Positions 1 to 64,000 of a stretch of 64,000 nt of DNA are shown here, piece by piece. Position numbers and translations under genes: made by a program. The first letter of the stretch is position 1; the number at the start of each line of letters is the position of its first letter. Source of the DNA: Rugalucina vietnamica (lineage: Eukaryota > Mollusca > Bivalvia > Lucinida > Lucinidae); NCBI GenBank assembly GCA_964017185.1, contig OZ024871.1, positions 25,272,488-25,336,487 on the forward strand. Direction: 5' to 3'. Below the pieces are notes generated by a model. The model was not told the DNA's origin. It did no database searches and saw only the letters and a program-made list of their open reading frames with translations.

Positions 1-1985
1 GTAAACGAGAGGGTGTTGAGGATAATGCTCTTAAAGAATGGAAAAGAAGTAGCTTCACTATCGTGGATAAACGTATTAAGTTTTATTCACAAAATACTAA
101 TCTTTTACCTCCTAAACCCAAATCGTCATTTAGGCATTTGAAGCAGGGTATCCAAGAATTTCATAGAAAGCATGTCTTGGTTCCGGCAGACAAAGCCGCA
201 AACAATGTTGTTGTCGTTTGTAGGCCATCAGGGAAACATCTCCGTATGAAACCTACCCCAGATTTGCACCTTACATATAGTAAAAATGGGGAAAATCAGG
301 GGTTGGAATAAAATTATCGACTTTTAATATTTGTCGATAAAATCATATATTGCAGGTATCTGTTATTATCAACTCAACGAGGTGATCATAACAGAAAGTC
401 AAAATGCATGATTTATGAAGACCCAGTGTAATAAATGCAAAAAACTCAGTCAATTTCCTCTTCATTGTGAAGCACTTTGTACAAACAGAGATGTTTCCAT
501 AATGCTTCACTACGTTAACACCTTAAAACAGGAGCTTGATGGTACCAGGGCTTATCTGGAGACAGATACTGATGAAGTGTCTGCAGTTAATGCCCACTTA
601 AACGATTTACCTGTTAAGTTTTCTGTTTGTGTCAATGAAGGCCAAGACAAGCTTCCTACGATGTATTGGTTACCTAAGCTTCACAAAAGACCATACAAAG
701 CTAGATTTATTGCAAATTCTAGCTCTTGTACTACCACTGAACTTTCTAAATTATTAACTTTCTGTCTTACTGCTATCAAATCTCATGTTATAAGATACTG
801 TGAGACAGTGTATGAAACTTCCATTAAAATTGGTTTTGATCAATAGAAAATTCTGGTGAGGTGCTCAGTAAATTGAAGTGTAGAGGGTTCCGTGCGACAA
901 GCTTGTCCACGTATGATTTTTCTACTCTGTATACAACATTACCATATAATCTAATAAAAGAAAAAACTTCTGGATTTGATAGAGTGGACCTTCAAAAGGG
1001 CATTAAAACTATGGTTCACTTTATTTGGCAGAAATGACAGAAAGGCTTTTTTTCATTTCCTCTGACCAAAGTCGGTATACACTTTGATCATGTCAGAATG
1101 TGTGCGACGCCTTGTCCTATCTCCTTGTTAATATTTATATTAGATTTGGGACCAAGTTATACAGACAAATTGTTGGAATTCCGATGGGTACGAATTGCGC
1201 ACCTCTCGTAGCTGATTTATTTTTATACTGCTACGAAAGAGATTTCATGGATTCTCTTAAGCATGATAATCAAGCTGATGTTATCGAGGCTTTTAATTCC
1301 ACATCTAGGTACCTCGATGACCTTTTGAACATTGACAACCCTTATTTTGAAGGTATGGTCAATCAAATTTATCCACCTGAACTTCAGTTGAACAAAGCCA
1401 ATATCTCAGATACCGAAGCCACCTTTTTACATCTACATCTTTCTGTTGCAAATGGATTTGTTTCTTCTAAAATTTATGATAAGCGCGATGACTTTGATTT
1501 TGATATAGTAAATTTTCCTTTTTTGGATGGTGACGTTCCTCGTCGTGGTTCTTATGGTGTTTACATTTCGCAACTTATTAGGTTTGCTAGAGTCTGCAAT
1601 CATGTTACAGACTTCAACGCTCGAAATAAATGTTTAACGGCAAAACCTCCAACAGGGCTATCGGTATCATAAACTTCGAAAAACCTTTTCTAAATTTTAT
1701 CGTAGACACTATGAATTGATTTCAAATATAATGTTGGGTTCAAGACGCTTTTAAGTGAGGGCCTTTCGGAACCTGAATTTTATGGTGACTTAGTTTACAA
1801 ATTTAAGAAACTTATAGGAATTAATGATTTTTCTTTTCAGTTCAGAAAAATCATAACACGTTACAGACGTATAGGTTATAACTTGAATGTTATGCGACAG
1901 TCTGCATGCTTAGTTTTTAACCCAATCATGGTTGATAGCTATGCTGCCTTCTTTAATTGCACGCCGGTGGGTCGGGCGTCAGACT
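1..1985 (+). pseudogene. Reverse transcriptase pseudogene (Penelope-like type)
   Basis: Three open pieces carry successive parts of one protein: 63-311 (ends near VPADKAANNVVVVCR), 415-846 (TMYWLPKLHKRPYKARFIAN, RT fingers) and 1100-1672 (IPMGTNCAPLVADLFLYCYE, then the catalytic SRYLDDLLNI with the YxDD-type motif). Reading frames are lost between 311 and 415, 846 and 1100, and after 1672. C-terminal coding resemblance continues to about 1985, where it matches the 112-residue piece on the minus strand at 56198-56536. The bases between about 225 and 505 look like an insertion, because the protein homology seems to jump from VVVVCR to LHYVNTLKQEL. The copy is inactive as written. I am sure it is a retroelement RT and less sure of the lineage. 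Confidence 0.7.
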
Positions 1986-2640
1986 CTATGATGGCCCTGA
2001 CTTAAAGCTATTCATTTTAGTTGGTTGGGGCCGGAGCTTCTTGTCTGTTGCTTGGCCCACCGGGGTCCAACGGGTGTTTTTCTTTTGCTTCGGAGTTAGT
2101 AGGTTATTCGGCGCCCAGGGATCTCCATCGTCGGGCAGCTTACTCAATCTGTGAGTCCTTGTTTTTGATTCATCAGGATGTTTATCATAATTTATTTGTT
2201 TGTTCTTGATGATTCATTGACTAGTTAGAGATTCACCACGAGGACCGAAGAACTTACTAAATGTTATGAACCACTGCATAAGCTGAGGGTGAGGTTAGGA
2301 TCCTGTAAAACCGGTTTAAGCCCGCCAGTAACTTTGTGTTACTGATCGTTCCAAGGCGATACTTCTGTGGTGGTTCTTTTTGTTTTATGTCTTGGTGTTT
2401 AAATTTTTTGGTGCTGTTGGCTGTATGTTTTCATATTTTTAATTAAGTTAAGGTAACTGAGTGGCCACCTACTGGGAAAATAGCTGCTCATTCGGCTTAC
2501 GATATGTTTCATGGTATAAGTGCCTGATTGTTAGTTTGGTTTTTTCCCACCTCGGTTTTTGGAGTGGGAATCTTTTTCTGATTGCGCCTTTTCCTGATCT
2601 TTGCCTACTTGTACCTTTTTATAGCAATCATTAAATTAAT
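1..2640 (+). mobile_element. Broken Penelope-like retroelement, 5' end outside window
   Basis: The stretch holds a reverse-transcriptase gene in several frames (1 to about 1985) followed by a noncoding tail (about 1985-2640). The tail runs from the CGGTGGGTCGGGCGTCAGAC segment to a segment ending CCTGATCTTTGCCTACTTGTACC. Parts of the tail recur at more than ten other places in the window, on both strands. The reading frame is broken, so this copy is not autonomous. The 5' end lies outside the window and no GIY-YIG endonuclease is visible. Assignment to the Penelope-like group rests on the RT style and is moderate; another non-LTR RT lineage is possible. Confidence 0.65.
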
Positions 2641-2944
2641 TTCTAGATACATAAAAATCACAGTAGTTTTAGTTGTCCCAAAATCGATCGAAGGATATCC
2701 TAAAACAGGAGTATGTTTTTAGGCTATTTCAAACTGCAATTTTAGTTATCCGAAATTCCCCTAACTGCAAACACAGTCCTGAAACTCAAAGATGCTATTC
2801 AGCAGTGACCAGACATCAATCATTTTACGATGTTTTAAATTCATTTTAGGATATCCTAAATTCATGTTATGATATCCCATCTTGCAATCAGTTTCTATTT
2901 TCCTATCTCTAACTACCACAACTCTTCGATACCGTACGTTCCTA
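2641..2944. other. Spacer between two retroelement tail copies
   Basis: No gene is visible. The palindrome AGGATATCCT occurs twice (near 2693 and 2848) with looser versions nearby. Confidence 0.4.
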
Positions 2945-3222
2945 GTCGATACTTCTGTGGTGGTTCTTTTTGTTTTATGTCTTGGTGTTCAAAATATTTT
3001 TGTGCTGTTGGCGCCTTATGTATGTTTGCATACTTGTAGTTAAGTTAAAGTAACTGAGTGGCCACCTATTGGGAAAATAGCTGCTCATTCGGCTTACGAA
3101 ATGTTTTCATGGTATAAGTACCTGATTGTTAGTTTGGTTTTTTCCCACCTCGGTTTTTGGAGTGGGAATCTTTTTCTGATTGCGCCTTTTCCTGATCTTT
3201 GCCTACTTGTACCCTTTTTACC
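2945..3222 (+). repeat. Second tail copy of the Penelope-like element
   Basis: The sequence repeats the tail of the element at 1-2640, from GATACTTCTGTGGTGGTTC through GTGGCCACCTATTGGGAAAA to TTTGCCTACTTGTACC, in the same orientation. There is no coding part. Confidence 0.8.
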
Positions 3223-3420
3223 ACAACCGCAAACAGACATTGGCTTGTCAAACATGTGACATGTGTTCGACTCGAACCCACACAAGGCACAGCGGTGAGA
3301 AATCTATTTGTCGATGTAAAAAATCGGGAAGGTTAAAATTTATCTCTGAATTTTTGGATCCACGCCCTGTCTCAGTCCACTTGTATATGAACTATGCACA
3401 GCTTCAAGTTTGATCAGCTG

Positions 3421-3447
3421 CTTTTTTTTTTTTTTTTTTTTTTTTTT
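3421..3447. repeat. Poly-T tract
   Basis: An uninterrupted T run of about 27 bases. The following 3450-3880 is rich in TTGCG/CGCAA-like words and shows no supported gene. Confidence 0.9.
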
Positions 3448-3907
3448 GTTTGTCTACGTTTCCCTTCGTATACGTGCGTTGACTAAACGCAACAGTCCGC
3501 ATTCATGCGTCGGATTCGATTCGCTACAATGCGCTTATATTCGGTACAGTGCGTTGAAGAGCGCAAGCAATCGTCCTCGAAACGCAACCCTTCGGTTGAT
3601 ATGCAAATTAGCCTGATCGTGTGATGCAATTTTACAGTTAGTTGCGAAGCCTTACGCACGATAACGAATGATTTGCGAAGACTTGCGATTGATGAAAGAT
3701 GCGAAAATATGTTTTCGCCACACCCGTTTGAAATTTTCTGGCAGGAACGACTCATCTTGACGAAAGCAGACGCAGACAAACGAATGGAAACGCATGTGGC
3801 TGAACTCAAGTTCGCAACTTAACGCATGTCTGCGTCGAGAGACTTTCGCATAGGTGTGACGACCCCTTTAAGAATGAAATTTATAATAGTGTACAAACCG
3901 GTGTATT

Positions 3908-3980
3908 GGCTGGATAGCTCAGTGGTGTAGCATTCTGACTCTCGTTCCGTAGGTGTTGAGATCGAAACCTAGTACTGTAT
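3908..3980 (+). repeat. tRNA-like head (SINE or tRNA relic)
   Basis: An A-box-like segment (TAGCTCAGTGGT) and a B-box-like segment (GAGATCGAAACC) are spaced as in a tRNA gene, but no good acceptor stem can be drawn. Best read as a tRNA-derived SINE head or tRNA pseudogene. A T/G-rich stretch follows. Confidence 0.5.
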
Positions 3981-4076
3981 TTTTATGTTTATGTATTAAA
4001 TGTTTTTGTTTGTTCGTTTTGTATGCGTATGTGTGTTTTTGTTCCTTTTTTGCTTGTTTATATGTTTGGATTCATT

Positions 4077-4113
4077 TTGTTTGTTTGTTTGTTTGTTTGT
4101 TTGTTTGTTTTTG
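4077..4113. repeat. (TTTG)n microsatellite
   Basis: Seven or more consecutive TTTG units in a T-rich stretch. Confidence 0.85.
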
Positions 4114-4324
4114 TTGTTCTTCTTTCTTTTAATAAATTCAATTAACAACAATAAGGACATACATTTTAAGTGAAAACATGAGCTAATGAAACTTGCAACA
4201 AAATGCCAGGGCAAATTACTATGTGTGAATAAAGTACTATGTGACATGCATGTACTGCAAGCATTAATACAAAATATGTAAAGTTTCGTTTTATGTTGAG
4301 CTAAACATTACAGAAGAAGCCTTA

Positions 4325-4555
4325 AATGGAAAGTGTTTGTTTGTTTTGTTGTTTAACGTCCCGGCAAACATTATGTCAAAACGGATTGGGTGGATTTAAT
4401 TGATTTCGATCATTGCATGAATAAATCGTGCTTCTTATATATTGGCGCCGATCTAGGTTTTTGGAAGAACAAAAAATTGACCCTACCGTGATTTGAACCT
4501 GAGACCGAAGGATCTCTAGCACGTCACCTTAACCACTGCTCTATTAGCATATGGA
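4325..4555 (-). repeat. tRNA-derived SINE, minus orientation
   Basis: Read on the minus strand, a tRNA-like head (4475-4550; A box TAGAGCAGTGG, B box GGTTCAAATC) is followed after a short body by a tail with GGGACGTTAAACAACAAAAC. The same kind of tail occurs in the relic at 50240-50445. Confidence 0.6.
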
Positions 4556-4721
4556 CGAGTACAAAGGTTTTCAAATAGTGTTATACTTTCTAATTACTAA
4601 CTTGGTGTTCTATTAATAGACCGTCCTCAAAATCGATTATTGTTATTGGAAAATAATGTAAACCAAAAGTATCAACACGACAGTATACCGCGGCTGACCT
4701 GTAGTACTTAATTGTCGATTA

Positions 4722-4800
4722 AATGTTTTCCCACCTCGGTTTTTGGAGTGTGAATTTCTTTCTGATTGCGCCATTTCCTGATCATTGCCTACTTGTGCAT
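4722..4800 (+). repeat. Short tail fragment of the Penelope-like element
   Basis: Carries TTTTCCCACCTCGG, TTTTTGGAGTG, TTTCTGATTGCGCC and TTTCCTGATCATTGCCTACTT, the terminal part of the tail. Confidence 0.75.
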
Positions 4801-5083
4801 TCCTTTAACGAAGCTCATATCTTTTACCTAGGTTTTGTCACCAGTTAGAACATGGAACAATACTGCTAAATTTGTATAATTTCCAATGTATTCAATTCTC
4901 TGCAGTTTTAGGACATCTTTAAAACCTTTATTTATTTCAGTTACATAAAAAATAAAGTTTGTGACGTAAATGACATCATACATCATATTTAATTTGTTTT
5001 CATGCCATATTTGCTCTTCGTGATTGAATAAGGAAAATTAATTAGCGTTTGTAACATGAATGTCTTTCGATATTTATCTTAGT

Positions 5084-5123
<40 letters not shown>
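5084..5123. repeat. Poly-T tract
   Basis: A T run of about 40 bases ending in TTTTGCAG, which resembles a splice acceptor; no supported exon follows. Confidence 0.9.
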
Positions 5124-5125
<2 letters not shown>

Positions 5126-5129
5126 AGAA

Positions 5130-6490
5130 GCTTTAATAAGCTCTACAATTATTTTCTTCTTTGTTGCCTGTGCAGAGGAAATTGATAAGGCATCAGTTGC
5201 ACACACAATAACTGGCATATCATGCCAATCATAAAAAATTGTTACTACCTTTACTTTTTCTTCTGGGCATTACTGCATTTATTTGTCGTCCAAGTGGCTG
5301 TCCTAAAGGGAGAAACTTACAAAGAAAGGATATAAAAATTAAATTTACATTGGCACGCGTATGTCCAATAATGGCAGATAGTCACTACGAAGTTAAGGAA
5401 GTCTTCCTTAGGGACATTACTCGAATATCATACGCCAGTCTATGCGTAAAAGCATTAACAGAGGCCGATATATCATTTGCTGCCCTTTTTCAACCCAAAG
5501 CCTAGCAATTCTTGATCGGTACTGGCTGGATCCTAGCCGATAGCACTGTTTGTGTGACACGTGTCAAAGGGGCTACATTCACTTTCCCATGCTTTTAAAA
5601 CATTCGAAAACATTTTTTTTCGAGACGCAGATAACTGTCGTTTTTTATACTATCGACAGGGGGATTATGTTAGTCTCAATATATTAAACGCCCCCAATCG
5701 TCAATGGAAGACATTCAATATCATTTAACTTACTCCTATCTTGCCTGCCATATTTCCTCATTTTACCGCACGACGGGCCAGTTTCTATTTCTTTTTGTGT
5801 TGGTTAATGACTGGTCGCTGACCTAACAGTGCACCTAACAGTGCTATGCTGCGGAACTCTTTATGTCATTTAGAGTTTTGAGTGCATCATGGCCTTATTC
5901 CGCATTTTCTGTGTGTAAAAGACTGGAATTCTTATGCTGTCCTTCTCAGCCACACAACCAGCCTATGATCAGTCTGCAATGCATATAGCCTTTGTCACTA
6001 TGGCATCATGTCTGTTGTCCGAAATTATAATATACATCTTTTTATATCTTATTTATAATATTCCAGTGTTTTTACCACCGGATATTTGGTGGCGGCAAGG
6101 AAGACAGAGCACTGTGTTGAAGATAAGACGATCATATCCAAATACATTTTCAGGAGACCACAGCTGTTGCAGTTTCTACACCTTCTCAACCTTTAACTCT
6201 TTCTTAGGTCTGGTGGTCTCTACCAACTCCGGCTCATCTGTATGGACTGTTGCTGAACTAATGACAGTCTTTCATCTCATCTGGATTAGCCAGTTTAAGA
6301 GCAAGGATACTGATGGCACAGAGGAAGACGGTGGCCACTGGTCTGTTGGCAATCCTGAAAGCTTCCTTAGACCTTCTGGTTCAAAGACACCACCAACTAC
6401 TTATCCACAATCCATCTCCATTTTGCGTCCGTAACAACAGAAGCGACAGTAACACTGGCGACAGTGCCTGTCGCCAGTACCAAGCTTCTT
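5130..6490. other. No identified gene; two unassigned ORFs
   Basis: An 88-codon ORF at 5239-5505 (+) starts with a hydrophobic stretch (MLLPLLFLLGITAFIC), and a 166-codon ORF lies at 5934-6434 (+). I recognise no domain in either. Both could be relics of old repeats. Neither is annotated as a gene. Confidence 0.3.
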
Positions 6491-7098
6491 TGGTTTAGCT
6501 TTCCTCTGCAAATTGAGTCCCCGATGCATACATATGATATCTCCCTGTTTCGGAGAGATCCCCTAAGCGTTGAGAGAATCTCCCTATTTGGACTTTCAGA
6601 CTGTCTCTCTCTCTATATATTTTATACATCTCCCAATTTTTGATTTTGTGATCTCCATACCCAACTGTAAGAATTCACTTCTTCATTCTCCCTATTTGGT
6701 AAAGGAAATCTCCCTATTTGGTATTTTAGAAGATGTATCACATCACATGTATGTCCCGATACAGCCCCCTCATCTCAATTCGTTTAATAACCCGCATACT
6801 ATCTATCATGCGCGGGTATTACTCATAGGATTGATATCAAAATGTGGCAAAGGCGAGGACTGTTTTTAACCCATTTATGACGAATAGACTTTCCCATTGT
6901 TGTCTTTTGGGTGAGTCCACTGTCACTATTAAGGGCATCAGGAGTGATTTTGAATTTTTACTCCATTTTTCGATGAAATTCCTCTAAACAAAATAACAGC
7001 CACAGATGCGGCGTCACATCTGGGGCGATACTGTTTGCTTATGTCCCATAAATATACGAATTCATTGACCTCGAATTGAAGTGTAAGGGTGTTATGTC
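6491..7098. other. No gene seen
   Basis: The phrase ATCTCCCTATTTGG and close variants recur about five times between 6528 and 6730, giving a loose repeat. Nothing else is supported. Confidence 0.3.
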
Positions 7099-7565
7099 AT
7101 AGCTGAGAAGCACGTGGTATTGTATACATTCAACCCGATACATGTAAATGATCGGTGACGCACAATGCAAATCTGCCCGAAGTTGAGATGAAACATTCGA
7201 GTTTTCTCCTATAGCATTTACTCTATTGACTGATAGATAGATGCAGTCAATGCAGAAATTGAACATTTATTGAATGAAAGTAGCATAAGGAACCCCGGTT
7301 ATTTCGTTTTCGCAAACACTTCCGCCCTATGACAATATAGTACTTTCAACAGATGTTTTCGAAAACGAAATAACCGGGATTTCTTATGTTACTCTCTTTC
7401 AATAAATGTTAAATTTCTGCATTTACTGCACCTATCTATCAGTCAGCAGGAGAAACGGTATAGGAGAAAACTAGAATTTTTCATCTCAACTTCGTTCTCC
7501 ATTGCAGTGGGTGTCACCGATCATTTATCGGTTTGTATGTATACAATACCACGTGATTGTCAGTA
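7099..7565. mobile_element. Fold-back element, about 460-bp palindrome
   Basis: The left arm (about 7104-7305) and right arm (about 7355-7560) are inverted copies centred near 7330. Matching words include CACGTGGTATTGTATACAT against ATGTATACAATACCACGTG, and CCGGTTATTTCGTTTTCG against CGAAAACGAAATAACCGG. The arms differ at scattered positions and short indels, so the duplication is not fresh. No coding capacity. Confidence 0.8.
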
Positions 7566-8589
7566 GTGTATGTACTAATCATGTATGTCTGTAATAGAAG
7601 AAACAACGTTAAGTTAGAACGTGCAAGGAAAAAGTAGAACTAAACAACCAACATCATTCTATACCGCTTGTTAAATGTTCCATGACTCGATATGTGGGCT
7701 GTTGATTGATGGTTAGCTGCCAGAAATAATGTCAGGAAGCAATGGTGATTCTGATTGATTCTATATAAAAAGACAATGCTATTCCAGTTAATTCGAAAAC
7801 AATAAAGTTTCGCATTAGTCTAGAAATTATTTAAAAAAAAAAAAGTAAGAATTAAGTAAGAATAAAGCATTGCGGGAAATTAACGATTCGTGTCCTCCTT
7901 CGAAAAGACGATTACTTGGATAGAGCTACGGCATCAGGAGAAATCCTGCTGATAATACATGTAGGTTAACGATGGATATGGGTCTTATTTATTCAGTTAG
8001 AATGAAGAGGCTGAAAATTATGCTTTTATACTAAAATGCATTGATTGTCAAGGCAATGCTTAATAGACCGTTCCATTGACACTTAACGCCGCCTTTACTG
8101 ATCGCAATATAAAGATCAGTTTTTAGTATTATGGATGTTTTGCTCTATACTTGACCAAAAAGCCCACGGACGCCTTCGAAAATAAAATGGTCGCCGGAAT
8201 TCTTATCAGCGTTACTGAGAAACACTAATGTGTCGTAATTAGCACTTTATATCCTCTCATATTATCGCTAAATTGCTTTATTGTTTTTACGTAATGTAGA
8301 TCTTTCAGAATCAAAGAAATCTCAAAGTTGGTCAAGGCGGAAACAAGAGAGACATTAAGAAATAAAAACATATTTCCGGGCAATAACTTTAGCCAGAAGA
8401 GCACGAATTAGAATAAATATCACTTATTTAGCAATAAATTCGAGAAGAGACAATAACATCAAAACATGTATATGATTGTTTATCAAACAAAATGTGGTAC
8501 TTTTAAAGGGTGCGAGAAGGTTGTGTTGACCCAACCATAATGTTTGTCTTGATTCAAGGTTACGGGAATAACATCATTTCGACCCCCCC
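7566..8589. other. No gene seen
   Basis: AT-rich sequence with stops in all frames at short intervals. No repeat family shared with the rest of the window was recognised. Confidence 0.3.
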
Positions 8590-8796
8590 CCCATGCAATA
8601 TACAGAGATATTTTTAGCTGTAAAAATTGAAAATTTCGTTGGAAAATCTACGATACTGTTTTTCATATTTACGCTCAAAACATTGATTCTATGTTTTGGA
8701 TCAAAAATAGGAAAAATATGTATACCCCTGTTAATCCCATTTTTACTATTTAAAAGTGGCGTATGAGGGGTATACATTTCACGGACAAGTTAGTTT
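8590..8796 (+). mobile_element. MITE family 2, copy 1 (divergent)
   Basis: Contains CATGCAATATACAG, TATTTACGCTCAAAACATTG, TCTATGTTTTGGATC, ATATGTATACCCCTG and TTTCACGGACAAG in the order seen in the copies at 12742, 51628 and 56612. The ends (CCATGCAAT and ATTGCACGG in the better copies) form a weak inverted pair. Confidence 0.7.
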
Positions 8797-9452
8797 TTCT
8801 GATGTACATGTAATGTGAAAACCTTGCTTAATTATCGGAGCACGAAAAATTTACAAGACGACTCGAATTCATGTATCAAGTCTCATGCATAAGCAGATGG
8901 TAACTCTTTTGGTCAAAGAGCTTTAATTGCCACATGCAAAACATAATGATAGAATAATGATAGATTAAAGAAAGGCCGCAAACTTCACTCTCAATTCGTA
9001 CTTTTACAACTCATTTCGGTACATGTACGTATAACGTCATGTCTTAGACAAACCCAATTAGTGCAGGCGCTGAGACCATTAGTATCCTTTTTCATTTTAA
9101 TAAATAAACTGTAATTTCGTCAATAAGTAGAGAAGGTTCATTTTACATTATTGGCCACATTATGAGCAATATCGAATGAAATACATGTACATGTAGATTC
9201 ACAATCGTAAGACAAAAATGACGTGTGTGAGTGGACACTGTCTGGCATGCATTTGTTGTGCATTCAGTTGGTAGCCGTTATAGCAATCGTTTGCAAACTA
9301 GAATAGCATTCATTCATGAAACAATTAAGCCTGTCGTCATGACATATGCAAAGAGCAGAACGCGGCGCATCATCTCATGCTATTCTGATTGCTTAGTGGA
9401 GTTTCATAGAGACATTGAATAAAATACTCAAACAATCACCCCTGGTGCCAAC
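8797..9452. other. No gene seen
   Basis: AT-rich. A 63-codon ORF at 9231-9422 (+) has no recognised feature. Confidence 0.25.
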
Positions 9453-9602
9453 ATGAATGAAAGTGGACTCACTCAGCTTCAACTGATGGACAAGTCCATT
9501 CGTCACTATAATGTGCTAATGACCAAGTTATTAAATCGGTTGGACAGACATGTAAAAAGGAAAGACTTCGGTTATGCTAGTTTCTGCAGGTTGCATGATT
9601 AG
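9453..9602 (+). CDS. Unidentified short ORF or possible exon
   Basis: An open stretch begins MNESGLTQLQLMDKSIRHYN and ends near FCRLHD before a stop. It is below 50 codons. The middle is predicted by eye to be an amphipathic helix. No strong splice donor follows, although weak GT sites exist (after AATCG and after CTGCAG). It lies upstream of the TSP1 exon on the same strand but has no signal-peptide character. It may be an exon of an unknown gene or chance. Confidence 0.2.
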   Translation: MNESGLTQLQLMDKSIRHYNVLMTKLLNRLDRHVKRKDFGYASFCRLHD

Positions 9603-10034
9603 ATTAATGGCATACATTGTGCGATTACATCAAACAGACATGCTCATCTGATAACGTGCATTTTTCTACAAAGATATGTAACCTTAGTGCATATCATGAG
9701 AAAAAATTCTATAGCATTGGTTTTAAAAATCCTGATCAATTGTTAGATATACGTAAATAAGTAAATAATTGCAGACACCCGATGTCAGCGCTTAATTTTC
9801 TCGATTGAAGGCATAGGGGGCAATACAGATTTTAATTTGAATGCGGCAAGTACATATGATAATTCCAGATACGCCCAATGTCGATGATTAAAAAGCTGAG
9901 ATAAATACATATTATTCTATTTATCAAAAGGTAAAAAAAAATGTGAAGCAAAACGTTTCCGCTATAGATAATTATGAATATTCCAAATTGTTTTTTTTTT
10001 TTTCCTTTTTATGCTTGCCTAGTTATCAATCATA

Positions 10035-10081
<47 letters not shown>

Positions 10082-11400
10082 TCATAAAGCTCTGAAGAGA
10101 CACATCCATTTGAAGAGACACATCCATTTTATCATTAATTTTTATTCCGTTCAATTGTCGCAGCGGCCAGTATATTCATAATCATGCCAGAAGTTTTCAT
10201 AGACCAGACATGCGATGCAGCTGATAAGCACAATAGGGAGACATTGTTTTCTAGATAGGGAGAAATAAACAAAGAAGTAAATTCTTGATATTTAGTAGAA
10301 GGAGATCTAAAATTTGAAATATGGCTATCCCGTTTAGGAAAATTTGCTAGTCGGAGGGAAATTTCCACAGCATGCGCCTTTCGAGATAGGTAAATTTTAT
10401 CACCTCTATGGGTTCCTTTGTTTCCGTCCTAGCTGCTAACTTCAATCGTCACAGAAGGCGGGGGTGTTGAGGTTTTGTTGTCATATGGTACGTGGTGGCG
10501 GATGTCTACCAGCCCTTGACGGCGACCACTACCTCGTTGCAAGAAAAATGCAAATATCACGGGTTGGACATATGCGATTCTTTGACACATCTTAAATGAT
10601 CTTTTTCTTTCACCAAACCAACTAGCTTCACTGCGGTTCATTTTTGTTCCATTGTACTGTATCGAGTCTTCTATATACGCAATGGAGTCTTCAGTAACAC
10701 TGTTTTGGTAATAGTTCAGATAGGGCGGTGAAACTCGACTTCAGTTTTGATTTGGGATTCTCTGCCAGCAGTAATTAGACTAAACTTGTCAAGGCTGCAA
10801 GTTCAACGCAGTATAGGGCATATGCGTTCATACGCACTTCGACTATTTTCACGTTCTTAGTGCGAAACATTGCCAAATATCACGCGTAAATTCATCAACA
10901 GACCTGGTTCATCATGGGTGACACCGATTAAGAAACTCTTAGCACCGATTGGCCTGTGAAATATCCGCCTTGTTATGATTTCAAAAGAAGCCAGACAGTT
11001 CATTAAATATTTGCATGAAAGAAAGCCAGATGTTCATCAGCTTATTTACTCCAAGGATTTATTTAGTCTTTAATACCACACACAGACAAGCCTGAATATT
11101 CATAATGAGATGAACTTTTCATCATCCCTTCTCTTCAAGTTCACCTCGCTTCAGTGATGTTTGCAGAAGGTGCGTGAGACACTGTAGCGAATAAACAGCT
11201 GGCCATTGAATAATTGTCCACAAGGCGTTTCATCGATAGACAAAATGGTTTCCAGAACACTTTCACAAGCCTAAATCTGCTTGTCAATTATCTGTACTTC
11301 CTACACGATAATTCTACGAAATGATTCAATACCGCAATTATTAAGATTTTAGCTGAAGGATTGGATGAAGTCATCAACGGCCCCCATCTTTTGTATTATT
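9603..11400. other. No supported gene
   Basis: Contains a poly-T tract near 9990 and an (AG)n microsatellite at 10041-10079. The 70-codon ORF on the minus strand at 10429-10641 resembles nothing known to me. No exon upstream of 12134 could be assigned to the TSP1-protease gene here. Confidence 0.3.
10041..10079. repeat. (AG)n microsatellite
   Basis: About 19 consecutive AG units. Confidence 0.95.
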
Positions 11401-11636
11401 TGAGCCGCCTCATGGGAAAACCAACAATCTGCATAGGCGAAAACAAAGACGCAGATCAGCTTCGCGGTTACCGCGAAGCTAATCAGCGCCTTTGGTTTCA
11501 CTACTCGGATAGTAAAATTCCTCCTGTACTTAAATCCGAAATTTCAAGCTTCTGGCTCTTTTCTGTGCTTGTACAGGCCGGTTTGTGTCGGGCCTGTTCG
11601 GAAACCACATTGTTGGTTTTCCCACGTGGCGGCTCA
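11401..11636 (+). mobile_element. MITE family 1, copy at 11.4 kb
   Basis: Starts TGAGCCGCC and ends GGCGGCTCA. The terminal inverted repeats extend inward through GGGAAAACCAACAAT and ATTGTTGGTTTTCCC. Inside is a hairpin around GATCAGCTTCGCGGTTACCG. It is about 236 bp and noncoding. Related copies are at 18394, 19790, 23212, 57778 and 61343. Confidence 0.85.
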
Positions 11637-12133
11637 TTTGTTCATCCAACGTGTTGCGGCCGCACCGACAATTGTTAATGGTGAACATAAGTCGTTGATG
11701 GACAGTTATCGTAGCTACAATGGCTGTAACCATTCATGATATGCAAGCATTCACTGTCAATAAAGACTCCAATGTCAACATAGTTCAGAAGATTCGTTTT
11801 CTGCTGTAAAAATGTTCAGACAACTAAAATAGTATTGTTCTTTTTTTTTTTCAGTAGAGAAAACTTGAAAAAAAAAATCATACATTGCGAGTCTAGTCTG
11901 TGAGCAAGCCAATGTATACATGTACATGTTAAACTTGTGTAGCTAGATATGATTCTTAGGTCTTGCGATTTAGAGATGGTATTTTGCGAATTCCATTATC
12001 TGTTATCTTATTGTTTAAAAATACGAGTTTAAATTTAAAAGGTTGTAAAGAGAGTGAGGCTTTCCACCAACCTTTTATGGCTGTGTACGTATAAAAACGA
12101 AAAATTAATTAGTCATTTATTTATTTACTTCAG
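11637..12133. other. Intron sequence, no gene seen
   Basis: AT-rich, ending in a pyrimidine-rich stretch and TTTACTTCAG, the acceptor of the TSP1 exon. Confidence 0.4.
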
Positions 12134-12704
12134 AAGGAGTCGGCTGATGAGATACCACAATCCTCTGGTGCCATATCCCCACCCCATAACGTCACCGACC
12201 CCAATGTGATCATGTCAACATTCTACACAGAGTGGAGCCAGTGGGGACCATGTTCCAAGAGATGCCAGCAGTCACGTGTCCGGAAGTGCAAACCCGACAT
12301 GAATTGCGGCTCAAGTTGGTTCAAAGAAAAGCGGCCATGTAAAAGAAAGGGAAAATGCTCAAGCAAATCTTATAGGTCTTTCAAATTACTAGGTTTTAGG
12401 AAAAAAGATTCTGTTATGGAAAAGATTTTATATAAACTCTTATATGGTCCCTGGAGTCAATGGACGCCATGTTCAAAAAGTTGTAAGAAACGGCGCTACA
12501 GAAACTGTGTGGTGTATAAAGTGTGTGGTGTGAGTTACATTCAGGAGGAACGAGTGTGTAGGAAATCAAGAGCTAACTGTACCAAACAATACTTGTTTAA
12601 TACTCTACTCCCTCAGGAAAAACTGCTTGATACAGAAGCTGATGAAAGTGTGCGTAAAATCAAAAATATCACAGCGATTGTCATAGGAAACACGACAAGT
12701 GGTG
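12134..12704 (+). CDS. TSP1-repeat exon of a TSP1-trypsin serine protease gene
   Basis: This exon encodes the N-terminal part seen of a secreted modular serine protease. After TTTACTTCAG the frame is open from 12134 and runs 190 codons plus 1 nt to a GGTGAGT donor (GT at 12705). It holds two thrombospondin type-1 repeats. Repeat one starts TEWSQWGPCSKRC (about residues 32-73 of the exon) and repeat two starts GPWSQWTPCSKSC (about 106-146). Both have the W-x2-W core and six Cys. An NVT glycosylation site precedes the first. The exon ends in phase 1, matching the start of the 20384 exon. TSP1 repeats in this setting usually bind matrix or glycans. Upstream exons with a signal peptide are needed but were not located. 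Confidence 0.85.
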
Positions 12705-12741
12705 GTGAGTATAACGTTCACAAAAACATTACGAAAACTTG

Positions 12742-12972
12742 CCCATGCAATAAACAAAGATTTTTTGAGCTTTAAAAATTGAAAATTTTTCAGCTGAAAA
12801 TTTTTGATATTTTTCTTACTTTTGCTCAAAACATAGATTGTGGGTACACGTTAGAACCGCCTCTATGTTTTGGAGCAAAAATAAGAAAAATAGGTATACC
12901 CCTGCATACCCCAGTTTTACTTTATAAAAGTTGGGTTTAAGGGGGGTATTCATTGCACGGACATGTTTTCCT
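12742..12972 (+). mobile_element. MITE family 2, copy 2
   Basis: Runs from CCATGCAATAAAC through GCTCAAAACATAGATTGTGG, GTACACGTTAGAACC and AGGTATACCCCTGC to ATTGCACGGACATG. It sits just after the TSP1 exon donor. Confidence 0.8.
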
Positions 12973-12974
12973 GA

Positions 12975-13145
12975 TGGCAGTGATCAGGAAATGGCACAAC
13001 CAGAAAAAAATTATTCCCACTTCAAAAAACTACAATGGCAATTAGGTACTAATGAACCACATCCTTTCAAAAATGTGCACAAATGTGTTGCCACCACTAA
13101 CACAAAGAGATCACATCTTAAGAGTGAGCAGCTATTTCTTTCCTT
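12975..13145 (-). repeat. Degenerate tail of the Penelope-like element
   Basis: The minus strand matches the tail segments AGTGGGAAT, TCTGGTTGTGCCATTTCCTGAT and the GAGCAGCTATTT block, with a small insertion. Confidence 0.6.
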
Positions 13146-13595
13146 TTCCGTTTCTTCGTAACATAATTTCGCTTTTAATTATGTTTGATTGTTTGATTAT
13201 TTCTTTTTTTTTCGTTCTTTGTTACTTTATTATATATGGTGACAATATTCATATTGGTGACCAACTTGTTTCTTTCTGTCTATTTTCTCCCTTTCTTCGT
13301 TCTTTGTAATTTTGTTGTAAATATTCAGATTGTTTCATTTTCTTTGTCTCTTGTTGTTTCATTCTTTGTTTCTTTCTGTGTTTCTTACTTTCATCAATGA
13401 TGTCATGTATGATCAATGTTACATTTTTAATGTTCAAATTGGCGGTGTATTTCTTCATCCTTGTGTAAAGCATCTGTTGTTAATGGTCAGTATGGTGACC
13501 TGTCATGTTACAGCCTGAAATGTTGATTGCTTTATAAAAACAATTTCATCTGTGTTTTAACTTCCTACATAGGTGGCGTAAATTTCAAATCTGAT
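13146..13595. other. Intron sequence, no gene seen
   Basis: A T-rich stretch full of TTCTTT words; the ORFs here are low-complexity shadows. Confidence 0.4.
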
Positions 13596-13724
13596 TATAG
13601 TCCGATTTCATGCAGTGAGCCGTAAATGTACTTTTAAGGTTAGTCCATTCCTTGTTTAAGGTAAATCATCTTAACGGTAATTACTTGATAATGTATTATA
13701 TTTACCACTCCTAAATACAAGTCT

Positions 13725-13795
13725 CTATGGCTTAGGTTGTTAGGCTTCTACCTAGAAACCTGAATGTTGCGGATTCAAATCCCAGCGTCGACGTT
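13725..13795 (+). repeat. tRNA-like head in left arm of fold-back
   Basis: An A-box-like TGGCTTAGGTTGTTAGG and B box GGATTCAAATCC at tRNA spacing are followed by a poly-T stretch. The ends do not pair as an acceptor stem, so this is not called as a functional tRNA. Confidence 0.5.
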
Positions 13796-14154
13796 TTTTT
13801 AATTATTTTTTTTTTACAAATCATATTTATAATTAATAAATTATACAACTCATAACAAGGCCCGATAATTTCATTGCCATGCGAAACCTTCACTTTAGAT
13901 TTGAAAACCTCAGAAATCTGATCAGCGAAGGCACGCAGTCTATAACAGCAGCCGAGTGGGAATACTGCACGTGTCACGTCCTTGGTATTGAACAGCAATA
14001 CTGGCAAATCGACATTGCCGTCGATCAAGTTCAGGAGCTAGTTGACCTTTGCCGAGGGCCTCAACCCAGGACAGACCGATCCCGAAGCTGAATCCAGCGA
14101 TTCAGCCACTGCAAAGGACGACTAAGTTTCGCTGATTTGTACTATAATGTTATT

Positions 14155-14282
14155 AATCAAGTAATTTCGTATTGGCCCAGTTACAGGTCCGAGGTCTGCT
14201 GTATTGGCCCGAGGCGGAGCCGAGGGCCAATACAGCTGGCCGAGGACCTGTAACTGGGCCAATACGAAATTACTTGATTAAT
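14155..14282. repeat. Near-perfect 128-bp palindrome
   Basis: AATCAAGTAATTTCGTATTG and GGCCCAGTTACAGGTC reappear inverted as GACCTGTAACTGGGCC and AATACGAAATTACTTGATT. It would form a long hairpin. The GTATTGGCCCAG word also recurs at 16739-16797 in the opposite arm region. Confidence 0.85.
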
Positions 14283-14309
14283 GACAATTTTATTAATTAA
14301 TTAACTTTT

Positions 14310-14832
14310 CTATTTGAATTGTGCTCTTTGACAAAGTCACGGGGACCCAACTGTTAATCGTGATTATTGATGCGACGTGGAATGTTAATGCATGCCATTA
14401 CGAAGTTTCGTATGCGTCGGCGAGTTCGTTACGAATGCGACGTTCCACATCCTCTGTCCTTGGACGGTAAGTACCACATGTTTTGCTCTAGTGAAAATAA
14501 ACAAAGCCGAGTTTACAAAATCGGCGTCCACTATGATCTTCAAAATTCTTCTATATTCCCACTTGAAGTCAACTGGAATACTTTCGGCACTTGTGTTTTT
14601 CAGCTAATGGTTTATAAAGTTGACAAGTAGATACAAGATTGCCACGAATACACATTACATTCTTAAAGTCCTTTTGTTTCTCTAATTCTTGGTCGTAAAC
14701 TAAGAAGTATAACACAGTCCTATCGGTGTCTTTATTGAAATATGTATCAAAATGGCGTTGTAAATGCACATTTATCTACTGAGCGTGAAAAACAGTAAGA
14801 TAAGTTTCTTTTGTATGCATCGAAGATGAAGG
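14310..14832 (+). repeat. Left inner arm of fold-back element
   Basis: Inverted copy of 15590-16085. It contains GGACGGTAAGTACC, a consensus splice donor after a short ATG frame (MRRSTSSVLGR) starting at 14439. On the minus strand it has an exon-like ORF (14569-14769; contains QKDFKNVMCIRGNLVSTCQL). Confidence 0.8.
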
Positions 14833-15589
14833 TACGGACTACTAGAATGAGTCATGGAAGAATTAGCATTTTGTTGTGCACTTACAAAAGTTATTTACGT
14901 CAATGCAGAAGCATAACTTGCGCTTTTATCAAGCGTAATTGCATGGAGTATTTTTCCTTGTACTACATGTACTTCGTTGAGCGAGCTTCAAAGCACGTGC
15001 CACTTTTATTTTGAATGAGGTCACAGAGTGGTTTTCTGATATAGCTTTGTCAACATCCGGGGTCAACATTCGAGTGACTTCTTGCCTCGAAACAGTAAAT
15101 CATTTTCGGGCATATCAGTGACATAGGTAATATGTTTTCTAACATTAAACCAAGTATTATTTGATCATTTTTAAAATATCGGTAGCTCCATGCATTTTGA
15201 TAAGCGGGGTGGGGGGGGGGGGGTGAGAGAAAACAAAGAATTAAAGGGATTTGTGCGAGTTTTAGGTGCGATTGTCAATCAGTTTTCCATGGGAATGGTG
15301 TGTTGTACAAGAACAGCGATCAACTATGGTTATTTTATTGCAACTAGAAGAGTCTTTCGGGAGCCCTTTGAACCCTCGGCCTCAGGCTAAAACAACTTTC
15401 TCCAGCTTCTGCAAATGTTAATACAGTATAAAAACATGGTTGACCCCTTTAACATGTATCTAGAAAATATTAATTGAAGAAAATGCATCACTGTCTCCAT
15501 ATCGTAACATTTGCTATTTTATTTTACTGATTCATCGGTCTCAATCTTCCACGATGCATTTCTGTGTCGCATATTAGATTTTAACAAAA

Positions 15590-16085
15590 TCTACGATGCA
15601 TACGAAAGATGTTTATCTTACTGTTTTTCACGCTCAGTAAATAAGTTTGCAGTTACAAAGCCATTTTGATACATGTTTCAATAAAGGCACCACAAGACTG
15701 TGTTATACTTCTTAGTTTACGGTCAAGAATTAGAAAAACAAAAGGACTTTAAGAATGTAATGCGTTTTCGTGGCAACCTTGTATCTACCTGCCAACTTTA
15801 TAAACCATTAGCTGAAAAACACAAGTGCCGTAAGTATTTCAATTGACTTAAAGTGGGAACATAGAAGATTTTTGCAGATCATAGTGGACGCCGATTTTGT
15901 AAATTCGACTTTGTTTATTTTCACGAGAGCAAAACATGTGGTACTTACCGTCCAAGGACATAGGATGTGGAGCGTCGCATTCGTAACGAACTCGCCGACG
16001 CATACGAAACTTCATAATAGCATGCATTAACATTCCACGTCGCATCAATAATCACGATTAACAGTTGGGTCCCCGTGAAAGTGCA
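15590..16085 (-). repeat. Right inner arm of fold-back element
   Basis: Inverted copy of 14310-14832. The GTAAGT donor is kept, and the short frame upstream reads MRRSTSYVLGR on the minus strand. The opposite-strand ORF is also kept (about 15700-15844 on +), here followed by a CCGTAAGTA donor-like site. Confidence 0.8.
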
Positions 16086-16339
16086 CAACGCGATGGATAT
16101 AAATATTAGACACATGTATGTACATGCACAAAAAATATAACAATCGTCCTCTTCTGCTTTGAACAAGAGGCCTATAAACTACAGAGAATTTTCTGATAAA
16201 ATCCCGAATGCAGGCCACTGCGCGATCCAGTCTCATCGAAACACTGCGAAATTCGTGATAGCGAGTCGACACTTGAGGAGAAAACCAGGGAAGAAGGCAA
16301 ATGAACATAATGACAATGTATTTTAACTATTTAGCTAAA

Positions 16340-16405
16340 GTAAAAATAAATAAATAGATAAATAATTAAATAAATAAATAAATAAATAAAAAATAGATAA
16401 ATAAA
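16340..16405. repeat. (AAAT)n-type microsatellite
   Basis: AATAAATA and AGATAAATA units repeated for about 65 bp. Confidence 0.85.
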
Positions 16406-16999
16406 TAACATTTCATAAGATAAAAGAAAGTCAACAAACGCCTCTGAGACTTGGCGAGCCGGAGTAAAATGCCTACAAACCTTGTGTTTTCATAAATTCA
16501 TAATGATTGACTAGATCTAGATATAAAATAAACTAAGCTTGTCGTCTGATTCCGTTTTTCCTTTTTATTAGCGATAACTGTTGACGATTTTTTCTACTTC
16601 TATAAATGCAACTGCAGTTTAAGCTTATTTTATAAATACAACTGCACTTTTTAAGCGGCGAAACGGAGCAAAACATGGCTGCCATTTTCTTTTGAAAACG
16701 AACGTCAAATGACGTCATTTTCATATTGGCCTTGTTTTTCTGTATTGGCCTTGTTTTTCTCGTATTGGCCCAGTTTTTCTCGTATTGGCCCAGTTGGCCA
16801 TCCGTATGATGCGGGCTGATTTGGTCATACAAATACTATTATTAATATAGTTAATTAATAAAATATTGCAAAATGAATAAAATATAGAAATAAAATAAAT
16901 AAAACAATAATGATATAATCCTAAACTAAATAATAATTTAAAACATCGAAAGCAAAAATGTGTTTCAAAGAATGGTTTTCTTTGACCGAAAAAGAAACT

Positions 17000-17073
17000 T
17001 GGTATCATCGGATTCGAACCCGGGACCTTCGTCTTTGCAATCCAGTATCACATCCACTGCGCTACGGCTGCAT
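17000..17073 (-). repeat. tRNA-like head in right arm of fold-back
   Basis: The minus strand shows A box TAGCGCAGTGGATG and B box GGGTTCGAATCC at tRNA spacing. The ends (GCAGCCG against TGATACC) do not pair, so it is read as SINE-like rather than a working tRNA gene. Confidence 0.55.
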
Positions 17074-17222
17074 GTATTTGAGGACGGATTAATTAACGTT
17101 TTGGCGATATTCTGTTACAAAGGTAGGTAACTACTTTCGTAAAAACGAACTTTCAACGCGCTTTACCTATTACAGTAGACTCGTCCTGGAGGTCATGGCT
17201 CAGGGGTCAAAATCGGACTATA

Positions 17223-18007
17223 GAGTTTCAGTCTAAAAGACAATCACATTTTCGTTTAACAAAATGACAAAAGGTGTTTAAGCATTATATTTAAGTGAGG
17301 TGTTTTAGCCCTATATAAAACTGAAACGTTTTCCATTAAATCCCTTTATTTTTAAGCTTTACTCATTAGAACTTGAATTCTTTAAAACCCTACCCTGCAT
17401 ATGCTCTCGTGAGCGACATGGGTGTAGGTATTTAAACCTTGAGACGGATTGTGCACCGACCTTGGATATTGGTAACTATTTTTGTCCTTTGAAACATTTG
17501 CATCCAGCCTTGAACGTCATTTGATGCAACTGGTTGAGGACATGAAGTGCATTTTTGTTTCAATGATATTCAAATTGATGGGTTTTAGAGAGAGTGGTGT
17601 TGAACGTGACGTTTGATTTCGTAATCAGGTACAAGACGGTAACAGCAACGGGCAACATGATTATCTAATGATAAAAACAGCCTACATAACATTTGGCAAA
17701 ACACTTTTGTGACCTTATAAACATCATTTTGTGCTAACTTACTGCACCAGAAGAATCAGCAATTACACTTGCCACAAACGTGTCAAACAAAAGTGGAAGC
17801 GACATAGTTTTATTAAACGCGATCCAGAATCCAACAGGTACACCGTTCAACTAAATAGCACAAATGTTTTAGATAATGGGAATTCCTGTATTGTTATCTC
17901 TGTTTGCGATACAAATCTGTTTTCCAGCAAGAATACATATTAAAGATGATTATAGATATTATACATTATGGTGATTATTAGATACTCTCGCCTTCTTCAA
18001 ACTTTTC
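17223..18007. other. Intron sequence, no gene seen
   Basis: The 70-codon ORF at 17731-17943 (+) has no recognised feature. Confidence 0.3.
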
Positions 18008-18112
18008 AAAACTGAGTGGTCACCTTTAGGTGAATTGCTGCTCATCCAGCTTACTATACGTTCTCTTTGTACCGATACCTGATTGTCAGTTTTTTCACCT
18101 ATGAGCCATGAC
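18008..18112 (+). repeat. Divergent tail of the Penelope-like element
   Basis: AACTGAGTGGTCACCTTTAG and GCTGCTCATCCAGCTTACTA, then ACCTGATTGTCAGTTTTTTC, follow the order of the tail with many substitutions. Confidence 0.5.
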
Positions 18113-18393
18113 TAGGTATGTCACAAGAAGCTACAAAGAATCCTAAATTCTCCATTGCTCGTCATTTTATGAATGGACTTTTCTGTGTGAGGCATTGCAG
18201 TCATAAAACTATTATCAATATTAAGAAAGATTTTTATACGAAATGACTGAAACACATTCACAAAGTCAATGAATTTCATCATCAAGCTTATTACATGAAA
18301 TACATAAACGGTATTCTATCGCCTTACCTGCGCGAGGTCAGGGGTAAGGGGAAAAGTGCGCTATATGAGATGTTACTATTCCATCATTGAATT

Positions 18394-18624
18394 ACATGAG
18401 AAAAACCAACAATATGGGTTCGGAGCAGGTCCGACACAAACCTGGCTGTACAGTCACAGAAGATGGTTAGAAGCTTGATTTTTTTTATTTAAGAAGAAGA
18501 GGACTTGTACTATCCGTGTAGCGAAAACAAAGACAGTTGAAGGCTCTGATCAGCTTCGCAGTTACTGCATCTGCACCTTTGTTTTCGCCTATGCAGATTG
18601 TTGGTTTTCCCATGCGGCGGATCA
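18394..18624 (-). mobile_element. MITE family 1, degenerate copy
   Basis: Starts near TACATGAGAAAAACCAACAAT and ends TTGTTGGTTTTCCCATGCGG. Internal order is reversed relative to the 11401 copy and agrees with the copy at 61343. Confidence 0.7.
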
Positions 18625-18824
18625 TTTTATAAAGCATTTATACAACCCATTAGCTAGCCGTTAACAAATGCTTTCTTTTGAAAATTATTTTTTGAAAGTC
18701 CACCCATGTCCGTCGTGAGCCCAGTACAATATATCTATGGAACTGTGTCAAGATGGTGGCCACATTATTGGGTCTAGCTGAACACTCATCTGCTTAAGAA
18801 CTCTTCATCTATCTAGCTCTTTAT

Positions 18825-19250
18825 TATAGGGATCAACCATGGTTTTCAGTGTTCAAACATTCGATGGATCACGAGGAAGGTGTTTGAACACAAGGCCGCA
18901 GGCCGCGTGTTCAAACACCTTCCGAGTGATCCAGCGAATGTTTGAACACTGAAACAAACCATGGTTGATCGCTATTCTTGCGTTTTCACTCTAATCCACT
19001 TAAAAAGATCTTGAAAATAACATTAGCAACGCAAAAACTCACCGAAAACAGCGGAGCTTCTTCAACGTCGGCCATTTTGTATCTACGAAACACATGACGT
19101 CACGTCGCTTTGACCAATGACGTCGCCAAAAACCCATGTTCAAACGGCACGTGAATTTCATGATTTGAACATGGGTTTTGCTGTTTGAACACGGCTTTCG
19201 ACCAATCGAAAACGGTCTCAAACAGCTATGCGCATAGATATCTATGCAAG
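18825..19250 (-). mobile_element. Promoter/first-exon-bearing element, copy A
   Basis: The first 150 bp form a hairpin (inverted GATCAACCATGG and GTTCAAACA arms). The rest, read on the minus strand, has CCAAT-like boxes, TGACGTCA (CRE), then ATG at 19075 with an 11-codon open frame (MADVEEAPLFS) ending exactly at a GGTGAGT donor (exon end 19043). Copy B at 51125-51549 is inverted and keeps all of these. It may be a mobile element that captured a host promoter and first exon. Confidence 0.7.
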
Positions 19251-19377
19251 AAACATATATAATTATCATTACGGCTTTCCCACCTGCTGTGTGTCTAGGT
19301 TTAAAATTTAACTGTCGAGTCCTGAGTGTTTATACTCACTTTCCCTGTAAGACTCTGGGAAGTATTGATTTGGATAG

Positions 19378-19490
19378 TGTGTTTTTCTTAGTATTAGTAC
19401 CTGATTGTTAGTTTTGTTTTTCCCATCTAGGTTTTTGGAGTGGGAATTTCTTTCTGATTGCCTCATTTCCTGATCATCGCCTACTTTTAC
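19378..19490 (+). repeat. Tail fragment of the Penelope-like element
   Basis: GTACCTGATTGTTAGTTTTG, GGTTTTTGGAGTGGGAAT and TTTCCTGATCATCGCCTACT match the tail in order. Confidence 0.7.
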
Positions 19491-19789
19491 TTTTACGTTG
19501 TCTGTTTAATCTGTCTGCAACTCTGTTGTATTCGTCATACCTGTTCCCAGATGGATACGGACAAAGAGCTTGTCATTTTGCTGTGACTTGTGTTGCCGTT
19601 TTTATCACGCCTGTTGTCTGGGTTAGGATTTAGAGTTAATTATATCATTTCCTGGTCTTTCTATTTTTACTTTCTATAGGCCTACGGTTTATTCCAGGAA
19701 AACTTTCTTTTATGTTGCCGAAAGTCTTGTTGACATGCTGATGATAATAATGTCTTTGTTAATGGGAAGTTTTAGACTGTCTGGAATAT

Positions 19790-20012
19790 GAGCCACATCA
19801 AGACAAGAGAGCTGTCTTTGGAGTGTTCGACCTAGTCCGACAAATATCGGCATGTACAATCGCAAAATAAGGCTAATGTGTTCAAATTTCAGATTGAAGA
19901 AGAAGACGAATTGCACTATCCATGTAGCAAAAGCAAATGCGCTGATCTGTGGTGCACCTATACTACACCTTTGTCTTCGCCAAAGCAAAACCGTTCGCGT
20001 TTTCGCATGATG
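19790..20012 (-). mobile_element. MITE family 1, strongly decayed copy
   Basis: Recognised by GCACTATCCATGTAGC, CTACACCTTTGTCTTCGCC and a decayed TTTCGCATGATGCGACTCA end. The left end is uncertain. Confidence 0.45.
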
Positions 20013-20383
20013 CGACTCATAAATGCATATCTAGCATTTTGCTGAAATACTTTATGCTGGTCTAGACGACATATTTATAGTACACGTAATTTGTTTACGA
20101 AGATAAAAACGTCCATATTATTCTCAAAGAAAATACTTAAAGGCAACTTATGAAACATTCACAATGTAATGTCGTTTGAAGAAACATCAGTCTGAGAATG
20201 GTTACTTTTTCAGCTTTATTGCTGATGGCATTGACTGTTCTCCGAACAAAAAGGCTAGGGAATGTTTAACAACAGGTTGATCTTCATTAACATGCCCACT
20301 TATTTCAGTATAGAAAATAGATTTTCTTTACAATATATTGATTTTGATAAACTCCATACAGTAAACATATTCGATTATTTCAG

Positions 20384-20517
20384 TCTTCGGGCGCCAGAGG
20401 ACCTCCAATGCAGCAACTTTAGATAGCATGAAGAATATGTGTGGGGACCGCCCGCCCCGAGGCTCGTATAGAATAGTGGGTGGTCAGATAGCACAGAAAC
20501 ACAGTTGGCCATGGATG
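20384..20517 (+). CDS. Activation-site exon of the TSP1-trypsin gene
   Basis: A 134-nt exon lies between TCGATTATTTCAG and a GGTGAGT donor. It starts in phase 1, completing the codon left open at 12704, and ends in phase 0. It encodes the linker Cys (MCGDRPPRG), the trypsin-type activation cleavage site R-IVGG (RIVGGQIAQ), and the start of the catalytic domain (HSWPWM). The next residues expected in the fold (VAILEK) begin the exon at 47549, so no exon is missing between them. The linker Cys would normally pair with the Cys in FACLPQ of the catalytic domain after cleavage. Confidence 0.9.
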
Positions 20518-20811
20518 GTGAGTTCTTATACCAAAGTTCTCAGCATCGCTAGATCTACCAGATGGTTTTTAATAAAGTATACAATTAAAACTGGATAACA
20601 CTATTCAGATTCACTTTTGATTCACGCTAGGTCTGCTTGTGTGGTGCACACTTCAAATAATTATCAAACTGATATTTTGGTGGCTACGCTTGTCGCCACT
20701 GTACGTGTGAGAAGAAAGATACAAAACCAGAGGACCAATGGTCTTGTAAACGCTCACCAGAGATCTGGGATATAAAATAAACTTGTTTGACTATTATGGT
20801 CATATACATGT

Positions 20812-21130
20812 ATATTGCACCAGGGCAGGAACAGATATTTCCTGCAAGTTTTGCCCTTCAAATCAAATTTTAACAATTTTCCCCATTCAAATGCATGGGC
20901 GACCTATGTTGACCTTGCCGTAAAATGGCAGCCGTCTTGGTCATGTGACCTGGACCATTTATACAAACTTTCGTTCCCCCTTCCTAAGGATGCTCCACAC
21001 GAAGTTTGGCTTTGATTGGCCTATCGCTTTCAGATGCGAAGATCTTTGAAATTGTGGACGACGACGGACGGACGACGGACGCCGCATCATGGGTATCCTA
21101 TAAGATCACCTGGTGAGCCTTCGGCTCAGG
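20812..21130 (-). mobile_element. GCTCACCTGAGCC element, truncated copy
   Basis: Ends with GGTGAGCCTTCGGCTCAGG and includes GTGGACGACGACGGACGG and GAAGATCTTTGAAATTGTGG. Copies in the other orientation are at 44938 and 63494. The terminal bases are cut by the element that begins at 21131. Confidence 0.75.
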
Positions 21131-22106
21131 TATACGTGGGTGATCCAAGAAGTAATGCGAACACAACTGTATTTTACTAACCAACGCAGATACATTTAAA
21201 TAGTTTGGCATGTGTACACGTGTATATATGTGCAGTAATTAGGTGTAATGTCATGAAGTTCGGATGACGAATTGAGATTTAAGGAATGTTTGATTTGTCG
21301 ACCCGAAGTCGACATGGACGCGAAATTGACTGAAAACGTCAATTTTGTTAGGGGTACGGGGAAAGATTTTGTGCTCCAATTTATTAAATTGACATTTATA
21401 TACATACAAATCATATAAGTTGTGTTACATGTATATATGCCTTATGTTTGGAAATAATAGAGAAACCGAAATGCAAAGATCAGCAGGGACTATTCTATGT
21501 TGCCTAGCAACGGCATCTAACAAAAATATCACCATTTCCACGAAGTACGACAAATACCTATAATTCGTGCGTATATTTGACTCCGATAAGATTGTAAATA
21601 TCGATATTTATGCCCACAGCCTATCACAACGAAGAATTTCTATTCAAAAAATGAATATTGTATGGAATTTAAACTTTTTGGTTAAGTAGAATGGACGCTG
21701 ATGAAAATGCGGAGATTTTGAGAGATGAAAATTGACTCAAATTCTAGGGGGTACAGATAGCCAATCCTCAATAATTTGCGCTGTGTTAAACCCATAAAGG
21801 TATGTGCTGTAAATCTATTCAAGGGATTATTGTACTTTGGAATAAAACGATTATTGACGTTATTGTGCTTTGTATATGCAACTGCAGTGCATAAATAAAA
21901 TCCATTTTAACCGTGGCCAAGGTCGTTTACCTTGCATTCTCTTGCTGCTAGGCAACGAGGGTTGCTATGTGATTCAGTCAAAATAGCAATTGGATCTGGA
22001 AAATTCGATAATGCATCATAATTCTGATGTAAACTATCTTGAAAAATGGCAATGGTGAAAGAAATTACACATGAGTTCGCATTACTTCTTGGATCACCCT
22101 CGTATA
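21131..22106. mobile_element. 976-bp inverted-terminal-repeat element
   Basis: The ends share an inverted match of about 30 bp: TATACG then GGGTGATCCAAG and AAGTAATGCGAAC, with one difference. A TA or TATA duplication at the ends would fit Tc1/mariner-type insertion. No transposase reading frame is visible, so it is non-autonomous. Confidence 0.75.
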
Positions 22107-22417
22107 TGGCGTCACTAAAATACGTACCCTTATAGCATTTCAAGTACCACTGAATCACTATATTTGCTTGCATCTTACTTTAGAGCACACTAAGCGGAAA
22201 CAATAAAATAAGCTCCCTAGTCTACATGTAGAATAAATCATTTAAATTCCGTTGACTAATTTCGATTTTTTTGCAGGATTTATTCACACATGTTTGAAAA
22301 ATATTTGGCATTGATTACATTTTTTTCAAAGTCGTTTTTTCTGTTTTAAAATAAAAGTATTGCATAGGTTTCTTTAAACTATGTCAGTATGCGAGAATCA
22401 CGTATTTTAGAGTGATA

Positions 22418-23006
22418 TACAGGGTGTCCAAAAAACGTAGCCGTTACAAAAACGTGTATAGCTTTGTTAATAAAACAGATATAAGCAAGATATTTTAAAC
22501 AATGGTAATGCTATCATATTTCATTCACACTATGACATCCAATTTGCTAGGTGGTGCTTCATTAACAAGTGACATCATAACGGATCTGTGATGTCACTTC
22601 CTGTTGCAACTCGCATTCTTGGAAATGAAAAGCAGTAACAAAAAGCAATATTAAAGCGTTTTCAAGCCTTTATTTTCCCTTGAAAAGGTTATTAAGAGGA
22701 TGAGGTAACGATACTTATCAGAAACTAAAAGCGTTTATTAAAAACTGGACAAAATATGGTGAAAAAGGGAAAATTTATCACAAAATTGGGAGTGAACGAC
22801 CATAAAAATATGTTGTGTAAAATTTTCGTTACTCCGAAAGTGGCCATTTACAATAATGGTAGTTATTTCGGATATTATGCGTGGTACAAAGTAACAGTCT
22901 ATATGTATCTAAAGACGTTGTTTTGAAGAATACTCTTGCTAAGTTTGATTGAGTTTTCTGTAGTAAACATATGTTGTAGCGGCTACGTTTTTGGGGACAC
23001 CCTGTA
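22418..23006. mobile_element. 589-bp TIR element, copy 1
   Basis: Termini are TACAGGGTGTCC...AAAACGTAGCCG and its inverse, ending GGACACCCTGTA, flanked by TA. A second copy in inverse order is at 59442-60025. It is noncoding and probably a Tc1/mariner-type derivative. Confidence 0.85.
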
Positions 23007-23211
23007 TTTCATTCAATTGAAGAAAAACCATACAAAATTGTAACCACAAGTGATAGCCAGAAAAACGCCATGTCTTTCAGATATGGATCTTGATAAATAT
23101 TTGTCATTGACAGTCACTGAGAAATAAAGGGAGTGACAGAACGTATTGACTGATCCTCATACAACAACACGTTCACATGTAACATTTTACAGCATTGTTG
23201 CTCTTTACCAT

Positions 23212-23424
23212 TCGAGCCCCCACATGGGAAAACCAACAATCTGCCTAGTCGACAGTAACTGCGAAGCTGATCAGCGCCTTTGTTTTCGCTACACGGATAG
23301 TACTATTCCTTCTCCTTATATTAAAAGTTTCAAGCTTCTAGCTTTATGCTGTGACTGTACAGGTCGGTTTATGTCGGACCTGGTCGGAAACCACATCGCT
23401 GGTTTTCCCCACGAGACGGCTCAT
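23212..23424 (+). mobile_element. MITE family 1, copy at 23.2 kb
   Basis: Begins CGAGCCCCCACATGGGAAAAC and ends CCCACGAGACGGCTCA. The internal ACTGCGAAGCTGATCAGCG hairpin half is present but its partner is shortened. Confidence 0.8.
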
Positions 23425-24202
23425 TTCATAATAATTATTTTTCTGGGCGGAATAATTCATAAAATATTAATTAATTGATAAGAAATTGTCATATCAGTGA
23501 ATTGATAAACAATGTTTAGGAAAATATTAATAAATAGTCCATTTGGTTTCAGGAAAAAAGGCTCAATAGGGGGTTCATGAAATTGCCTAAATTTAGCTCC
23601 TCTGGAAATTGTTTGGAATTTGCTTTATTAGCATGTTGTTTTGCCAGATGGTTCCATGTATGTGTTTGAGAATTTTTCTTCTTCTCGTTGATGTTATGTT
23701 TATCGGTGTTTTGATTATTTATTTGGATTTTATTAGCTTTGCATTGTTCTGTCTGTTTTCATATTCAATTTGTTTTCCCTATATGGGGCCTCTATTTGCC
23801 TCCACAGCCAAAGGACCTGTCCACCATTAATTTTACTTACTTGAATTGGAAATATTTTGTTTTTGTTTTATTAGTTAGTGGATATCAGTTTTGTCATATC
23901 AGAGGTTGGAGAGAAGGATTTATTTGCTTAATTTTTCTAACAATAGGTGTTATTAATGATTTTTATTTTGCAACAGGTGTCTATTGAGTGTGACTGTACA
24001 AGCTGACCTACTTTCAGTTGAATAACTTGACCAAGGAAATTCCACTGGTAAAGTCCAGTTTTGAACGTTTGCCAGATGTTGAATATCTTGCTATATAATT
24101 ATTTAATATTTAGTTTTTCTTTGTTAAACCTACCGGTATTCGAAGTAGGTACCGTAGAGTATCAAAATCCACTGTGATGGAGATCAATGTTTACGAAGAA
24201 AG
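23425..24202. other. Intron sequence, no gene seen
   Basis: T-rich. Overlapping hydrophobic ORFs at 23609-23987 reflect base composition and are not called as genes. Confidence 0.35.
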
Positions 24203-24461
24203 TAATGTAGAGCTCAAACTTACCAAAGATGGGTCGGTGGTAAACACACGTCCGGTCAGTTGGTAGGTCTGGAGCAAAGAGGATCCCACGTGGTCCTTTC
24301 AGCACGAGCTAAGCGTGGAGGTCATACGGAGTCCCGAAAAGTTGGTAGCCTTGTCGTTGTTGTTGTATCCTTGTAGTTGTGGTTGTAGCCTTGTGGTTGT
24401 TGTGGTAGCCTCGGCTTCCTGCTGCCAGGGGTGAACCTGCTGTGGGGTTTGGAGTACGACA
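24203..24461 (-). repeat. 3' LTR
   Basis: Element-sense start TGTCGTACTCC, end about GCTCTACATTA. It matches the LTR at 36086-36344 throughout by eye. The inner half is rich in CAAC/ACAAC words. If a strict TG...CA end is required, the boundary moves to 24206. Confidence 0.93.
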
Positions 24462-24475
24462 CGCACCCCCTTTCA
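24462..24475 (-). promoter_or_regulatory. Candidate polypurine tract
   Basis: Element sense TGAAAGGGGGTGCG directly abuts the 3' LTR, as expected for the plus-strand primer of LTR retrotransposons. Confidence 0.7.
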
Positions 24476-25226
24476 CAAAAAAAGCAATCAAACTAGATCT
24501 TGATTTGTTCATTGAATGTTTTTTTTGTTTTTGTTTTTTTTTTGTTGTAGTTTTTTTATTCCTTTTTTATGTCCTAATGAATATTTACTTTAGCAAAAAG
24601 TCTGTAGTATGGAATTAGAAACAAGTCTATTATTTAGTTGCTATGACTAAGAATGAAAATGTTGTGTTTACTGAAATGTATGTTTACTGAATGTAACTGC
24701 AGTGAGCTGATTTAAACAGAAACTGAATGATTTCTACTTTTCACATATAATTTATATACACGCACAAACTTAATGAAGGTTTTACTTTAAACCTGAACTT
24801 TCTTTTATGACATATATATGATTCTTTCAATGTACAAAAGATGCTGTAAGCTTTCACTTTACTAAAGTTCCCTTACTTTATGTAGATCTATGCGTATGTA
24901 TGTACATGAATAATGGATCTGCATTACATAACCCATAAACCAAATTTGCCACCTGAAATGGATCTGAGGTCATTATTAGCAGCATCATGCTATCACTGGT
25001 TTGGTACTGCATTGGACATCGACCAGAATATGTAAATGGACAATTGGCCGATTATGGCTAAGAATTATCTTCATTCAAAATTAATAGCCCAAAATTGTAG
25101 AGGACAATTAGCCCACCTCAATTTGGGGACATTAAAATTTAACTACGAATTGCAAATTAGTCTGGGTATATTTGTAACACCCAAAAGACTAGACGAATAC
25201 CTTTAAGTTATGCATAGTTATTTAAG

Positions 25227-25577
25227 CTATGCAAATCTTAGTATAAGATTCGAAACCCCCCAGTAGAAAATGTGTCCAGTTTCAGGTAACAATATTGGCT
25301 TCAAACATATAACGAAATAAAATATACAAAGTTGCTCCCTGAAGCCTACATATAGCTTCTGCATGAAAAGATTGCCATCATAAGCATTATAGAAAGCATA
25401 CATACACAAAACTGAACTTACAAAAATAAATAAAATAATAAGCATAATAAATGTGTATAGCGGGCCAATCACAGTAAGCTCTGGAAGCCCTAATCTCAAT
25501 TTAGGATATAATTTGGGATATAATTTTGAATAAAGCAAACGAAAATATATGGCAACAAGCTTTTTAGGGATTACCAT
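25227..25577 (-). CDS. Small hydrophobic ORF in 3' part of the retrotransposon
   Basis: A 116-codon ORF lies downstream of TatD in element sense. It has a repeated SKLYPKLYPKL stretch and one clear candidate membrane segment (around TFIMLIILFIFVSSVL). I recognise no domain. The surrounding sequence is AT-rich, so it may be chance. It does not resemble a full envelope gene in size or in Cys pattern. Confidence 0.2.
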   Translation of the reverse strand: MVIPKKLVAIYFRLLYSKLYPKLYPKLRLGLPELTVIGPLYTFIMLIILFIFVSSVLCMYAFYNAYDGNLFMQKLYVGFREQLCIFYFVICLKPILLPETGHIFYWGVSNLILRFA

Positions 25578-26279
25578 AATGCATGTACTTTACAATCTCA
25601 AACTTTTCCAAGTTGCATGTACATGTATGATATTACAACAATCGATAATACATCTGTACTTATGTTATTTTCTGTTTATATAAGATGATGGATATGTTTC
25701 TTGTAATCTGCTCTTTCTTCAGAATATTAATGTATTTGAGTATGTACATCTTCGTAACAAAGAATGATTAATTATACTAGACTATACTAATTATTAGTAG
25801 TTTAGTACACACATAGTTTTGGTAATACCTAAAAAGTGGAATGTGAACTGGTAACGACTGTGAACAAGTAACGACTAGCATCTATAGTGCATCTAGACTA
25901 AAGTGCAAGACTTACGGAAAGATGAATCTCCAAATCTGAAAAATAGAAAGATGAAGATTAGTATTGCCAGGCAAAGTTAATGACAAAATTACTACAAAAT
26001 AGGTCCCCAAAGATGGCAACTCAAAGAGCTAAGCATCAAATGGGGAAAACGTTTATATAGACTTATAAATAGGCATTTTGAGCACTCTTACATGACAGCA
26101 AAATAATTAGGTTCAACATTTTTGAAACTAAATTATGTCAAAAATTAGAATACTAATTTTGATCAAAGCATATTTTTCCTAAATTTATCTTACTTCCAAT
26201 CATGACTACTCTGGATTGCCAACCTTGCATGTTTCTAGGATAATGACTGGTAAATGTGGGGAATCATGTATTGTGGGAG

Positions 26280-27686
26280 TTACCAGGGCAAGTTATACAA
26301 CCTGGCTGCGTTTTTGTTGCAAACTCCCACTAGTTCAGTCATGGTCATGTCCAATGACTGAGATGTCTGCTCAGCAACCTTACATACAGACCAGGGAAAA
26401 TCTGCCAAATAATCTGAGTCAGTCTCCAGTAACAATCGTTTCCGATTACCCAATGTGCTGAGAGCTTGCATGGTTGAGGGTGAATCGACCGTAACAGGGG
26501 ATATGCTAAAATAGCAATTGGGGAGATCAGTGGACCAGTCCTTATATTCTTTCTCTCCCCCAACAAAACAATGGCGGTGAATTGGATGGTTTTTCATGCC
26601 CAATTCCTTGATAAGTTTAAGCACGTCACTAGCCGCCTTACCAGAACCATTATCCCGAACATGCAAAACAACCACCTTATTTTCCCGTTTAGCAAGCTGG
26701 AGGCAAAGGCGTAGGAATCGCTTTTGTGCATCTATCTTTTGGGTTTTGCAGGCTGATTTACTACCCGAGAAACAATATCTATGCCTACATGTTGTTGTCA
26801 AGTCAAGGCCAATTTCGCCGATTCCTACAGCCTCTGGGTACCTGCGCAACATATCCTCCAGTCTACTATAAAAAGAGTAAACCTCAGCCCCAGTGACAAG
26901 GTGAGGGTGGACACCAAGAGTGAACCTAAGCCTAGGGTCCACCCTAACCCTATGACCGAGTAAATGCCATCGAGATGGAAAAACGTAATTTGCAATGGCA
27001 AATGGTAATCTTATCTGTAGGGAATTAGAGCGTTCCAGATCCGACAGTGATAGGCATTTATTGACCGAAAGCTTATCCAAATGGAAATGGGTATCAATTA
27101 TACCCCTTTTCAGGGTTGGATAACCATCTGGCAAACTGGAGCCATCAGCCAAACAATACCTAGTGTAAAATTTAAGCCGAGTCACTGCCTGGTGATTAAT
27201 CCCAGAGATGAGTTGTGTCATTAGCTCCGGATGGGTCAAGGCAATAAGTCGTTTAGGGGGCACGGACATATACACTGAAGGTGATACAGGCTCCAGTCCA
27301 GCTCTCGAATCAAATTCTCTGAGATAGAACAATTCATTTTCAGAGAATCGCAGACGACAAGGAAAGAGTTCACTCACTGCCGCACAACCTAGCAGCTCAA
27401 TGGGAGAGCCAAGGCCTAGCTCCTGACTTAAGAACAAAAATAAGCCATTCATAAGTAGGAACCAGGCCCTTATCATAGCTTCCCCATTAAACAGCTGGTG
27501 CGTCCCATAAATATTATGAAGATCTTTCATCGTCCCTGCTGACATATGGCAATCTATGCATGCAGAAGCAGGGCTCAAATACCAGGGTAAGTGAGCCCTC
27601 CTCATATGCCTATACAGGTGGGTGTCGACCTCCCCACAGACTTGGCAGTTATCTTGGAAGCGGGCTTTTTTAGACTGTGGAGGCAT
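26280..27686 (-). CDS. Zinc-finger TatD-family hydrolase encoded by the retrotransposon
   Basis: A 468-residue protein, starting at the ATG at 27686 because a splice acceptor (AG at 27693-27692) lies 5 nt upstream; an ATG 12 codons earlier falls inside the pyrimidine tract. Residues about 14-63 have two CxxC...H motifs resembling zinc fingers (NCQVCGEV...HMRRAH; CIDCHM...HNIYGTH). About 115 unassigned residues follow. The C-terminal part is TatD-like with all expected metal ligands: DTHFH (H200, H202), LGVHPH, GEIGLD (E291), VVLHVRD (H342), HRHCF (H372), LLETDSD (D423) and a closing NAARLYNL. Known TatD proteins are metal-dependent 3'-5' nucleases. The role in the element is unknown; DNA processing at integration, cDNA trimming or defence evasion are guesses. 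Confidence 0.85.
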   Translation of the reverse strand: MPPQSKKARFQDNCQVCGEVDTHLYRHMRRAHLPWYLSPASACIDCHMSAGTMKDLHNIYGTHQLFNGEAMIRAWFLLMNGLFLFLSQELGLGSPIELLGCAAVSELFPCRLRFSENELFYLREFDSRAGLEPVSPSVYMSVPPKRLIALTHPELMTQLISGINHQAVTRLKFYTRYCLADGSSLPDGYPTLKRGIIDTHFHLDKLSVNKCLSLSDLERSNSLQIRLPFAIANYVFPSRWHLLGHRVRVDPRLRFTLGVHPHLVTGAEVYSFYSRLEDMLRRYPEAVGIGEIGLDLTTTCRHRYCFSGSKSACKTQKIDAQKRFLRLCLQLAKRENKVVVLHVRDNGSGKAASDVLKLIKELGMKNHPIHRHCFVGGEKEYKDWSTDLPNCYFSISPVTVDSPSTMQALSTLGNRKRLLLETDSDYLADFPWSVCKVAEQTSQSLDMTMTELVGVCNKNAARLYNLPW

Positions 27687-27722
27687 GGTTCCTATAAAAA
27701 CAAACAAAAATAAAAGCTGCAT
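27687..27722 (-). promoter_or_regulatory. Candidate 3' splice site for the TatD subgenomic mRNA
   Basis: In element sense, a pyrimidine-rich run (CTTTTATTTTTGTTTGTTT) ends TTATAG, followed by GAACC and the ATG. With the LTR donor at 36106 this would give a spliced RNA lacking gag and pol. Confidence 0.6.
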
Positions 27723-27774
27723 TTAGTGATTGCCCTAATAATAATTTTGTCATTCCACCTGTATGTGGCATTTA

Positions 27775-27840
27775 CAATGTTTTTACATTTTTCTTAGATT
27801 CATGGGGATTTGTAAGCTTCTGCAATCCATGAATCTATGA
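27775..27840. repeat. Hairpin upstream of the TatD acceptor
   Basis: TAGATTCATGG and CCATGAATCTA form an 11-bp inverted pair around a loop of about 20 nt. Confidence 0.6.
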
Positions 27841-27949
27841 ATATTTTTTACATATGGAATGGTTATGTGACCCGAATCAATGACGGCTGTAGCATGCTTA
27901 TAGCATAACACAACTCATCACCAAACCGGGACTGACCTATACACATGAT

Positions 27950-29000
27950 GCAAATTAATCATGACATGCCGCCTGAATCTGCAGTAGTCATAAAACTTCA
28001 AAGAGCTAGCATGAACCAATGCAGAAACAGACGTTTAGATAAAATGTCATTGCTCCTGAGCAACTTATATATTGCTCCTGAGCAATAACACTGAGTGGAG
28101 ATTTGGGATGCTGACCAATTCTGCAAATGATTACACAACTCAAAGAGCTAATTTGAATCACTACCAGAATGATCAACACCCAGTATGTCACAGACGTCGA
28201 TGGCGTCAGCATTGGCGATGACTATAAACCTCAAATGGGTAAGGACGAGTCATCGCAAATACAGACTCTGAATGTAAAAGGAATTATTTAATGTTGGCCA
28301 ATCTCACCATGTTCATACAGCTCAAAGTGCTAATTTGAATCAAGATGAAATTGAGCAACATGGGGCAAGATGAATTTAATGGAATGACTATATCAATTCA
28401 TAAAATGACATGATGCTGGACAATCCTGCGATTATACAACTCAAAGAGCTAATCTGAATCGTTACAGAACTGCTCAGCAAACATGGCAAAGGGCACCATA
28501 AAAATGGAGATAATAACGTCATTATGTCAAGACGATGTCATGTTGAAAATAATGACGTCAGTGTGTAAAAATGACGTAATGTTGAAGATGATGTCAGTAT
28601 GTAAAATGATGTAATACTAGCCAATTTTGCAACGGGCGCACAACTCAAGGAGCTAATTTGATCCATTACAAAATTGAATAGCAAGGTCCAGATGAAAACG
28701 GCGTAATGACGTCAGTATACAAAAAAATGATGTAATGCTGGCCAATTTCATAATGGGTGCACAACTCAAGGAGCTTATTAAACCCACTACAAAAGTGAAC
28801 AGCAAAGCTAATATGAAAAAGATAATGAAGTCAGTACGTAAAAGAAAAATGACGTGATGCTGGCCAATCTCGTGACGGTTTTAAAACTCAAAGAGCTAAT
28901 ACGAACCATCATAAAACTGGGCAACATAATATGGAATGAAAAAAAACATGACGGCGGCAACCGAAACGTTCCTACAACTCAAAGAGCTAGCACGGATTGC
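27950..29000 (-). repeat. Divergent tandem array between pol and TatD
   Basis: A block like ACAACTCAAAGAGCTAATTTGAATC recurs about eight times (near 28000, 28138, 28319, 28438, 28640, 28759, 28884, 28975) at 90-200-bp spacing. Each is followed by variants of CACTACAGAACTG. ATGACGTCA-like words lie between units. Two copies of the palindrome TTGCTCCTGAGCAA sit at 28050-28087. No ORF is present. Confidence 0.75.
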
Positions 29001-29042
29001 TTCACTTGCGGACGTCAAATTTATTAATAAAACATACCCCTT

Positions 29043-32000
29043 TTAATCTCTGTAACGGGCTGGTACCTGGATTTTCCGGCCCGCCCTTGTAGTCCGTGGT
29101 TCTGTTAGGGGAAAGGGGTCGAAGTTCCCCTGAGAGTCCATGTCTGAGTCGCCTGCCAAGGTTTGCGAGGAACTATTGGTGCCACTTAAAAACAGATTCT
29201 CAGGAGGGTCAAATGGTTGAGGATCTTCCTCAAACATGTTTGGCAGAGTAATGTCAGGATCATTTCCCCACATGTATGGGAGTGTTTGATCAGGATCAAA
29301 CAACCCACCATCAGGGAAATCATCCTGACTATGTTCTTCAAGCTCAGTTTCTGGACCCATCTCCTCCTCCATGGGCAAGGTGTTGAGCAATAAATGCCTC
29401 TTCCTTTGCAACCATAGGGGAAATGATGAGTCGTTACAAGGTTTTAACCGGTCATGGTGGACAAATTGCACTTTGCGTCTTGTCTGAATTTCATAGATAG
29501 GGGCACGAGCTCTGGTTATTAAACATGGCCCAGTCCATGGGGGTCGCACCTTGGAACTGATACCTATTCGGGTGGACGAGTCTCTCAAATAGACAACATC
29601 ACCTACATTATAGGACTTTTCAAATACCCTAAGGTCGTAGTCTCTTTTCTGGCGCAGCTGAGTTTCACCGATTTTCTCTCTGGCCAATTTGTGAACACTG
29701 GAGAGACTACTGGTCAGGTTTGCGACCCAAGTTGGTGGGTCTTGGGGAGTGGCTCTAGGTGTGCCTAAGATCAGATCTATGGGTTGGATCACTTCTCTCC
29801 CCAGCATGAGCATGTTGGCCGAAAACCCTGTAGAGCGGTTTTTCATTGAATGAAGGGCCATGGCAATAAGTGGCAGATGCTCATCCCAATCTTTTAAACC
29901 TTTGGAAACATATGACCGAATCATTTGCAGAATAACACGGTTGAACACTTCAACCTGACCATTACTGGACGGGTGATATGGCGTTGTCCTGGTTTTGGTA
30001 ATTTCAAGGAGTTTACAAAAGGACTGGAATAAATCACTTTCAAAGTTTCTACCTTGATCTGTGTGTATCTCTAAGGGACAGCCAAAAGTTACCACAAAAT
30101 GTTTTAAAAAGGCTGATGCTGTTAATTCTGCATTCTGGGCTGGCAAAGCTGCAAGCTCAACCCATTTTGTGAATTGGTCCACCATGACCAAAACATATGC
30201 CGAGCCTGATTTACTCCTTGGGTTAATTGGGCCGAGGATATCCAGATGGACACGTTCCATCGGATATCCAGCATGATACAGTTCTTGAGCACTTTTTGCA
30301 GTACGATTGCTCTTTTTGTTCTGGTTACAGTTAGCACAACTTTTTACATATATGTCGCTATCCCTGGACATACCATGCCAATAGAACCTCTGTTTCAACC
30401 TGTCTAAGGTTTTTGTCTGGCCCAAATGACCTGATCCTTTAGAATCATGACAGAAGTATAATACTCTCTGTCTAAGTTCTTTAGGGACAACTAAACAGTC
30501 AGAGCGATCGAGACGGTTTGCCCAGGAATAGTACAAAACACCATTCTTCAACTTAAGCTGGTCTTTGGTCAGCCACAGGGCTCTTGTTTCGGGACCACAA
30601 AGTTGCAGCTCACGTGTAGACGGTTCATACAAGTGCTCAAGCCAATTAACCACTATACCAATATCTTGGTCTTCAATTTGAGCCCTCCTGAGTTCTAGAG
30701 ATGAAAGACTCTCCATCCAATTGGAAACAGTCTGGGACTCGGGCAAGGTCTGATCAGATACTAAAGCCTCAATGCTATGGATCGCGAGAGGAACGACATC
30801 ATCCACGTCGTCGTTGAACCGAGCCCACTGCTTATGTGCCCGCGTACAGTAATGGCACCCACCACATGGTAGGTCCCTCAAATCTTGGCCTGCTCTATAA
30901 CAGTCGCATTCACTTAAGGGGTCTCTTATGCGACTTAATGCATCAGCATTGAGATGTTCTGCGCCTTTCCTATGTAGTAATTTGAAGTTGTATTGCGACA
31001 GTTCCTCAAGGAACCGTGCTAACTGGCCCTCAAGATGTTTGAATCGGGTAAGCCAAACCAGGGAGTTGTGGTCAGAACGAATGATGAAAAACCGTCCCAG
31101 CAATAGATGCCGAAACTGGCGGCAGAACTTTACCACGGCCAACAATTCCTTGCGCGTAGTGCAGTAATTTCTATGCTGTTTAAGTAAAACATGACTGGCA
31201 AAGCAGATGGGCTTTTCCACTCCGTCTTGAATTTGATACAAGGCCCCCCCAATTTGATGATCACTGGCGTCAGTATCTAAGATGAATAACCCGTCAGGTG
31301 ACGGATGTGATAGCATGGGGGCTGATATAGCCATCTCTTTCAATTTGTCAAAAGCAGATTGATGCTTGCTCTTCCAGCTAAAAGTATCGGAGTGGACCAA
31401 TTTATATAGGTCAGCCGAGACCTGCGCGAAATTTCGAATGTGATTCCTATGGTAATTCATGAAACCGAGAAAGGAAAGGAGCTCTTTGGCATTTCTTGGG
31501 ATAGGCCATTGCTTGACAGCTTCAAGTTTATCTGGAGAGATCGAAACGCCGTCTCCACTAACTAATTTGCCCAAAAATTCTACTTGATGCCTGAAAAATT
31601 TACATTTCTTGGCTTTGATCTTTAGATTGTGTTGGCGAAAACGTGTAAATACCTTACGTAGGGCCTGCAATGAACCTTCAAAATCGGTTCCCAGAACTAT
31701 AATGTCATCGAGGTAGACAATTACCTCTTCCCAATTCAAACCACGTAACACTAATTGCATAGCTCTTTGAAATGTAGCTCCAGCTGTACAGAGACCCATA
31801 GGAAGACGGTTCCACTGGTAGCTACCGAATCGCGTGTTGAATGATGTCTTTGGACGACTGTTTATTTCCAGCGGAATTTGGTAATAACCACTGCATAAGT
31901 CCAATGTGCAAAACATGCTCTTGCCATGGAGTGAGTCCAGACAGTCTTCAATTAAAGGGAGGCTAAAATTGTCCTTGTAAGTTTTCGCGTTCAAGGCGCG

Positions 32001-33155
32001 GTAGTCTATGCAATACCTAAGTTCACCAGTTTTCTTTCTTACTAGGACCGGAGCTGCAGACCATTCTGACACAGAAGGTTCTATGACACCCTGTTTTAAA
32101 AGTTTTTCAATATATTCCTGCTCCTGCTTTTGGAACTGGAGTGGAGTTCTCCGGAATTTATCAGCCACAGGGATTTCGTCATGAGTTTGAATTTTGTGCT
32201 CCACTCCAGAGTTCAAACAACCGAGATCAAAATCATCTTTTGCAAAAACATCCGAAAATTCTGAAAGCAAATTTTTGAATTTCAATTTCTGGTCTTCAGA
32301 AAGGTTTGAAATATTATCTGAAAACATTTGTCTCAGGTGAGCAGGTAGGTCCTCTGTGTCATTTTGCTCTGAAGCTGCTGGAGGTTGTGTGTCAGCCTGG
32401 AAAACATTTAAATTCTCTGAAGCTTCCTGACTAGGTATTGCTAGAGCAGATTCTGCGTGACCTATTTTCATACCTTTTTTGAAGGTAACAAAGTGGTTAG
32501 AATCATTTACAATTTTGAGGGTTATCTGATTACCCTCTCCATATATTCTTGATGCTTGTGTGTGTTTCGTTGGACAGCCTTCAACAATGTACGGACCCTT
32601 AATTGGATTGTCTAGGGAAGCCTTGATAAATCCTACTGTATTTGGCTGAACAACTGTACGTCTGACAACAGTTACCTTTGAAAATTGCTGCTCTACAGGC
32701 ATAGTAACACTGACCGGGATGATGTCTTGGTCTATTTTTAGAATTTCATTACCAAGGTCAAGGACACTTGCAGTAGCAACCATAAAATCTAAACCAAGAA
32801 GGCAAGTGTCTTTCACTGGGGCGACACAGACAGTGTGCAGGAAAGTTTGCATTCCAACAGTTATAGGCACGTTATGTACTATGCGACCATGCACAGGGTC
32901 AGAGCCTATCCCTTTTAGAACACAAGTTGGCCCCAGATCTGCTGGATTCTGAACTGTTTTTAACACATCATCCCTCACCAGGGTAACCATGGCTGCGGTA
33001 TCTAGGACAGCTTTCGTAGATTGACCTTGAATCATGATTTGAACAGAAGCAGTTAAATTTCTTTGACTAGGTAAGGACACCTCTAGTACCTCACTTTGGC
33101 GACTCAGATCAGGTCGGACTAAGCATTCGTCGCTGGCATGCTCAGTCCGCTCCCA
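29043..33155 (-). CDS. pol: Gypsy-type Pol (protease-RT-RNase H-integrase), -1 frame to gag
   Basis: The start given is the first codon after a -1 slip at the heptamer; the frame is open back to 33176. An unfused ORF would begin at a GTG at 33080; residue numbers below count from there (1345 residues). Retropepsin: active-site motif AVLDTAAM (D27; DTAA rather than the usual D-S/T-G-A). RT about 330-515, with LDLCSGYYQIPL (D394) and YLDD (456-459). RNase H about 598-715 (D602, E645, D670). Integrase zinc finger H878, H885, C915, C918; core D947, D1008, E1044 (D,D35E). GPY/F-like PPWTGPCLI at 1180, and an acidic tail. It copies element RNA and inserts the cDNA. The reading frame is intact, so function is plausible. 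Confidence 0.96.
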   Translation of the reverse strand, partial: WERTEHASDECLVRPDLSRQSEVLEVSLPSQRNLTASVQIMIQGQSTKAVLDTAAMVTLVRDDVLKTVQNPADLGPTCVLKGIGSDPVHGRIVHNVPITVGMQTFLHTVCVAPVKDTCLLGLDFMVATASVLDLGNEILKIDQDIIPVSVTMPVEQQFSKVTVVRRTVVQPNTVGFIKASLDNPIKGPYIVEGCPTKHTQASRIYGEGNQITLKIVNDSNHFVTFKKGMKIGHAESALAIPSQEASENLNVFQADTQPPAASEQNDTEDLPAHLRQMFSDNISNLSEDQKLKFKNLLSEFSDVFAKDDFDLGCLNSGVEHKIQTHDEIPVADKFRRTPLQFQKQEQEYIEKLLKQGVIEPSVSEWSAAPVLVRKKTGELRYCIDYRALNAKTYKDNFSLPLIEDCLDSLHGKSMFCTLDLCSGYYQIPLEINSRPKTSFNTRFGSYQWNRLPMGLCTAGATFQRAMQLVLRGLNWEEVIVYLDDIIVLGTDFEGSLQALRKVFTRFRQHNLKIKAKKCKFFRHQVEFLGKLVSGDGVSISPDKLEAVKQWPIPRNAKELLSFLGFMNYHRNHIRNFAQVSADLYKLVHSDTFSWKSKHQSAFDKLKEMAISAPMLSHPSPDGLFILDTDASDHQIGGALYQIQDGVEKPICFASHVLLKQHRNYCTTRKELLAVVKFCRQFRHLLLGRFFIIRSDHNSLVWLTRFKHLEGQLARFLEELSQYNFKLLHRKGAEHLNADALSRIRDPLSECDCYRAGQDLRDLPCGGCHYCTRAHKQWARFNDDVDDVVPLAIHSIEALVSDQTLPESQTVSNWMESLSSLELRRAQIEDQDIGIVVNWLEHLYEPSTRELQLCGPETRALWLTKDQLKLKNGVLYYSWANRLDRSDCLVVPKELRQRVLYFCHDSKGSGHLGQTKTLDRLKQRFYWHGMSRDSDIYVKSCANCNQNKKSNRTAKSAQELYHAGYPMERVHLDILGPINPRSKSGSAYVLVMVDQFTKWVELAALPAQNAELTASAFLKHFVVTFGCPLEIHTDQGRNFESDLFQSFCKLLEITKTRTTPYHPSSNGQVEVFNRVILQMIRSYVSKGLKDWDEHLPLIAMALHSMKNRSTGFSANMLMLGREVIQPIDLILGTPRATPQDPPTWVANLTSSLSSVHKLAREKIGETQLRQKRDYDLRVFEKSYNVGDVVYLRDSSTRIGISSKVRPPWTGPCLITRARAPIYEIQTRRKVQFVHHDRLKPCNDSSFPLWLQRKRHLLLNTLPMEEEMGPETELEEHSQDDFPDGGLFDPDQTLPYMWGNDPDITLPNMFEEDPQPFDPPENLFLSGTNSSSQTLAGDSDMDSQGNFDPFPLTEPRTTRAGRKIQVPARYRD

Positions 33156-33161
33156 TTTAAA
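33115..33161 (-). promoter_or_regulatory. -1 programmed frameshift signal at gag/pol overlap
   Basis: The heptamer T TTA AAT (33161-33155) is in phase with gag. After a 5-nt spacer comes a 12-bp stem with one G-T pair (33149-33138 with 33126-33115) and an 11-nt loop. The gag stop TAG (33121-33119) is inside the 3' arm. The pol frame is the -1 frame and is open from 33176. Confidence 0.8.
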
Positions 33162-35503
33162 TCTGGAACGGACTCGTCAAAACCCGTGCTCCTGACTTTC
33201 GGGTCAGGGCTACGCGAACGGTTTGTTTGCGGATACGGCGGTCTTTGACCAGTATTATATGCCATAGGTGGGCCGTTAGTTCTTTGTGGGGACTGACCTG
33301 ATCTTTGAAAACCCTCTCGGTCCCTATAATACCAAGGTGGTGTTATGTAATACCCCTCTGGGGGATAGCTAGGTGGGGGCTGGGGATAGTAGGGATACCC
33401 AGGTGTAGGTACTGGATACCCATATCTATCTGGAGCCCTGTATGGCATATCCGTACCAGGGCTTCTCTGTTGCGTATCGCCCCTATACTGATAATTGCCA
33501 TATCCTTGTCTAACTGGAGACGGGTCCCTATACCGAGGGGCATTTTGATTTGTGCCGCGTATAGGTGACTGTGCCCTTGGCTGGGACCCGGTTCCGAATG
33601 AACCTCTAGGGGAACTATCCCTGTAGTAACTTGGTGACCTCTGTCTTTGCCAATTTTGGCTTTGGCCACCCTGTTCATACCTGGATAGTGGTGGTGGAGG
33701 AGATTTACTGTTAGAAGAGGTCTGCTGTAATGTTTGTGCTATTTCATTTAGCTTCTTCTCAATATTTGTAACCCGTGTCTCTTCATCAACAGTAAATACT
33801 TTCTCTTGAAAGGTAACTTTTCCCCCACCTATGGCTCTTTTATTCGCGATGATCGTTTTAACGCGACGGCATGCATCATGTATTGTGCCCACACCTTCAT
33901 TCATTACTGTCATGGCTGCCTCTTTATGCTTGCAGCCACGCAAAAATGATTCTGTGGCCAATTGCTGAAGGGTGGTAATTTCAGCTTTATCGAACCCATC
34001 CATTGTTACTGTGAGGACTCTCTGAAGAAAGTCTTCAAGAGATTCCTCATCATCTTGACGGATTACATGCAATTTTGATCGGCAAGCAACTGGCGCGTCC
34101 TTTAAGTCAAACCGCAGACTCAGTTCTCTTTTGAGTGCCTCATATGTTTCGGCTTGTGAACGGTTCGCATACTCAAGGGCTTTATCCGTCAAGCAATCAA
34201 ACAGTCGATCCATTTTTTTCCTTTCCGACCAGCACCTGCGTTCGGATGTTCGTGTAAATTTTGCAATAAATCCGGACCAAGATAACTTGGCGGGGTCACC
34301 AGAAAATCTGTCCATTTTTGGAGGGGCAGGAGAGAGGCTCAAACTAGAATCAGAGTCTGCTGTCGACTGTCTACCGCGTCTCCGTCGGTTTCGCGATCTG
34401 CCCCGTTTATCTGTTTCGGTATCGTCGGGGGTCCCCGCAGTTTTGGTGGCCACCGTTGTCGAAATGGGAGTGGCAGGCAAACTTGGGGTGAGTGTGGTCA
34501 GCATAGCCGCAGCAGGGGGAATTGCCATTGCACTCGGGGCGCTAGTTGACATTGCGGTGGCCGGGGGCATAGTCAATGTGCCTGGGGCTATTGTTGACAT
34601 TGGAGGGGCCAGAGGTGAAGTCATTGTGGTCGTGGCTATACCGCCTGTCTTGACCACACCTGCTTTCCCATTGTAGATGCCGGTTGGGGGAATTACATTT
34701 TTGATGGCCTCAATCTCTGCTTGTTGAATTTTTGATTTAACATCAGGTTGGGTGATCTTTGGCTTAACATCAGGTTGGGTGGTGATGGTGGTTAAAGGTG
34801 CAACATGTGCAGGTTGAGATGGGGTAGGCATCCCAAATCCCCACAATTTACCCAGGGTGGAAGGAACTGAACTTGGAGGCTGCAAATGAGATGGGGTAGG
34901 CACTCCTGAACCCCATAATGTCTGAAGGGAGGTAGAAACTGAAGCTGGGGTAAATAGAAAATTTTTAACGTCCGACAAAAAAGCACCATGAACTTCTAAG
35001 CTAGCCTCCATATCCACCCCATGACTTTTTAAACTGTCCAAGTCTGATTTGAAGCCTGAATTTTGTTTTTGTAATGTGGTAACTGATTCTGTGACTTCGT
35101 CAAGTTTGTCTGTTAATTTCTTATCCAGACTGGAAATTGTTTTGTCCAAAGTTCCTAGGGATTGGGCAAGGAGGGTAATGGAATTCGATACCTTTGCTTC
35201 AAAACTTACAGTTTCTTCATTTTCTTCTTTTGGGTCTGGTTCATGTTCGTCAAATGACCCGGTCATCTTGTAATCTGGGTCAACTTCAGGTGGGAGGTTT
35301 ATTGTCAAAAGGCCCTCATCAATAAATCCTTGCCAGTCTTCGACAGACAGGCGGATTTTGGCTAAATCTTCTACTTGTAACGGTTCTTTCATTCCGGCAA
35401 TTACCTGTTGTCTGAGTGAAATAATTTTGGCCGCAGTGTCAGGCCCTACTTTGTTTAGGGATTCAAGATCCGCTTGTGAGCAGCTGTAGAGGTTAATCGA
35501 CAT
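33119..35503 (-). CDS. gag: Gypsy-type Gag with N-terminal HhH-like domain
   Basis: A 794-residue structural protein of the element. The ATG at 35503 is chosen; the frame extends 24 codons further only to a TTG. Residues about 1-50 (LYSCSQADLESLNKVGPDTA) look like a helix-hairpin-helix motif of the ComEA type. A likely coiled coil follows (about 105-155), then Pro/Thr/Ala-rich linkers, an Arg-rich RGRSRNRRRRGRQS segment, and a capsid-like region (about 395-570, starting MDRFSGDPAKLSWSGFIAKF). The C-terminus is Arg/Pro/Tyr/Gly-rich with no CCHC zinc knuckle, so RNA binding may use the basic low-complexity tail. It ends at a TAG inside the frameshift hairpin. Confidence 0.9.
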   Translation of the reverse strand: MSINLYSCSQADLESLNKVGPDTAAKIISLRQQVIAGMKEPLQVEDLAKIRLSVEDWQGFIDEGLLTINLPPEVDPDYKMTGSFDEHEPDPKEENEETVSFEAKVSNSITLLAQSLGTLDKTISSLDKKLTDKLDEVTESVTTLQKQNSGFKSDLDSLKSHGVDMEASLEVHGAFLSDVKNFLFTPASVSTSLQTLWGSGVPTPSHLQPPSSVPSTLGKLWGFGMPTPSQPAHVAPLTTITTQPDVKPKITQPDVKSKIQQAEIEAIKNVIPPTGIYNGKAGVVKTGGIATTTMTSPLAPPMSTIAPGTLTMPPATAMSTSAPSAMAIPPAAAMLTTLTPSLPATPISTTVATKTAGTPDDTETDKRGRSRNRRRRGRQSTADSDSSLSLSPAPPKMDRFSGDPAKLSWSGFIAKFTRTSERRCWSERKKMDRLFDCLTDKALEYANRSQAETYEALKRELSLRFDLKDAPVACRSKLHVIRQDDEESLEDFLQRVLTVTMDGFDKAEITTLQQLATESFLRGCKHKEAAMTVMNEGVGTIHDACRRVKTIIANKRAIGGGKVTFQEKVFTVDEETRVTNIEKKLNEIAQTLQQTSSNSKSPPPPLSRYEQGGQSQNWQRQRSPSYYRDSSPRGSFGTGSQPRAQSPIRGTNQNAPRYRDPSPVRQGYGNYQYRGDTQQRSPGTDMPYRAPDRYGYPVPTPGYPYYPQPPPSYPPEGYYITPPWYYRDREGFQRSGQSPQRTNGPPMAYNTGQRPPYPQTNRSRSPDPKVRSTGFDESVPDLNGSGLSMPATNA

Positions 35504-36070
35504 TGTGTCAATTGTGTGAGTACTGGATAGGGTCACCAATAAGTGTTTGTATAATGGAATGGGTAAAGGATTCAAATAAACAACACAATATTTTCCTGAA
35601 CAATTTTATTCACCGACGATGCAATTTAAAGTGCCGTCAGAGAGCTTCCAAAATTTGTTATCGCAACTGCGGTAATGCAATACATATATTCACTGTGAAA
35701 TTCTGTGAAAAAAACTAGTCTAAATGCAAATAAATTGGAATTTACCTGCAAAATTCTAAATTTCCGGGTCAAATTTTTGCCAAAAGTTCGCTACCGGAAA
35801 CAGTAAATTTTCGGCAAATACAAAAACTCGGAATTATGTTTCGACGAAGAAAATACGGAATTACGTCGAAAATACAATTGAAATAGAATATAATGCCGAC
35901 AGCAAGCAAGAAAATATTCCAAACGCTCTTAAATCTTGGCAAACACAATGTCAGCAATATTCACAAATTCTGCTAAGTCGTATTTCTGGCGAAAAAAATC
36001 GACAGAGAAATACGAAAATACCTGAATATATCAAGGAATACAATGGCAAACAATAATATTTACCTATTTT
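35504..36070 (-). other. 5' leader of the retrotransposon
   Basis: The untranslated leader between the primer-binding site and gag. It has no ORF of note. Words such as AATTTTCGG/CCGAAAATT hint at local structure. Confidence 0.6.
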
Positions 36071-36084
36071 TCACCTCGTCGCCA
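36071..36084 (-). promoter_or_regulatory. Candidate primer-binding site
   Basis: Element sense TGGCGACGAGGTGA begins 1 nt after the 5' LTR. The TGG start is complementary to a tRNA CCA end. The tRNA is not identified. Confidence 0.7.
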
Positions 36085-36085
36085 G

Positions 36086-36344
36086 TAATGTAGAGCTCAA
36101 ACTTACCAAAGATGGGTCGGTGGTAAACACACGTCCGGTCAGTTGGTAGGTCTGGAGCAAAGAGGATCCCACGTGGTCCTTTCAGCACGAGCTAAGCGTG
36201 GAGGTCATACGGAGTCCCGAAAAGTTGGTAGCCTTGTCGTTGTTGTTGTATCCTTGTAGTTGTGGTTGTAGCCTTGTGGTTGTTGTGGTAGCCTCGGCTT
36301 CCTGCTGCCAGGGGTGAACCTGCTGTGGGGTTTGGAGTACGACA
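36086..36344 (-). repeat. 5' LTR with candidate splice donor
   Basis: 259 bp, matching the 3' LTR throughout by eye. Near its downstream end it has TTTGGTAAGTTTG, a consensus 5' splice site (exon end 36107, GT at 36106-36105), which could supply the leader exon for the TatD RNA. Confidence 0.93.
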
Positions 36345-36348
36345 AAAG

Positions 36349-36764
36349 AAATGACTCAAGGTTTGTATCACTCTTTTTATTTGATTGTCAATCTAGAGAC
36401 TGTTGAATACTTGGAAATAGAATTGCGGGGCATTTCATGAATTTTTGGTCACTACAGTAGGTAGTATTTACCAAATGTTACTGTAATGCTTTTGGAATGC
36501 AATGTTATACAAGTATAAGCTTTTCAAAAAGGCAGTGTCTAGCCTCTTCAGACCAGGAATCTAGCCATCTGGGTCTGGACGCTTGCTGTCTGGTAGTGTT
36601 GGAGATTCTAACCAACAGGACCCCATTGGAAATAATCGACACACATACCGTGTATTACATAACCATTTGTTTTATAAAAAAAATCTGTTTTTCATCTTTC
36701 ACACTCTTGGGCACTGTTCTGTTGGTGGCACTAGGCTTGGTGACTTCCAGAGAAGGTGGGTCAG
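36349..36764. other. Intron sequence, no gene seen
   Basis: Overlapping short ORFs around 36497-36894 run into the adjacent repeat and are not supported. Confidence 0.3.
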
Positions 36765-36932
36765 TGGTGAATTTAGAGGGGGTTCAAGGGGTTCGCTCGA
36801 ACTCCCCTCAGGACCAAAATTATTTCATTTTCATAGGGAATTTAAAGAAATTTGTCTGAAATTAGGCAAACATACCCCCCATTTCTGCATTTGAACCCCC
36901 TCTTCAGAAATCCTGGATCCGCCCCTGTGGGT
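36765..36932. mobile_element. Small GGATCC-ended MITE, copy 1
   Basis: One side has GTGAATTTAGAGGGGGTTC and the other GAACCCCCTCTTCAG and CTGGATCCGCCCC, an imperfect inverted pair. It is related to the copy at 39775-39925. Confidence 0.6.
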
Positions 36933-36982
36933 GCAGTTGAAGAAGCTACCTATCTTCTGAGTCGATCAATTTCTGATCTTTA

Positions 36983-37196
36983 GGGAGTGCGGTGGCGTAG
37001 TGGTAGAGTGTCGGACTCCGAATCGAGAGGTCCTGAGTTCGATCCCCATAGGCGTCACCGTGTTGTGTCCTTGAGCAAGACACATTAACTCCCTACAGTA
37101 CTGGTTAAACCCAGGAAGAGTTGGCTCCGTCCCGACTTGACTGAAAAATTGATGACTGAGACGTTAAGCGTCAATACAAAAAAAAACAACAACAAA
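36983..37196 (+). repeat. tRNA-derived SINE, copy A
   Basis: The head has A box TGGCGTAGTGGTAGAG and B box GAGTTCGATCCCC. A core CCTTGAGCAAGACACATTAA follows, then CTGAAAAATTGATGACTGAG and an A-rich tail. The core resembles the conserved central domain of widespread animal SINEs (V/Meta type, from memory). Confidence 0.85.
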
Positions 37197-37538
37197 ATTT
37201 CTGATCATCAGTCATCACCTCAGGTGTGGGGTGGTTGGCTAAATTTAGAATTTAGTCAAGGGGAAAATAGTTTTGGGGTAGACCATTAAAACTATTTACA
37301 CTAAAACAACTGCCTCGATATGGGCCTATTTTTAAATAGAAACCTTAAATTCCTGAAATGGTCTTGGATGAGACCACTCGAGAAGGGATACTTTTCCAAA
37401 CCTGAATAGTTCTGGGGAAAAATGAATTTTTCAGGGCATCACTATCAGGTCTGATGCAAGTCAGGATTGAGGTTTGTAACCTCCATTGAGTTTTGAAATA
37501 TGCATAGACATGTGCAAAATTTCGAAAAATGAAGCATT
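37197..37538. other. Intron sequence, no gene seen
   Basis: No repeat shared with the rest of the window was recognised. Confidence 0.3.
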
Positions 37539-37934
37539 AGGCGTAAACAAAAAATAGCTGTGTTTCCGCTAACCAGTCCGACTCTGAGTTTTTGCGCTGA
37601 CCCTGCAGTTTTTATTGCCAATAAAAATAAAATAGAAATATTTTCATGCAGACCGACCCTCAACATTTGAAGTGGAAAACAGACAATGATTTAAAAACTG
37701 CTATAATTTCAACAATACTAGGTCAACTCGCATTCAGCTTCCTACTGGTTTTAAACTTCATCGCATGTTTGTTTCGAGTACTTACATGTATGATTAATTT
37801 TAGCATGTTTCTACCTCTTTACCCATTTTCAAGAAAGACAAAAATACACAAAAAATAAAAAGATTTTCCGACCTACCGACTCTACCCCGTCTGCGGCATG
37901 TTAGCGGAAACAAGGCTATTTTTATTTTACGCCT
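37539..37934. mobile_element. 396-bp TIR element
   Basis: Ends AGGCGTAAAC...TGTTTCCGCTAACC and, inverted, GTTAGCGGAAACAAGGC...TTTACGCC, giving imperfect inverted repeats of about 38 bp. No coding potential. Confidence 0.75.
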
Positions 37935-38734
37935 TACGTTGAAAAATGCAAAATTCTGCTTTGATAAATCTGTTAACCTTGGTCGTTTACTTATTTTTGA
38001 TACAACTGTTTTGAAAATTAATCTGAGAATATTTTTTTACAAAACATGTTTTTACCTAATGTTACCATTGTTTTCTGCTTACTTCTACTGTCCGGCATTG
38101 ATGTCTTTCTGATTGACACAAACCTGGTTTCTGCCACTGACATCAGGTGTAAGTGGTAATCTTTTTTTAAGTCTATACTTGTTTTCATTTTTTGTTTAAT
38201 TTAAGTATTTCAGCAATGTTAAACATCAAAATGATGATATTCTTAGAAAAAAGTATAAAATATACAGAAAGCAGCAGAAATACTTTTCAAATACATGCCA
38301 TACATTGAAGACTATTATTTTAAATCTCAAAATTCAAAAATTACCCCTTCCACTTATGAAATTGGAGGAATTTGCAAAGAATTCTCAAACAGATTTTGCT
38401 GAAAAATGTTTCATTTGAAAGCTGCACATTTTGCAAGCAACATTGGCCCGGCCCGGAATGATGTTGCAATTTTTGCATAGCTATATGTATTTGTTTTTCT
38501 CAATATAGATCTAGTAATTTCACGTACATTTTCAAACCTCAATGAGGTTAAAAACCTTACCTCCAGGGATTTTTTTGACAATTTTGGGAAGGGGCCCTAG
38601 GGCCTTTCTGATTGGGACAATTAGCGAAGTAAATTCGGAATTTGGAAATTTCAAGTTCTAGACATTCAAAATTGATATTTTCCAAAGTGACATAGCTTAA
38701 TAAGGGATTTCATTTAGAATAATTATATAATAAT
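37935..38734. other. Intron sequence; edge of a disrupted repeat
   Basis: CCTCCAGGGATTTTTTTGAC near 38570 pairs with AAAAAAAATCCCTGACCTC near 40265, so an older element may enclose the 38735-40041 insertion. Confidence 0.4.
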
Positions 38735-39520
38735 TATACCCCCGGCATTTATGCCGACGGGTATATAGCTTTCGCTTTTCCGTTCGTCCGTTCGTATGTT
38801 AGTTAGTTAGTTAGTTAGTTCGTTTCTTCGTTCGTAATTCCGGAACGTTCGTGGAATTTACGTCAAAGTTTTGGTTAAAGTTTCTCTAGAGAAGTATATC
38901 TCATGAACTAATGGTCAGAAACCATTCATATTTGGACCATAGGTACCCTATAGGGTTTGCTTTGTTTCCATGAGTTCGGACCCCTGGGCCCATGCCTGGG
39001 GGTAGGGCTGGAGGTCAAAATCTAGGTCACCTTTAAAATATGCTGTTTACAATTTTAATGTTTCTTCTATAAGTCCATATCTTAACAAACAATCATAGGG
39101 ATGTATTCTTATTTAGTTCATAGATACCCTATAGGGTTTGCTTTCATACTCCATGCTCGGCACCATCTCCAGGGGGTGGGGCTAGAGGTCAAAATCTAGG
39201 ACTTATTTATAATATGATAAATATCATGATAAATTTTCTGTAAGTCCATTTTCTTGACATCCACAAAGTTTTATCAGAAAGCATTCATACTTAGACCATA
39301 GGAACCATGTAAGGTTCAGACACTAGGGTCCATGTGCGGGGGGGGGGTCAAAATCTAGAACTTCTGTAAAAAATTTATTTCTTTACTTTTCTTTACCACC
39401 ATGTTTAGAAATGATTCATACTTGCACCAAAGGTACTCAATAAGGTTTGCCTTGTTCCTAATGACATAAGGCTCTAGGGTCCGTGCCCTGAGGGTGGGGC
39501 TAGGGGTCAAAATCTAGGAA

Positions 39521-39557
<37 letters not shown>

Positions 39558-40041
39558 TATTGAAGAATGACATTCTACTTTACATCTAGGACCGAGGACC
39601 TGACCCTCAATGTCCGCGATCAAGTCCTAGATTGAGTATACAAGTCAGCTCTGTATACTGCTCTAAAATAGATCTGTCATTCTATTACACCCCCCCCCCT
39701 CCCCATGGTTTTAGACAGTGTTTTTTTTTTTGCAAATACAAATTTATAAGATTTACTTGTTGAGGGCGCTGCCATGGGCGGATCCAGAGGGGGGGACAGG
39801 GGGTCCGGACCCCCCCCCCCCTGGAATTGCCAGATTATTGATTTTTGCCATGTTGAAAATTTCCGTCAGACCCCTTCTGGGAATTTGGACCCCCCCTGAG
39901 AAAATTTTCTGGATCCGCGCATGTGACGCTCTCTTTCATCAGGAATTGACGTTTAATGTGGTACTGTCAGTGAGCATGTCTGGATTGGGGGCGGTGGGCT
40001 GAGGGGTGGGGCGTTGGAGGGAGCTACCAGCCGGGGGTATA
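38735..40041. mobile_element. 1.3-kb TIR element with four tandem internal units
   Basis: Termini TATACCCCCGGC and GCCGGGGGTATA are a perfect 12-bp inverted pair. Inside are about four divergent units of 130-190 bp, each with a phrase like ACCATAGGTACCCTATAGGG and ending GGTCAAAATCTAGG. TTAG repeats (38800-38820) and a 30-nt poly-T (39523-39552) are included. A small GGATCC-ended MITE (39775-39925) is nested in it. Confidence 0.75.
39775..39925. mobile_element. Small GGATCC-ended MITE, copy 2 (nested)
   Basis: Ends GGGCGGATCCAGA and TCTGGATCCGCGC are inverted. Long C and G runs are inside. Confidence 0.7.
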
Positions 40042-40389
40042 CGTGCCTCTCAAGGCACTTTTTCTAGTTCATAATCAAAAGTGTCAAAAGTTAAATAACA
40101 TTTCTAACAGCAAAGTTTGAATTTCACAATGTATGGAACTGTTGAAAATTATTTTCAGCTGTAATTGGGATTTTTTTCTCGAGATTGGGGAAAAAGACAC
40201 CTAATAGTAATTTGCAATGGGAATGAGGCCTAATTTCGGCCCCTGAGACACACAAAAAAAAATCCCTGACCTCAATCCTGATGTGTACCAGACCTGACTA
40301 TAGGTAAATTGTCTTGTGCATTTCTTTAAGGTTGGGTGCTGGGGTCAGGTATTTGTTTTTATCAAGATATACTGTACCAGAGTGTGTCT

Positions 40390-40690
40390 TAGGATGACCG
40401 CTCCCTGCGGGACTCCAGCCAATGGCCACTCAAGTTTGTCTAGCATATCACCAACGCTACTGTCCTACAGGTCCACCTGGCTGCAGTCCTTTGCACCATC
40501 TCTATCTTAGCAGTCTGAGTATCATTATAGGGATACCAAACAGGAGCTGCATACTCGAGTTGAGGTCGAACCAATGTTTTGTATGCAATTTCCTTAGTAT
40601 AATGCCTAGGTGCCAGTGCCAAATTATATGTATTTTGCTACACGACCCATACCTGGATCTTTCCCTGGGTCTGGAACTGTGAGACATGAT
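40390..40690 (-). pseudogene. LINE reverse-transcriptase fragment (CR1/Jockey-like C-terminus)
   Basis: The minus strand encodes LAPRHYTKEIAYKTLVRPQL then EYAAPVWYPYN and KIEMVQRTAARW, a pattern typical of the end of the RT region in CR1/Jockey-type non-LTR retrotransposons. A frameshift near 40450 leads into DMLDKLEWPLAGV-like sequence. It is a short, dead fragment. Confidence 0.8.
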
Positions 40691-41178
40691 TTTTTCATAT
40701 AATTTTTTACACAATCAAACAGTTAAATGCATCCGCTGTGATATTTTTATTACTGATTATCTAAATTTGCATCTTTAACACATTATCTTTTAACAAAACA
40801 CTCTTTAAACTGTATCTTCTCACAGACTTTTTTTTCATAAAATGGTGTCTTTCAAAATGTTTATTTATACTAGTACATTTTTTGATACATTTATGCGCAT
40901 AATATTCGGGTATATAGGGTGGTATGGCAGGATAGATACATGTACATTGACAGTACTACTTCAAACTTGGATAAATACCAACAGACATGAAAATGATGAA
41001 AGAGTTCAAATGATATTTGTCTGTTTCAGATTGTTGTTTTGGTTGAAAGATTGACACACTGACAATGTTGTATGTTGGATGTCAAGCAGCGTAAAGATGT
41101 TTCAGTATTATTTCAATGATACAGTTTTTGGTAAGATCATCTTTAGTGATATCAGTCATCACATTACATACCGTAGTA
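40691..41178. other. Intron sequence, no gene seen
   Basis: AT-rich with only short shadow ORFs. Confidence 0.3.
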
Positions 41179-41373
41179 GGGAGCAGGGTGGCGTAATGGT
41201 AGAGTGTTGGACTCTAAATAAAGAGGTCCTGGGTTCGATCCCCACAGGCCTCACCGTGTTGTGTCCTTGAGCAAGACACTACAGTACTGGTTAAACCCAT
41301 CCTGACAAGACTGAAAAATTGTTGACTGAGATGTAAGGCCTCAATACAAAAAAAAAAAAAAAAAAAAAAAAAA
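41179..41373 (+). repeat. tRNA-derived SINE, copy B
   Basis: Same family as the copy at 36983, with GGCGTAATGGTAGAGTG, GGGTTCGATCCCC, CCTTGAGCAAGACACT and a poly-A tail of about 27 nt. Confidence 0.88.
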
Positions 41374-42555
41374 CATGACATAGTACACATGGCTTTCATG
41401 GGGTTACAGGATGTTTCACGCACAAACCAGTTCCTCCCGGGACTGTTTGCGTAAAAAAATATTTTTCGAACGGGACATTTACTCCCGAAGAGTGCCACAT
41501 GTTTTAAAAAAATTGATTTTAATGGTTTTTTTTTCATTGAAATTATTTATATTTTATGTCATTTCAACGAACTAAGACATCCAAATAGGATAAACAAGTC
41601 GCTTAAGGACTTCTAAAACTATAATTGGTGAACCGACCCATAAAATTGATTTTGAGCGAATCGTCTCACCTTTTTTAGCAAACAGCCCCATTCGATTTTT
41701 TGCGCAAATAGTCCTGGAGGAAACGTCACAAGGAGGAACTGTTTTTAGGAGCCCTTTCATAGTACTCAGAAAGTGACTGCATGTATGTCCAATTTTGATA
41801 TGTGACAATGTCATTGTTTTGTTATTTTGTGTTACATGTATTACTGATGCGTGTATTCATTTATTTTCAGAGAGGAGAGAGCTTATATCATCAACAGCAA
41901 ATCGAGCAGGTAGTGAACCACAACACAAAACTTATATTTTAAGTCAGTTAGAGTGGATGACTGCATGTACAATAAACTGTTCACCCTAACTTAAATGATA
42001 AATAATGGACTTTAATACAATCTGTGTTTTGAAGTAGACATGAGTTATAGTAATACTGTGAAGAAATCAAGATATAGTTGATATTACAAAGCAAAAATCA
42101 TTAAAGTTTAGTTTTAAAGCCCTGCTATAAAAAGGCTGGGCTATACTGGATTCAGTGTGACAGTGCCATTGACAAGATCTATTCTGGGGTTTGAACTGTG
42201 CATCATTTTTTAGCAACCTGTGTTCTTTCCCATAGGCGTTTTATTGAAGCGAGGATTTAGTCTGATTCTCTGACAATTGTTGTTAAATACTCGTATGTAT
42301 GTATGTTTCTTCTGCATGAAGGATCTTGCTGTCTGTGACATTAGACCATGGTGAGAAGCTGTTAACAAAGATGTGCATGTGCACGAAACATGTTTCAGTG
42401 ATATATAGTAAGAATACCAAACCGATTATCCAGAACTGAGAACAGCCAACGCGGATAAAATCAGTAAAAGACTCAAAGACTGTAGTATGCAATTACCTGC
42501 CTTAGAACAACTTTACAAAAAAAAAAAATGTAATCTGTGGAAAGTTGTCTCCACA
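41374..42555. other. Intron sequence, no gene seen
   Basis: No shared repeat recognised. A splice-like 39-nt stretch at 41871-41909 was considered and rejected as an exon. Confidence 0.3.
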
Positions 42556-43815
42556 ATGGCAAGCCGTTTTACTATTTATTCAAACAAACAGATATCTTAT
42601 ATTGTATATAAGATATCTTCTTTAATAAATACGATATCTACTTTATTTTATTAGATATCTATTATAAAGAAGATATCTTATATAGTAATCTTATATAGCA
42701 AATAAGATATCTGTTTTGTTATATTAGATATCTAAATTGTCATTAAAGATATCTTATATAGTATATAAGATATCTTTTTAACTAAACAAGATATCTTATT
42801 TGTTAATGTAGATATCTAAATTAACAAATAAGATATCTTGATTGATATATTAGATATCTTATTTGTAAAAATATATAAGATATCTTAATTAATATAGATA
42901 TCTGATATAGCATTTAATTTGTTAATTAAGATATCTTGTTTAACAAATTAGATATCTAATATGATAAATTAGATATCTATAATGTTTTTTTCTAAATAAG
43001 ATATCTTAATTAATATATAAGATATCTAAAAAAGTATATTAGATATCTATTTTATCATATAAGATATCTTAATTGCATTCACAAATAACATATCTACTAT
43101 GCTAAAGTAGATATCTTATTAGACAAATAAGATATCTTATGTATACACAAAAATAGATTTCTTATATCCTATATTAGATATCTGATTTAAACAAATCAGA
43201 TATCTTATTTAGTACATAAGATATCTTATTTGTTTTACCCAATCACAATTGCTTTCTGATTCTTATATAAGATATCTACTATACCAATACAGATATCTTA
43301 TTTATAGCCTTAATCAAGATATCTTATTTGATAATTTAGATATCTAATATACTAAATAAGATATCATATATATTAAATAAGATATCTATTATACCTAAAT
43401 AAAATATCTTATTTACCACTTAAGATATCTTATTTGCTACATAAGATATCTAGTTTAGCCATGAAGATATATATCTTAATTATGAAAGTAGATATCTTAA
43501 TTAATCTTGTAAAGAAGATATCTTTTTTAGGTATAGTAGATATCTTATTTAGTATATTAGATATCTAAATTATCAAATAAGACATCTTATATGCTATATA
43601 GGATATCTAAATTGTGGGATCAAATAAGATATCTTATTAAGCATATTAGGTATCTTCTTTACTATATAAGATATCTAATTTAGGATATTAGATATCTTTT
43701 TTGATAAAGAAGATATCTTTATTGCTAAATAAGATATCTTATATCCTAATTAAGATATCTTATTTACTATTCAAGATATCTAATAAGCATAATAAATAGT
43801 AAAACGGCTTGCCAT
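42556..43815. mobile_element. TIR element filled with an AGATATCT palindrome array
   Basis: Perfect 25-bp terminal inverted repeats (42556-42580, starting ATGGCAAGCCGTTTTAC; 43791-43815) enclose about 1.2 kb with about 44 exact copies of the 8-bp palindrome AGATATCT, counted by hand, plus several one-base variants. This is roughly one per 27 bp with unconserved AT-rich spacers. The flanks TCTCCACA and ACTCCACA suggest an 8-bp target duplication with one mismatch. No ORF is present. Function unknown. Confidence 0.9.
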
Positions 43816-44294
43816 ACTCCACACAGGTATTTATCATGGCATCGACATTGTTTGTTTTCATTCACAATTCTCTCTGAATATAAACCAGTGTGATATAGAT
43901 TATAATACTTGCAATATGGATATGTTTATCAAGGTTGACTTTCTTTCATGACCCATTAATGGACAAACATGACAATGCAGGTCACATGGAGTTTTCATGC
44001 TTAAATTCGAAAAACAAATAAAAACATTGCATGTGTTTTGTACAAACATGTACATGTATTATATATGTAAATAGTGCATTTATGTTCTTTCCTAGTGTGC
44101 ATAAACAGAAATAAATACATGAAATTTCATGACATATAAATTTTGTTGGTTTTAAAATTTATGACTTCGAGATCAGTAGGTGAGTCGGGGTGCAAGAAAA
44201 CCTGTCGCCAGGGATTCAGAGTATGTTCCTGAAATTGAGCTATACAGGCATGATTGCTGCAGCTGAGGTTTAGCACATTACAGTCATGTACTTA
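43816..44294. other. Intron sequence, no gene seen
   Basis: AT-rich with no shared repeat recognised. Confidence 0.3.
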
Positions 44295-44571
44295 GTGAGG
44301 GCAGTGGCGTAGTGTTAAATCACAAAGTTCTGGGTTCAAACCCCACTGGGACTTGGTTGCGTCCTTGAGCAAGACACATCTGAATCTGAATGGTTTACTG
44401 GTGACACGCCAAATTGACAATACTTCACCGGGGGGTGCGCCAGGAGGGAAATTAGTCCATGGCTCTCATGATTTTCACCCTGGTTGATACCCAGAAAACC
44501 GTCGCACCATCTGGACATAACTGAAAAATTGATGACCAAGAAGGAATGTTAGACCTTAAATCAAACACCAG
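44295..44571 (+). repeat. tRNA-derived SINE, copy C (divergent, with insertion)
   Basis: CAGTGGCGTAGTG, GGGTTCAAACCCC and CCTTGAGCAAGACACATC, then a longer body ending ACTGAAAAATTGATGACC. Confidence 0.75.
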
Positions 44572-44759
44572 AATTTTTAGAGCTAAAATGGCGTAGTCAG
44601 CAGCTGTCAGATTTTTAAGAAAGACTAAGAAACAACACTTTACAAAATGTACAACCCACATTTGAACTGTGCAACCTTTTGGTTTGATTTAGGTATGGAT
44701 GTGACGTCCCAGTCAACAATATTTCTGTCATGTCCCCAGCTTGGGACACTCCTTTGTGT

Positions 44760-44895
44760 GTATTAACCAGTACTTTCCAGAGTCAATGTCCCTTGCTCAT
44801 CGTGCAGTGATATAAGCCAGCCACCAGTGGGGATCCACTCCCTACCTCCCTAACCAGAGTCTGATGCACTAACCACCAGGCCAACATGCTCCTTT
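44760..44895 (-). repeat. SINE fragment, copy D
   Basis: On the minus strand, TTAGTGCATCAGACTCTGG, AGTGGATCCCCAC and ATGAGCAAGGGACATTGAC resemble head and core of the same SINE family. Confidence 0.55.
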
Positions 44896-44937
44896 GAATG
44901 CATATTTGTATGCTAGTATACGCGCCAGGTCCCATTT

Positions 44938-45385
44938 TTAGCTCACCTGAGCCGTTATGTTCACAAGGTGAGCTTATAGTATACCCATGCTCCATCGACC
45001 GTCGTCGTTGTAGTCATTGTTGTCCACAATGTTCAGTGAAACATCTTCTCCTCAAAAACCACTGGGCCAATCAAAGCCAAACTTTATATGGAGCATCCTC
45101 AGGAAGGGGGAACAAAAGTTATTTCCGCCATGGCTATAAGTAGCAAAACCTTTAAAAATCTTCTTTTCCAGAACCATAAGGCCTATGATTTTGAAACTTG
45201 GCATGAAGCATCAGGCAATGGAGCTCTACAAAGTTTGTATAAATCAATCCATGGCCCTCTGATGACCTTGACCTAATTAACTGCAAGGTCAACATAGGTC
45301 GCCCATGCATTTGAATGGGGAAAATTGTTAAAATGTGATTTGAAGGGCAAAACTTGCAGGACATGGGCAAATGGATGGAATATTA
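44938..45385 (+). mobile_element. GCTCACCTGAGCC element, copy 2
   Basis: Begins TTTAGCTCACCTGAGCC and GGTGAGCTTATAGTATACCC. It later has GATGACCTTGACCTAATTAAC and GGTCAACATAGGTCGCCC, matching the copy at 20812 in inverse orientation. Confidence 0.8.
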
Positions 45386-45694
45386 ATGTTTACAAAAACA
45401 TTTTGGCCCCAGGGGGTTATCTGCCCCTGCACCGGGGCTATATACATGTATATGACTATAATATTTAAACATCATGTCTGGATTGAATTGACATTTCGTA
45501 GGTTCTTAACTCTTTTTTGCTCACCACCAAAAGAAATCAAGAGGGGAGGGGTTCATCACCCGACCCTCACATATTTCTTAACCATTCTTAAAAAGGTACA
45601 AGTAGGCAAAGTTTTGCATTCAGTCTTATTCTTCAATCATGATCTTGTTCAGAAATACTGCATTAATTATTAAACTAGAAATGCGTGTTTGTAA

Positions 45695-47207
45695 AACATT
45701 ATGCCCCCAACTGTATGCTTGTCCCTAAACTGGCAGCTTGTATGATTCATTTATTTCATTTGAATGAAGTGAAATTTTATTTCCTGAAGCCTCTGTTTTG
45801 ACCTTGATCCACAAACAGAATGTAAGCTTTTTGCAGATAAATTAGAAATGGAGTAAAAATTTCAAAATGGAGTAATTTTGTCAAAATTTGACGTATTAAA
45901 GTCTTCAAAATGTAATCAAGAGATCTTCTTCTCTGCCCCAACCAGTATACAAAATATGAAGGCTCTAGCTCAAATACTTTTTGAGATATCTTGCACACAA
46001 GATTTTCAAATTTTGTTTTCAAAGGGACATAACTCAGAAAAGGGGCATAACTTGGACATGAAAAAAATATGGGTCAACTATTTTTTCATGAGGAATCTGT
46101 ATATGAAATTTAAAATCCCTAGCATTCACCGTTCAAAAGTTTCAAATTTCACCGAAAAGTGCAAAAATTAATCAAAATTTCAAAATTCTGTATTTTTGTC
46201 AAAATTTGACATATTAAAGTCTTCAAAATGTAATCAGGTCATCTACTCCTCAGCCCCAACCAGTGTTCAAAATATGAAGGCTTTAGCTCAAATACTTTTT
46301 GAGATATCTTGCACACAAGATTTTCAAATTTTGTTTTCAAAGGGACATAACTCAGAAAAGGGGCATAACTTGGACATGAAAAAAAAATATGGGTCAACTA
46401 TTTTTTCATGAGGAATCTGTATTTGAAATTTAAAATCCATAGCATTCACCGTTCAAAAGTTTCAAATTTCACCGAAAAGTGCAAAAATTAATCAAAATTT
46501 CAAAATTCTGTATTTTTGTCAAAATTTGACAGAAAGTTCTCAAAAGTTAATCAGGTCATCTACTCATCAGACCCAACCAGTATACCAAATATGAAGGCTC
46601 TAGCTCAAATACTTTTTGAGATATCTTGCACACAAGATTTTCAAATTTTGTTTTCAAAGGGACATAACTCAGAAAAGGGGCATAACTTGGACATGAAAAA
46701 AAATATGGGTCAACTATTTTTTCATGAGGAATCTGTATATGAAATTTAAAACCCCTAGCATTCACCGTTCAAAAGTTTCAAATTTCACCGAAAAGTGGAA
46801 AAATCAATAAAAAATTAAAAATTCTGTATTTTTGTCAAAATTTGACGGAAAGTTCTCAAAAGTTAATCAGGTCATCTACTCATCAGACCCAACCAGTATA
46901 CCAAATATGAAGGTTCTAGCTTAAATACTTTTCGAGATATCTTGCACACAAGATTTTCAAATTTTGTTTTCAAAGGGAAATAACTCAGAAAAGGGGCATA
47001 ACTCGGACAAGTAAAAAAATACGGGTCAACTATTTTTTCATGAGGAATACACACACGAAATTTCAAATCCCTATCATGCACCATTCAGAAGTTTAAAAAA
47101 AAGTGACTAACAGACGCACCCACTCACACACGCACAGACAGACAGACAGACAGACAAGCCGAAAGCAATATGCCCTTCCAACTTTTTTAAAGTTGGGGGC
47201 ATAATTA
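45695..47207. mobile_element. 1.5-kb TIR element with four 317-bp tandem units
   Basis: Ends TTATGCCCCCAACT and AGTTGGGGGCATAA are inverted. Inside, a unit of about 317 bp starting TTTTGTCAAAATTTGAC repeats four times (about 45876, 46193, 46513, 46830) and carries GAGATATCTTGCACACAAG and AGGGACATAACTCAGAAAAG each time. A (CAGA)n tract lies at 47124-47152. ORFs in it are repeat shadows. Confidence 0.88.
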
Positions 47208-47548
47208 AAGGATGACTGCTCTTTTGAATTTTTTAAATTTCTTTTTATGTGACTACATCGCTCGAGTTAGTATACCGATTATACATTTTATTTGCCTAAA
47301 CTGAGTGTGTAGTCATAGTCGGAACCGGATCATTAATGTCTGTATATTTGGTAATTGACCAAAACGCCCGAATCAGTGGAAAGCAGTCCGGTGAATGAAG
47401 GAATTTTAACACGGAGCCGTTTCCGTAATAAAACCTTAGCAAATCAAGCCATATTTCTTTTTAGTATTTCTACCACTTTTATCACACCGCCCAATTATTA
47501 CATGTGGCTACATGTTATAGCTTTTCTTGTTATCAATAATTGTTGCAG
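47208..47548. other. End of intron 2 with acceptor
   Basis: No repeat recognised. It ends ATCAATAATTGTTGCAG, the acceptor of the protease exon. Confidence 0.5.
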
Positions 47549-48232
47549 GTGGCGATTCTTGAGAAGTCTAAAGAGCAGTTCTGTGGTGGAACACTGATCG
47601 CTCCTCAATGGGTACTCACCGCGGCGCATTGTGTTCGCAAGAAAAAACGAAAACGCAAAATATTCGTTCGTGTTGGTGAACACGATATATACGCAAAAGA
47701 TGCGGGTGAAAAACTTCTAAAATTATCAAAAGATTTTCCTCATCCAGATTATGATTTTGACACTATAACGAATGATATAGCATTATTAAAACTGGAACGA
47801 CCAATCCAAGCTAACAGAACTGATAAAATTGATTTTGCTTGTTTACCTCAAGAAAATGACGAATTTGCCGATAAAACCAAATGTTATATTGTCGGGTGGG
47901 GTAAGGAAAATAATACTGATATTTATGGGTCAAATAAGTTGCAAGAGGCCGAAGTTCCACTTGTTTCGCGTAAACGATGCCAAAAAGTGTTCGATTATGT
48001 CATACACGAAAGCCAGATATGTGCAGGATATAAAAAGGGTGGACTTGATTCTTGCGCCGGGGATAGTGGTGGACCTTTATTGTGTTCCAAACAAGAGAAC
48101 GGAATGACTCGCTGGTTTGTATACGGTGTGACGAGTTACGGCGAGGGTTGTGCTGAGAAGGGCAAATATGGCATTTATACAAAAGTTACAAATTATTTAA
48201 ACTGGATCCATAGTATTGTAGAATCAAACTGA
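47549..48232 (+). CDS. Trypsin-like catalytic exon (terminal) of the TSP1-trypsin gene
   Basis: The terminal exon has 227 codons and a stop, beginning in phase 0 after TTGTTGCAG with VAILEKSKEQFCGGTLI. It completes a S1A serine protease domain: His in VLTAAHC, Asp in TNDIALLKL, Ser in GDSGGPL. Asp six residues before the active Ser (DSCAGDSGGP) and Gly in SYGEGC and KYGIY predict trypsin-like cleavage after Arg/Lys. FACLPQ offers the Cys that would hold the propeptide linker. It ends NWIHSIVESN. Together the three exons give 462 residues of a secreted, presumably extracellular, modular protease. A stretch KKKRKRK after AAHC is unusually basic. Confidence 0.93.
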   Translation: MAILEKSKEQFCGGTLIAPQWVLTAAHCVRKKKRKRKIFVRVGEHDIYAKDAGEKLLKLSKDFPHPDYDFDTITNDIALLKLERPIQANRTDKIDFACLPQENDEFADKTKCYIVGWGKENNTDIYGSNKLQEAEVPLVSRKRCQKVFDYVIHESQICAGYKKGGLDSCAGDSGGPLLCSKQENGMTRWFVYGVTSYGEGCAEKGKYGIYTKVTNYLNWIHSIVESN

Positions 48233-48397
48233 TTATTTGCATATCATATTTTCCTATAAATTACATTCCCAGAAAATAGATAGTTAAACAATGAATGAAT
48301 GTTACGAGCGTTTTGGTCTCTGTCAGTTAAAGTTAAAAATGAGCGCTTCGCGACGATGCATGCTTCCGAAGGTTTAAACATCGGCTTCGATATTTAA

Positions 48398-48535
48398 GAA
48401 GGTAAAAGTAAAGAAATGACCAGGAAATGGAGCAATCAGTAAAAAATCCCACTCCGAAAACCGAGGAGAGAAACAACTAAATTGACGATCAGGTACTAAC
48501 ACAAAAGAGAACATATCGTAAGCCTAGTGAAAAGG
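48398..48535 (-). repeat. Tail fragment of the Penelope-like element
   Basis: The minus strand has the terminal tail block (CCTCGGTTTTCGGAGTGGG, CCATTTCCTGGTCATTTC). It is followed head-to-tail by a longer copy. Confidence 0.7.
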
Positions 48536-49020
48536 TAAAAGTAAGCAATGATCATGGAAATGGCGCAACCAGAAAGAAATTCTCACTCCAAAAACCAGGT
48601 GGGAAAAACCAAACCGACAATTAGATATTTATACTAAGAGAACATATCGTAAGCCTAGTGAGCAGCTATTTTCCAATAGGTGGTCAATCAGTTACCCTAA
48701 ATTAACTAAAATGTGAAAAGTACATAATGTGCAAACAGCACACATATTCAACACCAAAACATAAAACAGTTAGAACCATTAGAAGAAATATCGCCTTGGC
48801 ACGAACGGTAATATAAACTTAACGTGGTGGGGGTGGATGGGGGGAGGGGCTAACACAGGTTTTACAGTACCCTAACCTCACCCTCATCTTCTGCAGCGGT
48901 TCACAACATTTAGTTAGTTGTTCGGTCCTCGTGTTGAATCTCTAACTAGTTAATGAATCATCACGGACAAACAAGTAAATTATGATAACCACCATGATGA
49001 ATCAAAAACGAGGACACTGA
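48536..49020 (-). repeat. Tail copy of the Penelope-like element
   Basis: The minus strand runs from TCATCATGGTGGTTATCATA through GAGGGTGAGGTTAGG and TTTTATGTTTTGGTGTTG to the terminal block. Confidence 0.75.
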
Positions 49021-49084
49021 TCTTAAGTTGGTCGTAAGTTGATCTTAAGCTTAAGATAGCTTCGAGTTACCAACCACAGATACT

Positions 49085-49350
49085 TATAGTAAGAATACCT
49101 ATCGTAAGCCGAGTGAGCAGCTATTTTCCCAATAGGCAGCCACTCAGTTACCCAAACTTACGATATGAAAACGTACATAAGGTGCAAACAACACAAAAAT
49201 TCAACACCAAAGCATGAAACAATGATAAGAACCAACTAGGAAGAATCGTATTGGAACGATCAGTAATATAAATTACGGGCGGATTTAAACTAGTTTTACA
49301 GGCCTAACCTCACCCTCAGCTTCTGCAGTGGTTCACAACATTTATTCGGT
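49085..49350 (-). repeat. Tail copy of the Penelope-like element
   Basis: GAGTGAGCAGCTATTTTCCC, CACTCAGTTACCC and CCTCACCCTCAGCTTCTGC are all present, in minus orientation relative to the copy at 1-2640. Confidence 0.75.
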
Positions 49351-49364
49351 TGACGGGACAGAGT

Positions 49365-49505
49365 CACCTTTTCCTGATTATTAACCAGTTCACTGGGGAG
49401 TAAATGTGCCTTGCTCAATAACAACACGTTGCCGCAAGAGGGGATCAAACTCATGGCCTCTTAATTCGGAGTCTGATGCTCTACCACTATGCCACCGCGC
49501 TCCCC
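49365..49505 (-). repeat. SINE, copy E
   Basis: The minus strand begins GGGGAGCGCGGTGGC, with ATAGTGGTAGAGCATC, a B-box-like GAGTTTGATCCCC and a decayed GAGCAAGGCAC core. Confidence 0.7.
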
Positions 49506-49629
49506 TTCTCTGAATTGGCATTATCATTTCAAATCATCAATTCCTGGACATTCTATTCAACCAGCTGCCACGTGACGTCGGGAAACGACGTCATTATCGT
49601 GCTTTTTTCACCTGATGTCTGGGTTAAGA

Positions 49630-50105
49630 TTCTAGAAAATGGCGCAATCAGAACGAAATCCCAACTCCACAAACCGAGGAGGGGAAAAACTATATTAACA
49701 ATGAGGTACTTATATTAAGGAACATATAGTAAGCCGAGTGAGCAGCTTTTTTCCAATAGGCGGCCACTCAGCTTCACATACTTCACTAAAATATGAAACC
49801 ATACATACGGTGCAAAGAGCAAAAAAAAAGAAATCAACGCCAAAACATAAAACAATTAGAACCACTACCGAAATGGGACGATCAGTAATATGAAATTGGT
49901 TTGGGACTTAAACTGGTTTTACCGGCGCCTTACCTCACCCTCAGCTACTACAGTGGCACACACCATTTAGTTAGGCGTTTGGTCCTCGTGGTTAATTTCT
50001 AACTAGTCGATGAATCATCAGGGAAAAAACATGTAAATCATTAAAACCACCATGATGAATGAAAAACGAGGACTCACAAATACACAAAGCTACCCGACGA
50101 TGGAG
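49630..50105 (-). repeat. Tail copy of the Penelope-like element
   Basis: From CATTGTTAATATAGTTTTTC and the GAGCAGCTTTTTTCC block to GATGAATCATCAGG and CTACCCGACGATGGAG, in minus orientation. Confidence 0.75.
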
Positions 50106-50239
50106 AGCACTGATGTATCATACATGAAGTAGGAAATGATTGTCATAATAAAAGTGGAAACAACAACAATCTGTTATTGTCAGAAATCAATCTCTTTTGT
50201 ATAAAATGGAGAATAACTAAATGAAAAAAGGTGATGACC

Positions 50240-50445
50240 AGCCCACGTTGAGAGGAATAGTTTCTCTGTGGCAGAGTTTCACACCTTGGAATCAAAGGCT
50301 AGGAGTTTAAAACCAACCCAAATATTGTCCTTGGGCAAGCGTGATTTATGCCCCCACAAAGCTCGGTTAAGTGCAAAGGAAGAAAGTGGCTGTTTCCCGC
50401 TATTTCTTGTAATTGTTAAATGGGACGTAAACAAACAAACAAAAT
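50240..50445 (+). repeat. Degenerate SINE relic
   Basis: TCTCTGTGGCAGAGTTTCAC, TTGTCCTTGGGCAAG and GGGACGTAAACAAACAAAC recall a tRNA-derived head, core and tail. Confidence 0.5.
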
Positions 50446-50674
50446 TGTGTTTAAAATAATGGCAGTAATAAAAAATATAAAGTCAATTCTCACAATAAAG
50501 TGAAGAAAACTGTGATACCAATTTTGTGACGTTTTTTCTTACCCATTCTGTGATTTATTATTTGACTGTTTTTTTCCTTCGTTCGATTCCTGTTCAGTTG
50601 CATTACTGTCAAAATTAGCATCTTTATCACTAAGTGGTGTGTAAATACACAGGGCAATTCTAAAGACCACGCGT

Positions 50675-50910
50675 TATATAGAGGCTTGGTTAGGGGGGTA
50701 GGCAATATCCCATATCCCAAAATAAACCGTCCAAAATATCCCATATCCCAAAATTAATTGAACTCGTATCCCAAAATTAATTCCAATATCCCATATCCCA
50801 AAATTCCTGAATATCCCATATCCCACAATAAAAAACACAAATATCCCAGTATCCCTTAAAAATAGGCCAATATCCCGTATCCCAAAATACCCTATACAAG
50901 CCTCTATATA
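50675..50910. mobile_element. TIR element with ATATCCC short-repeat array
   Basis: Inverted 14-bp ends (TATATAGAGGCTTG and CAAGCCTCTATATA) flank about 200 bp made of ATATCCCATATCCCAAAAT-like units repeated about six times. It has the same plan as the AGATATCT element but a different motif. Confidence 0.8.
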
Positions 50911-51124
50911 GTCCTGTATGCCGCTAAAGTCTTTGACTCGTTAACGTTCTAAAACCATTACGTCATGCTTTGGCATTTTTATTGTCAAAACGTGCATAAA
51001 ATAATCAAAATAACATATTGTTTATTAATAATTAAACATAAAAGTAGATAGGAATTTGGAATAAAGTCAACAAAGACTTTAATATGCGCTCTATCAAAAA
51101 TAGCTCAGTTGTTTAATATAACTT

Positions 51125-51549
51125 CTTGCATAGATATCTATGCGCATAGCTGTTTGAGCCGTTTTCGATTGGTCGAAAGCTGTGTTCAAACTGCAAAACC
51201 CATGTTCAAATCAGGAAATTCACGTGCCGTTTGAACATGGGTTTTGGCCGACGTCATTGGTCAATGCGACGTGACGTCATGCGTTTTGTAGAAACAAAAT
51301 GGCCGACGTTGAAGAAGCTCCACGGTTTTCGGTGAGTTTTTACGTTGTTAATGTTATTTTCATGAGATTTTAAGTGGATTAGAGTGAAAATGCAAGAATA
51401 GCGATCAACCATGGTTTGTTTCAGTGTTCAAGCATTCGCTGGATCACTCGGAAGGTGTTTGAACACGCGGCCTGCGGCCTTGTGTTCAAACACCTTCCTC
51501 GTGATCCATCGAATGTTTGAACACTGAAAACCATGGTTGATCCCTATAA
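51125..51549 (+). mobile_element. Promoter/first-exon-bearing element, copy B
   Basis: Inverted relative to 18825-19250. It contains CATTGGTCAATG, TGACGTCA, then ATG at 51299 and an 11-codon frame (MADVEEAPRFS) ending at a GGTGAGT donor (exon end 51331), followed by the GTTCAAACA hairpin and CCATGGTTGATC. Confidence 0.7.
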
Positions 51550-51627
51550 TCGCAACGTGAAAAGCATCATTGTCTTTAGTTTTACTATATAATTTTGGGT
51601 AATGAATATGCACACTTGCTGACAATC

Positions 51628-51884
51628 ATAAGGAAAACATGTCCGTGCAATGAATACCCCCCTTAAACCCCACTTGTGTATAGTCAAACTGGGGTTTGCA
51701 GGGGTATACCTATTTTTCTTATTTTTGCTCCAAAACATAGATTGTGGGTACTCGTTAGAACGTGTACCCACAATCTATGTTTTGAGCAAAAATAAGAAAA
51801 ATATCAAAAGTTTTCAGCTGAAAATTTTCAATTTTTAAAGCTCAAAAAATCTCTGTTCATTGCATGGGCAAGTTTTCGTAATGA
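51628..51884 (-). mobile_element. MITE family 2, copy 3
   Basis: From CATGTCCGTGCAATG to TTCATTGCATGGGC, with the ACATAGATTGTGGGTAC inner hairpin complete on both sides. Confidence 0.85.
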
Positions 51885-52465
51885 TGTTGCGTAAGTTCAA
51901 TAAGAATCACATAGCCACATCCGCTTTTAAGTCTTAACAACTGGAAATCTTTTGGTTGAATCTGTTCCAGGAAAAAAGACCCAGCTTTTGCTGTGCAAAA
52001 ATCAACTAATTGCGATTGTTTTGAATAAATGATTGCTTGAAATCATGATACATGTCTAAAATGTAAAATATTGACGCAACGCACCAAACGTATTTCGATA
52101 TATTTGGCTTTCGTCTGAAAATAGGGTGCGGCATTAAAGAATCAATCACATATTTGTATCCTGACACTTTATTGACAGAATCTGAAAGGGAAGAAGACAA
52201 ATGATTAAAAACAACGATTTGCTGCTTTCAAGTTGTATACCATGTCAACTGCAAATAAAACGCTATTTCTGTCGTACGATCAATTCTATCATGGCTGTCT
52301 TAAAGTGCTCTTGAATTTTGACCGGAAAAATGATATTCAATAGCGTTGAAATGTTCGATGTTACGACATAACTACTATGCGAATACGTAAAATGCGAGAT
52401 AAGAATGATTGTGGCGAAACGTGAAGTTGACACAAGTTTTATTTCAGAAGTAACAATAATAAAAA
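51885..52465. other. No gene seen
   Basis: Short shadow ORFs only. Confidence 0.3.
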
Positions 52466-52469
52466 GGTC

Positions 52470-52540
52470 AAAATAAGTAATGGCCAGGAAATGAAACAAT
52501 CAGAAAGAAATTGCCTCTTTCAAAAACCAAGGTGGGAAAA
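52470..52540 (-). repeat. Tail fragment of the Penelope-like element
   Basis: GGCCAGGAAATGAAACAATC and CCAAGGTGGGAAAAAAC, the terminal tail block in minus orientation. Confidence 0.65.
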
Positions 52541-52544
52541 AACT

Positions 52545-52799
52545 GTTATATACCAATAGGCACGATTTTTATCAGAAAAGAAGTAAAGAGGTATGAAGTG
52601 ATTGGTCTAATGATTATTAATTTTTATTTCTGTTCAAGTACCCCGGGAGCTAATTTGTGCTACCTTGCACCCTCAGGACAATTTTTCATGGGTGCAAAAT
52701 CGTTCATTGGGACCCCAGAAATGCAAAGAATTTTTGTCCTCTAAGATAAACTCAATTGCACTATAAAAATGCATGGTTTCCATGGCAACCGTTAAGACG
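52545..52799. other. No gene seen
   Basis: Nothing recognised except CCATGGCAACCGTTAAGACG near the right edge. Confidence 0.25.
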
Positions 52800-55430
52800 A
52801 TTCTGGAGCATGGGGGTGTACATACAAAATTGACCATATCTCCACTGTTACTAATCCTAGACCACTGATCTTGGTCTCATTTTAAAGTTTAGACATTGCC
52901 CTTTCATCCTATGACACTTTGATATTGAAGCAGTAATATCATAATTATGACAAACCTATTGATTTCATGGGCCTACATGTAATTTATCTCACTTGCATAT
53001 TCATGAATATTAATAAAAAAAAAAAAAACGTCAAAAATTGAGGAAAAATGAGGGAAAAGCTATATCTACTGCAAGATATTGGATAGGTTATAAGATCTAT
53101 CTTGCATTCCTGGGACAAATTCTCAAGGCTGCCAGTGTGGTCAGAGGGACCACCTTAATGCCATAAAATATTGTCCTCAATGATGAACACATTTGTAAGA
53201 TGTAAAATTACATAGTTTCAACACCCATCCCTCATGCGATCATGGCTAAAGAATAGGGTGTACTTACAAAAATACTCATATCCCACCGATAGCATGCTCT
53301 AAGATATACTATAATTTGTCTTAAAGTAATGAATAAACCCAACAATTTAACCTTGATACCTGATATTTAAATCATTGAATTTACTTATTCAAGAATACTA
53401 TTAAAACATAAAAAATGGAGAAAAAGCGTGGAAAAATAGGGGGTATACATATAAAATCACTTCCCAGGAGCTGTCAATAAACCCAGGATGCTGAAAATGG
53501 TATCAAATGAACGCTATGGCAATGTACAATGACCCTGGAGTATGATATAAGAATAATTTTGTTTTCAATTTCATGAATTTCAAATTTGAGGGGAAAAGTG
53601 AAAAAAATAAATGAGTAACCCTACAAAATGACTTATATCTCAGCAATCAAAAGGCCTATAGTGCTGAAGATGGCATCAAATGGTTGCTAGGGCAATATTA
53701 TACCATCCTGTACTGCAATATATGTCATCTGATGTTTAGTTTTAAGAATATCAACAAAACCTTTTGAATTTGGAGAAAAAGTACGGAAAAATTAAGGGGT
53801 TATACGTAGAAAAAGAGAGCTATAATTGGTATCAAATGATTGCTAGGACTATGTTCTATAACCATGTAATAAGATATATTAAGCATGAGCTATTTTTGTT
53901 ATATGGGTTCTTCATAAATAATTGAAAAAATCAACGAAAAATGAAGGGGTACACCAACAAAATCGCTTATATCTCAGCTGCACTTAAAATGGCATCAATT
54001 AATTGCTAACACAATGGCTTATTGCCATAAGCTCAGATATATAAATCATGCTTGTTGGCAAACAAGATTTAATAAATTTGTTCAAGCACAGCCTTCAATT
54101 TTCTGTCATTTTCATTATTTTTCGAAACTTTATGTAACATCAGAAAATTTGATAACATATGGTTAAGCTATCGGACTACATGGCAGTAGTGCATTCTCCG
54201 TGCATTCTATTGGTACCATTTTCAGCACTCTAAGGATATTGGTAGCGGAGATATAAGCGATTTTGTTGGTGTATACCCTTCATTTTTCGTTGAGATTTCT
54301 CTTATTCATGAGGATCTCATTTATTCCATTCGACAACAATTGCTGATGTTTTATATATCTTATTACATGGTTATAGAACATTGTCTTAGCAATCATTTGA
54401 TACCAATTATAGCTCTCTATGTCTTTCAGTAGCCAAGATATGTATGTATTTCTATATAACCCCCCTTAATTTTTCCGATTTCTTTTTACTCTAAACTCAT
54501 AAGGTTGTGTTAATATTCTTAAAACTAAAAATTAAATGACTTATATATTGTGGTACAGGATGGTATAATATTTCCTTAGCAACCATTTGGTGCCATTTTC
54601 AGCAATATAGGACTTTTGACTGCTGAGATACAAGTCATTTTGTAGGGTTACCTATTCATTTTTTTTTTTACTTTTTCCATCAAATTTCTTAAGTTTTCAT
54701 TAAAATTCATGAAATATTATTCTTATATCATACTTCAGGGGCATAGTACATTGCCATAGCATTCATTTGATACCTCTTTCAGCATCCTGGGTTTATTGAC
54801 AGCTCCTGAGAAGTGATTTTGTACCTATTTTTTACGCTTTTTCTCCATTTTTTATGTTTTAATAGTATTCATGAATAAGTAAATCCAATGATTTAAATAT
54901 TGGGTATCAAGGTTAACTTAATGGGTTTATGTATCACCAAAGACAAATTATAGTATCCTAGAGCATGCTGTTGGTGGGATATAAGTATTTATGTAAATAC
55001 ACCATATTCTTTAGAATCGCATGAGGGGTGGGTGTGGAATCTATGTAATTTTACATCATGCAAATGTGTTCATCATTGAGGACAATCTTTTATGGCATTA
55101 AAGTAGTCCCACTGACCACACTGGCAGCCTTGAGAATTTGTCCCAGGAATGCAAGATAGATCTTATAATCTATCCAATACCTTGCAGTAGATATAGTTTT
55201 TCCCTCATTTTTCCTCAATTTTTGACATTTTTATTAATATTCATGAATATGCAAATGAGATAATGACAATTTGGGCCTGAAATTAGTTTATTTGTGTATT
55301 TCTAACAATTTTCTTCTGTTATTTTTTAATGTTTTCATTAAAATTCATGAATATGCAAATTCTATAATTTGCGTTACTTACCATAGGATGAATGGGCAAT
55401 GGCCAAGCTTTAAAATGAGACCATGAACAT
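52800..55430. repeat. 2.6-kb inverted repeat built of tandem units
   Basis: The left arm (about 52820-54050) reappears inverted at about 54150-55425. Examples: CTCAAGGCTGCCAGTGTGGT against ACCACACTGGCAGCCTTGAG, and CCTCAATGATGAACACATTTG against CAAATGTGTTCATCATTGAGG. Within each arm a unit with ATCAAATG-TTGCTA-GGCAAT repeats at about 160-176 bp (near 53496, 53672, 53830, 53992). The arms differ by scattered substitutions. No gene. Confidence 0.85.
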
Positions 55431-55584
55431 GCAGCTGGGGCTCTCAACAGGGCAATGTTAGCTGGCCGAGAATGTTATGTATAGAAAGCCTAAATTCTCT
55501 TATTCACAGCGTCAGTTCAGATTTATATTCAGAACATCTAAAGAATGACATGTAAGAATAGTCACCCCATCACAAAATGAAAAG

Positions 55585-56536
55585 GTACAAGTGGGCAAAG
55601 ATCAGGAAAAGGCGTAATCAGAAAAAGATTCCTACTCCAAAAACCGAGGTGGGAAAAACCAAACTAACAATCGGGCACTTATACCATGAAAACATATCGT
55701 AAGCCGAATGAGCAGCTATTTTCCCAATAGGTTGCCACTCAGTTGCCCTAACTTAACTAAAAATATGAAAACATACATAAGGCGCCAATAGCACAAAAAT
55801 ATTTTAAACACCAAGACATAAAACAAAAAGAACCACCACAGAAGTATCGACTTGGAACGATCAGTAACACAAAGTTACTGGCGGGTTTAAATCGATTTTA
55901 CATGGCCATAACCTCACCCTCAGCTTCTGCAGTGGTTCATAACATTTAGTTAGTTCTTCGGTCCTAATAGTGAATCTCTAACTAGTCAATGAATCATCAA
56001 GAACAAACAAATAAATCATGATTAACATCCTGATGAATCAACCAGGACTCACAGATTGAGTAAGCTGCCCGGCGATGGAGATCCCTGGGCGCCGAATAAC
56101 TTACTAACTCCGGGGCAAAAGAAGAACATCAGGTGGACCCCGGTGGGCCAAGCAACAGACAAGAAGCTCCGGCCCCAACCAACTAAAATGAATAGCTTTA
56201 CGTCGGGGCCATCATAGAGTCTGACGCCCGACCCACCGGCGTGCAATTAAAGAAGGCAGCATAGTTATCAACCGTGTTTGGGTTAAAAACTAAGCATGCA
56301 GACTGTCGCATAACATTCAAGTTATAACCTATACGTCTGTAACGTGTTATGATTTTTCTAAACTGAAAAGAAAAATCATTACTTCCAATAAGTTTCTTAA
56401 ATTTGTAAACCAAGTCACCATAAAATTCTGGTTCCGAAAGGCCCTCACTTAAAAGTGTCTTTAACCCAACATTATATTTGGAAATCAATTCATAGTGTCT
56501 ACGATAAAATTTAGAAAAGGTTTTTCGAAGTGCCAT
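55585..56536 (-). mobile_element. 3' part of a Penelope-like element with RT C-terminus
   Basis: A minus-strand copy containing the end of the RT gene (56198-56536) followed by the full tail. The 5' side breaks off at 56536. Confidence 0.85.
56198..56536 (-). pseudogene. RT C-terminal fragment
   Basis: 112 open codons (includes EPEFYGDLVYKFKKLIGSND and RRIGYNLNVMRQSACLVFNP) collinear with the decayed frames at about 1670-1985. It lacks the catalytic RT motifs, being 5'-truncated. The stop lies just after NCTPVGRASDSMMAPT. Confidence 0.8.
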
Positions 56537-56611
56537 GATTTTTAACGGGTGCCATGGAAACCATGCAGTTTTTCATAGTGCAAATGAGTTTAATTAGTTT
56601 TGACCCCATCA

Positions 56612-56866
56612 GGAAAACATGTCCGTGAAAAGTATACCCCCTTGAACCCCACTTTTATATATAAAAATTGGGGTTTGCAGGGGTATACCTATTTTTTCTT
56701 ATTTTTGCTCCAAAACATAGATTGTGGGTACTCGTTAGAACCGCCTCGGCGAGACGGTTCTAACGTGTACCCACAATCTATGTTTTGAGCAAAAATAAGA
56801 CAAATATCAAAAATTTTCTATTGATTTCTTTCCTTAAATCTCTGTATATTGTATGGGCAAGCTTTC
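56612..56866 (-). mobile_element. MITE family 2, copy 4
   Basis: From ACATGTCCGTGAAAAGTATAC to TATTGTATGGGCAAGC, with the central hairpin GTTAGAACCGCC...GGCGAGACGGTTCTAAC. Confidence 0.85.
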
Positions 56867-56924
56867 GTAATACTTGACAAAGGTATAAACATTTAAATGC
56901 CCCCAAAAGGGCATAGATAGCTTA

Positions 56925-57232
56925 AAGGATACAAGTAGGCAAAGATCAGGAAAAGGCGCAATCAGAAAAAGATTCCCACTCCAAAAACCGAGATGGGAAA
57001 AAACCAAACTAACAATCAGGTACTTATACCATGAAACATATCGTAAGCCGAATGAGCAGCTATTTTCCCAATAGGTGGCCACTCAGTTACCTTAACTTAA
57101 CTAAAAATATGAAAACACACATAAGGCGCCAACAGCACAAAAAAAATTTTAAACACCAAGACATAAAACAAAAAGAACCACCACAGAAGTATCGACTTGG
57201 AACGATCAGTAACACAAAGTTACTGGCGGGCT
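56925..57232 (-). repeat. Tail copy of the Penelope-like element
   Basis: A close match to 55585-55890, without the RT part. It is truncated at the GGCGGG before 57232. Confidence 0.85.
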
Positions 57233-57777
57233 TTAACGCATTCGCTTGTCACCTCGGCGATCCTGGTTCAAATCTGGAATAAAGTACATCTTGGAGTAGA
57301 ACACGATGTTTCATGGCACCTGCAGTGGATAACAAATGTTCTGAGAGAAGCTATGTATCCTTTGGTAGCAGCGCAATTACTCCAGAAATCGTTCCTATTC
57401 TTTGATTTTCAGGTAAACCGTTTGAGTTTCTAAGCATTATCAAATATAGTTGTTTTTTTTTACACTTTTCCCGAAGTCATTGGTCTGGGAAGCTTTCTTT
57501 CGCTGATCCATTAAGTTTTGAAGAATATGAAATAATTTTGAACTGATTCCAGTCTGACTGTTACCAATTTGCTAGGTCAGGTTGTGTTTTAAGTACCTGT
57601 TCAAACTTGTCTATCAACACTGCAGGTATGGTTTAGTTTTTATCCCTATAATCGGTTGTGGTTTTGTCAAAAGTTATATTTAGCAGGTGTAGAATCCGTA
57701 TTTGATTCTGTACCTTGGTACGATATATAAATGGCTACGGCTCTAATTGTAAGCATCGAAAAATCATTAGTAATAAA
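57233..57777. other. Unassigned; weak tRNA-like B box
   Basis: GATCCTGGTTCAAATCTGG near 57260 resembles a B box but no A box is convincing. A TTTTCAGGTAAAC at 57406 looks like abutting splice signals; no exon is supported. Confidence 0.3.
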
Positions 57778-57925
57778 TGAGCCACCCCATGGGAAAACCA
57801 ACAATCAGCATAGGTGAAAACAAAGACGCAGATCAGCTTCGCGGTAACTGCGAAGCTGATCAGCGCCTTTGTTTTCGCTACACGGATAGTACAATTCCTC
57901 TTCTACTTAAATCCGAAATTTTTTT
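57778..57925 (+). mobile_element. MITE family 1, 3'-truncated copy
   Basis: Begins TGAGCCACCCCATGGG and keeps the perfect internal hairpin GATCAGCTTCGCGGTAACTG. It breaks off after AAATCCGAAATT, where a retroelement tail follows. Confidence 0.85.
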
Positions 57926-57934
57926 ATATTGGAA

Positions 57935-58085
57935 AAATAGCTGCGCACTCGGCTAACGATATGTTTTCCTGAATTGTAAATTAAGTACCTGATAGTAAAT
58001 TAAGTTTTTTCCCACCTCGGTTTTGGAGTGAGAATTTATTTCTGACTGCGCCTTTTCCTGATCATGGCCTACTTTTACCTTTTAT
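57935..58085 (+). repeat. Tail fragment of the Penelope-like element
   Basis: GGAAAAATAGCTGCGCACTCG through CACCTCGGTTTTGGAGTG to TTTTCCTGATCATGGCCTACT. Confidence 0.75.
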
Positions 58086-59441
58086 ATTTTCAAAAGTTGC
58101 AAAAGAAGTCAGAAAAACAGCCAGCAGGATTTGACGTACCCTAGTTTACAAGCATCACAAGTAATTGCCTAAGATGATGGGTAACTCTTCACTCTATACA
58201 GTAGGCGACGGATATGACGTATATAAAAATGAACAATTGCAAGAGCAAGTTGTGTTTTAGGGGTGCAGCAAACGGTTTTCACCCACTTGTCCTGGGCAAA
58301 AAAGTCAATATAGAGGGGTATGGCTACATTTTGGTCTGTAAATGTGTGTAAAAATATTTTAAAGCAGTATTTGACTTTTATTTCACTCAAGCAGTTGTTA
58401 TTTATGATTTAAATTGATTTTTGTCATGTCACATGACCTTCTGTACTTTTTTATTAGTGCAGAACTAACTTGCTGGATTTTACCCTCAACCCCGGAAATC
58501 AGCTGTTCAAAAATGGCTCTTTTTTGAAGTGGAATTTACTATGATAAGTCAACGGCTGGCAGGTATTCAAATGTGCATAGAAATTAAGCATTAGGGTGTA
58601 TCTACACATGGGTATGCAGTTCATGGCCATTGCATGTGCCAGTGGCATGTCGCACTTCAAGGAAAATGTGTCTTTTGGTGCAAAAATTGCCCTTTTAGTA
58701 AGGGGGGTGGGGTAATGTTTACATTTGCACAGAAATGGTTCCAGTAAGCAGAAACTGTTTCTGTTACTTTAAGATTAATTGCTGGTCTATTTGTAATTGA
58801 CTGTGAGTATATATGAAGGGCTATTAATGTTTTGTCTTGTTGCAAGGGGTAATTTATTGAGTAGCCATCGTAAAAACTTTGGCCGGCCATTGGAAACCGT
58901 GTACTGCCCCCTAGGGCGAAAATGGGGTGTTTTAAGATTTTCGTATCATAAAATGTTCAGAGACAATTGAATTTAAAATCACAATCAAAACACCAGACGG
59001 GACAGAGAGGATAACATTCTGTACAACATGAATGAAGGGCTAGCTAGACACCTGGTTAGTATTAACCAAATACATAGCTGATGAGCACAACAAAGAGGCA
59101 GACAAAATTAATAGATAAAGCACACCAGAAGCGTCTTGTAACGCTCAGGTGGACTTAAATCAATTAAAAGAAGATTTAACAACAAGAATTTGTTCGGTTA
59201 AAACAGAGGCTTCCTAACTTGTTAATACAACTTGAGAATTTTGAAAACGGTCTTTATCGGTGATCCTGCACGCTTTGGAGAAACTCATTCAATGCCTTTC
59301 ACCATTCTTTGTGAAATCAGAATGAAAAAGGAATCTTTCCTCTCGGTGCTGAACTTTGGGAAGAAAAGCACCTATATCGTATGAATTGGCGTTGATTTCT
59401 AATATGGCTGATTTCTAATATGAAGTCAGTATTGTCTGTTG
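58086..59441. other. No gene seen
   Basis: ORFs of 73-77 codons on the minus strand (58169-58390, 58657-58890) show no recognised domain. Confidence 0.3.
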
Positions 59442-60025
59442 TACAGGGTGTCCCAAAAATCGTAGCCGCTACAATTTACCATTTGTTTCATTTTTACAGA
59501 TAACTCAATCAAACTAAGCAAGAATATTTAGATACATATTAATTGCAATTATGTAGTACGCCTAATTTCCGAAATGACCACTATTATTGTAAATGGCCAC
59601 TTTTGGAGTAAGTAAAATTTTACACAACACAAATGATGGTCGTTCATTCCACATTTTGGAATAAAATTTCCATTTTTCACCACATTGTGTCCAATTGTTT
59701 TAATAAACGCTTTTAGTTTCTGATAATTATCGTTACTTGATCCACTTAATAACCTTTTTAAGGTAAAATAAAGGCTTGAAAAAGCTTGAATATTGCATTT
59801 TATTACTGCTTTTTATTTCCAGGAATGAGAGTTGCACGGATAACAAAGACATCACAGATTCGTTATGATGTCACTTGCTAATGAAGCACCAGCTAGCAAA
59901 TTGCATGTCATATTATAAATCAAATATAATAGCACTACCATTGTGTAAAATATCTTGCTTATATCAGTTTTATTAACAAATTTATGCACTTTTTTGTAGC
60001 GGCTACGTTTTTGGGACACCCTGTA
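59442..60025. mobile_element. 584-bp TIR element, copy 2
   Basis: TACAGGGTGTCCC to GGGACACCCTGTA, flanked by TA. The interior matches 22418-23006 in the opposite order. Confidence 0.88.
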
Positions 60026-61104
60026 TATGCTAAGGTTAAGCTAGAAATAAGACAATGTTCGAGTGCTTCAAAAGCTACCGGGCAAGAATAAATCCAAACG
60101 AAGGACTTAGTTTTTCGAGTAAGTTCCGTCAATGGAAAGACTATATCAGTAAATAGGTTGGTGGTTTTTGATTCTAAGTCGTTCATAAATAACAGCAAAT
60201 CTCTTTGGCTAGGTTGCAAAATCTAAAGGGTCGCTGACGAGGCCTAAGTAGCCGAAACCGCAGTATGACCCATTCCCTTAAAGGATCTCAGTTTTTTATA
60301 ATTATTCTGTGATGGTAAAGTGCTTCTTCAATCGTTTTGCAAAACTCTAATACATCGTCTAGGTAGCACAGACACTTTTCTCATGTGAGACCTCATGTGA
60401 GACCTCGAAGGACTAATCATTCTTTAAAACACATACACCAAAAGGGAGCATTTTTATATTGATAAAAACCTTTGTGACAAGAGGAAGCAGTCTTGGGTAC
60501 AATCATGTCTGTAACACGACTGAATGTAAAAATTTTGGACTTTATTATACATATGTGACGGCTAGAACGTTTGGCTCGGTTATATAAACTATAAAAATTA
60601 CATCAAAATGAACTTTATTCAACGTGGCTAAAATACCATAAAGAATGGACGGCGTATTTGCGCACACACTGATTAAAAGTAATGTCTTATACTCCATTTT
60701 CATTAGGCGAACGGCTGAAACCTCTATAGTGGTTCTGGCTCTTGTTTTTACAAATTATCACGTTTAGCAATAAACTTACCTACAAATATATATAATTTGT
60801 TTTGGGCAAAAACTTGATAAATTGTGCAAACCTTTTCACGTTATTTCGCAAAGTTCTTTACATTGGAAAATGTTATCAATAATTCAGCCACAGTGTGCAC
60901 ATGTAAAAATGTGGATTTTAGCTTTAATTCGTCCAAAACTAATAACGATTTTAAAACAAGCCTTTTCATTTTCCCTCGTCAGGGGTTAAACCCCGTATTT
61001 CTACCTTACTTGATTGACTTCCGACACTTCTATACATACGATTCAAGAAGACCAACTTCTGGCGATATGATTGTGCCTCTATGGGAGTGATGAAATTGTT
61101 GAAT
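60026..61104. other. No gene seen
   Basis: An ORF at 60824-61090 (+) has no recognised domain. A short direct duplication, TGTGAGACCTC, occurs at 60384-60405. Confidence 0.3.
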
Positions 61105-61237
61105 GTCCCACAGAGGTGTGACTTCAGCTCTTTTACTTAAAAGATTTAAATAACAAATGTCCAGTCGTAATCCCACAGAGGTGTGACTTCAGGTCTTTTA
61201 CTTAAAAGATTTAAATAACAACTGTCCAGTCGTAATT
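61105..61237 (+). repeat. Tandem duplication of about 67 bp
   Basis: CCCACAGAGGTGTGACTTCA through AAATGTCCAGTCGTAAT occurs twice head-to-tail with very few differences. Confidence 0.9.
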
Positions 61238-61342
61238 TTAATGCTTGGTTTTTTAAGCACAGGAACGTAACGTGCAGCCCATGAAACAGGCTAGAGACCA
61301 TCAAAATCTGATCATAATCGATACCAATCGAGTTCCTGTAAA

Positions 61343-61573
61343 TGAGCCGCCTTGTGGGAAAACCAACAATGTGGTTTCCGAACAGGTCCGACACAGACCG
61401 ACTTACAAGCACAGAAGCAGACTAGAAGCTGGAATTGAAGTTAAGTAGAGGAGGAATTGTACTATCCGAGTAGCGAAAACAAAGGCGCTGATCAGCTTCG
61501 CGGTTACCGCGAAGCTGATCTGCGCCTTTGTTTTCGCATATGCAGATTGTTGGTTTTCTCACGAGGTGGCTCA
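61343..61573 (-). mobile_element. MITE family 1, copy at 61.3 kb
   Basis: TGAGCCGCCTTGTGGG to CCACGAG then GTGGCTCA. A complete internal hairpin is centred at about 61503. Order is inverted relative to the 11401 copy. Confidence 0.88.
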
Positions 61574-61872
61574 AATGTCGCCTAAGGTCACAACCAAGCT
61601 CCTGAAGCAAAAAAAAAGCTGTCATGAGGTATTAACTGCAAAAGAAATGCTCAATGCAAATTGTGTCAGAGAAAAGTGGGAACGACAAACTTTGATTGAA
61701 CCTTAATGGTTAATCCAACAGGTAGCTAACCGTTAACCCGAATAACATAAATGATTTGGATAATGAGGATTCCTATGGTGAAATGTCTGTTTTAGATGAA
61801 TAATATGTTTTACACTATATATCAAGGATATCGCAAGAGTGCAGTATGATTAGTCCAACATTCGCTTCTAAA
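61574..61872. other. No gene seen
   Basis: Nothing recognised. Confidence 0.3.
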
Positions 61873-62525
61873 CGGTGGGTCGGGCGTCAGACTCTATGAT
61901 GGCCCCAACCTAAAGCTATTCATTTTAGTTGGTTGGGGCCGGAGCTTCTTGTCTGTTGCTTGGCCCACCGGGGTCCAACTGATGTTTTTCTTTTGCTCCG
62001 GAGTTAGTAAGTTATTGGGCCCAGGGATCTCCATCGTCGGGCAGCTTACTGAATCTGTGAGTCCTGGTTTTCGATTCATCAGGATGTTTATCTTGATTTA
62101 TTTGTTTGTTCTTGATGATTCATTGACTAGTTAGAGATTCACCACGAGGACCGAAGAACTAGCTAAATGTTATGAACCACTGCAGAAGCTGAGGGTGAGG
62201 TTATGGCCATGTAAAATCGATTTAAGCCCGCCAGTAACTGTGTGTTACTGGTCGTTCCAAGTCGATACTTCTGTGGTGGTTCTTTTTGTTTTATGTCTTG
62301 ATTTTTGTGCTGTTGGCGCCTTATGTGTGTTTTCATATATTAGTTAAGTTAAGGTAACTGAGTTGAATGGCCACCTATTGGGAAAATAACTGCTCATTCG
62401 GCTTACGAAATGTTTTCTTGGTATCAGTACATGATTGTTGTTTTTGTTTTTTCCAACCTCGGTTTTTGGAGTGGGAATCTTTTTCTGATTGCACCTTTTC
62501 CTGATATTTGCCTACTTGTGCCTTT
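61873..62525 (+). mobile_element. 3' end and tail of a Penelope-like element
   Basis: Starts at GGTGGGTCGGGCGTCAG, equivalent to 1970 in the first copy, and runs to TTTGCCTACTTGTGCC. It is 5'-truncated and has no RT domain. Confidence 0.85.
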
Positions 62526-62695
62526 AATTTGGGTAAGGTTGACATAAAAATGACTAGGTTTTGATATTGAATATTTCTGCATGTTTGATCGCGCTTTCAG
62601 TACTCACAGAGTTAGGTGTCACACTAGTGTCAGTTGATTCTTTATGACAAATTGTAAGAACATGTTTAAACGTTACAGTGTAGAATATATTTCAG
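62526..62695. other. No gene seen
   Basis: Ends in AATATATTTCAG, a possible splice acceptor. Confidence 0.3.
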
Positions 62696-62891
62696 TACTT
62701 TAGAATCAATGACCAGCATCATTTTTCAAAAACACCTCTTGGACGTAGGTTGCATCCATGCAATGAACTCATTGACGTACGAGTACGTTGCTTTCCAAAC
62801 GTCCAACCTAGGTGTGTTAACACCATATTGTGCAAAAGTCGGCTCGAATAAAAGATTGTTGTTTGGTGGTATGAAACAAGGAATGATTGCG
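62696..62891 (+). CDS. Candidate exon of an unidentified gene
   Basis: Between ATATTTCAG and GGTATGTATT (GT at 62892) one frame stays open for the full 196 nt, including MTSIIFQKHLLDVG and SNKRLLFGGMKQGMIA. A second frame is also open to a TAA at 62851 and is Cys-containing. I recognise no family and cannot choose between frames. A minus-strand ORF overlaps. It may be the start of a gene to the right, or chance. Confidence 0.25.
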
Positions 62892-63493
62892 GTATGTATT
62901 TAAACTTTGATAATGACAAACGATGATGAAGGGTTTGAGCGATTAGCAAACATAATCAATTTTTGTGTTTCTGGTGGCATGTTTCTTCAATAAAATTTAT
63001 AATTTCTGTCACACGGTAAGTTTTTTTTAACAAACTACTTATGGCAAAAACTGAAGGCATCCTTACTTTGATTTCCCACAAAGTCACGACCCAGACATCC
63101 TAACATTAATGCCTGTAAAATTGAAATAATGGTCAACTTACCGTTCTCCATTTCCCCCTACCTTCGTGAAATGTTGCATCAATCTGTGCCGTAACAAATT
63201 TGGTTCCTTCAACGGCATGCAGGGTGTTTTGACGATTCAAGCTCGAGTCTAGACCTGAACGTGATATTACTGACATGATAAGATGTAAGGAGGAGGGGTG
63301 CAATACAACGGTATAATCTGACTATGGAACCACTCGGTCACATTCACAAATTGTTTGCATTGAACACGATTTGCCGTCAGGGCTATACGTGATTGCTTGC
63401 TTGTTCTTACAATGTTGGGAACAGATTTTACAACGTTTATCTGTAAAAAAACTAAACGCCCAAATCTGTATAAGTCGCAAAAAGTAGCCCATT
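62892..63493. other. No gene seen
   Basis: AT-rich, no repeat shared with the rest of the window recognised. Confidence 0.3.
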
Positions 63494-64000
63494 TTTAGCT
63501 CACCTGAGCCAAAGGCTCACAAGATCAGCTTATAGGATGGCCATGATCCGGCGTCCGTCGTCCACAATTTCAAAGATCTTCTTCTCTGAAACCGCTTGGC
63601 CGATCTAGTTGAAATGTTATGTGGAGCCTCCTTGGGTAGTGGCATTTCAAGTTTGATCGCGAAATCCAGGTCACATGACCAAGATGGCCGCCACGCTCAT
63701 ATATGGTAAAAACCCTTCAAAAATCTTCTTCTCCAGAACCGGTGGGCCGATTTCCACGAAACTTGGTATGAAGCATCGGGGACTTCAGCACATCATAGTT
63801 TGATAAAATGATGACCCTTGGATGTCCTTGACCTATTTTACGGCAAGGTCAAATTTGGAAAGATAGGCTTTTACATGGGAAAAAGTGAAAACTATGGATT
63901 TTTTGAAAACTATTGCAGCCTGAAGCCTGAAAAGTGGTAGATGCAAACAACTAATGGAGTAGATGAAGGTATGTGGTTAATTTAGGTCAAGGTCATCTCT
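63494..64000 (+). mobile_element. GCTCACCTGAGCC element, copy 3, cut by window end
   Basis: Begins TTTTTAGCTCACCTGAGCC, with GCGTCCGTCGTCCACAATTT, CAAAGATCTTCTTCTCTG and GACCTATTTTACGGCAAGGTC. Confidence 0.8.

What the first reader, a model, noticed from the sequence alone, without database searches (positions are those of the whole stretch)
26280..27686. LTR retrotransposon carrying a TatD-family nuclease ORF in the env position
Seen: the ORF lies between pol and the 3' LTR, in the same orientation, inside a pair of matching LTRs. It has every TatD metal-ligand motif (HxH, E in GEIGLD, two His, D in ETD). Known: TatD proteins are metal-dependent nucleases; Ty3/Gypsy elements normally carry only gag-pol, sometimes env. 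Inference: the element captured a host or bacterial TatD-like gene and keeps it under selection, since it is full length with intact ligands.
Basis: partly seen in the sequence, partly recalled or inferred. Interest (0 to 1): 0.88.

Follow-up and report, generated by a model that had tools for sequence, protein, structure and literature searches.

The report
Retrotransposon lineage carrying a zinc-finger nuclease
A family of mobile genetic elements in an unnamed, probably bivalve, genome carries beside its copying machinery a gene for what looks like a DNA- or RNA-cutting enzyme, and has kept that gene through long evolution, which suggests that the enzyme does something useful for the element.

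Summary
Confirmed and enlarged. Window 24203-36344 (minus strand) is a young Ty3/Gypsy LTR retrotransposon: identical 259-nt LTRs, 4-bp target duplication, gag, pol, then an intact 468-aa zinc-finger + TatD protein. It is no one-off insertion. All five near-identical copies carry it; 34 of 36 integrase hits at 70% identity or more have TatD 1.2-3.6 kb downstream; at 44-69%, four of twelve do, and so do the four of the other eight that I opened. TatD and integrase trees agree; TatD omega is 0.21; LTR and leader do not align between families. Pol-TatD linkage also shows in outside material (a Mytilus gene model, shared contig lengths). A donor-like site in the LTR and an acceptor-like site before the TatD ATG suggest a spliced accessory mRNA. 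In six of six opened, more distant sisters the region after pol holds a zinc-finger motif without TatD, so TatD was probably joined to, or lost from, an accessory zinc-finger gene rather than replacing env. The tree places TatD with animal TATDN2, apart from the bacterial rows. My literature searches listed no report of this. The biochemical role is inferred; one distant element has lost catalytic ligands.

The parts
36345..36348 (.). target-site duplication (CTTT on the element strand), 5' side
   Evidence: equals 24199-24202; perfect 4-bp duplications also in 7 other elements (read from the printed flanks)
36086..36344 (-). 5' LTR, 259 nt
   Evidence: 100% identical to 24203-24461
36101..36107 (-). 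candidate splice donor G|GTAAGT near the 3' end of the LTR
   Evidence: GGTAAGT in the 5' LTR of 6 of 8 elements, GGTAGGT in 1, lost in 1 (C17)
36074..36084 (-). primer-binding-site-like TGGCGACGAGG
   Evidence: TGGCGACGAG follows the 5' LTR in 8 of 8 elements
33119..35605 (-). gag-place ORF (stop to stop, 828 aa; Retrotrans_gag and HHH matches weak, below cut-off)
29043..33176 (-). pol ORF: weak protease, RT, RNase H, integrase
27723..29042 (-). 1.3-kb stretch between pol and TatD, with 121-bp tandem repeats
27692..27715 (-). candidate 3' splice site (T-rich tract ending in AG), 5 nt before the TatD ATG
26280..27686 (-). zinc-finger + TatD nuclease ORF from Met13 (468 aa plus stop)
24462..24476 (-). 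polypurine-tract-like GTGAAAGGGGGTGCG
24203..24461 (-). 3' LTR, 259 nt
24199..24202 (.). target-site duplication, 3' side

Best explanation
A clade of Ty3/Gypsy LTR retrotransposons encodes a dedicated accessory protein: an N-terminal C2H2-like zinc finger joined to a class-II (HxH) TatD metal-dependent nuclease, made from a spliced mRNA (donor in the LTR, acceptor just before the ORF) separately from Gag-Pol. SHOWN by computation: position, copies, co-inheritance with pol, purifying selection, predicted fold, ligands. INFERRED from letters: splicing, metal binding by the finger. INFERRED, about 0.4: the finger takes the nuclease to the element's own nucleic acids, where it removes 3' ends, abasic sites or the RNA of RNA:DNA hybrids during reverse transcription or before integration. 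The stated confidence is for the dedicated accessory nuclease gene, not for that last step.
Against: No RNA data, so splicing is read from letters; the acceptor is the best-scoring AG of the preceding 900 nt in only 5 of 9, and C17 has lost the donor in its 5' LTR. No activity was shown. The five young copies alone do not show selection on TatD (pooled pN/pS 0.64; IN 1.06, gag 0.31, RT of four copies 0.16). One distant element (L049) keeps an open 743-codon frame although both His of HxH, a further His and the D of ETD are changed (read).
Confidence: 0.8

Rival explanations
1. Counter-defence: the spliced zinc-finger-TatD nuclease degrades host nucleic-acid effectors or sensing ligands (small RNAs, R-loops, cytosolic DNA, cyclic nucleotides) rather than processing the element's own intermediates.
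For: It is made apart from Gag-Pol if the splice is real. The TatD domain also matches the anti-phage QatD model (5e-13), so TatD enzymes do serve in nucleic-acid conflict. TatD evolves faster than integrase (omega 0.21 against 0.09).
Against: The NCBIfam QatD score is far below its cut-off (56 against 230 bits), so the match may be generic TatD. Nothing here identifies a target.
Confidence: 0.3
2. Regulatory accessory protein: the zinc finger is the essential part (as in the TatD-less sisters) and binds element DNA or RNA to control transcription or export; the TatD domain is a structural or secondary addition.
For: Six of six opened sister elements with integrase <44% (of 63 such hits) have a zinc-finger motif after pol without TatD, four with an acceptor-like site just before a Met. 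L049 keeps the frame open with four ligands changed.
Against: All six ligands are kept in 17 of 17 own-genome sequences aligned (L047-L050 were not in that set). Only one of the five sister ORFs given to Pfam passes a zinc-finger cut-off, and homology of the sister fingers to the TatD-linked finger was not shown by alignment.
Confidence: 0.2
3. Passive passenger: a host TATDN2-like gene was caught once and is carried without function.
For: Changes among the five young copies look near neutral. Several other TatD copies in the genome contain stops or are fragments.
Against: Purifying selection across seven representatives, retention in 34 of 36 close relatives and in very distant ones, and kept ligands and acceptor-like sites.
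Confidence: 0.03
4. Assembly or annotation artefact: chance closeness of a host TATDN2 gene and a Gypsy element.
For: None found.
Against: TatD lies inside near-identical LTR pairs with different target duplications at independent sites in 8 elements.
Confidence: 0.005

Closest known systems
Ty3/Gypsy (Metaviridae) LTR retrotransposons, with or without an additional ORF
   Same: LTRs, PBS-like and PPT-like sites, 4-bp duplication, gag place, pol with RT-RH before IN; an extra ORF downstream of gag-pol is a known possibility (PMC8220671, passages seen)
   Different: the extra ORF is a zinc-finger TatD nuclease; my searches listed no report of one
Animal TATDN2 (class II, HxH TatD nuclease)
   Same: HxH class, TatD fold and ligands; groups with fish, nematode, tick and bivalve TATDN2-like rows
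   Different: element-borne, multi-copy, N-terminal finger with paired Cys and His, Cys-containing insert after GExGLD in most rows compared, one uninterrupted ORF
TATDN1/TATDN3 and E. coli YcfH/YjjV/TatD
   Different: their chains match only the C-terminal part (model residues from about 193); the 190-aa N-terminal part is extra
QatD (TatD nuclease of the Qat anti-phage system)
   Same: TatD domain; PADLOC match 5e-13
   Different: below the NCBIfam cut-off; animal retroelement context
Retroviral spliced env/accessory genes (recalled, not tested)
   Same: a gene 3' of pol apparently expressed by splicing from a donor near the 5' end
   Different: no envelope protein recognised in the slot

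Membership tests
Ty3/Gypsy LTR retrotransposon | LTR pair with target-site duplication | tested here: met
   8 of 8 elements with paired LTRs have perfect 4-bp duplications
Ty3/Gypsy LTR retrotransposon | pol order protease-RT-RNase H-integrase | tested here: met
   RVT_1, RT_RNaseH, Integrase_H2C2 and rve in order; the protease matches lie first but are below Pfam cut-off
Ty3/Gypsy LTR retrotransposon | gag | tested here: inconclusive
   828-codon ORF in the gag place, aligned over 2475-2484 nt in 5 copies, one of which (C17) has a stop; Retrotrans_gag only E 0.0096, below cut-off
Envelope-bearing Gypsy (errantivirus-like) | envelope/fusion protein between pol and 3' LTR | tested here: not met
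   the slot holds zinc-finger-TatD; a 120-codon hydrophobic ORF at 25227-25589 has no match better than E 0.13 in three family-2 loci and none above Pfam cut-off
TatD nuclease, class II (HxH) | TatD domain, HxH motif and remaining ligands | tested here: met
   HxH defines class II (PMC10085689, section read)
TatD nuclease, class II (HxH) | metal-dependent nuclease activity | not testable with these tools
   needs recombinant protein
TATDN2 clade | phylogenetic grouping with animal TATDN2 | tested here: met
   group of 56 of 68 rows, SH-aLRT 100, quick search without bootstrap, midpoint root; the 12 rows outside are six named bacteria and six unnamed
QatD | NCBIfam NF041926 cut-off | tested here: not met
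   56.2 bits against 230
Spliced accessory gene | donor-like and acceptor-like sites in place | tested here: met
   by sequence only
Spliced accessory gene | spliced transcript observed | not testable with these tools
   no RNA data available

The most novel reading that the evidence does not exclude
An old and wide lineage of mollusc Gypsy elements has an accessory slot for spliced zinc-finger proteins. In one branch this protein became an active TatD nuclease that the element uses against host nucleic-acid defence or on its own replication intermediates, and many genes annotated as 'TATDN2/TatD' in bivalves (and in host-contaminated symbiont MAGs) are in fact genes of these elements or domesticated from them.
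Probability: 0.35. Interest if true: 0.9.

Novelty: new variant of a known kind. Interest (0 to 1): 0.84.

Why it matters
LTR retrotransposons are usually seen as gag-pol with an occasional env. Here a whole clade keeps what looks like a dedicated nuclease, and its opened sisters a zinc-finger motif, in the same slot. That makes it directly testable what an extra nuclease buys a retroelement (cDNA processing, hybrid resolution or evasion of defence), offers an explanation for multi-copy 'TATDN2' and 'TatD hydrolase' genes in bivalve material, and warns of host retroelement genes filed under bacterial symbionts.

Tried and rejected
Rejected: bacterial donor. The six named bacterial rows fall outside the group, and the scan of prokaryote genomes gave 3 loci at 25-29%. 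Virus collection: the single-protein scan found no relative; the alignment scan gave 4 loci at 24-27%, which I did not examine. Rejected: env remnant at 25227-25589, not found in three family-2 loci. Rejected as evidence of selection on TatD: the five young copies, too few changes.

Weakened on inspection: P0126 is probably a gene model joined by a predicted intron, since the join falls at the Met that starts P0124; it shows neighbourhood, not a fused enzyme. Contig-length coincidence: 8 of 111 rows that I classed as close (P0001-P0076 and P0114-P0149 without P0139, which has no contig length; not every one was checked for a zinc finger), one being this genome's own, against 0.21 expected; 1 of 87 other rows against 0.20 expected (list corrected). 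The pairs at 6018 and 5838 have differing source labels and are doubtful. Only the best 120 of 1405 pol hits were available.

Scoring acceptors by 'last AG before ATG' gives rank 1 in 5 of 9, ranks 4 and 5 in two, and ranks 28 and 30 in L032/L033, whose T-rich tract ends 11 nt upstream; L032/L033 and L030/L034 are near-identical pairs. The acceptor of L036 was not examined. Two integrase hits at >=70% lack TatD within 8 kb: C1:61106958 has one about 11 kb downstream on the same strand; C11:55302136 has none in the 4.25 kb after the hit. Not opened: 4 of the 8 TatD-negative hits at 44-69% and 57 of 63 hits under 44%. The integrase search scored 111 of 3253 candidates and the TatD search 89 of 142, so counts are lower bounds. 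The motif used for the sister ORFs was chosen after seeing them. The Foldseek viral library was not searched (one search was not accepted; I did not repeat it).

Full report
WHAT IS THERE. Window 24203-36344, minus strand, is a 12.1-kb LTR retrotransposon. The LTRs are 259 nt and identical, flanked by CTTT duplications. The 5' LTR is followed, after one base, by TGGCGACGAGG; the 3' LTR is preceded by GTGAAAGGGGGTGCG. A gag-place ORF (33119-35605) and pol (29043-33176) come first; pol has RT, RNase H, H2C2 and integrase core matches in Gypsy order, with weak protease matches; the gag match is below cut-off. The next long ORF, 26280-27722, has a TatD_DNase match of 5.7e-34. Its 480-codon frame begins upstream of the likely start, Met13 at 27686: most of the 12 codons before it are a T-rich tract ending in AG. 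Residue numbers below are those of the 480-codon frame.

OTHER COPIES. A TatD search of the 1.09-Gb host genome gave 92 matches. Four more copies at about 99% amino-acid identity have gag, pol, TatD and paired LTRs (98.8-100% identical). Five copies at 60-61% TatD identity also have gag-pol-TatD, three with LTR pairs found. All eight elements with paired LTRs, the window included, have perfect 4-bp duplications, each a different four bases (read from the flanks). The LTR search gave 16 hits: ten in the five elements, one solo LTR with its own duplication (ATCC), three pieces of one broken LTR on C9, and partial hits on C10 and C12. So no full copy of this family without TatD was seen.

THE CLADE. 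Seven further copies were fetched. Six of them, from four families (TatD 41-48%; L030/L034, L031, L032/L033, L035), have RT and integrase at 70-82% identity upstream in the same order; the seventh (L036, TatD 37%) has none within 5 kb. An integrase search scored 111 of 3253 candidates. Of 36 hits at 70% identity or more, 34 have TatD on the same strand within 8 kb downstream (1.2-3.6 kb); two of the 36 rows lie in one C8 element. Of 12 at 44-69%, four do; of 63 below 44%, none. I opened four of the eight TatD-negative hits at 44-69%: all four carry a TatD ORF with a C...H motif, starting within 0.3 kb of the integrase match, too diverged for the first search (three open frames of 743-780 codons, stop to stop; the fourth split by a stop). 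Two of the four were given to Pfam and match TatD_DNase at 4.5e-32 and 7.7e-35. One, L049, lacks both His of HxH, a further His and the D of ETD (read), so it may be a pseudo-enzyme.

CO-INHERITANCE AND SELECTION. TatD and integrase trees of 11 sequences have the same branching; Mantel r 0.95 (0 of 9999), or 0.86 with near-identical copies removed (7 rows; 4 of 5040). A codon model on seven representatives gives omega 0.214 for TatD and 0.087 for integrase; fixing omega at 1 costs 327 and 609 log-likelihood units. Between families 1 and 2 (three family-2 elements), pol and TatD align at DNA level, gag in short pieces, leader and LTR not at all at E 1e-3, and of the two gaps only one 39-nt stretch in one element. 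Within family 2, c11 against c12 gives dS 0.74, dN 0.13. Against this, the five youngest copies have too few changes to show selection on TatD (pooled pN/pS 0.64; integrase 1.06, gag 0.31, RT of four copies 0.16).

EXPRESSION. In 9 of 9 pol-linked sequences scored (7 families), a T-rich tract and AG lie 1-11 nt before the TatD ATG; by a simple score it is the best AG of the preceding 900 nt in 5 of 9, rank 4-5 in two, and missed by the rule in two. GGTAAGT lies near the LTR 3' end in the 5' LTR of 6 of 8 elements, GGTAGGT in one, and C17 has lost it, although LTRs of families 1 and 2 do not align. I infer a spliced mRNA joining the LTR leader to TatD, with an 8.4-kb intron holding gag and pol. 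There are no RNA data.

SISTERS. Six TatD-negative elements with integrase under 44% were opened (of 63). In all six a C-x2-C...H...H motif lies in an ORF after the integrase match, in L052 probably an extension of pol itself; shuffles of these ORFs show the motif in 0.05-3.8% of cases, but the motif was chosen after seeing them. Four of six (L054-L057) have an acceptor-like site 1-8 nt before a Met. Of the five ORFs given to Pfam (L053-L057), one passes a cut-off (L053, zf-C2H2). The economical reading, not proved, is an accessory zinc-finger gene in this slot to which TatD was joined in one branch (or from which it was lost in others).

OTHER GENOMES. 113 proteins matched TatD and 93 the broader alignment, each among about 8000 scored candidates. 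The named organisms among the close rows are bivalves (Mytilus, Saccostrea, Crassostrea/Magallana, Mizuhopecten) or MAGs called Ca. Thiodiazotropha and Sedimenticola, which I take for host contamination. Several clusters have dozens of members. P0126 of Mytilus coruscus joins an integrase C-terminus (35% identity, 9e-38) to zinc-finger-TatD; P0067 joins a gag-like N-terminus (28%, 2e-24) to part of TatD; P0148 of Saccostrea has a weak match to the early part of pol (25%, 6e-5). Pol and TatD hits share exact contig lengths in 8 of 111 close rows (0.21 expected; one is this genome's own) against 1 of 87 other rows (0.20 expected), among them 5783 bases in Ca. Thiodiazotropha taylori, 68593 and 557787.

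ORIGIN. In a quick tree of 68 rows (SH-aLRT only, midpoint root) the family sits with fish, nematode and tick TATDN2-like proteins (100); the 12 rows outside are six named bacteria and six unnamed. The element clade has 18 rows (99); own_L036 lies outside it, and L047-L050 were not in the tree. The donor is most likely an animal TATDN2-type gene. Direction (element from host, or host gene from element) is open.

MECHANISM. TATDN1/3 show 3'-5' exonuclease and AP endonuclease activity (PMC10085689, abstract and one section). TATDN2 is linked to R-loop resolution (PMC12709183, abstract; PMC12754012, passages). By analogy I favour a nuclease aimed by the finger at reverse-transcription intermediates or RNA:DNA hybrids; counter-defence is the main rival. 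Neither was tested.

LITERATURE. Ten full-text searches listed no paper that by title or start of abstract describes TatD in a retrotransposon. Of the 14 papers holding both words I opened two, for passages only. The library lacks most subscription journals. A giant squid paper lists TATDN2 among non-Hox genes in the Hox cluster (PMC6962438, one passage), which would fit an element copy but was not tested.

Noticed in passing
L052-L057 (G000 C9, C15, C2, C2, C10, C1): TatD-less sister Gypsy elements carry zinc-finger-motif ORFs (in L052 probably a pol extension) after the integrase match, four of six with an acceptor-like site before a Met.
   Followed up: partly
L049 225-2453 (reverse strand): A 743-codon zinc-finger-TatD frame kept open although HxH, one further His and the ETD Asp are changed: a possible pseudo-nuclease.
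   Followed up: no
L036, L037, L038 (G000 C11:14.78 Mb, C4:66.90 Mb): A four-copy family with a 538-codon zinc-finger-TatD ORF; the two copies compared share a unit (98-99% identical) with about 65-bp tandem repeats and no pol recognised within 5 kb upstream or about 3 kb downstream; element type unknown.
   Followed up: partly
P0066: A 21-member cluster fuses zinc-finger-TatD to a NADAR domain.
   Followed up: no
P0012, P0017, P0044, P0059, P0061, P0210, P0217, P0219: TatD and retrotransposon pol proteins filed under Ca. Thiodiazotropha and Sedimenticola MAGs are probably bivalve host DNA.
   Followed up: partly
window 61888-61955 (+) and 56156-56223 (-): Two SECIS_1 Rfam hits above gathering score: possible selenoprotein genes.
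   Followed up: no
window 42573-43826 and 45854-47098: Satellite of about 21-bp AGATATCT-type units, and a 316-bp tandem array of 3.9 copies.
   Followed up: no
window 412-846 and 1088-1672 (+): ORFs that look like pieces of a Penelope-type reverse transcriptase (label recalled, not tested).
   Followed up: no
window 33119-35605 (-) and P0067: The gag N-terminus has a weak helix-hairpin-helix match, below cut-off.
   Followed up: no
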